This document shows, in pieces, positions 1 to 32,739 of a stretch of 32,739 nt of DNA. Source of the DNA: a virus. The notes beneath the pieces were generated by a model. The model was not told the origin of the DNA. It saw only the letters and a program-made list of their open reading frames with translations, and made no database searches. Within the stretch, counting starts at the first letter, position 1, and the number at the start of each line of letters is the position of its first letter. The stretch spans positions 1-32,739 of the IMG/VR virus record IMGVR_UViG_3300047494_000005, one strand, 5' to 3'. A program made the position numbers and the translations under genes.

Positions 1-50
1 CCAGAGACCAGGGCTTTGCCCGACCTAAGTCTTCATGCTATGCCTGGGGC

Positions 51-497
51 ATGTCTATGCCCGGCGCACCTCTCCCGGACCCGATCCCGGACGATCCCTC
101 AGAGATCGGCTGGCCTGTCGCGCTGCCTCTTGAGCTTGCGATGGGTGAGGGCACCCCCAAAGAAATTTGCCAGTCCTACGGCATCAGCCGAAGTGAATGG
201 CAAGTGCTCATCGAGAACGAGCAGTTCCAGCGTGCAGTCGAAGAGGCGATGACTGACCTGGAAAAAGACGGGGCCATGTTCAAGGCCAAGTTGAAGGTCA
301 TGGCGCAAGGTCTTCTGCCCCGTATGTGGTATCTCGCGCATGCACCTCTCGACGCCGTTCCCGCCGCGGTGCAGAAAGACCTCATCACGTTTGCTGTCCG
401 GGCTGCTGGGTTGGACGCATCTGTTGAGCAGAAGGCCAAGGCTATTGGCGCGGGCGGGCAGACAAACGCCCTCCAGATCAACATCGACCTTTCTTAA
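51..497 (+). CDS. putative small terminase subunit (TerS-like DNA-binding protein)
   Basis: This 148-residue acidic protein is the first gene before the packaging module. Residues about 28-60 (LAMGEGTPKEICQSYGISRS followed by an E/Q-rich helix) look like a helix-turn-helix of the kind that lets small terminases recognise phage DNA. It ends in LQINIDLS, a short beta-like tail also seen in small terminases. Its position upstream of the large terminase fits the role, although three small genes intervene where TerS and TerL are usually adjacent. The reading frame is open to the left edge (no stop from nt 3), so the true start could lie outside the window. ATG 51 has only a weak TGGGG upstream, and ATG 57 is also possible. 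The assignment rests on the helix-turn-helix pattern, size and synteny, not on a recognised full-length match. Another DNA-binding phage protein is the alternative. Confidence 0.5.
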   Translation: MSMPGAPLPDPIPDDPSEIGWPVALPLELAMGEGTPKEICQSYGISRSEWQVLIENEQFQRAVEEAMTDLEKDGAMFKAKLKVMAQGLLPRMWYLAHAPLDAVPAAVQKDLITFAVRAAGLDASVEQKAKAIGAGGQTNALQINIDLS

Positions 498-522
498 ATA
501 CTTACCGCAGGGGTGAGTTACT

Positions 523-828
523 ATGGAGAACAGTGATGCCCACAACCAAAGCCAAAGCAACGGACGCTACGGACGTGACACTGACCAAGGGAGCAGCGAC
601 CCAAGTCTCTGGCGCGGGAGCGGCTGCGACACTCCAGGCTGCACCCGATGGCACAGCGGAGACCCAGAACGGCGACGGTACGAGTGCTGCCTCGTTGACG
701 GGCGCCTCACTAGCCCAAGGCACAGACACCCAGGGCAACGCTCTGGCCTCTGGGGAGACGTCCTCGGCTACATCGGCCTTGCAGCCCTCATCCTCGGCTT
801 CAGCGCCTGCGTCCTCTGGTGGGGCTAA
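523..828 (+). CDS. possible overlapping small membrane protein (alternative frame)
   Basis: This 101-codon open frame starts 13 nt before the ATG of the next gene and shares its first 300 nt in another frame. ATG 523 has a reasonable GGTGAG Shine-Dalgarno about 5 nt upstream. The product has a polar N-terminus, a Cys/Arg/His-rich middle and a clear hydrophobic C-terminal helix (GYIGLAALILGFSACVLWW), giving a tail-anchored topology if translated. The Arg/His-rich middle is typical of shadow frames in GC-rich DNA, so it may be an accident. The helix, the start site and the fact that the overlapping frame is low complexity exactly here keep it in play. No function is proposed. Confidence 0.25.
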   Translation: MENSDAHNQSQSNGRYGRDTDQGSSDPSLWRGSGCDTPGCTRWHSGDPERRRYECCLVDGRLTSPRHRHPGQRSGLWGDVLGYIGLAALILGFSACVLWWG

Positions 829-1039
829 GGCGGTCACCGCGATCCACTCCATCGTCCACACCATCGAAGAGGTGCCCCAGGACGCCGAGGCGGCGATGGC
901 GCGGCTGCGGCAGGACATGGCCAAGGCCCAGGCGCTGGTCTCCAATGTCGGGCACTACGCCGCCCTGCCGTTCGAGGAATTGGGCAAGGCGCTGGCGGGC
1001 GTCATGAGCGCGGTGGGCGTCCTGCGGGGCAAAATCTGA
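536..1039 (+). CDS. hypothetical protein, disordered N-terminus and helical C-terminus
   Basis: The product is about 167 residues. ATG 536 is preceded by GGAGA at the right distance, and a GTG at 533 is an equivalent alternative. Residues 1 to about 97 are Ala/Thr/Ser/Gly-rich and look disordered. Residues about 98-167 are predicted helical, with HSIVHTIEEV, an AMARLRQDMAKAQALV amphipathic stretch and a hydrophobic ALAGVMSAVGVL end before GKI. The C-terminal half has a sober codon pattern and no competing frame, which supports it as coding. Its place between the putative TerS and TerL suggests a late or packaging-region protein, but I do not recognise a family and propose no function. Confidence 0.55.
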   Translation: MPTTKAKATDATDVTLTKGAATQVSGAGAAATLQAAPDGTAETQNGDGTSAASLTGASLAQGTDTQGNALASGETSSATSALQPSSSASAPASSGGAKAVTAIHSIVHTIEEVPQDAEAAMARLRQDMAKAQALVSNVGHYAALPFEELGKALAGVMSAVGVLRGKI

Positions 1040-1056
1040 TCCACCTTCAGACAATC

Positions 1057-1075
1057 AAGGAGAGCACTGATGACC
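1057..1075 (+). promoter_or_regulatory. ribosome-binding/start cassette, copy 1 of a perfect 19-nt repeat
   Basis: AAGGAGAGCACTGATGACC contains a strong Shine-Dalgarno (AAGGAG), a CACTGA word and the ATG at 1070. The identical 19 nt recur at 1326-1344 before the next gene. The site fixes the start of the 85-residue protein. Confidence 0.8.
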
Positions 1076-1327
1076 ACCAAAGTACGCATCGAGCCCGCGG
1101 GGCACCACGTCCTGGTTGAGACCGTCGACGTCTACGAGGGCCAGACCCATGTCGGGCGGCAGTTGATGCAGCCGCGCTTCAACTACGTCGAGGGCCAGCA
1201 GGTCGACACCGGGCAGGGGCCGCTCGAACTCTACGCCACCACAACGCGGACCATTCGGGTGGTTGACCTGGAGCCGACCGATCCGCGCATCGCCGAGTTG
1301 ACCTTCCCCAACCAGAAGCCTGAGTAA
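1070..1327 (+). CDS. hypothetical 85-residue protein
   Basis: This small soluble protein has alternating hydrophobic and polar residues (VRIEPAGHHVLVETVDVY, then TTRTIRVVDLEP), suggesting a compact beta fold. There is no membrane segment or signal peptide. The start is secure because of the AAGGAG site 8 nt upstream. It is followed after 11 nt by another small gene with an identical start region. The family is not recognised. Position between terminase-region genes suggests co-expression with the late genes only. Confidence 0.65.
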   Translation: MTTKVRIEPAGHHVLVETVDVYEGQTHVGRQLMQPRFNYVEGQQVDTGQGPLELYATTTRTIRVVDLEPTDPRIAELTFPNQKPE

Positions 1328-1344
1328 GGAGAGCACTGATGACC
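1326..1344 (+). promoter_or_regulatory. ribosome-binding/start cassette, copy 2 of a perfect 19-nt repeat
   Basis: The sequence is identical to 1057-1075: AAGGAG, then CACTGA, then ATG 1339. The first bases overlap the stop codon (TAA at 1325-1327) of the preceding gene, so the repeat spans a gene junction exactly. Confidence 0.8.
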
Positions 1345-1581
1345 GCGCCCGATGAGACCTCCCAGCACAAAGCGTTCACCGAATGGGTGGCGGAGGAAGC
1401 AGGTACGTCTCACGGGCGCGAGTTCTGTCAGGTGTTCGACGTCATGGTTGACCCGAACCCGTTCGGCGATAGTGAGTGGCGTCAGACCAGAGAGCGGTGG
1501 GCGAAAATAGATAAAGATCGGGAGCGGTGGGAGAAGCTCACCCCTGAAGAGCAGCGCGCCGTGACCGAGGCGTTCCGATGA
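1339..1581 (+). CDS. hypothetical 80-residue charged protein
   Basis: This small, highly charged protein has a C-terminal helix rich in Glu, Arg and Lys (RERWAKIDKDRERWEKLTPE) and three Trp residues in that half. There is no membrane segment. It starts at ATG 1339 behind a strong AAGGAG site. Its last codons overlap the large terminase start by 4 nt (ATGA at 1578-1581), so the two are probably translationally coupled. It could be a terminase-associated factor, but that rests only on the coupling. The family is not recognised. Confidence 0.65.
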   Translation: MTAPDETSQHKAFTEWVAEEAGTSHGREFCQVFDVMVDPNPFGDSEWRQTRERWAKIDKDRERWEKLTPEEQRAVTEAFR

Positions 1582-3164
1582 GCGCTGCCGTCCCGCAGAT
1601 AAGCTACCGTCCGCCGCCGACGATCAAGGCGTTCATCAAATACCACGAGATGAGCAGCCTGTTCTACGCCTGGATCATCGGCCCGGTCGGTAGCGGCAAG
1701 ACCACAGGCATCTTCTTCAAGTTGGTCGTGATGGCCAAGCTCCAGGCCCCGAGCCCCGATGGGATCAGGCGCACGAGAGCAGTGGTCATCCGCAACACGA
1801 TGCCGCAACTGAAGGACACGACCCTGGTCTCCTGGGGCTATTGGTTCAAAGACGGTCAGGCGGGGCATTGGAACGCCACGGACAAAATCTTCACGCTTCG
1901 CTTCGATGACGTCGAGTGCATCGTGCTCTTTCGGCCCCTGGACACGCCCGACGACGTTAACCGTGTCCTATCGTTGGAGATCAACTTCGCTGTCCTGGAT
2001 GAGTTTGTGGAAATCCCGAAAGCGATCATTGATGCTTTGTCTGCTCGTTTGGGACGATACAAACAACCAGATGGGACACCAGTGACCATCTGGGGCATGT
2101 GGGGATCGTCCAACACCAGCACCGAAGACAACTGGTGGTTTGACTATCTGCACTCCGTCGACGTGATGAAGTACGGCGAGACGGATGAAATGTTCCGCTC
2201 GCGGCACATGATCATGACCAACCAGCCGATGCCGGCGATCAACACCATGTACTTCCATCAGCCCGGCGGCATGACGGACGAGGCCGAGAACCTGGAGAAC
2301 CTGCCGCCCTACAAGGCCGGTGATCACAGCTACTACTTGAACCTGAAGAAGGGTGGAAGGAGCCTCGCGTGGCAGAAGCAGTTCATCGACGCCGAGTGGG
2401 GCTATTCCGCAAGCGGGCAGGCCGTGACGCCCTTCTTTCGCCCTCACCACGTCTCATCGACGCGGCTGAAATTCAATCCTGGTTTGCAACTGATCATTGG
2501 GTTGGACCCCGGTATCACCGGCTCCGCGATGATCTTGATGCAGGAGGACTACTCGGGCCGGATCAACGTGCTGCGCGAGATCGTCCAGCGCGGCTACGGA
2601 GCGGAGCGGATGATCCGCGAGCGCCTGCTCCCGGTGCTGAAGAACGAGTTCCCGACTGTCGAGATGGACCGCATCCTGGTTGCTGCCGATCCGGCGTCAA
2701 TCAACCGGGCGCAGACCGACGAACGAACAGTGATCCAGGTCTTTGCGCAATACTTCAATGTCTGGAAGGAAACAAACAACCGCTTCCCGCTGCGGCTGGG
2801 GGCCTACGAGCGCTACCTCAACATGACGGCCGAGGGTGACTTCGCCTTCCAGATCGACCCTGTCGGGTGCCCGTCCCTGGTGCGTGGGCTCAAGGGCGGC
2901 TGGCGCTACGCGAGCGAGGTCAAGAAGGAAATCCTCAAGGGCGCGGAGCCGGATAAGAACGAATACAGCCACGCCTGCGACGCGCTTGGCTACGGCCTGC
3001 GCTACTGCCATGTGGGGATGATGCGGTTCGAGAAGTACGGGCGCAAGGGCGGCCTTGCGATCCCTGGGGCTGGCATGGGCTACGTCAACACACCCTGGGG
3101 CGTGCAGAACGTCCAGCGGCTGCGCGGCCCCGGCACGAGCGCGCCGAAGTACCACTACACCTGA
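1578..3164 (+). CDS. terL: terminase large subunit (packaging ATPase/nuclease)
   Basis: This 528-residue protein powers DNA translocation into the procapsid and cuts the concatemer. The N-terminal ATPase shows a Walker A site, GPVGSGKT (residues 35-42), and a Walker B, FAVLDE (137-142), with the catalytic Glu at 142. The C-terminal RNase H-like nuclease begins at LIIGLDPGITGS. Asp310, Asp371 (VAADPAS) and Asp468 (HACDALGYG) are spaced as metal-binding acids. Length is normal for the family. ATG 1578 has GAGG 7 nt upstream and overlaps the preceding stop. The portal follows after 19 nt. The family is certain. The packaging mode (pac or cos) cannot be read from the sequence. Confidence 0.93.
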   Translation: MSAAVPQISYRPPPTIKAFIKYHEMSSLFYAWIIGPVGSGKTTGIFFKLVVMAKLQAPSPDGIRRTRAVVIRNTMPQLKDTTLVSWGYWFKDGQAGHWNATDKIFTLRFDDVECIVLFRPLDTPDDVNRVLSLEINFAVLDEFVEIPKAIIDALSARLGRYKQPDGTPVTIWGMWGSSNTSTEDNWWFDYLHSVDVMKYGETDEMFRSRHMIMTNQPMPAINTMYFHQPGGMTDEAENLENLPPYKAGDHSYYLNLKKGGRSLAWQKQFIDAEWGYSASGQAVTPFFRPHHVSSTRLKFNPGLQLIIGLDPGITGSAMILMQEDYSGRINVLREIVQRGYGAERMIRERLLPVLKNEFPTVEMDRILVAADPASINRAQTDERTVIQVFAQYFNVWKETNNRFPLRLGAYERYLNMTAEGDFAFQIDPVGCPSLVRGLKGGWRYASEVKKEILKGAEPDKNEYSHACDALGYGLRYCHVGMMRFEKYGRKGGLAIPGAGMGYVNTPWGVQNVQRLRGPGTSAPKYHYT

Positions 3165-3183
3165 ACACTGACTAGGAGGCCAC

Positions 3184-5460
3184 ATGGCGGGCGCGAGCGC
3201 ATATGCGATAGCTGAGATTTCCCCACCGGACGTGCCGGTGCCGGGGAAGAACTCGCCTGTCACCAACCTCAAGCCGGTCACCATGACCCAGCTTGGGGCC
3301 AACCTCAACCATCTGTTTACGCAGTTCAAGAGCGACCGCCAGATGGCGGAGCTTCGTTGGTTGAGGAACCAGCGCCAATATCTCGGCGTCTACGACCCCG
3401 ACATCGAGAAGGAGCTTCAACCCAACCGATCGCGCGCTTACCCGAAGATTACGCGGACCAAGTGCATCAGTGTCCTGGCCCGGCTGATGAACCTGATGTT
3501 CCAGGGCAACGATCGTAACTGGACACTGACGGCGTCCTCGTGGCCGAACATGACGATCGACGACGTCAAGAAGGCGATCCAGGACGCGCAGGCGGCGGAT
3601 CAGAAGAACGGCGGGCAGGCGCAGCAGGTGGACCGCGCCTATGTGATTGCGGCGGTCAAGAAGGCGGCGCAGAAGCGGGCGCAGTGCGTCATCGACTTGA
3701 TTGATGAGCAGTTCAACGAACTCGGTGGAGACCAGACCGAGGACTACGTGACGCTCAACCGGCGCGCGCTCAAGAGCGGCATCCAGTACGGGCTCGGCGT
3801 GCTGCGCGGGCCGTTCGCGCGCAAGACGAAGATGCTGCAATGGAGCGACCACCCGCAGTACCCGCTGCCCAAGCAGATCACCGCCTACAAGCCCTACTTC
3901 GAGTTCCTGCCGGTGTGGGACTTCTACCCCGACATGAGCGCCAAGCGGCTGCGCGACGCGGAGATGGACGGCTACTTCATCCGCAAGGTGCTCAGCCGCC
4001 AGGGGCTGCGGCGGTTGGCTGATCGTGAAGACTTCATGGGTGATCAGATCAGGAAGTACCTGAGCATGCACCCGATGGGCAACTATCGGCCGCAATGGTA
4101 CGAGAGCGAACTGCGCGCGATGGGCGTCAAGGCGAACGTCAACGAGCAGAAGATCGAGAGCACCAAATACGAAATCCTGATCTACCACGGCCCCGTCACG
4201 GGTCAGTTCCTGACGTTGGCGGGCGAGCAGATCGACGGCGACAAGCTGGCCGACGACATCGACGCCGAGGTGTGGATGGTTGACGGCATCCCGATCAAGG
4301 CGTGTATGAACCCTTGGCGGATGATGGACGTGCAGATGAGCATGATCCACACCTTCCTCTATGACGAGGACGACACGAGCCCGATCGGCTTCGGTTTACC
4401 GGTGGCGATCCGCGACAGCCAGATGGGCATCAGCGCGGCCACGCGGATGATGATGGACAATGCGTCGGTGGTCTGCGGTCCGAACATCGAAGTCAACACT
4501 GATCTAATGCGGCCCGATCAGGACGTGTCGGCGATCACGGCCTACAAGGTCTGGTATCGGGAGGGCACCGATCAGTCTGCGCAGTGGCAGGCCGTCCGCA
4601 ACATCCAGATCGACGCGCATATCGACAGCCTTCTGAAGGTGATCGAGTTCTACCTGAAGATCGTCGACATGGAGACGTTCGTCGGCCCGGCCACCGGTGG
4701 CGACATGTCCAAGGGTCCGAGCGAGCCCTTCCGCACGGCGAGCGGGGCTGCGCAGTTGCGCGGCGACGCGGCGCTGCCGTTCAAGGACATGGTGCGGGCG
4801 TTCGACACCTTCACCACTTCGATCGTGAACAGTGTTCTGATCTTCAACCAGAAGTTCAACCCGACACTGATCCCTGACGCCGACTACAACATCGTCGCCC
4901 GCGGCGCGTCGTCGCTGATGATGAAGGAAGTGCGCGGCATGCACGCCGACAACCTCGCCACCACGCTGACGCCGGACGAGAAGATTTACTACGACATGCG
5001 CAAGATGGCTCAGATCAGGGCTCAGTCGCGCGACATGGACGACATCCTGGTGGATGATGATGAGGCAGGGCGTCGTGAGGCTCAGCAGGCTCAGACCGCC
5101 GCGCAGCAGCAGCAGCAACAGGACCGCATGTTCGAGGCGAACCTGCGCGAGGCGCTGGCCAACGCCTTCAAGTCGATCACTCAGGGGCAGAAGAACACTG
5201 CTGCTGGTGATGCACAGTCGGTAGACAGTGCTCTCCAACTACTCGAAGTGGGCGTGAATAATGGACTTATCGCAAACAACCAGGGCCAGGGTGCTGGAGC
5301 TAACCCAGGCGCTGGTGCAGGAGGCCAAGCTCCAGAACCCGGTGATGACCAACTTGCTTCGTCTGCTGACGATCAAATTGGAAGTGGCCAAGGAAGCCCT
5401 GGTGACCAAGGCCAACCCCCAAACTTTTCCGGCGCTCCAGGGGGAGGCGCTGGCCCTTAA
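3184..5460 (+). CDS. portal protein (podovirus type)
   Basis: This 758-residue protein forms the dodecameric DNA gate at the head vertex and docks the terminase during packaging. The position right after TerL, the length and a helical, Arg/Trp/Tyr-rich N-terminal region (RWLRNQRQYLGVYDPDIEKE, residues about 58-77) match large podovirus portals. A Gln-run helix (AQQAQTAAQQQQQQ, around residues 630-645) is followed by a helical segment and a disordered Gly/Pro/Gln-rich tail (about 695-758). The start is ATG 3184 behind a perfect AGGAGG. The tail region is overlapped by another open frame (5261-5521), which may explain its low complexity. The portal call relies on synteny plus general pattern. 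I could not assign a specific sub-family. Confidence 0.85.
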   Translation: MAGASAYAIAEISPPDVPVPGKNSPVTNLKPVTMTQLGANLNHLFTQFKSDRQMAELRWLRNQRQYLGVYDPDIEKELQPNRSRAYPKITRTKCISVLARLMNLMFQGNDRNWTLTASSWPNMTIDDVKKAIQDAQAADQKNGGQAQQVDRAYVIAAVKKAAQKRAQCVIDLIDEQFNELGGDQTEDYVTLNRRALKSGIQYGLGVLRGPFARKTKMLQWSDHPQYPLPKQITAYKPYFEFLPVWDFYPDMSAKRLRDAEMDGYFIRKVLSRQGLRRLADREDFMGDQIRKYLSMHPMGNYRPQWYESELRAMGVKANVNEQKIESTKYEILIYHGPVTGQFLTLAGEQIDGDKLADDIDAEVWMVDGIPIKACMNPWRMMDVQMSMIHTFLYDEDDTSPIGFGLPVAIRDSQMGISAATRMMMDNASVVCGPNIEVNTDLMRPDQDVSAITAYKVWYREGTDQSAQWQAVRNIQIDAHIDSLLKVIEFYLKIVDMETFVGPATGGDMSKGPSEPFRTASGAAQLRGDAALPFKDMVRAFDTFTTSIVNSVLIFNQKFNPTLIPDADYNIVARGASSLMMKEVRGMHADNLATTLTPDEKIYYDMRKMAQIRAQSRDMDDILVDDDEAGRREAQQAQTAAQQQQQQDRMFEANLREALANAFKSITQGQKNTAAGDAQSVDSALQLLEVGVNNGLIANNQGQGAGANPGAGAGGQAPEPGDDQLASSADDQIGSGQGSPGDQGQPPNFSGAPGGGAGP

Positions 5461-5521
5461 AGACCTGATCCACGAACTCACCACTGAGAAGCCTGCGATC
5501 CCGCAGCGCGATCCCAACTAG
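5261..5521 (+). CDS. hypothetical 86-residue helical protein overlapping portal 3' end
   Basis: The product is mostly helical (RARVLELTQALVQEAKLQ, then LLTIKLEVAKEALV, then LALKDLIHELTTE). It overlaps the portal gene by 200 nt in another frame and then continues 61 nt beyond the portal stop. Without it, that stretch would be non-coding in an otherwise fully packed operon. Its TAG stop at 5519-5521 abuts the AGGAG site of the next gene. The start has only a weak GAAGTGGG upstream, so translation may depend on coupling to the portal. In its overlap the portal frame is low-complexity Gly/Pro/Gln, which suggests this frame is the constrained one. The family is unknown. A small head-assembly or scaffold accessory role would fit the position but is a guess. 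Confidence 0.6.
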   Translation: MDLSQTTRARVLELTQALVQEAKLQNPVMTNLLRLLTIKLEVAKEALVTKANPQTFPALQGEALALKDLIHELTTEKPAIPQRDPN

Positions 5522-5532
5522 GAGCACTGACT

Positions 5533-6492
5533 ATGGCGAAAGCACCTGCCGCGAACACCCCTCCCGTCGACCCGGCCCCGCCCGGCGCGGTCGACCCCGC
5601 TGGGGCGTCGGCTGCGGCCATTGCCGCGGCGACCACTGCGCCCGCGGCTGATCCGGCCCTGGCGGTCGAAGACCCGGACGAGTTCTCGAAGATGTTTGCA
5701 CAGTTTTCTCACCCCGAGAAAACGCCCGATCCCGCGCCCGCGCCGACACCGGCGGCCCCCGATCCCGCCGCGGCTGCGCCTGCGCCTGCGGCTCCCGATC
5801 CCGCCCCTGCGCCGGCTCCTGAGCCCGCTCCGCAGCCCGTGCCCGACAATGTCGAGCGGCTGGCGGACATCCTGCTCCAGCGCATCCAGCCCGCGCCGCA
5901 GCAGGGCCAGCAGCCGCCGGCTCCGTTCTTCAACGAGGCGGAAATCGGCAGGCTCCAGACCTACTACACGGAATGGCCCGAGGTCGCGGCGGCGCAGGAC
6001 TTGGTTGTTCGTGCGGCCGTGGCGGCGACGCGCCAGGAGGTCTACCGCGAGATCGCCGGCTACCTGAAGCCGAAGCTCGACATGCTCGATCAGTTGGCGG
6101 GCAATTTCCAGTACGACGTGCTGGAGCGGCGCATCCCTGACTACGCAAGTCTTCAGGATAAGGTAGTCGAGTGGGCGAACTCGCAACCCGACTACTTGAA
6201 GAACGCATACACAAGTGTTATTGATCGCGGGACGCCGGATCAGGTTGAACACTTGTACGCGCGTTATAGGGCGGAGACGGGTCTCCAGACGCCACCAGCA
6301 CCGAACGCACCGGTGCCGGCTGCTAGGGTTCCGTCCCCGCCTCCCGCTGACGCACTGTCCCCGGCCGCCAGACAAGCGGCGGCCCGGTTGGAGCCGGTGA
6401 ACAGCAAACGAACCGCCCCCGCATCGGGAGCGCCGACGACCTTTGAAGATGGCTTCGAGGCCGCCGTGCGGGAGTTTGCTCAAGCCACTTAA
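5533..6492 (+). CDS. putative capsid scaffolding protein
   Basis: This 319-residue protein sits between the portal and major capsid genes, the usual scaffold position. Residues 1 to about 125 are Ala/Pro-rich and disordered (long PAPAPAPEPAP-type runs). The middle (about 110-220) is helical and charged, for example VERLADILLQRIQ and EVYREIAGYLKPKLDMLDQL. The C-terminus returns to Pro/Ala-rich sequence and ends with a helix containing FEDGFEAAVREFAQAT, reminiscent of the coat-binding tails of scaffolds. It starts at ATG 5533 behind AGGAG. Scaffolds are poorly conserved, so the call rests on location and composition. A less GC-rich patch lies at about 6130-6290. Confidence 0.65.
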   Translation: MAKAPAANTPPVDPAPPGAVDPAGASAAAIAAATTAPAADPALAVEDPDEFSKMFAQFSHPEKTPDPAPAPTPAAPDPAAAAPAPAAPDPAPAPAPEPAPQPVPDNVERLADILLQRIQPAPQQGQQPPAPFFNEAEIGRLQTYYTEWPEVAAAQDLVVRAAVAATRQEVYREIAGYLKPKLDMLDQLAGNFQYDVLERRIPDYASLQDKVVEWANSQPDYLKNAYTSVIDRGTPDQVEHLYARYRAETGLQTPPAPNAPVPAARVPSPPPADALSPAARQAAARLEPVNSKRTAPASGAPTTFEDGFEAAVREFAQAT

Positions 6493-6510
6493 CCGAGGGA
6501 CCACTGACCA

Positions 6511-7569
6511 ATGGCCAATATCACTTCCTACGGTGACATTTCACCCGCGGTGGCGGCCTACGCTGTGGTGCGGATGTTGACCCGCGCCATGCCGTACCTC
6601 CATCTGGAGAAGTTCGGACAGACTTACACCCTGCCGACGAACTCCACTCAGACCGCCAAGTTCCGTCGCTACTTCCTGACCGGCGCGTCCGGTTCGGCCG
6701 GGCCGGACAACGGCATCAACGGCGGTTCGCCGTTCTACATCCCACTGGCGACGACGCCGTTGGTTGAAGGTGTGACGCCGCAGGGTTCGACCCTGGCGAA
6801 CGTCGACTACACGGTCACGCTCCAGCAGTATGGCGACTACGTCACCATCACGGACGTGATCGAGGACACCCACACCGACCCCGTGCTGTCTCAGGCGACC
6901 GACGTCCTCGGCGAGCAGGCGGCCGTCACTGTCGAGACCTTGCGCTTCAATGTGCTCAAGGCCGGCACCAACGTCTGGTACGCCGCCAATGTCGGCGGCC
7001 GGTCGAGCGTCATCACGGCGGTGAGCCTCACCGACCAGCGTCGCGTCACCACCGGTCTCAATCGCCAGAACGCGAAAAAGATCACCACTGTTGTCGCGTC
7101 CAACCCGGACTTCAACACCAAGTCGGTTGAAGCGGCCTACATGGCCGTCTGTCACCCCGATCTGGAAAGCGACATCCGCAACATGACCGGGTTCATCCCG
7201 GTCGCCAGCTACGGCCCGCACACCTCCCCTTTCGAGGGCGAGATCGGCTCGGTCGAGCAGGTGCGCTACCTGACCTCCACGGTCATTGCGCCGTTCGCGG
7301 ACGCGGGCGCGGCGATCACCGCCGGCAACTTCCGGTCGACCTCGGGCACCCTGGCCGACGTCTACCCGATCCTCTACTTCGCGCGCGACGCCTATGGCAT
7401 CGTGCCCCTGAAGGGGAAGTCGTCGATGACGCCGATGGTGGTCAATCCGAAGCCCGCCGCCGGCGACCCGCTGGCTCAGCGCGGCACCGTTGGTTGGAAG
7501 CTGTGGAACGGCACGGTCATCCTTCAGGACGCCTTCATGGCGCGCCTTGAGGTTGCCTGCACCGCCTAA
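6511..7569 (+). CDS. major capsid protein, N4-gp56 family
   Basis: This 352-residue coat protein is expected to adopt the HK97 fold and build the icosahedral shell. The pattern of the N4-gp56 family is visible in order: an N-terminal YGDISPAVAAYAVVRMLTRA helix, LEKFGQTYTLPTNSTQTAKFRRY, then LVEGVTPQ, then the QQYGDYVTITDVIEDTHTDP stretch that precedes a long helix, and a C-terminal KLWNGTVILQDAFMARLEV strand. Length is normal. The start is ATG 6511, with GAGGGA upstream at a slightly long spacing and CACTGA between them. No protease gene lies next to it, so prohead maturation may be absent or handled elsewhere. Confidence 0.93.
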   Translation: MANITSYGDISPAVAAYAVVRMLTRAMPYLHLEKFGQTYTLPTNSTQTAKFRRYFLTGASGSAGPDNGINGGSPFYIPLATTPLVEGVTPQGSTLANVDYTVTLQQYGDYVTITDVIEDTHTDPVLSQATDVLGEQAAVTVETLRFNVLKAGTNVWYAANVGGRSSVITAVSLTDQRRVTTGLNRQNAKKITTVVASNPDFNTKSVEAAYMAVCHPDLESDIRNMTGFIPVASYGPHTSPFEGEIGSVEQVRYLTSTVIAPFADAGAAITAGNFRSTSGTLADVYPILYFARDAYGIVPLKGKSSMTPMVVNPKPAAGDPLAQRGTVGWKLWNGTVILQDAFMARLEVACTA

Positions 7570-7576
7570 CACTGAT

Positions 7577-7593
7577 GCGGGCATAGCGCCCGC
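7577..7593 (+). terminator. short GC hairpin after the capsid gene (weak terminator or mRNA stabiliser)
   Basis: GCGGGC at 7577-7582 pairs with GCCCGC at 7588-7593 across a 5-nt loop, 8 nt after the capsid stop codon. No T-run follows, so full termination is unlikely. It may protect the capsid mRNA 3' end or give partial termination. Confidence 0.4.
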
Positions 7594-7610
7594 GTCTCAC
7601 TCCAGCTTCA

Positions 7611-7622
7611 GAGGATCAGATG
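7611..7622 (+). promoter_or_regulatory. ribosome-binding/start cassette GAGGATCAGATG
   Basis: GAGG lies 5 nt before ATG 7620. The same 12 nt occur at 20865-20876 before a tail-fibre gene. This is a second type of shared start region, distinct from the CACTGA type. Confidence 0.6.
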
Positions 7623-8048
7623 TCCAACGACGTCATCGACTGCGCCTTCCACGGCACCTCCTTCCCGGCGACCTACATCGGTCCCGGCACCATCGTCGGC
7701 AATGTGAAGAACAGCCTCAACAGCGACAGCAAAATCTACGGCTACTTCACGAGCGCCGGCAACATCACCGAACTTCGCTGCGGCTTCCCGCCGCGCCGGG
7801 TGAAGCTGATCAACACCACCGATGGTTTGATTTGGGAATGGCACTACGGCATGCCCGCGGCCAACTCGATCAAGAACCTGCTCGGCGGTTCGCCGACGTC
7901 CACCCAGGACACCGGTTCGGCGATCACCATCAAGGGCGATCAGGCGTCCGGCCGCGTGCAGGGTCAGGACAGCAATGTCGCGTCAGTGTTCCTGTCCGCG
8001 GCCACGGTCGGCACCGCCAAGAACATCGCCTTCGAGATCGAAGGCTAA
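7620..8048 (+). CDS. probable head decoration or head-associated protein
   Basis: This 142-residue beta-rich protein follows the major capsid gene. The segment LRCGFPPRRVKLINTTDGLI then WEWHYGM (residues about 52-77) resembles small proteins commonly encoded just downstream of N4-gp56 capsid genes. No membrane segment or signal is seen. The start is ATG 7620 with GAGG upstream. A strong intrinsic terminator follows its stop, so it closes a capsid transcription unit and is likely produced at high level with the coat protein, as expected for a decoration or cement protein. The structural role is inferred from position and resemblance only. Confidence 0.6.
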   Translation: MSNDVIDCAFHGTSFPATYIGPGTIVGNVKNSLNSDSKIYGYFTSAGNITELRCGFPPRRVKLINTTDGLIWEWHYGMPAANSIKNLLGGSPTSTQDTGSAITIKGDQASGRVQGQDSNVASVFLSAATVGTAKNIAFEIEG

Positions 8049-8080
8049 GGGCTTTCTTCCTCCCACGACGGAAGAACCTC

Positions 8081-8103
8081 GGGGGCTGCGTGCCCCCATT
8101 TTT
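8081..8103 (+). terminator. intrinsic (rho-independent) terminator
   Basis: GGGGGC (8081-8086), a TGCGT loop and GCCCCC (8092-8097) form a perfect 6-bp GC stem followed by ATTTTT. It lies between the capsid-associated gene and the next head gene. It is the only textbook terminator in the window and would lower downstream expression relative to the capsid. Confidence 0.85.
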
Positions 8104-8104
8104 C

Positions 8105-8120
8105 TAGGAGAACACTGATG
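8105..8120 (+). promoter_or_regulatory. ribosome-binding/start cassette with CACTGA
   Basis: TAGGAGAACACTGATG combines AGGAG, an ACACTGAT word and ATG 8118. It differs from the 1057 and 1326 cassettes at only two positions over the 16 aligned nt. It fixes the start of the 121-residue gene. Confidence 0.75.
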
Positions 8121-8483
8121 GCAAAACCTCTTGGGGATAACCTGACGCTCCAGACCGGCAAGCCGCCGGCCGGGCTCACCCCGAACCCTAACGTGCTCCC
8201 GAAGGCGAACTACAGCGGTCAAAAGAAGGTCCGCATCGTCCTCGAAGACAACGACAACATTCCGCCGACCGGTCAGTTCTTCGGCCACAACGGGCGCACC
8301 TACATGGTGCAGAGCGGCGTTGAGGTCGACGTGCCGATGGGCATCATCGACATCCTCAACAACGCCGTGACGACGGTGCCGATCATCGACCCGAAATCGC
8401 TTCAGGTCGTCGGCTTCCGCCATCGCCAGCGCCTGCCCTACCGGATGGTCGCTCCGGTTCCCGTCCCCGCCGAGGCGGCCTAA
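8118..8483 (+). CDS. hypothetical head protein (121 residues)
   Basis: The N-terminal third is Pro/Asn-rich. A compact beta region follows, with KKVRIVLEDNDNIPPTGQFF, then GHNGRTYMVQSGVEVDVP and GIIDILNNAV. The pattern 'IPPTG-F-G-NGR-Y-v--G-evdVP-gii-iL-nAv' recurs in small phage proteins found between capsid and adaptor genes. Its function is not established. It could be a head-completion or capsid-surface protein. It is preceded by a terminator and a strong start cassette. The next gene begins immediately after its stop, so the two are coupled. Confidence 0.6.
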   Translation: MAKPLGDNLTLQTGKPPAGLTPNPNVLPKANYSGQKKVRIVLEDNDNIPPTGQFFGHNGRTYMVQSGVEVDVPMGIIDILNNAVTTVPIIDPKSLQVVGFRHRQRLPYRMVAPVPVPAEAA

Positions 8484-9275
8484 ATGCGCGTCGGCGACCT
8501 GCTCAAGGAACTCCGCTACAACAAGTTGCGGGACCGCTCCAATCAGGTCGCCGGCACGGCCAGCGATCAACTATGGGACGACTGCACGCTGGTGCAGTAC
8601 ATTGATCAGGCGCAGCGTCGGTTCTGTCGTGAGACCGAACTTATGCGCGACTTCACGACGCCCGAGGCGACATCCATCCAGACGGTGGTTGGTCAGTGCA
8701 TGTACGCTCTGCATCCGTCAGTGATCGGCGTAATGAGCGTGCGTAACCCCGGTGACAACACTGATCTGGCGCGCACCGGTCACTCAGCGCTCAAGACCTA
8801 CTTCACCCCCGACCGATATTTCTTCGACCCCAGTTACCTGTCTGAGCTTGCTCCAGGCAAGCCTCTGGCATGGGCGACGGATGAGGGCCTGATCGCAGAC
8901 GCCAAGGGGCAGGGCGGCGTCATGGCGCTGCGCGTCTACCCCGAGACCGGCGCGGGCTTCGCGTCAGTGCTGCGCCTGCGGGTTATCCGCGAACCTCTCC
9001 GCCGGCTCTCCATCGACGACTTGGATGCCTATCTGGAAATCCCGGAGACCTACCAGATCGACATCCTTGATTGGGCGGCCTACCTCGCGCTGTCCGGCCC
9101 CGATCTCGACGTTGCCGGCAACGTCGATCAGATCGTTCGGGCGCGCAGCCTCAAGGCCGACTTCGACGACACTTGTCAACGTGTCGTCAAGCAACTGAAG
9201 CGGAAGGTCTTCGCCCCGGCGCAGTTCGGCTTCGGCCGTAACGGCTGGTCCTATTCGAGTGATTGGAACGTCTGA
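8484..9275 (+). CDS. head-to-tail adaptor protein
   Basis: This 263-residue protein begins with MRVGDLLKELRYNKLRD, then QLWDDCTLVQYIDQAQRRFC (residues about 30-49). That is the Trp-Asp-...-Leu-...-Tyr-Ile-...-Ala-Gln-Arg pattern of podovirus adaptor proteins, which bind under the portal ring. The rest is mixed alpha/beta with an IPETYQIDILDWAAYLAL helix and a C-terminal Lys/Arg-rich helix. ATG 8484 directly follows the previous TAA, with GAGG about 9 nt upstream. Position between small head proteins and the virion protein cluster fits. Its likely partners are the portal above and the nozzle candidate encoded at 26198-27316 below. Confidence 0.7.
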   Translation: MRVGDLLKELRYNKLRDRSNQVAGTASDQLWDDCTLVQYIDQAQRRFCRETELMRDFTTPEATSIQTVVGQCMYALHPSVIGVMSVRNPGDNTDLARTGHSALKTYFTPDRYFFDPSYLSELAPGKPLAWATDEGLIADAKGQGGVMALRVYPETGAGFASVLRLRVIREPLRRLSIDDLDAYLEIPETYQIDILDWAAYLALSGPDLDVAGNVDQIVRARSLKADFDDTCQRVVKQLKRKVFAPAQFGFGRNGWSYSSDWNV

Positions 9276-10243
9276 TGGCCCCTCAAATCATCAGTGTTAA
9301 CCCCAACGCCCCGCCGGCCCCGGTCACGCCTGCCTCGCAGCCGGGCTCCGGTGGGCCGCCGTCCGCTGCGCTCACGCAGGCTCCGGTGCCGCTCGCGCAA
9401 GACCTCCAGGGTCGCGCCGCGGCGGCTGGCTTCGGTGGTCAGATGCCGACGTTCAGCGCCGCAATGCAGACGGACCCCGCGCTCACCGAGCAGCAGACCG
9501 GGGACTTGTCCAACCACTCCGGTTTCTATCGGATGATGAACACGCCGATCGCGGGTCAGGGGCCGGACGAGTACAGCACCAAGCTGGCCACCGGCCCGTC
9601 GCCGCTCGACTACATGGCCAATTTTTTCGGTGGTAACAAGCAGGGCGACGCGCTGCTGGAGAAGAAGGCCAACCTCGCGCGCAGCTTCGCCGATCCCGCG
9701 GTGCGTCAGTTGGTGACATCGAGCAAGCCGCTTTACGACAGCGTGATGGCGAACCCCGAGCAGATGTTGCCGGTTCTGCAATCGGCAGTGTCGATCGGGA
9801 AGAACGCGCCCACGGCGACGGCGAACGGGAAAGCTGTGGACGATCCGGGCAGGCTTCAGCAGTTGAGCCAGATGACCGGCGAGCATCCCGACCATGTCCA
9901 CCTGTTCGCTGAGCCGCACAAATACAGCGAAGACGAGTTCGTGCAGGCGGCGTCGGGGCTGTCGTGGAACCAAGCGGCCAAGCTGTTCGGCATGCAGCAT
10001 TATCTGTCGCCGGATCAGCAGGCGTTCGGTCAACTGATGGGCGGCCTCCGCTCGCAGGCCGATCAGGCGGGCCAGCTTTACCAGCAGCTTGTCCAGAGTG
10101 GCCAGCCTCAGGGTAAGATCGACGCGGCCAAGGCGCAGTGGGACGCCGCGCGGGCGAAAATCCCCGATGTCCTGATGAAGAAGGGCCTTGGCCAGATGGG
10201 CATGTATCCCTCGATGTATCAGGCCCCCGCGGGCGTGGAGTAA
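9275..10243 (+). CDS. hypothetical virion-associated protein (322 residues)
   Basis: ATG 9275 overlaps the adaptor stop by 1 nt and is preferred over a TTG 12 nt upstream. The N-terminal ~60 residues are Pro/Ala/Gly-rich. The middle is helical (DALLEKKANLARSFADPAVR, then PLYDSVMANPEQMLPVLQSA). The C-terminal part has Gln/Ala-rich amphipathic helices (RSQADQAGQLYQQLVQS) and ends near MGMYPSMYQAP. There is no membrane segment. It lies immediately before the giant virion protein, where podoviruses often encode smaller internal or ejected proteins, so an internal virion role is plausible. No family is recognised. Confidence 0.6.
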   Translation: MAPQIISVNPNAPPAPVTPASQPGSGGPPSAALTQAPVPLAQDLQGRAAAAGFGGQMPTFSAAMQTDPALTEQQTGDLSNHSGFYRMMNTPIAGQGPDEYSTKLATGPSPLDYMANFFGGNKQGDALLEKKANLARSFADPAVRQLVTSSKPLYDSVMANPEQMLPVLQSAVSIGKNAPTATANGKAVDDPGRLQQLSQMTGEHPDHVHLFAEPHKYSEDEFVQAASGLSWNQAAKLFGMQHYLSPDQQAFGQLMGGLRSQADQAGQLYQQLVQSGQPQGKIDAAKAQWDAARAKIPDVLMKKGLGQMGMYPSMYQAPAGVE

Positions 10244-10246
10244 CCG

Positions 10247-13200
10247 ATGGCGGACTTCAACGACTTCGCCTCCTACTTCGGGCCGACGCCGGACGCTCAA
10301 CCGCAGATCAACCAACCAAACCCCGCCTTCTCGCCGAGCGGAACCGGCAACTGGTTCACGGCGGGCCTGGGGTCGGGCTTCCATCAGGCGCTCAGCGAAG
10401 TCGGCAGCGCGGGCGAGGCGGGCGCCCGCGCCTTCGGTGCGGACAGTCTGGCCAACAGCGCCAGGAACTTCGCCGACGCGCAGCGCGCGAGCGCGGCCAC
10501 ATATGCGCGTCCCGATCTGGAGAGCGGATCGTGGTACGATCCCCGCGTGCTCGCCTACCGGCTGACGCAGAGCGTTCCGACTTTCGCCGGTGCGCTCGCC
10601 GGTGGCGCGCTGGCGGCGGCTGCGGCTCCTGAAGTCGGGGCTGCTGGTTTGGTTGCTGGCGGCTTGGGCGCTGAAGAGGCCGCGGCTGCGGCGCTGGCCG
10701 GCACCGCGGCGCGTAAGAGCGCGTTGGGTCTCGTAGGCTCGACACTGGCCATGTATCCGTCGAGCGTCGGCGGCAACGTCCAGCGCAACGAGGACTATGA
10801 GGGCGACCTGTCGCAGACCAGCGCTCAGCATGCGCTTGAACTCGGCGTGCCCGAGGCGCTGGTCCAGGGCGTTGGACCTCATTGGTTGGAGAAGGGTGTC
10901 CTCTCGGGCTTCGGCGGCGGCCTCGCGGGCACGGCGGCCAAGGCGTTCGGCATCCAGGCGGGGGCGGGGGCGGCGACCGAGTGGGCCATGCAGGCGATGG
11001 GCGATCCCAATCGGTCGCTCGCCGATCGTGCCAACGACATCGTCACGGCGGGTCTCAGCGGCGGTCTGCTCGGCGGCGTCACCGCGGGCATCCTGCACCC
11101 CTTCAGCCCGGCCCATACGATCGCCAAGACGCCTCCTATGGAGGTGCCGACCGAAGGCGCGCCCAACTCCCTCCAGAACGTCGTGGACGCGACCCTTCAG
11201 CCTCCGCAGCCAGGGCGGCCGATGCCGGCCGGGCCGGGGCAGATCATCGCCGATCGCATCGCTCAGATCGCTCAGCGGCCCACTGCCGCCGATCAGAACA
11301 TGCAGCTTCCACCTGCGCCCCCGCCGTCGACTTTGCCGCAGACGAGCCCGCTGGACCAGTTGGCGGCGATCCGCGCGGGCGCGCCGATCCAGATGCCTCC
11401 GCCAGCCGATGAGGCGGCTCGGCTCCAGCAGGCGCAACTTGACGCCGCCAGGGCGGCTCGGCCGAGCACACGCGCTCCAGGCACCCTCGCTGACCGGCTG
11501 GCGGCCGTCCAGGCGCGTCCAGGCGGCGCGGACCAGAACATCCCCGCTCCCCCGGTCGCGCCGGGTACGGAGCCCTATCGGCCGTTCGCTGGCCCTCCGG
11601 GCGCGTCTGACGGGCAGAAGCTGCTGGCCCCTCCGCTGCTGCGTCTGCCTGCGCCGACCCCGACCCCCGACGCTCCGCAGCCGTTTGATTGGGCGGCGAC
11701 GCGCAAGCAGCTTCAGCAGGTGAAGGGCTACTCCCCCGCGCTGCGAGGTCCGTTCGACAATGTCGACGACCTGAAGAACACTGTCTACCAGAACGTCATC
11801 AAGCGCGTGCAGGCGGGCGACGACGATCTGAAGCCTTGGCTCAGCAACGCGGCTGCGCACCTCGGCATCCTGGATGAGGGCACGGGTGAGTTTACGCCCG
11901 AGTTCAAGGCGCGCGCCGCACAGGACATGAGTGAGCAACTGCCGCCCGGCGTCACGTCTGCCGACAACAACGCCGCGCCGATCCCAGGCCCCGTCACGCC
12001 GACCGAAGCCCCCGCGCAGCCGGGCACTCCTGGTTGGAAGCCGGCCGATCCCGTCGATCGTGGCGCGGTGCCCGAAGCGCATCAGAAAAGGTGGGACGCC
12101 CTTGATCAGCAGCGCCGTACTCTGCTTGGCGATAATCTGTCTGACTTCCGTATTCAGGAGCTTCTGGACAAGACGACAGCACTACAGGATCGCCTCCTTA
12201 GCGTTACGAAGTCTGGCGACAACTCTTGGCGAAACGTCGATCGCGCCACGAAGGAGATACAGGCCCAAGTCACGGCGCTCCACACTCAAGCGGCGGTTGA
12301 CCCGCAGCCTCCCGCGACGGAGAAGACTGCGCCTGCGAACGGTCCTCAACCGAGCCCGGCGGCAAGCGCTTTTGTCGGCCGAATGAAGAAGGCTGTAGCT
12401 GACCCCGCGTTCCAACCGCTTGCGGATCAGTTCCAGAACCAACTGGCTGGCATGACGGCGGAGGCGACAGGTGGTCAAACAAAGGAAGCCCAAGCCAAGG
12501 CTAAGCGGAAAGGAAAGGTCGCTCAGGCTCCCGCGCCCGAAGCTCCCGCTGCTGCCGTCGAAGACGCATCCACGCTCAAGGAGCGGGACGCCGCTCAAGC
12601 CATCGCCAGCGGAGAAGCCCCCGCATCCTTGACGCCGGAAGAGGCTGCGGCTGCGCAGCCCGATCCCCGATACCCGGCAGGCACGACGCTGCCCCCGCGT
12701 GAGGACGCGATCGAGCGCGACGGCCGGCTGTGGGACTATCGCCAGAACGCCACGCCGCCGGACATCGAGGCGCGGGCGCAGCAGGCCGAGAAGGCGGCGC
12801 TCGATCCCCGACTGGTGGGTTCCCAGCCCCAGGACGTGCCCACGGCGGCGCGCCGGGACTTCGCTACCGCCGAAGACCGCGCCAGGGCGGCCAGGGCGGC
12901 CGTCGAGGCCAAGAGGCCCACCACGGAGGCTCAGCGGCAGGCCCAGCGTGAAGCGTATGCTGCGGCGCGCGGGATCGACCCCGAGCAGGCTCGCGCGACT
13001 ACGCGCGGGGCCAAGGCGGATCAGCACACGATCGAGCGCGTTAACCCACGGTTGGTCAGTCCGGCCGAGGACGAGGCCGAGATCGCCGCGCGCGCCCCGA
13101 GCCCTACGGACGAGCGTCGCGCCGCCAACAATGCGGCGTTGCCGCCCGCGGTCGATCCGAGCCTGCTCAGCGGCTTCGAGCGCACCGGCCGACGCGCCCA

Positions 13201-16200
13201 GGCGGACGCTGTGCGCGAAGCCAAGAACGACACGCTGCGAGCCAAACTGTCGATGATCGAGAGCGGCAAGCGACCGGTCGTGCCGGTGCCGACCAAGGTG
13301 ATCGACCAACTCAATCGCGCCAAGGCGGCGCTGGATGCCTTGCGCACCCAGGGCGCGATCGTCCCTCGCCACGAAGACTTCGAGGGCAAGGACACCCAAT
13401 TTCAACAGCGCTTGTCTCAGCACGCGGATCAACTGAATTTGGTTGATCGCGCTGTCAAGCTCGGGGGCATGGAAGGTCTGCGGGAGGTTCCGCGCGACTT
13501 CTTCGGCACTGATCTCTACGATGAGATGTCGGGCCATGTCACTCCACAGACTGAGCGAAACCTGCTGGCTCACGCTACGGCTGAGACACAGCTACAGGAC
13601 GCGGCTGCGGCGGCGCGTGGAGAGCGCCCGCTCGTCAGCTATTCAGAGCCCCCGACCCAACATGACGTCGACCTCCAGCATATCGTCAACCAGACTGGCG
13701 ACATGAAGTCGGTCCTCGGCTATCTGCGCGAGAACGGATCGAACTCGACGGTCAAGATGCTCGCTCACAAGCTACTGACCGGTGGCGCGGGCGGCACGGT
13801 CGCGATGAGCGATCGGGCGCAGGTGCGCGAAGGCGCGGTGATGAAGGGCATGCACTTCGCCGACGCCAACCACACCGAAGTGTATGACGGCTCGACGATG
13901 GAGCACACGCTGTTGCACGAGGCGGCGCACTCCGCGATGCAGCGGGCGATCGACAAGCGCGCACCGGGCACGGACGCGATCAACTCGCTGTACGAAAGCC
14001 TGAAGAAGGCTGGCGGTGACGACTACGGGTTGACCAACCTGCACGAGTTCGTCTCTGAGGCGTTCTCGAACCCGCAGTTCCAGCAGTACCTGAACTCGAT
14101 CCGCGTTACGCCGGACATGAGCATGTGGCAGCGCTTCAAGAACGGCGTCGCCCGCGTGCTCGGGCTCGGCGACAAGTCGCGCTCGCAGACGGCGTTGGAT
14201 TATGTGATGGATCACGCCACCCGGATGATGGGTGAGAACGTCCGCGAAGCGAACACTGATTACCGTGTTCAGGCGCGCCGGGGCGGTCAACTGTTCAGCG
14301 AGGCGTCGACCCAACTCGGCAATGCGATGGACCGCGCGCTGTGGAAGGAAGTCGGCGGTCTCGTCAAGGATAGCGTGTCCAAGCTCGGCATGAAGGCTCG
14401 CGAGGGCGCGTTCGCGTTCGAGACTGGAGACATGCTCAAATGGCACCTCCAGGAGCATGTGCCCTCGGCCGTGCCGTTCGTTGACACGCAGAACCACCGC
14501 ACCGTGCGGACGGACACGCTCGCCAAGAACCTCGTGCGCGCCTACGATCAGGTCCATAAGCTGGCGGAGCCGTCGCGCGAGGCGTGGGCTCGGCTGGCGG
14601 CGCACACTGCCCAACGGATCAACGGCTTCAAGACCTGGGAAGAACACACTTGGTTGAAGGACCATCCGCAGGTCGATGCCTTGCACGAGGAATGGCAGGA
14701 GGCGAACCGCGACGCCAACGTGATCCGTAACGATCCCGCGGCCATGAAGGCGTGGCAGGACAGCATCAACGCCAACGAGGGCGCGAAGTACCTGCGCAAC
14801 CTGCATCTGCTCAACGACTACAAGGCTCGTGAGTGGGAGGGTGAGAACTGGTCCGGCTACGAGACGGACCCGATCCGCGACTATGAGGGGCGCACCGACC
14901 TTCAGGACAATCCAGCGGCTGCGCGCGCCTGGGGCAAGGCTGAACAGGAGAAGCGGCTGGCGGGTCTCGCCAAGAAGGTCAACGATCTCGACACGCTCTA
15001 CAACTCTCAGCACCAGACTTTGGTTGACGACGCGAAGTTGCCCGGCCACATGCAGATGTCGGCGGCGCAGTTGGCGAAGTTGAACGAGGACATCAAGACG
15101 ACCCGCACCAACCGGGACGCGGCGTCGAGCCTTGTCCGCGATCTCACGACGCTGGAGAAGAGCAACGAGCAGGTGCCCTACTTCCATATCGGCCGCGGCA
15201 AGGGCGATCACTTCGTCAGCGCTCACGTCGCGATGGACGGCAACGTGCCGCGCGACAGCGCGATCCGGGCGATCAGCGCCGCGCTATCGCAGAAGGGCTT
15301 CAAAGACCTCGCGATCATGCGCGGCATGGAGAACCCCTCGATCTACATGCGCGTCGAGAGCCAAGCGCAGCGCGCTGAACTGGCGGCGATCCTGAAGCGG
15401 ATGCAAGCGGAGGGTCATATCGACGCCGCCAAGCCGGTGGCCGATGGATTGGCTTCGGACACGAACATTTACCACTCGATCGGCCCGCAGTGGATGCGTC
15501 AGATCATCGAGGGCATCAAGAGCACGCCGCCGGACTACCCGGTCAACACGACCAACGCGCAGCGTGAGGCTTTGAACACGGCTCATGAGCAGATGATCCG
15601 CGAGCAGGTGCGCGCCCTGATGGACATGCTGCCGGACAGTTCGCTGACCAAGGCGTACCAGAAGCGCGAGGGTGTCCAGGGCTTCAGCACTGATATGCTG
15701 AACAGCTACAAGGCGAACGCCGTCAGCGCCAGCCGCGGCTTGTCGAATGTCAGCCTCGCGCGCGAACTTGGTCAGTTGTCGCTCAAGATGAAAGAAGAAC
15801 TCGATAGCGTCAACATCAAGGACTTGTCCCCCAACACGAAGACGACGGTTGCTCAGGCGCTCGGGGAGTTGGTGCTGCGCAACAAGCTCTATCAGCAGCA
15901 CGTCCCCTCGACGTTCATGGACGGCGTGCGGCGCACGGTGCATGCGGTTCAGATCGGCGCGTCGCCGGCCTATTTCATGACCTTGATGAGCCAAATCCCC
16001 TCGTTGACGCTGCCCGAGCTTGCCAAGACGCACGGCTACGTGGGCTCGGCGAGCGCGATGGCGCGGGCCACGAACGACGCCTTCAAGGTGATGAAGGCTG
16101 TCTGGTCGGACGGCAAGGGCGGCTTCCACATGGGTGACGACGCGATCACCTTCGGGATGCGTCGTGACGCCCTGGAGCGCGCCGGCTTCAAGCCCGACAT

Positions 16201-17551
16201 GGTCGACTTCCTGATGAACCTCGCCAGCCGCGGGGCGTTCAACCAGGGAGCTTATACCGAGGCCATGACGGGCCATCAGGTCGACAGTGCCTATGGCGCG
16301 CTGCTCCAGAAGGCCAGCGTGCTCGGCCGCTACAGCGAGCAGTTCCCGCGCGTGCTGACGGCCATCGCATCGAAAATCCTGCACGAGGACCAGCAGGGCA
16401 AGGTGCCGAATGTGGCCGGCGGGCAGAAGATGACCCGCGAAGAGTTCGCCTACCGGAACGTGATGAACTCGCAGTTTAATTGGAACCCGGAACTGAACGC
16501 GCGCGAGACCACGCGCTCGGGCAAGTTCGGCGCCTACTCGCCACTGATCAACCAGTTCATGGGCTTCCAAATCCGCATGACGGAGAAGCTGTATCGTGAG
16601 GTCGCCACCGGCTTCGCCAACGGCAACTGGAACAGCGAAGACGCGAAGGCGTCACGCACTTGGCTCTACGGTCACGCGGCTGTCGTCACGGCGCTGGCCG
16701 GCACGCTTGGCCTGCCGATGGTTGGCGTTGCGGCTTCGGTCTACGATCGTCTGGCTGATTGGTTGGGCGACACCGACGACCATGACATCACCGCGAGCTA
16801 CCGCTCGTTCCTGGCGCACAGCTTCGGCAAGGAGTACGGCGAGGCCATCGCGCGCGGCGCGCCGCGGCTGGCGGGTCTGGACTTCGATCACCTCGGCGAG
16901 GGCACGATCGCGCCGGGCTCGAAGATGATCATGTTCGCCACAGAGAAGCGTAAACTGGAGGATGCCGAGAAGGACTGGCTGCGCAACATGGCCGGCTCCA
17001 GCATGGGCTTCCTTGCCAACACGGCCACGGGCGCACGCGACCTGATGAACGGCGACTACCTGGATGGGCTCACCAAGTTTTCCCCTGAAATTTTGAAGGG
17101 CGGCGTGGAGGCTTTCCGGCTCGGCAAATACGGCTTCGTAGATAAGAACGGTTCCAAGCTTCCAATCACCGCCAGTGCGAGCGACGTGATGATGAAGGCG
17201 CTCGGCATCGACCCGGCCAAAGAAGCCGAGTACGACGAAGAAAAGAGGGTGGCCACTGGTCTGCAAACTATGCGCCAGATGCGATCTCAGAACATTACCC
17301 GGCATCTGATGCTGGCGACAAACAGAGGGGACGAGGGCAACTTCCAGTCGTGGCAGAGCGAGGCGATGAAGTTCGCGATGGATCACCCTGGGATGGGCAA
17401 CCCCCTATCGGATTTCGGGCGTGCGATGGCGCTGCACTCTCGAAACGCTGCCGTGGCCCAAGGGTTCGGGACGCCCATTGGCGTGCAGCCTCGCGACCGC
17501 GTTGGTCAGGAGATGACCAACTTCGGCAATCTTAGGAACGGAGAAAACTGA
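10247..17551 (+). CDS. giant polyvalent virion protein with metallopeptidase domain
   Basis: At 2434 residues this occupies about 22% of the window. The N-terminus (about 98-300) is rich in Ala/Gly hydrophobic stretches that could insert in membranes. Residues about 300-1100 are largely Pro/Ala/Gln-rich, linker-like and charged. A zinc metallopeptidase-like domain (about 1140-1340) carries HEAAH (His1224, Glu1225, His1228) and a downstream LHEFVSEAF (Glu1267 and Glu1271), one Glu being a probable third metal ligand. Residues about 1640-1880 include VPYFHIGRGKG and MLPDSSLTKAYQKREGVQGF. These resemble conserved segments of large polyvalent protein-associated domains. Residues about 2078-2120 (FNWNPELNARETTRSGKFG...) and a hydrophobic stretch at about 2150-2175 end the conserved part. 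Such proteins are known from virions and conjugative elements and are thought to be ejected with DNA. The exact substrate is unknown. ATG 10247 has GGAG 6 nt upstream. Confidence 0.8.
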   Translation: MADFNDFASYFGPTPDAQPQINQPNPAFSPSGTGNWFTAGLGSGFHQALSEVGSAGEAGARAFGADSLANSARNFADAQRASAATYARPDLESGSWYDPRVLAYRLTQSVPTFAGALAGGALAAAAAPEVGAAGLVAGGLGAEEAAAAALAGTAARKSALGLVGSTLAMYPSSVGGNVQRNEDYEGDLSQTSAQHALELGVPEALVQGVGPHWLEKGVLSGFGGGLAGTAAKAFGIQAGAGAATEWAMQAMGDPNRSLADRANDIVTAGLSGGLLGGVTAGILHPFSPAHTIAKTPPMEVPTEGAPNSLQNVVDATLQPPQPGRPMPAGPGQIIADRIAQIAQRPTAADQNMQLPPAPPPSTLPQTSPLDQLAAIRAGAPIQMPPPADEAARLQQAQLDAARAARPSTRAPGTLADRLAAVQARPGGADQNIPAPPVAPGTEPYRPFAGPPGASDGQKLLAPPLLRLPAPTPTPDAPQPFDWAATRKQLQQVKGYSPALRGPFDNVDDLKNTVYQNVIKRVQAGDDDLKPWLSNAAAHLGILDEGTGEFTPEFKARAAQDMSEQLPPGVTSADNNAAPIPGPVTPTEAPAQPGTPGWKPADPVDRGAVPEAHQKRWDALDQQRRTLLGDNLSDFRIQELLDKTTALQDRLLSVTKSGDNSWRNVDRATKEIQAQVTALHTQAAVDPQPPATEKTAPANGPQPSPAASAFVGRMKKAVADPAFQPLADQFQNQLAGMTAEATGGQTKEAQAKAKRKGKVAQAPAPEAPAAAVEDASTLKERDAAQAIASGEAPASLTPEEAAAAQPDPRYPAGTTLPPREDAIERDGRLWDYRQNATPPDIEARAQQAEKAALDPRLVGSQPQDVPTAARRDFATAEDRARAARAAVEAKRPTTEAQRQAQREAYAAARGIDPEQARATTRGAKADQHTIERVNPRLVSPAEDEAEIAARAPSPTDERRAANNAALPPAVDPSLLSGFERTGRRAQADAVREAKNDTLRAKLSMIESGKRPVVPVPTKVIDQLNRAKAALDALRTQGAIVPRHEDFEGKDTQFQQRLSQHADQLNLVDRAVKLGGMEGLREVPRDFFGTDLYDEMSGHVTPQTERNLLAHATAETQLQDAAAAARGERPLVSYSEPPTQHDVDLQHIVNQTGDMKSVLGYLRENGSNSTVKMLAHKLLTGGAGGTVAMSDRAQVREGAVMKGMHFADANHTEVYDGSTMEHTLLHEAAHSAMQRAIDKRAPGTDAINSLYESLKKAGGDDYGLTNLHEFVSEAFSNPQFQQYLNSIRVTPDMSMWQRFKNGVARVLGLGDKSRSQTALDYVMDHATRMMGENVREANTDYRVQARRGGQLFSEASTQLGNAMDRALWKEVGGLVKDSVSKLGMKAREGAFAFETGDMLKWHLQEHVPSAVPFVDTQNHRTVRTDTLAKNLVRAYDQVHKLAEPSREAWARLAAHTAQRINGFKTWEEHTWLKDHPQVDALHEEWQEANRDANVIRNDPAAMKAWQDSINANEGAKYLRNLHLLNDYKAREWEGENWSGYETDPIRDYEGRTDLQDNPAAARAWGKAEQEKRLAGLAKKVNDLDTLYNSQHQTLVDDAKLPGHMQMSAAQLAKLNEDIKTTRTNRDAASSLVRDLTTLEKSNEQVPYFHIGRGKGDHFVSAHVAMDGNVPRDSAIRAISAALSQKGFKDLAIMRGMENPSIYMRVESQAQRAELAAILKRMQAEGHIDAAKPVADGLASDTNIYHSIGPQWMRQIIEGIKSTPPDYPVNTTNAQREALNTAHEQMIREQVRALMDMLPDSSLTKAYQKREGVQGFSTDMLNSYKANAVSASRGLSNVSLARELGQLSLKMKEELDSVNIKDLSPNTKTTVAQALGELVLRNKLYQQHVPSTFMDGVRRTVHAVQIGASPAYFMTLMSQIPSLTLPELAKTHGYVGSASAMARATNDAFKVMKAVWSDGKGGFHMGDDAITFGMRRDALERAGFKPDMVDFLMNLASRGAFNQGAYTEAMTGHQVDSAYGALLQKASVLGRYSEQFPRVLTAIASKILHEDQQGKVPNVAGGQKMTREEFAYRNVMNSQFNWNPELNARETTRSGKFGAYSPLINQFMGFQIRMTEKLYREVATGFANGNWNSEDAKASRTWLYGHAAVVTALAGTLGLPMVGVAASVYDRLADWLGDTDDHDITASYRSFLAHSFGKEYGEAIARGAPRLAGLDFDHLGEGTIAPGSKMIMFATEKRKLEDAEKDWLRNMAGSSMGFLANTATGARDLMNGDYLDGLTKFSPEILKGGVEAFRLGKYGFVDKNGSKLPITASASDVMMKALGIDPAKEAEYDEEKRVATGLQTMRQMRSQNITRHLMLATNRGDEGNFQSWQSEAMKFAMDHPGMGNPLSDFGRAMALHSRNAAVAQGFGTPIGVQPRDRVGQEMTNFGNLRNGEN

Positions 17552-17979
17552 TGGCCAAGGGTTCGACTTTCGATAACGACCTGCTCAAGCTGATCTTCAA
17601 TGCGACCGCCATTGCGAACATGGCGGACAACGCGGCGTCGGCTCCACTGACCAACCTCTACGTCTCGCTGCACACGGCGGACCCCGGCGCGGGCGGCAAC
17701 CAGACGACCAACGAGGCGAACTACACCAGCTACGCCCGCGTGGCCGTGGCGCGCTCGGGATCGGGCTGGACGGTCACCGGCAACAGCGTGGTGCCGGCGG
17801 CGACGATCAGCTTCCCGCAATGCACCGGTGGGACGAACACGATCACGAACTTCGCGATCGGCACGGCCAATACCGGAACGGGCAAAATCCTATATACAGG
17901 GACGGTCTCGCCCTCGATCGCTGTGGCCAGCGGCGTCACGCCGCAGTTCACGACGGCTTCGAGCGTCACCGAGAGCTAA
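17551..17979 (+). CDS. small tail-type protein of a widespread phage family (142 residues)
   Basis: The core LTNLYVSLHTADPGAGGNQT, then TSYARVAVARSGSGWTVTGN is a distinctive pattern shared by many small phage proteins annotated as tail-fibre or minor tail proteins, though their exact role is unclear. The remainder is Thr/Ser/Gly-rich beta sequence. The start ATG overlaps the TGA of the giant gene by 1 nt, with GGAG upstream. No catalytic motif or membrane segment is seen. Its position between the giant protein and the lysis pair does not narrow the role. A virion surface or tail accessory protein is the best guess. Confidence 0.6.
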   Translation: MAKGSTFDNDLLKLIFNATAIANMADNAASAPLTNLYVSLHTADPGAGGNQTTNEANYTSYARVAVARSGSGWTVTGNSVVPAATISFPQCTGGTNTITNFAIGTANTGTGKILYTGTVSPSIAVASGVTPQFTTASSVTES

Positions 17980-17985
17980 CCACGG

Positions 17986-18005
17986 AGCCCCCTTCACCGG
18001 GGGCT
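17986..18005 (+). terminator. GC hairpin before the lysis genes (weak terminator or attenuator)
   Basis: AGCCCCC (17986-17992) pairs with GGGGGCT (17999-18005) around a TTCACC loop, just after the preceding stop. The following bases (TCTCACC) hold few T residues, so read-through to the endolysin is expected. It could moderate lysis-gene expression. Confidence 0.5.
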
Positions 18006-18025
18006 TCTCACCACAGGGGTGCAGC

Positions 18026-18940
18026 ATGCAGGAGAACTACGCCAACCTGGAGGCCCGAGAACTGGTGTTCGAGGGCGGTCTGGTCAACAACCCGAAAGAC
18101 CCTGGGGGCCTCACCAACAAGGGCGTCACCCAGGCGACCTACAATTCGTGGCGTGCGCGTCAGCGTCAGCGCCCGCAGTCCGTTGCGCTCATCAGTGCTG
18201 AAGAGGTCGCGGCGATCTACAAGGGCGACTATTGGGACCGTGTCGACGGCGACGAACTTCCCGCCGGTGTCGACTTCTGCATGTTCGATGCGTCGATCAA
18301 CTCGGGCGTCGGCGGAGCAACCGAGTGGGCGCAAGCTGTCCTTGGTTTGCCCACCGATGGCGACTTCGGCCCGAAGACCCGAGCGGCGATCTTGGCGGAA
18401 GACCCCGAGGTGTTCGTCAAAGACTTCTGCTCGCGCCGGCTCGGCACGCTCAAGCGTCTCAACACCTGGGGCACGTTCGGCAACGGCTGGAGCGCTCGCA
18501 TCGCCAACGTGCAGCGCACTTCGCTGGCGATGATCCAGCAGGGCGAATTACCCGACCCGATCGCCGTCCACACGATCGGCGGCCACACCAAGGCCAAGCC
18601 CGGCGACGTGCCGGTCAACAAGACGCGCGTTGTGGCCGCCCATATCACGACGGCCGGCGGCGCGGTGGGCACTGCGGCCTCGGCTGCGGCGTCGCAAATC
18701 CAGGCGGTCAGCGACACGTTCACCTGGATCAAATACGTCTTCGGCGCGCTGACCATCGTAGGCGCTGGCGCGGGCATGATCGTCTACTTCGGCAAGACGT
18801 GGGATGATCAGGCGGCGAACGCGCAGGCCAAGGCCAAGGTCGACACAGACGCCGATCTGGCGTTGCCGCCTGTCCCTCTAACCCCGCCCGCTGCAAGCGC
18901 GGTAGGCACCAGCACTGCGGAGGCCGTCGCTCATGGTTGA
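18026..18940 (+). CDS. GH108 endolysin (muramidase) with C-terminal membrane anchor
   Basis: This 304-residue lysin should cut the glycan strands of peptidoglycan at the end of infection. The GH108 signature is clear: LVFEGGLVNNPKDPGGLTNK with the catalytic Glu at residue 16, then GVTQATYNSW. A middle segment (about 95-170; QAVLGLPTDGDFGPKTRAAI) resembles the peptidoglycan-binding domain usually paired with GH108. Residues about 235-257 (WIKYVFGALTIVGAGAGMIV) form one transmembrane helix, followed by an Ala/Pro-rich tail. ATG 18026 is chosen because the family starts close to the EGG motif, and AGGGGTG lies just upstream. In-frame codons further upstream are shadow sequence. It overlaps the next membrane gene by 8 nt. 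Confidence 0.9.
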   Translation: MQENYANLEARELVFEGGLVNNPKDPGGLTNKGVTQATYNSWRARQRQRPQSVALISAEEVAAIYKGDYWDRVDGDELPAGVDFCMFDASINSGVGGATEWAQAVLGLPTDGDFGPKTRAAILAEDPEVFVKDFCSRRLGTLKRLNTWGTFGNGWSARIANVQRTSLAMIQQGELPDPIAVHTIGGHTKAKPGDVPVNKTRVVAAHITTAGGAVGTAASAAASQIQAVSDTFTWIKYVFGALTIVGAGAGMIVYFGKTWDDQAANAQAKAKVDTDADLALPPVPLTPPAASAVGTSTAEAVAHG

Positions 18941-19325
18941 GGGCATCGTCAACTCCATTCTCAGCGGCGTCACCAGCGGGCTGTGGCACATGCTCGGCGC
19001 GATCCCGTTGAGCGTTTATCTGGTGGCGTTCGTTTCGCTGATAGCGGTGGTCTTTATCCTCCGCTACGCCACCAACTGGAAGGTCGACCTCACGGTCATG
19101 GCGGCCGTGTTCATCGTCAGTGAAATCCTCGCCGTGCGCCAGCACTGGATCAGGCTGGGGCAGAACGAGGCGAAGGTGCAGATCGCCGCAGCCGAGAAGC
19201 GGGTGGAGGACTACAAGGCCACCAACCAGCTTGTCATCGCCTGCTACGCCAAGGACAGCGAGGCGTTGATCTGGATTTGGGACCGGACGCAGGGCAAATG
19301 CGTTCGGGTTGACGGCTCTCAATAA
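18933..19325 (+). CDS. two-helix membrane protein, holin or spanin candidate
   Basis: This 130-residue protein overlaps the endolysin by 8 nt. It has two hydrophobic helices, about residues 24-43 (IPLSVYLVAFVSLIAVVFIL) and 51-68 (VDLTVMAAVFIVSEILAV). A charged helical region follows (EAKVQIAAAEKRVEDYKATN), with two Cys (104, 123) near the C-terminus. Two helices fit a class II holin. The long coiled C-terminal part also fits an inner-membrane spanin. No lipoprotein-type outer spanin is visible nested in it. GGAGG lies about 9 nt before ATG 18933. A lysis role is inferred from topology and coupling to the lysin. Confidence 0.65.
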   Translation: MVEGIVNSILSGVTSGLWHMLGAIPLSVYLVAFVSLIAVVFILRYATNWKVDLTVMAAVFIVSEILAVRQHWIRLGQNEAKVQIAAAEKRVEDYKATNQLVIACYAKDSEALIWIWDRTQGKCVRVDGSQ

Positions 19326-19339
19326 GGACGACACTGATG
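19323..19339 (+). promoter_or_regulatory. ribosome-binding/start cassette with CACTGA
   Basis: TAAGGACGACACTGATG carries AAGGA, the ACACTGAT word and ATG 19337. It starts within the preceding stop codon (TAA 19323-19325), like the 1326 copy. Confidence 0.7.
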
Positions 19340-20866
19340 GCGTTTCAGTTCCTCGATCGAGCACGACAAGCCATTACCACCGGTGGCAGCGGCAACCTCG
19401 TGCTCGGCGGGGCGCTGGCGCTCTATCAGACCTTCCAGCAGGCAGGCATCACGGCAGGAGACACGTTCCCCTACTGCATCATCGACGGCAACGCCTGGGA
19501 GATCGGCGTCGCCACGATGGTGAGCCTGACGGGGTCGGGAACTATATCGCGAACGGTCACGAAGACCAGCAACCAAAACACCACGCCGCTCAACGTCTCG
19601 ACCAAGGCGAACGTCACCGCGACCTATCGTGCGGAAGACTTGTCTGAGGTCAGCCGTCTGGACCAGTTGACCGACGTCTCGATCGACGAAGCCACGTTGA
19701 CGGACGGCTACGGACTTGTCTGGAGCGTCGCGGACGGCGCGTGGGTCGCTGCGCCGGGCGGCTCGGGCGGCAGCACCACCCTGGCCGGATTGACTGACGT
19801 CCAGTTGACGTCTCTCGGACCAAATAACGCGCTTGTCTACAACGGGACGAAGTGGGCCAACGACGCCTTGGCGGCTGTGGCGACCAGCAATCAGTATAGC
19901 GATCTCTCCGGTAAGCCTTCGTTGGCGACGGTTGCGACCACAGGCGCGTATTCGGACCTCACCGGCAAGCCTACGATCCCGACCAACGGCAGTTTCAATC
20001 TGTCGAGCCTCGGCGACGTCCTTCTCACCAGCCTCAGCACCAACCAATCACTCAAGTGGGATGGAGCGCATTGGGTCAACTACACGCCCTCGGGGGGTGG
20101 TGGATCGACCTCGATCACGATCGAACTCGCAGGGACCAGCGTCGGGACCGGCATCGACACGCTGAACTTCAGCACGAATACGTCAGTGGCCATCTCGGGC
20201 ACCACGGCGACGATCACGGCCACGGGTGGCGGCGGGGGCGGTGGAGGCCCTGGCGGTACGCCTCCCACATTCGTGCAGTTCGCTTCAGGTCACGTCACCA
20301 GCGGCTCGATCCCGAGCGTCACGTTCGGCGCGGCTCCTACGAACGGCAACATGCTGATCGCAGTTGGTTGGTCCGACAGCACCGCGCCATCCGCTAACAC
20401 GGGCTGGACATTGTTCGCCAACCCCGCGGGTTCGGGGACGTGGTATAACTACATGGCCTACAAGATCGCGGGCGCGAGCGAAAGCACGACGCAGACGCCG
20501 TTCTCGCCGGGCGGCAGCAGCAACGCCAGCGTCGGCGTATGGGAAATCAGTGGTCAGGCATCGAGCAACCCGGTTCTCGTGCAGGTGACGAATAACGGCG
20601 GCCCAACCACCATCGTGGCGAACACGCCGGCGTTTGGCGCTGGGGCCAGCACGCTATGGGTCGGCGCGATCATCTCCAACTCGGCGTCCTACTCATTCAC
20701 GAGCGTGTTCGGTCCGCATGTGACGGACGCCAATCTGACGACGGCGGGCGCGAAGGGCGCGTTCGGGCATAGCAGCAGCAGCGATGCCTGGGTCTACAGC
20801 ATCAACGGCGTTCAGTCGGGCGGCGCGACGCAGTTCGATTATGCCTTCGCGCTGATTACAGCTTGA
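19337..20866 (+). CDS. tail fibre protein 1 (receptor-binding candidate)
   Basis: This 509-residue protein probably forms a trimeric fibre. The N-terminal ~110 residues (FQFLDRARQAITTGGSGNLV, then YCIIDGNAWEIGVATMV) are a domain common at the start of phage tail fibres and presumed to attach them to the tail. The shaft contains repeats (LTDVSIDEATL, then LTDVQLTSLGPNNALVYNG; YSDLSGKPS and YSDLTGKPT), a pattern frequent in fibre shafts. After a poly-Gly linker (about residues 295-305) comes a beta-rich C-terminal domain of about 200 residues, likely the receptor-binding head. The start is fixed by the CACTGA cassette. A paralogue follows directly. No chaperone or enzyme motif is seen. Confidence 0.8.
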   Translation: MAFQFLDRARQAITTGGSGNLVLGGALALYQTFQQAGITAGDTFPYCIIDGNAWEIGVATMVSLTGSGTISRTVTKTSNQNTTPLNVSTKANVTATYRAEDLSEVSRLDQLTDVSIDEATLTDGYGLVWSVADGAWVAAPGGSGGSTTLAGLTDVQLTSLGPNNALVYNGTKWANDALAAVATSNQYSDLSGKPSLATVATTGAYSDLTGKPTIPTNGSFNLSSLGDVLLTSLSTNQSLKWDGAHWVNYTPSGGGGSTSITIELAGTSVGTGIDTLNFSTNTSVAISGTTATITATGGGGGGGGPGGTPPTFVQFASGHVTSGSIPSVTFGAAPTNGNMLIAVGWSDSTAPSANTGWTLFANPAGSGTWYNYMAYKIAGASESTTQTPFSPGGSSNASVGVWEISGQASSNPVLVQVTNNGGPTTIVANTPAFGAGASTLWVGAIISNSASYSFTSVFGPHVTDANLTTAGAKGAFGHSSSSDAWVYSINGVQSGGATQFDYAFALITA

Positions 20867-20876
20867 GGATCAGATG
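20865..20876 (+). promoter_or_regulatory. ribosome-binding/start cassette GAGGATCAGATG (second copy)
   Basis: This is identical to 7611-7622 and overlaps the stop of fibre gene 1. It places GAGG 5 nt before ATG 20874. Confidence 0.6.
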
Positions 20877-21812
20877 GCCAGCAAGTTCTTCGATAGGGTT
20901 CGCGTCTCGATCCTCAACACTGCCGGCACCAGCGATCTGACGCTCGGGGTGGCCGCTGTCGGCGCGCGCTCATTCACGGCCGCGGGGGCGCTGGACGGCG
21001 ATCAGGTGCCCTATCTGCTGGAAGACATCTCGGGCAGCGGTCAGCCGCTCGGCACGGCCTGGGAAATCGGCGTCGGCACCTTCCACAACAGTGGCACGTT
21101 CTCCCGCGACACGGTCACCTGCTCCAGCAGCGGCACGACGCGCATCAGCGCGACATCGAGCGCGGTGCTCAACTGCGTCATCCGAGGCGAGGACATCAGT
21201 GGTCTCCAGCCCGTAACGCCGTCTGCGCCGACGATCGTCCAATCAGGCTACACGTTGGTCAAGACGACGGGCACCATCACTGTTAATCTGGCAGCGCCCT
21301 GCGCCGCGGGGAACCTGTTGGCGATCATTGGCTTCGGCGGCGAGGTGCCCCCGACAGTCGGCTTCAACGCCGACGAAGTCCAGCCCTGGTCCGCTCCCGG
21401 ATCGTCCAGCCCGTCGTGGAACGTCTGGTATGGGCTGCGCGCCGCGCGCTCGGGCGACCAGAACATCACGGTCGCCATCGCTGACGCCAGCAGCGATCTG
21501 GTCGCCGCCGTCGTGGTTGAGCTTGCGGGCGTGGATTACAGCAAGCCGATCCGGTCACAGCGCGGTATTGTGACGATCGGCGGTGGCGGCCTGGACCTGT
21601 CCATCCTCGCGCCGCCGGCTTCGCTGGTGCTCGGCTTCACGGGTGGGGACAGCGGCGCGAGCGGGAACCAGACAAACGTTATCAACCAGGGCGCTAACGG
21701 TGGGGTCGTGCAGCTTGGATCGCAGACGCCCTCGAACGGATATGCGACGATGCACGGGACGAACAGCACCGGCAACGCGCAGATCGCGCTCTTGAGCTTT
21801 GGAGGCAAGTGA
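20874..21812 (+). CDS. tail fibre protein 2 (paralogue of fibre 1)
   Basis: This 312-residue protein repeats the plan of its neighbour in a shorter form. Its N-terminal ~110 residues (KFFDRVRVSILNTAGTSDLT, then GTAWEIGVGTFHNSGTFSRD, then CVIRGEDISG) align by eye with fibre 1, including WEIGV and the (R)AEDLS/RGEDIS end. The shaft repeats are missing. A C-terminal ~190-residue beta domain follows directly (IVQSGYTLVKTTGTITVNLA onward). Its layout matches fibre 1 (FVQFASGHVTSG...; later NLLAIIGFGG versus NMLIAVGWSD), suggesting that both domains are duplicated. It is probably a second adhesin sharing the same attachment site. ATG 20874 has GAGG upstream. Confidence 0.75.
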   Translation: MASKFFDRVRVSILNTAGTSDLTLGVAAVGARSFTAAGALDGDQVPYLLEDISGSGQPLGTAWEIGVGTFHNSGTFSRDTVTCSSSGTTRISATSSAVLNCVIRGEDISGLQPVTPSAPTIVQSGYTLVKTTGTITVNLAAPCAAGNLLAIIGFGGEVPPTVGFNADEVQPWSAPGSSSPSWNVWYGLRAARSGDQNITVAIADASSDLVAAVVVELAGVDYSKPIRSQRGIVTIGGGGLDLSILAPPASLVLGFTGGDSGASGNQTNVINQGANGGVVQLGSQTPSNGYATMHGTNSTGNAQIALLSFGGK

Positions 21813-22834
21813 TGGGGACGATCTGGTACGACAGCTTCGCGCCATATGTGAACGCGGCCGATCTCGCGATGAATTACACGTCGAGCAACACCGGTACGAT
21901 CCTCCCCACCGGCGGTCCGTTCGGCGATGGCGCATGGGAGATGGCCGGCGGCAACCTCGGCATCTGGCGCACGATGGCGACGCCGGTGCAGGAGCTATGG
22001 GAGAGCTTCCGCTTCAACGTCTACAACTCCGTCGCCGGGGACAACGTCCTCGCGGCTGTCGGCGTCGGCGGCGCGGGCGGCCAGAACGGTTGCGAGATGT
22101 CTGTATCGCTCGATGCAGCCGGCGGCGTGTTCAAGGTCTGGAGCGGTCTGCGCGCCACGCTGCTCGGCAGCGCTACGGTCACGCTCTCGGGCGGGTGGCA
22201 CTGGATTGATATTCGCTACAAGCACGACGCGAGCGCGGGCGTGATGGAGGTCTGGCTGGACGAGACGCGCATCATCAACGTGACGGGGGCGGACACCGCA
22301 CCACTGACGAATAGCGCTCTCACCTATTTCAGCCTCGGCGACCCCAACCAATCCTCGACCCAGCGCGCGACAGTGGCGGGGGTCATCGTGACGGACGCCA
22401 CTACGGGCCGTGTCGGCGACTGCCGCATCGAGGCGATGCCACCCACCAGTGATGCGAGCCCCAACCAAGGCACTCCGTCGACAGGCACCAACCACTACGC
22501 TGTGGTCGATGAGCCTCAGTACAACACGTCTGACTACATCACGATGCCGAACACGTCCGGCGACAAGGAGGTCTTCGGTCACGGACCGATGGTCTCGACC
22601 CCCGCCGTGGTCATCAGTGTCAAGGTGCTGACGATCAGCCAGAAGTCCGACGCCGGCTCGTTCGTGCTGGAGCCGCTGGTCATCTCGAACGGGACGGAGG
22701 GCGATGGGCCGAGCCAGCAGCTTCAGGTCTCGTGGGGGACGCAGAACGCGCTGTTCGACGTCGACCCTCATACCAGCGCGGCCTGGACCTATGCTAACGT
22801 GAACGCTTCGGACATCGGCTTTAAGGTTCCCTGA
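21812..22834 (+). CDS. lectin-like virion surface protein (340 residues)
   Basis: The start is set at ATG 21812, which overlaps the previous TGA by 1 nt and has GGAGG 6 nt upstream. A GTG three bases earlier is possible. Residues about 1-200 have the strand pattern of a concanavalin-like lectin/LamG sandwich (GWHWIDIRYKHDASAGVMEV, then WLDETRIINVTG). Residues about 200-250 (GRVGDCRIEAMPPTSDASPN, then HYAVVDEPQYNTSDYITM) match a conserved segment that follows such domains in phage structural proteins. The remaining ~90 residues form another beta domain. It probably binds host-surface glycans or decorates the tail. No hydrolase residues are recognised. Confidence 0.65.
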   Translation: MGTIWYDSFAPYVNAADLAMNYTSSNTGTILPTGGPFGDGAWEMAGGNLGIWRTMATPVQELWESFRFNVYNSVAGDNVLAAVGVGGAGGQNGCEMSVSLDAAGGVFKVWSGLRATLLGSATVTLSGGWHWIDIRYKHDASAGVMEVWLDETRIINVTGADTAPLTNSALTYFSLGDPNQSSTQRATVAGVIVTDATTGRVGDCRIEAMPPTSDASPNQGTPSTGTNHYAVVDEPQYNTSDYITMPNTSGDKEVFGHGPMVSTPAVVISVKVLTISQKSDAGSFVLEPLVISNGTEGDGPSQQLQVSWGTQNALFDVDPHTSAAWTYANVNASDIGFKVP

Positions 22835-25455
22835 TGACCACAGGCGCGGTCACCTCGAATAAGCTGGAGGTCGCCCACACCGGCGATCCCCAGGGCAAGG
22901 TCACCGCGGTCAAGATCGAGGCGGCGCACAAGGGCGCGCCTGCGGGGCTCGTCACGGCGGTCAAGATCGAGGCGGCGCACAAGGGCGCGCCAGTCGGCCG
23001 CACGACCGCGGTCAAGATCGAGGTCGCCTACTCGACGCGCACGCAATGGGCGGACTGGCCGGCGACCGATGTCTACCCGGCGATCGGCATGGCTCCGATC
23101 GGTTTCGCCGCCACCGCGTATCGCGAGACCTTCGGGACGCTGGTTTACAGCGCCTCGTTCACGGCCGCGGGCGCATCGGCTGCGCAGGCGCAAGGGCTGG
23201 CGCTGACTATCGGCCAGATGACCTTCAACGCCGCTGGATCGTCAACCGCGAATTTAATCAGTGCTCTCGGTCAGGGCGTTGCGGCCGCGGTCGGCACGTC
23301 GTCGACCAGCTTCGACGCCATCCGATCTGGCCCGTTCCCCGCGGTCGCCTCGGCGATGGGGACTTCGGCGGCCAACTGGCGACCGGTCGCCGCCAATACC
23401 CGCACAGTGAACGCTGTAGGCACGTCTGACGCGCACGCTTTCAGCACCTACCAGGGCGTGGCCGTCTTCAGCGCCTCGGGCGCGGCGACCGGACGCTTTG
23501 TCGGCGAGGCTACGGTTCAGGCAGTTCTCACCGCTGTGGGGACATCGAGCGCCACGGCCACGGTCATCAACGGCCAGGGCAGCGTCTTCAGCGCGGCGGG
23601 CTACGCCACGGTCAACGCGATCGGCGTGCGCGCCCGCGCCTCGGTGGCCACGGCCACAGGCGTCTCGGCCGCTGCGGTCTCAACGACGTTCAACCAGCTA
23701 CGATCGCCGCACGCGGACGGCGTCTCGGCGGCGCAGTTCGTGCCCAACTTCCTCGCCCCCGCCATCGCGAGCGCCGCGGGGGCGTCGACCGCCAGCGCCG
23801 TTGGTTTGAAGGCTGCGGTCGGCAATGCGTCTGCGTCAGGCACGTCTACAGCGACGATGGTTGGGCGCTCGATCGCGCAGGCCACGTTCTTCAGCCGCGA
23901 CAACGTCGGCACGACGGACTTCAAGTCGGGGAGCGCGCTCGCGGGCGCGTTCACGGCGCGTGGGCAGGCGTCAACCAACTGGAAGCCCTCGGGCACGTTC
24001 GGCGCGGTGGGCACGGCTACGGGCTCCAGCACGGCCAATGCGACCGGCCTGAGCTTCGCCTACGTCTTCGGCACCCAGGGGCAGGCGTTCGCGACCGCGG
24101 TGGGCGTCGCGGCGATCCCCAGCGTCTTCACCGGTGCGGGCTCCAGCACGGCCGCGGCGATCGGCGACAGCCTCGACGCCAGCGTGGCGACGGCGCACGG
24201 GTTCAGCGCTGAGGACTTTGTCGGCGTCACTGCGCAAGCCAGGACGGTCACCGCGGCAGGATCGAGCACGGCCGCCGCGGCCTCGAAGCGCCTCACGCTC
24301 AGCCAGTGGACGGCGATCGGCACCTCGGCCGCGGCGGCCTTCGCACCTTCACCGGTGGCGCAGGGCGTCCTGACGGCGATCGGCGGCTCGACGGCCACCC
24401 TGGTGGCCTCCTACGGCTGGTCAGCCTCAGGCACGTCCACAGCGGCCTTCGTGGGCGCGGCCGAGGGCGGCGAGTTTGGCGTGGCGACGGCCTCGGGCTC
24501 CAGCACGGCCACCCTGCTCTCCCTAGTGGTGGGTTACCCCTTCACCGGCGCGGGCACGTCGACTGCGACCTTGATCCCCAAGATCAACGTGGCGGCGATC
24601 GGCACGTCGACCGCCATCCTCATTCCGCTCAACGCTCAGCAGGGCACCTTCAACGCCGCGGGCGGGTCTCTAGCCACGCTCTACAGCAGCAGCTATATTC
24701 GGACTGTCGCTTCGGCTTTGGGTGCTGCTTCTGCCGAGGCGATAGGCGTGGAGGTGTTGGAGAGCCCCTTCCACGCTGCCGGCGTGGGCGAGGCGGCCTT
24801 CGTGGGCGCGAGCCTAGCAGGCGCGCGGGCTTTTGCGAGTGGCCTTAGCGCAGCCTCGGCAGCGTCGGTGATGACGAAGGCCGCCCTCGCCCACGCTACG
24901 GGCTCCAGCAGCACCCTGGCTGTCTCTGGAGCCAAAAGGGCGTCAACGGCGTCAGCGACCGGCTCTGCCTCAGCAATCGCCTATTCAGCGCCGAGGGTCG
25001 CCGCCACATTCCATGCCGCGGGTGTGGGCGTCGCCGAGGCGATTTCGGTCGCGGGGCACCTGTCGACCTGGAGCGCCGAGGGATCGTCAAGTACAGACTA
25101 CACTATTCAGAACACCCTATACTCGCAGTTTTACGCTCGGCAGGGTGCAACGGGTCTGTTTATCGCTCTTAGACTTCTCCAGAGCCGGGCACTTGCTGTC
25201 GGCGAAAGTTCAGCCACAATGGTGAGCGCCGCCACGGCGGCATCGGTGGCGGTCGCTGTAGGCAATTCTCAAGCAATAGGGTATTCTGACGCGACGCAGA
25301 CGCCCAACCCAGGGACGGCCACAGGATACTGGAGCCTCACGGCGACCACCTCAGCGACCTGGATGGGTGAAGCGTCGGTTGTGGCCTCGGTCCGGCTGGC
25401 GACGGCATGCGGGACCGTCCGCAAAACGGGCTCGGCGCATCTGAGGGTAGGCTGA
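22834..25455 (+). CDS. 873-residue repeat protein, candidate tail-spike/shaft solenoid
   Basis: The start ATG overlaps the previous TGA (22832-22834), with AAGG upstream. Residues 4 to about 71 are four 17-residue repeats (G-x-VTAVKIEAAHKGAP). After a short link (WADWPATDVYPAIGMAPIGF), residues about 109-865 consist of roughly 30 degenerate units built on F-x-A-x-G-x-S-x-A followed by a short Ala/Val segment, spaced about 20-28 residues apart. The composition is extreme: Ala, Ser, Thr, Gly and Val dominate, and Lys, Glu and Cys are rare. Such regular hydrophobic/small-residue alternation suggests a beta-solenoid or extended fibrous shaft. The position among adhesins suggests a long surface structure. 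A patch at about 25090-25290 is less GC-rich. No family is recognised. Confidence 0.7.
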   Translation: MTTGAVTSNKLEVAHTGDPQGKVTAVKIEAAHKGAPAGLVTAVKIEAAHKGAPVGRTTAVKIEVAYSTRTQWADWPATDVYPAIGMAPIGFAATAYRETFGTLVYSASFTAAGASAAQAQGLALTIGQMTFNAAGSSTANLISALGQGVAAAVGTSSTSFDAIRSGPFPAVASAMGTSAANWRPVAANTRTVNAVGTSDAHAFSTYQGVAVFSASGAATGRFVGEATVQAVLTAVGTSSATATVINGQGSVFSAAGYATVNAIGVRARASVATATGVSAAAVSTTFNQLRSPHADGVSAAQFVPNFLAPAIASAAGASTASAVGLKAAVGNASASGTSTATMVGRSIAQATFFSRDNVGTTDFKSGSALAGAFTARGQASTNWKPSGTFGAVGTATGSSTANATGLSFAYVFGTQGQAFATAVGVAAIPSVFTGAGSSTAAAIGDSLDASVATAHGFSAEDFVGVTAQARTVTAAGSSTAAAASKRLTLSQWTAIGTSAAAAFAPSPVAQGVLTAIGGSTATLVASYGWSASGTSTAAFVGAAEGGEFGVATASGSSTATLLSLVVGYPFTGAGTSTATLIPKINVAAIGTSTAILIPLNAQQGTFNAAGGSLATLYSSSYIRTVASALGAASAEAIGVEVLESPFHAAGVGEAAFVGASLAGARAFASGLSAASAASVMTKAALAHATGSSSTLAVSGAKRASTASATGSASAIAYSAPRVAATFHAAGVGVAEAISVAGHLSTWSAEGSSSTDYTIQNTLYSQFYARQGATGLFIALRLLQSRALAVGESSATMVSAATAASVAVAVGNSQAIGYSDATQTPNPGTATGYWSLTATTSATWMGEASVVASVRLATACGTVRKTGSAHLRVG
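22843..23046 (+). repeat. four tandem 51-bp coding repeats (17 residues each)
   Basis: The unit repeats with exact 51-nt period from 22900, 22951 and 23002. The units at 22900 and 22951 match over their first 41 nt with one mismatch. The first (from 22843) and fourth units are more diverged. The near-identity of the middle copies indicates recent duplication. Confidence 0.85.
23158..25430 (+). repeat. long array of degenerate GxSxA-type protein repeats
   Basis: About 30 units of the pattern F-x-A-x-G-x-S-x-A occur here, e.g. FNAAGSSTAN, FTGAGSSTAA, VTAAGSSTAA, LTAIGGSTAT, FTGAGTSTAT. At DNA level they share words such as GGCTCCAGCACGGCC but are not perfect repeats. The count is by eye. Confidence 0.7.
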
Positions 25456-25781
25456 TGATCATAGGGCTCAGTGACACCGGCAGCGTGTTCATCCGCAAGA
25501 ACATGCTCGTGCTGACGGTGGTGTTCACCGCGGACGACGGATCGCTCACGCAGCCCTCGGCGGCGAACGTGTCGCTGAACTACCCGGACCAGAACGGCGC
25601 GCGGCACACGCTGAACGCGCTGATGGATTACAACTCGGTCACGAGCGTGTGGGAATATGAGTGGGACAGCAGCGCAGCAGGCAACGGGACGGTCGAATGG
25701 TCAGCATGGGGCTATGGGCAGCTTCAGGCAGCGACCCAGGGCAGCTTCGAGATCACTGCTAACCGAGCAAATGTCTACTAG
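25455..25781 (+). CDS. small beta-sandwich-like tail protein (108 residues)
   Basis: ATG 25455 overlaps the preceding stop. An ATG 48 nt earlier would only add residues read in another frame from the repeat gene. The sequence is beta-rich: FIRKNMLVLTVVFTADDGSL, then PSAANVSLNYPDQNGARHTL, then VWEYEWDSSAAGNGTVEWSA. This resembles small Ig-like phage proteins in which a 'T--DG---P--v-l-y' strand pair is followed by a Trp-rich strand. There is no signal or membrane segment. It probably belongs to the tail or fibre apparatus, but no specific role can be given. Its TAG stop forms part of a perfect AGGAGG site. Confidence 0.6.
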   Translation: MIIGLSDTGSVFIRKNMLVLTVVFTADDGSLTQPSAANVSLNYPDQNGARHTLNALMDYNSVTSVWEYEWDSSAAGNGTVEWSAWGYGQLQAATQGSFEITANRANVY

Positions 25782-25806
25782 GAGGCAGCGATGCGGGAGC
25801 AATCAG

Positions 25807-26220
25807 GTGGAAGAACTACTGCACTTCATCGCCACGATTGCGTGGAGAGACCTGACACCAGTGTTGGTCCCCGCGATCACAGCCATGTACGTCGTGCATG
25901 TCACGGTGTTGAGCACGCGGATCGAGAACCGGCGCAAGGCGGACGCGGCTCACGCCAAGGAGGTTCGTGAGATCGCCGAGCGAGAGGAACGGGCCGAGGC
26001 CGCCGAGGCTACAGCGGCGGCGGCGGGGTTCACGGAGCGGTTCCGGGCGCTGATGGACGGCTACGAGGCCCGAGCGGAAGACTTGACGAACGAGATCACA
26101 GCCCTGAAAGGGGAGCTTCGGGACTTCCGCCAGCGGTACGAGAGCCACCAGCGCGTGTGTTTTGGGTGCCCCCACTTCGAGGAACGGATCGGAAAACGTG
26201 CCCAATCAGCCCCAGGATGA
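25807..26220 (+). CDS. membrane-anchored coiled-coil protein (spanin or holin candidate)
   Basis: From GTG 25807 the product is 137 residues. It has one transmembrane helix (about 16-35, LTPVLVPAITAMYVVHVTVL), then a long charged coiled coil (about 38-120, with REIAEREERAEAAEATAAAA and LTNEITALKGELRDFRQRYE) and a CFGCPHF motif. A single N-terminal helix with a periplasmic coiled coil resembles inner-membrane spanins. GGGAG lies 7 nt before GTG 25807. ATG 25771, within the end of the preceding gene, would add 12 residues. A perfect AGGAGG instead points to ATG 25791, which is out of frame (see findings). The 3' end overlaps the next gene. Confidence 0.6.
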   Translation: MEELLHFIATIAWRDLTPVLVPAITAMYVVHVTVLSTRIENRRKADAAHAKEVREIAEREERAEAAEATAAAAGFTERFRALMDGYEARAEDLTNEITALKGELRDFRQRYESHQRVCFGCPHFEERIGKRAQSAPG

Positions 26221-27316
26221 CCAGCCGGAAGTCACCTTCAAGTTCGAGGCGTTCGACGGCCTGACGAACACGGTGGATCGCGAGCGCATGAAGCCTCGTG
26301 ATCTCGCGCGCGCCCTGGACATCGACCTGGATGACGTCGGCCAGCCGCATCGTCGCCGCGGTCAGCAGACCATGATCAGTGGTCGTTTTCACAGTCTATG
26401 GAACGCGAACGATGGAACTGTCTACGGTGTTCAGAACGGCGTTCTTGGGATCATACGCCCTGATTTTAGCTTTTCGTCTCTCAACTGCACCGTGGGAGAG
26501 CAACCCGTCTACGGTCCACCAGCGAACCCTTATGTTCAGATCGGGGACGACATCTACTGGTCCGCTCCTTATAGATCGGGAATTATACGGCATCGGTTGG
26601 GATTGGTTGATCCGTGGGGACCAACCCAGGACATTTTCCTCTCCCCCGTCATTGATCCGACTGCGACCTTGCCAGCTATCGCGGGACGGCTGCTTGGCGC
26701 GCCTCCCACCGCGCGCTTCCTCGTAGCCTTCTTCGGACGCATCTACATGGCCTACGGCAACCTGCTGTGGGCCACGGAATACTTCCTCCCCAACTACGTC
26801 GACAAGACGCGCAACTGGTTCCAGTTCGAGGGCGAGATCACCATGCTCGGCGCGGTGACCGATGGGCTCTATGTTGGCACCACCGAGGGCCTGTATTTCA
26901 TGGGCGGCACGCGCCTGGAGGAAATGAAGCGCATCCGGGTGATGGACAGTGGTGTGATCCCCGGCTCGGCGACAGTGATCCCCAGCGAACTCGCCAACCC
27001 GCCGCAGACCGGCCCCGGCGTCGACACCCCCCTGGAGGTCTCGATCGGCTTCATGACGACGCGCGGCTTCTGCGTCGCTGAGGACAGCGGCAAGACGACC
27101 AACCTCACCGAAGGCAAAATGTTCTTCCCCGTGGCCAATCGCGCCGCGGCTTTCTTCCGTCGCCAGGATGGCATGAACCAATATGTGGTCGTGGCGGACA
27201 GCGGAGGCGACCCGATGAATGGGGCGCGGTTCGGACCCTACGTTGATCCCATGATCAAGCGCGGGCGGACGCAGTGGGTAGACGTGTCTGACACGGCAAC
27301 AGCAGGAGACAACTGA
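26198..27316 (+). CDS. tail nozzle/stabilisation protein candidate (beta-propeller)
   Basis: This 372-residue protein is read from GTG 26198, overlapping the previous gene by 23 nt. The in-frame upstream TTG 26162 is less likely. The N-terminus is characteristic of podovirus tail nozzle or stabilisation proteins: FEAFDGLTNTVDRERMKPRD, then LARALDIDLDDVGQPHRRRG, then ISGRFHSLWNANDGTVYGVQ. This is the 'G--N-----l--g-l--a-NvDiDd-G---rR-G' opening, followed by repeated propeller-blade strands (NGVLGIIRPD, QIGDDIYWSAP, TDGLYVGTTEGLYFMGG). Such proteins (P22 gp10, T7 gp12 type) cap the tail tube below the adaptor. It lies far from the adaptor gene. A less GC-rich patch spans about 26390-26660. Confidence 0.65.
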   Translation: MPNQPQDDQPEVTFKFEAFDGLTNTVDRERMKPRDLARALDIDLDDVGQPHRRRGQQTMISGRFHSLWNANDGTVYGVQNGVLGIIRPDFSFSSLNCTVGEQPVYGPPANPYVQIGDDIYWSAPYRSGIIRHRLGLVDPWGPTQDIFLSPVIDPTATLPAIAGRLLGAPPTARFLVAFFGRIYMAYGNLLWATEYFLPNYVDKTRNWFQFEGEITMLGAVTDGLYVGTTEGLYFMGGTRLEEMKRIRVMDSGVIPGSATVIPSELANPPQTGPGVDTPLEVSIGFMTTRGFCVAEDSGKTTNLTEGKMFFPVANRAAAFFRRQDGMNQYVVVADSGGDPMNGARFGPYVDPMIKRGRTQWVDVSDTATAGDN

Positions 27317-27852
27317 TGGATGAATTTCGCTACGACGAAGACAAGGGCCTGTTCGTGCCCAAGGCCAAGCACTTCGGCATCTTCACGTTCGAGCATTTCC
27401 GCAAAGGCGAGAAGATCGACGAGTGGCAGGCCGACAACACGGCCACCAACGAGGGCCTGATCTGGCTGCTCAACCTCGGCTTCACCGCCACGGTCGCCAA
27501 TCAGAACTGGTACTGCGGCCTGTTCTCGAACAACTACACCCCGCTGGCGACGGACACTGCGTCCTCGATCGTCGGCAACGCGGGCGAGTTCACCGGCTAC
27601 ACCGGCGGAGCGCGCCCGGCCTTCACGCCCGCCGCAGCGGCTCAGCCGACGCCGAGCCTGAACAACAACAACACCAAGGCGAGCTTCACGTTCAACGCCT
27701 CGGGGACACTGATCGGCTCGTTCATCATTTCGAGCGCGACGCCGAACTCCAATACCGGCATCCTCTATGCCGCGGCTCAGTTCCCGTCGAGCAAGAACGT
27801 GTCGAACACTGACAACATACTGATGTCCTACGCCTTGGGTCTGACGCCCTAA
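27316..27852 (+). CDS. tail accessory protein (178 residues)
   Basis: ATG 27316 overlaps the nozzle stop by 1 nt, with GGAG upstream. Residues about 30-75 (KIDEWQADNTATNEGLIWLL, then ANQNWYCGLFSNNYTP) resemble small podovirus proteins with an N-x-G-L-x-x-L-L-N helix followed by a Trp-Tyr-containing strand. These are often encoded near nozzle-type genes. The C-terminal half is Thr/Ser/Asn-rich beta sequence. No membrane segment is seen. It is coupled to both neighbours by 1-nt overlaps and is most likely a structural tail component. Its precise role is unknown. Confidence 0.6.
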   Translation: MDEFRYDEDKGLFVPKAKHFGIFTFEHFRKGEKIDEWQADNTATNEGLIWLLNLGFTATVANQNWYCGLFSNNYTPLATDTASSIVGNAGEFTGYTGGARPAFTPAAAAQPTPSLNNNNTKASFTFNASGTLIGSFIISSATPNSNTGILYAAAQFPSSKNVSNTDNILMSYALGLTP

Positions 27853-28955
27853 TGACCACGACCACCGAAGACCTCGCGGACGGGGCCATTGCGGACGTAG
27901 GCGCAACCTATGTCCTGGGGCTCAGCGCGTCCGAAACGGCTACGGCCACGGACGCGACGTCTTTCGAGTTCGTCGGCGGCAGCGGCAACATCTCGTCCAG
28001 CGCGGTTGCAACCGCGCTGGCGACCGCCTACACGACCTATCACATGGGCGTCGCCGACAGCGCCCACGCGACCGACAGGGCGACGCTGGTCCTCGGCGCG
28101 GCGGTCACCGTCAGCGCTCACGCCACGGCCGTCACGAACGCCTATCTGGCGACCAGCCAGCAGGCGACCGCGCATGCGACCTTCAGCGCCACGCCCTCCG
28201 TCACATTTAACGTCCACCTGGATTTCACCGCCACGGCGACAGACGGCGTCGACAACCGCAGCGCCGTCGCGCTCAGCGACACGGCCACGGCGAGCGACAG
28301 CACGAGCTACGCCTACACCGGCAACGTCGCGATCAACGTCAGTGCTCATGCGACGGCGCAGGAGAACCACCAGTATGTGCTCAACCAGCATCTTGATTTC
28401 AGCGCCGTGGCCACGGCGGCAGCGTCGACTGTTCAAACGTTTTCGGTTGAAGTGTGCGAGAACGCGCACGCGATCGACGCCGCCACGCCGAACACTGGCG
28501 TCACCACCTGGGTGATCAACACGCGGACGAACGCGATCACGCAGTACCGCAACTTCGAGTTCAACTCGTTCGCGTCGCTCGGCCGTCAGTTCATCGCCGC
28601 CAGCGACGAAGGCTTGGTTGTTCTCCAGGGCGCGCAGGACGACGCCGCGCCCGTGGTCGGCGATTTCGCAGGAGGATACTTCGAGCCGAACCCCGGCAAG
28701 AACGCGACCTTCAAGGGGGCCTACTTCGCCGCTCGCGGGCAGGGGCGATGGCACATGGAACTCAAGGCCGGCGACGGCCGTGAATATGTCTACGAGAAGA
28801 CGTCCAACCCGCAACTGATGACGACGAAGATCGACATCGGCAAGGGGCTCTACGCGCGGTTCTGGACGTGGCGCATGTGCGCCTACGACGGTCAGGACTT
28901 TGACTTCGCCGGGCTGGAGCTTGTCCCCGGCGTCAGCGGGAGGCGCGTCGGCTGA
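27852..28955 (+). CDS. repeat-containing tail protein with conserved C-terminal domain (367 residues)
   Basis: Residues 1 to about 210 consist of about eight to ten degenerate units rich in Ala/Thr/Ser/Asp/His (SASETATATDAT, SAHATDRATLVL, FTATATDGVDNRS, LSDTATASDST, SAHATAQENH). Residues about 215-330 form a conserved-looking phage domain: TTWVINTRTNAITQYRNFEF, then NSFASLGRQFIAASDEGLVV, then LQGAQDDAAP. This is a 'vvN--t-a-t-Y-nf-FnSfa---g-y-aa-d-Gl--l-G--D' pattern found in podovirus tail proteins near nozzle genes. The repeat part may be a fibrous or surface extension on that domain. It overlaps both neighbours by 1 nt. Confidence 0.65.
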   Translation: MTTTTEDLADGAIADVGATYVLGLSASETATATDATSFEFVGGSGNISSSAVATALATAYTTYHMGVADSAHATDRATLVLGAAVTVSAHATAVTNAYLATSQQATAHATFSATPSVTFNVHLDFTATATDGVDNRSAVALSDTATASDSTSYAYTGNVAINVSAHATAQENHQYVLNQHLDFSAVATAAASTVQTFSVEVCENAHAIDAATPNTGVTTWVINTRTNAITQYRNFEFNSFASLGRQFIAASDEGLVVLQGAQDDAAPVVGDFAGGYFEPNPGKNATFKGAYFAARGQGRWHMELKAGDGREYVYEKTSNPQLMTTKIDIGKGLYARFWTWRMCAYDGQDFDFAGLELVPGVSGRRVG

Positions 28956-31108
28956 TGTTCGTCCCGCCGCCCTGGCTCAGCAGGAAGCCCGAAAAGCACT
29001 CAGGCCAGCGCCCGTGCGACGTGCAGGTCAACGTGCTGCTGCCGCCAGACACGTCCCAGGCGGACACCGCGACGCTGATGCAGGGCGCGCAGGCGATCGT
29101 GGATGGGAACTCGAACTGGATCAACCGCTGGCTTGGCGTCGAGCGTAACCGCATCAGCCAATCCAACCAAGGCTACTCCAGCCGGCGTCTGCGGATGGAC
29201 GGCATGGACGCGACGTGGTCGATCAACAACGGCGTCGAGAAGCTGTCGCTCGATGTCTACCCGGCGACGCGGCCGAGCGGTGGCGAGGACAGCAGCGACA
29301 TCAACACTGATGGGTATTGCCTGTGGACGCACTTCGATCCAGGCTTCCCCGACATCGTGCAGAGCGGATCGACGAAGACGCGCACCGCGCCGACGCCGTG
29401 GAACATCTTCTTCAACGGCTACCTGATCGAAGAGAACTTCCCGATCGTGGCCGGCGTGACCATGTATCCGATCCTATTCGGCAAGACGGCGCTGCTGTGC
29501 CAGAGCTACACCGGCTCGAAGGACGGCGGCGAGTTGAACCCGCTCGTTCGCGAGACGATGTTCACGCAGCCGCACGACACGATCCCCTTCCCCGGCTGGG
29601 GGAGCTATCAGGCGGGCAGCGCGCCGGACGGCACCGCGCAGGACAAGATGCCGAAGGAACTCGGCTATTGGTTGTTCGACTACTACAACGTCCACAACCC
29701 CTGCCAATACGTCAAGTTCGGTCAGTTTTGGGAGCAGATCAAGCTGCTGCTCAGCGGCGTGCCCGGCTCGACCTCGATGCCGACTATGACCAAAGGGATG
29801 TACATCAAGAACAGCAGTGGTCAATTCGGCAAGGATACGATCCTGCGGCCGCGCGCCAAGAACGGCATGAGCGTGATGCTTTCGCCACTGTCGTCGGTTG
29901 GCTTCGAGGTGACGACGATCGACGTGTTCATGGCGGAGTTCTACGACCGCGGGAAGTTCCGCAAGGTCTCACAGTCCTGGACGCACCGGCAAGCCAACGG
30001 CGTGATCAGCATCAACGACAGCCCGCTCATTTACGGCTCGGGGCAACTGAACCTTGGTCAATCGAGCGGCGGCGGTATGCTATTCAATCTCGATCCGACC
30101 TACACCAAGAACGGCCCCACCGGCGACGACAGTCTGCTGGGGCCGCACGACGGCGCGAACACCTGGGGCGACCAGCACTCGGGGCTCAACGACGATCAGA
30201 TCAAGACGATCGACGATTGGATTGCAGCGTGCGACGACGTGATCGCGCCGTGGAACACGCAGCATCTGGCCAAGCTCAGCCAACTGCTCCAGAAGATCGA
30301 CGACCCCGCACAGCAGCAGAAGGTCGTTTACGCCGAAGAGACCGCGTTCATCGTGAGGACATTCCTCAACGATCCGCACCTCTACATCGACAAGCCGGGG
30401 GCGCTGGACGACTACTGGCCGGCGGACATCCGGGCCTACCAAGACCCCACGGACCCCACCGGCAAGACGATCAAATACCCCCTCGGCAAGACCGGCGACA
30501 CACCCACTCCGCCGATCACTTGGACCATGTCTCAGGTGCAGCAGGTGACGAGCCGGGTCAAGACGACGGACAGCACTGATCCCGACCATCCGATCGTCAC
30601 TGACGACTACGTCTACGGGCCGGATCAGGCTTTCTACCTCGTGCTGCCTCCCGCCAGCGGCAAGGGCGATGCGACGTCGCTGGTCACTTATTTCGACAAC
30701 GCGCTCACGGGCGCGCTGGCGCACAGCCAGCAGTGGGTTGCGCCCGAGTACACGGCCAAGCAGACCGGCCACAGCATCACCGGCGAGGGCACGACACACG
30801 AGGTTGAGACGTGGACGTTCGAGATCGACCAGGACGACAATTATAGCTTCCTCGCCTTCGCTGACGATTATCTCGGTCCGTTCAACACGGCTCAACAGTT
30901 GGTGCTGGCGGGCGAGAACTACATCTCGAACATCATGGCGCCTTACGAACTTTTGCTGAAGCAGTACGATGACGAGATCAACGCGAAGCCGCCGGACCTT
31001 CCGCCGTTCCCCAACCTGGGGACAAGCCTGAGCGATCTAGGCCAGAGCGGCTACTCGAACATCACTGTTGACGGCGCACCCACCGGACAATGGAGCTTCA
31101 ACCAATGA
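28955..31108 (+). CDS. 717-residue hypothetical virion protein
   Basis: This large soluble protein has mixed alpha/beta composition. It is rich in aromatic residues and Gly in its first 450 residues (TPWNIFFNGYLIEENFPIVA, PGWGSYQAGSAP, LGYWLFDYYNVHNPCQYVKF). A helical region follows (LNDDQIKTIDDWIAACDDVI, then LAKLSQLLQKIDDP) and a C-terminal part with LGPFNTAQQLVLAGENYISN. No membrane segment, signal peptide or catalytic motif is recognised. The start ATG overlaps the previous stop, and the 3' end overlaps the next gene by 4 nt. Location between tail proteins makes a structural or adhesion role likely. I do not recognise its family. Confidence 0.6.
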   Translation: MFVPPPWLSRKPEKHSGQRPCDVQVNVLLPPDTSQADTATLMQGAQAIVDGNSNWINRWLGVERNRISQSNQGYSSRRLRMDGMDATWSINNGVEKLSLDVYPATRPSGGEDSSDINTDGYCLWTHFDPGFPDIVQSGSTKTRTAPTPWNIFFNGYLIEENFPIVAGVTMYPILFGKTALLCQSYTGSKDGGELNPLVRETMFTQPHDTIPFPGWGSYQAGSAPDGTAQDKMPKELGYWLFDYYNVHNPCQYVKFGQFWEQIKLLLSGVPGSTSMPTMTKGMYIKNSSGQFGKDTILRPRAKNGMSVMLSPLSSVGFEVTTIDVFMAEFYDRGKFRKVSQSWTHRQANGVISINDSPLIYGSGQLNLGQSSGGGMLFNLDPTYTKNGPTGDDSLLGPHDGANTWGDQHSGLNDDQIKTIDDWIAACDDVIAPWNTQHLAKLSQLLQKIDDPAQQQKVVYAEETAFIVRTFLNDPHLYIDKPGALDDYWPADIRAYQDPTDPTGKTIKYPLGKTGDTPTPPITWTMSQVQQVTSRVKTTDSTDPDHPIVTDDYVYGPDQAFYLVLPPASGKGDATSLVTYFDNALTGALAHSQQWVAPEYTAKQTGHSITGEGTTHEVETWTFEIDQDDNYSFLAFADDYLGPFNTAQQLVLAGENYISNIMAPYELLLKQYDDEINAKPPDLPPFPNLGTSLSDLGQSGYSNITVDGAPTGQWSFNQ

Positions 31109-32739
31109 GCGTCTTCGCCATGCCGACCTTCGGCGATCCGAAGCAGGCCGACCAACTCGCCAACCAGCTTATCAACCGGGCGCTGGACTTGATCCAGGAG
31201 CTTCAGGGCTTCGCCACGTTCACGCCCTTCTCCGTGGCGTTCCCGAACATCCAGATCGACCCCGCGCCGAAGCCGATCCTTCCGCCCGATCCGAACCTGA
31301 TCGCCGTCGCCTGGACGACGCCGACGCAGCCGGCCGCGTTCACTCAGGCCCCTCCAGACATCTCTGGATTGTTCCCCGCGCCGTTCAGCGTGCCCCAGCC
31401 GGTGCTGAGCTTCGGCTCCGCGCCGCAGCCGTTCGTCGGCACGGTGCCCGGCGCGCCGTCGATCAACCTGAACTTCAACTATCCCGTCGTCAACCAGATC
31501 GACATTCCGCCGGCTCCGCAGTTGATGAGCCTGCGCCAGATCGACTTCAACCCGTTCGACATCCCGGACTTCACCGGCACGGTGCCGGACTTCACCGTCA
31601 GTCCGCCGACGCCGATCAACTGGACGGAGGGAGAGGGCTACACCAGCGAACTGCTGAGCCTGATCGAGGACGAGATCACCTCCGCCTTGACCACTGACAC
31701 GGACATCGGCCTCAGCGCCGACGTGCAGCAGGCCATGTGGGACGCCGCCCGCGAGCGGGAGTTTCGGGCGCAAGCCGCCGCGCTCAAAGACCTGGAGCGC
31801 ATGGAGAGCATGGGCTTCATGCTGCCGCACGGCATCTACCTCGACGCGCGGATCAAAATTCAGACCGAGACGCAGAACACCACGGCTGGCTTGTCCCGCG
31901 ACATCATGGTCAAGCAGGCGGAGCTTCGGCTCCAGAACGTCACCGAAGCGCGCAAGCTCGGCGTCGAGCTTGAGAGCAAGCTGATTGACTACGCCAACCA
32001 AGTTCAGCAGCGTGCGTTCGAGCAGGCCAAGTATCAGACCGAGGCGATGATCGCGATCTACAACGCGGCCGTCCAGGTCTACGCGCAGCGCGTCGAGGCG
32101 TTCAAGGCGACCATCCAGGTCTACGACGCGACGATCCGGGGCATCGAGGCGCGCATCGAGCAACTGAAGGCGCAGGTCCAATTCGAGCAGGTGAAGGCGC
32201 AGATAGATGAAACCCTCGTTGCCACTTACAAGGCGCAAATCGACGCGGCAGTCGCCACTCTTGAAGTGGCAAAGGTTCAGGTGCAGATCATCCAGACCCA
32301 GGCCAGCGTGGAGAAGACCAAGGTCGATGCCTACGGCGCACAGGTCCAGGCTTTCGTCGCCACCGTGAACGCCTACACCGCCGAGGTCGAGGGCTACAAG
32401 GCCAACGTCGAGGCGCAGGGCGCGATCGAGAACGTGTTCAAGACCCAAGTCGAAGCCTACACGTCAGTGGTCCAGGCCGGTGCCGAACAGGCCAAGGCGA
32501 AGATCGACGGCTATCAGGCTCAGATCGCCGGCTACACCGCGAGCCTAGACGGATACAAGGCCAGCCTGAGCGCGATGGTTGAACAGGCCCGAGCCGCCAG
32601 CGAATACAACCAAGCGGTGACCGAAGAATACAAGGCGGAGATCGCTGCTCTATCCGGCTACAACGAAGTGCTGGTCAAGGAGTGGGAGGCGATCACAACC
32701 ACCACGCTCCAGGTCGCCGAGGTCACAGCGAAGACGGCT
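31105..32739 (+). CDS. long coiled-coil virion protein, truncated by the window edge
   Basis: The frame is open for 545 codons to the last base with no stop, so the protein is incomplete. Residues about 1-200 are Pro/Phe/Asn-rich with repeated short strands (FTPFSVAFPNIQIDPAPKP, FNPFDIPDFTGTVPDFTVSP), suggesting an extended or beta-structured head. From about residue 210 it becomes a very long Ala/Gln/Glu/Val helix with heptad-like spacing (QVQFEQVKAQIDETLVATYK, QVQIIQTQASVEKTKVDAYG), predicted as a coiled coil of at least 300 residues. GGAG lies 9 nt before ATG 31105, which overlaps the preceding TGA. It might form a needle, a long shaft or an ejected rod. No family was recognised with confidence. 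Confidence 0.65.
   Translation, partial: MSVFAMPTFGDPKQADQLANQLINRALDLIQELQGFATFTPFSVAFPNIQIDPAPKPILPPDPNLIAVAWTTPTQPAAFTQAPPDISGLFPAPFSVPQPVLSFGSAPQPFVGTVPGAPSINLNFNYPVVNQIDIPPAPQLMSLRQIDFNPFDIPDFTGTVPDFTVSPPTPINWTEGEGYTSELLSLIEDEITSALTTDTDIGLSADVQQAMWDAAREREFRAQAAALKDLERMESMGFMLPHGIYLDARIKIQTETQNTTAGLSRDIMVKQAELRLQNVTEARKLGVELESKLIDYANQVQQRAFEQAKYQTEAMIAIYNAAVQVYAQRVEAFKATIQVYDATIRGIEARIEQLKAQVQFEQVKAQIDETLVATYKAQIDAAVATLEVAKVQVQIIQTQASVEKTKVDAYGAQVQAFVATVNAYTAEVEGYKANVEAQGAIENVFKTQVEAYTSVVQAGAEQAKAKIDGYQAQIAGYTASLDGYKASLSAMVEQARAASEYNQAVTEEYKAEIAALSGYNEVLVKEWEAITTTTLQVAEVTAKTA

What the first reader, a model, noticed from the sequence alone, without database searches (positions are those of the whole stretch)
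10247..17551. 2434-residue polyvalent virion protein with HEAAH metallopeptidase
The protein joins hydrophobic Ala/Gly-rich segments, long disordered linkers, a metallopeptidase-like site (His1224, Glu1225, His1228, plus Glu1267 or Glu1271) and C-terminal regions resembling large polyvalent protein-associated domains. Such a protein is a candidate for ejection into the host, where a protease could act on host defences or on the ejected complex itself. The domain order here may be new.
Basis: partly seen in the sequence, partly recalled or inferred. Interest (0 to 1): 0.6.

Follow-up and report, generated by a model that had tools for sequence, protein, structure and literature searches.

The report
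Giant podovirus ejection protein with protease
A short-tailed bacterial virus carries a very large protein, probably packed in its head and pushed into the host cell ahead of the DNA, that holds a complete-looking zinc-protease active site; the kind is known, but this copy ties several separately described phage proteins together and its protease section is exchanged for unrelated ones in close relatives.

Summary
Window 10247-17551 encodes one intact 2434-aa protein among the head genes of an N4-capsid-type podovirus. It has four parts: an Ala/Gly-rich N-terminal region (1-320); a disordered-looking linker (321-1040); a zincin (about 1120-1345); and a mostly helical C-terminal region carrying the named PLxRFG/tail-700 domain (NF032893, 176 bits, cut-off 100). 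In 55 related zincins H1224, E1225, H1228 and E1267 never vary; E1267 is the likely third zinc ligand, E1271 second-shell. The predicted fold (pLDDT 89) matches the lethal factor/PPEP class of zincins, including the catalytic Tyr (Y1260). Its profile matches solved podophage ejection proteins (9SFN, E 5e-24; PhiM1 gp48, 4e-14) and the HExxH domain of N4 virion RNA polymerase. Relatives of both the zincin and the C-terminal region are virion proteins by mass spectrometry, so the ejection idea is well supported. The domain order is not new: Rhizobium phage RHph_TM29 and many IMG/VR phages have zincin plus tail-700. Less expected: among phages with 76-85% identical capsid proteins the zincin slot holds one of three HExxH/HExxxH modules with no detectable similarity to each other, or none. 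The substrate is unknown. New member of a known kind.

The parts
10247..17551 (+). Giant ejection-type protein, 2434 aa
   Evidence: intact ORF; homologues at the same place in relatives with 76-85% identical MCP
10247..11206 (+). N-terminal region, residues 1-320, Ala/Gly-rich, conserved
   Evidence: alignment A3 of 26 relatives, whatever their zincin type; composition
11039..11095 (+). Membrane-like Gly-rich segment, residues 265-283
   Evidence: Kyte-Doolittle peak 1.66; Gly columns nearly invariant
11207..13366 (+). Pro/Ala-rich linker, residues 321-1040, poorly conserved, 353-907 aa in relatives
13604..14281 (+). Zincin domain, residues 1120-1345
   Evidence: AlphaFold2 pLDDT 89.0, pTM 0.83; structure matches; profile matches
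13916..13930 (+). HEAAH, residues 1224-1228
   Evidence: H, E and H invariant in 55 sequences
14024..14026 (+). Tyr1260, matches the catalytic Tyr728 of the lethal factor class
   Evidence: 45 of 55 have Tyr exactly 7 residues before the ligand Glu; role of Tyr728 from PMC3496994
14045..14047 (+). Glu1267, probable third zinc ligand
   Evidence: 55 of 55; kept in the solved homologues
14057..14059 (+). Glu1271, probable second-shell residue
   Evidence: 53 of 55; not kept in the three solved ejection homologues
14282..17548 (+). Helical C-terminal region C2, residues 1346-2434
   Evidence: AlphaFold2 model of 1130-2329, pLDDT 85.7, pTM 0.77; alignments A2, A4, A5
15581..17389 (+). tail-700 / PLxRFG domain, residues 1779-2381
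   Evidence: NF032893, 175.9 bits against a curated cut-off of 100, E 1.3e-51
16676..16732 (+). Hydrophobic segment, residues 2144-2162
9275..10243 (+). Upstream ORF, about 322 aa, candidate second ejection protein (inference)
   Evidence: detected in 15 relatives at 26-44% identity, directly upstream of the giant gene
6511..7569 (+). Major capsid protein, N4-gp56 type
   Evidence: phrog_1357, E 1.8e-60; relative annotated N4-gp56 family
1578..3164 (+). Terminase large subunit
   Evidence: phrog_2, E 3.5e-22
3184..5460 (+). Portal-type protein
   Evidence: phrog_332 head-tail adaptor, E 6e-17; the position is annotated portal in relatives
8484..9275 (+). Head/connector structural protein
   Evidence: phrog_399, E 2.3e-10
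17551..17979 (+). Small head protein downstream
   Evidence: phrog_240, E 7.8e-17

Best explanation
This is the large ejection protein of a podovirus with an N4-type capsid, carrying a zincin of the lethal factor/PPEP class that is probably catalytically competent. Inferred working: the protein is stored in the capsid near the portal, held by its C-terminal tail-700 region. On infection it leaves before the DNA, unfolding through the tail. The Ala/Gly-rich N-terminal region enters the host inner membrane, and the flexible linker lets the zincin and C-terminal region pass through and refold. The zincin then cuts a protein: most likely a host protein, next most likely the linker of its own chain after delivery. 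Shown by computation: gene order, domain homologies, predicted zincin fold, conserved active site. Shown by others for relatives: presence in virions. Inferred: location of this protein, ejection, membrane insertion, catalysis and substrate.
For: Zincin profile matches PDB ejection/internal virion proteins: 9SFN 4.6e-24, PhiM1 gp48 (8VB2) 4.2e-14, 23SG gp10 1.5e-13. It matches the N4 vRNAP C-terminal half at the HExxH domain: hhalign E 7.7e-9, probability 96%, and phrog_2206 hits two relatives there. It matches phi14:2 g065, found in virions by MS/MS. The C-terminal region matches DarB-like giants: window by tblastn, profile against POI1126 E 8e-142. The DarB-like gp69 of phage JC1 is a virion protein with 51 unique peptides (PMC9144972). 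Gene order TerL-portal-scaffold-MCP-adaptor-ORF-giant is kept in relatives. Rollin, with the same gene order, has an N-terminus matching the N4 vRNAP profile (E 5e-11) joined to the same tail-700 region. Active site complete and conserved; fold matches lethal factor and PPEP. Swapping of zincins without detectable similarity at one slot fits a target that differs between hosts.
Against: No data on this virion. Zinc binding and proteolysis are untested. The C-terminal region shows no sequence similarity to N4 C2. The structural match to N4 gp50 is within the noise for helical models, and the entry residue range reported for the zincin match does not coincide with C1 by the paper's numbering. 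That JC1 gp69 shares the same C-terminal family is taken from its DarB-like label, not compared here. The N-terminal membrane role rests on composition. L015 has the same ends but no HExxH, so the protease is not always needed. Post-delivery self-cleavage is not excluded.
Confidence: 0.66

Rival explanations
1. The zincin is mainly a self-processing protease that cuts the giant chain, for instance in the Pro-rich linker, freeing the N-terminal membrane part from the zincin/C-terminal part after or during ejection.
For: Self-processing is proposed for zincins of such proteins, and P1 DdrB is processed (PMC5512222). PPEP-type zincins, which cut between prolines, are among the structural matches, and the linker holds 13 PP steps.
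Against: PP steps are no more frequent than the Pro content predicts (13 against 10.7). N4 vRNAP is packaged unprocessed and shows no degradation. The zincin stretch is resolved in the virion chain of PhiM1 gp48, although a nick would not show there. Zincins without detectable similarity replace each other.
Confidence: 0.2
2. The domain opens the peptidoglycan locally during ejection, doing the job of the T7 gp16 transglycosylase.
For: The PhiM1 authors assigned the equivalent stretch of gp48 (268-528) as endolysin/exotransglycosidase-like (PMC11440229). A tail-700 relative, Pavtok gp27, is annotated with a lytic transglycosylase.
Against: Profile and fold comparison put the domain with protein-cutting zincins, not glycosidases. 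The window has its own endolysin gene at 17828.
Confidence: 0.08
3. The zincin is a structural or inherited domain without a needed catalytic role.
For: Missing in L015; N4 C1 lacks the Tyr and the second Glu yet is kept.
Against: All four catalytic/ligand positions invariant in 55 sequences at 20% mean identity, plus Tyr in 45 and Glu1271 in 53. The slot is refilled by other HExxH/HExxxH modules.
Confidence: 0.12

Closest known systems
Giant protein EVB31_083 of Rhizobium phage RHph_TM29 (2328 aa)
   Same: zincin (HEATH, YGMTKPEEFVAEAFSNP) followed by tail-700 region; profile E 1.9e-29 and 3.9e-106; NF032893 above cut-off
   Different: N-terminal region not matched by our profile; 29-32% identity in the aligned parts; annotated hypothetical
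Tetrameric ejection protein gp48 of Pectobacterium phage PhiM1 (8VB2), and 9SFN, 23SG
   Same: homologous zincin with HExxH and the E1267 equivalent
   Different: 1239-1337 aa; the profile match does not reach the tail-700 part; E1271 not kept. The PhiM1 paper calls this stretch endolysin/exotransglycosidase-like and mentions no protease or zinc site
N4 virion RNA polymerase gp50
   Same: N-terminal membrane region, linker, HExxH domain C1, large helical C-terminal region in the same order; C1 homologous
   Different: no RNA polymerase domain here; C-terminal regions not detectably related; N4 lacks Tyr1260 and Glu1271
DarB-like / PLxRFG tail-700 giants (POI1126 gp30, Pavtok gp27; Bcep22-like phages such as JC1 by annotation)
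   Same: homologous C-terminal region in POI1126, Pavtok and others; JC1 gp69 in virions
   Different: 4500-5000 aa with methylase, helicase or transglycosylase parts
Lethal factor / PPEP class zincins
   Same: predicted fold (VIA Z 8.3 and 6.8) and active-site set HExxH, Tyr, Glu with the same Tyr-to-Glu spacing
   Different: about 14% identity; stand-alone secreted proteases or toxins, not virion proteins; no shared substrate implied
Polyvalent proteins with zincin MPTase domains (Iyer et al. 2017)
   Same: large late-gene phage protein with a zincin; HExxxH variants also described there
   Different: no Pfam LPD domain recognised in this protein

Membership tests
Zincin metallopeptidase, lethal factor/PPEP class | HExxH on a helix after a three-stranded sheet | tested here: met
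   AlphaFold2 model: strands 65-68, 82-85, 90-93, helix 99-117 holding 105-109
Zincin metallopeptidase, lethal factor/PPEP class | third ligand Glu on a following helix | tested here: met
   E1267 = model 148 in helix 146-155; 55/55
Zincin metallopeptidase, lethal factor/PPEP class | catalytic Tyr seven residues before the ligand Glu | tested here: met
   Y1260; 45/55; aligned to lethal factor YGRTNEAEF
Zincin metallopeptidase, lethal factor/PPEP class | overall fold | tested here: met
   Foldseek top 22 matches all lethal factor, best E 3.3e-3, probability 1.00; VIA Z 8.3, rmsd 6.7, 164 aligned; profile E 7.5e-5
Zincin metallopeptidase, lethal factor/PPEP class | binds zinc and cuts protein | not testable with these tools
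   needs purified protein
tail-700 / PLxRFG (NF032893) | score above curated cut-off | tested here: met
   175.9 against 100 bits
Podophage ejection protein | homology to a solved ejection or internal virion protein | tested here: met
   zincin part: 9SFN, 8VB2, 23SG
Podophage ejection protein | present in the virion and ejected | not testable with these tools
   virion presence shown only for relatives
N4-type virion RNA polymerase | RNA polymerase domain | tested here: not met
   no vRNAP profile hit in P0001 at E <= 1; residues 321-1040 are low-complexity linker
N4-type virion RNA polymerase | C1 zincin domain | tested here: met
   hhalign E 7.7e-9
N4-type virion RNA polymerase | C2 domain | tested here: inconclusive
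   no sequence match; VIA Z 7.4, rmsd 18.5, 299 aligned, within noise for helical models
Polyvalent protein (Iyer 2017) | two or more domains in one large late-gene phage protein | tested here: met
   zincin plus tail-700 beside packaging genes
Polyvalent protein (Iyer 2017) | recognised LPD domain (common, not required) | tested here: inconclusive
   none in the window protein; LPD39 in 1 of 23 relatives and in Rollin

The most novel reading that the evidence does not exclude
The protein is one of a family of podophage ejection chassis with a fixed membrane end and a fixed packaging end, in which the middle is an exchangeable effector slot; close relatives deliver different, unrelated proteases into the host in the way polymorphic toxins exchange their active ends. 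N4-type virion RNA polymerase and DarB-like anti-restriction giants would then be other fillings of a common delivery plan.
Probability: 0.3. Interest if true: 0.7.

Novelty: new member of a known kind. Interest (0 to 1): 0.42.

Why it matters
Podophages push very large proteins into cells before their DNA, and what the enzyme parts of these proteins do is mostly unknown. Here one profile joins the HExxH domain of the N4 polymerase, a domain of the solved PhiM1 ejectosome that was read as peptidoglycan-degrading, and the giant DarB-like proteins, and gives named residues to mutate. The exchange of different proteases at one slot offers a natural comparison for finding what they cut.

Tried and rejected
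Direct search of viral contigs with the whole protein found nothing, so relatives were reached through the capsid protein and the zincin. 'A giant RNA polymerase without its polymerase by descent': zincin homology holds, but C2 did not match N4 C2 by profile, and the whole-model PDB search gave nothing significant, so descent from vRNAP is not claimed. A search for single-subunit RNA polymerases elsewhere in 12 related records with PF00940 found none, but its controls also rang nowhere, so absence is not shown. A Pro-Pro cleavage signature in the linker was looked for and is not enriched. A scan of bacterial genomes with the zincin alignment could not be run for lack of conserved stretches; the capsid scan found an alphaproteobacterial MAG contig whose giant protein has the HExGH-type module, suggesting but not proving such hosts. 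Zincin types B and C have no convincing solved relative by sequence.

Full report
What is there. Window 10247-17551 is one open frame of 2434 aa, in a virus record of 32,739 bases. Around it lie terminase, portal-type, N4-gp56-type capsid, connector and head genes, so this is the structural block of a podovirus. The order terminase, portal, scaffold-like, capsid, two small ORFs, connector, ORF 9275, giant is kept in relatives with 76-85% identical capsid proteins, while the giant itself is only about 33% identical.

Anatomy. Alignment with relatives splits the protein in four. Residues 1-320 are Ala/Gly-rich and conserved whatever follows. Residues 321-1040 are Pro/Ala-rich, poorly conserved and between 353 and 907 aa long in relatives. 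About 1120-1345 is a zincin. Residues 1346-2434 are mostly helical in the model, which covers them to 2329 (pLDDT 85.7), and 1779-2381 score 176 bits with the NCBIfam tail-700/PLxRFG model, cut-off 100. Pfam recognises nothing in this protein.

The zincin. In 55 distinct homologues only H1224, E1225, H1228 and E1267 never change; Y1260 is present in 45 and E1271 in 53. The model of the domain alone has pLDDT 89 and pTM 0.83, with the helix-sheet-helix order of zincins, the motif on one helix and E1267 on the next but one. Its structure matches are lethal factor (Foldseek E 3.3e-3, VIA Z 8.3), Certhrax and Pro-Pro endopeptidases. The sequence profile alone finds lethal factor at 7.5e-5, with YGRTNEAEFFAEAF lined up with the family's YG-TN--EF-AEAF, in the window YGLTNLHEFVSEAF. 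In lethal factor Glu735 helps hold the zinc and Tyr728 takes part in catalysis (PMC3496994).

Link to ejection. The same profile finds three solved phage proteins: an internal virion protein (9SFN, 4.6e-24), the tetrameric ejection protein gp48 of PhiM1 (8VB2, 4.2e-14) and gp10 of 23SG (1.5e-13). The PhiM1 paper describes residues 268-528 of gp48 as endolysin/exotransglycosidase-like; by our profile that stretch is a zincin with HEAAH. Profile-profile comparison joins the zincin to the HExxH domain C1 of N4 virion RNA polymerase (E 7.7e-9), and the N4 polymerase family model hits two relatives of the giant at this place. The protein g065 of phi14:2, with the same zincin (1.1e-20), was found in virions by MS/MS. 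The C-terminal region is shared with DarB-like giants; JC1 gp69, a protein so labelled, was found in virions. Phage Rollin joins an N4-polymerase-like N-terminus to the tail-700 region in the same gene position.

What is not shown. C2 is not detectably related to N4 C2 by sequence; the structural match is weak and within the noise. The N4 rows of the structure search for the zincin give residue ranges that do not coincide with C1 by the paper's numbering, so the N4 link is rested on sequence profiles, which do place it at C1. Nothing here shows metal binding, cleavage, a substrate or virion location of this very protein.

The exchangeable slot. Across relatives the place between N-terminal region and C2 holds one of three modules: the HExxH ... 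EFxAEA type of the window, an HExGH ... EWFADN type, or an HExxGHxG type; L015 has none. Some labels were set by eye from the alignment where the automatic cut failed. The second and third types are not detectably related to the first by profile. On the capsid tree of 28 rows the four states need six changes, with three the least possible, so replacement has probably happened more than once; the states are still clustered and several forks are weakly supported.

Mechanism. From this and the published N4 and PhiM1 work, the best reading is an ejection protein whose N-terminal part enters the inner membrane and whose zincin is delivered with the helical C-terminal region. N4 vRNAP is packaged uncut and the PhiM1 domain is resolved inside the virion, which argues against cutting before packaging. 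Replacement by different proteases, and loss in one relative, suits a host-directed target better than a fixed structural step; this is inference, and self-cleavage after delivery remains the main rival.

Known or new. Zincins in such giants, including HExxxH forms, were described in 2017 (PMC5512222), and the domain order is present in cultured Rhizobium phages. The protein is a new member of a known kind. What adds interest is the residue-level placement in the lethal factor/PPEP class, the re-reading of the PhiM1 domain and the exchange at the slot.

Noticed in passing
window 22834-25452 (+): 873-aa protein rich in Ala, Ser, Thr and Gly with many repeats of the type TAxGxSTAxAxG and no PHROG match; 27852-28952 has a similar repetitive first half.
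   Followed up: no
PhiM1 gp48 (8VB2), residues about 337-512: Stretch published as endolysin/exotransglycosidase-like matches our zincin profile with HEAAH and the ligand Glu; the paper mentions no metallopeptidase.
   Followed up: partly
L161:15452-22003 (Pseudomonas phage Rollin): Giant protein annotated as an oligopeptide-binding protein OppA; it has an N4-polymerase-like N-terminus, an HEMGH motif, LPD39 and tail-700.
   Followed up: partly
L015:12160-18417: Relative with the same N- and C-terminal regions but no HE, HD or HQ pair, hence no HExxH, anywhere in the giant protein.
   Followed up: partly
L107, L108: Two zincin matches in tandem in one giant protein.
   Followed up: no
G002 and G011 (records of L069 and L094): Tyrosine-integrase family matches in related records, so some relatives may be temperate.
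   Followed up: no
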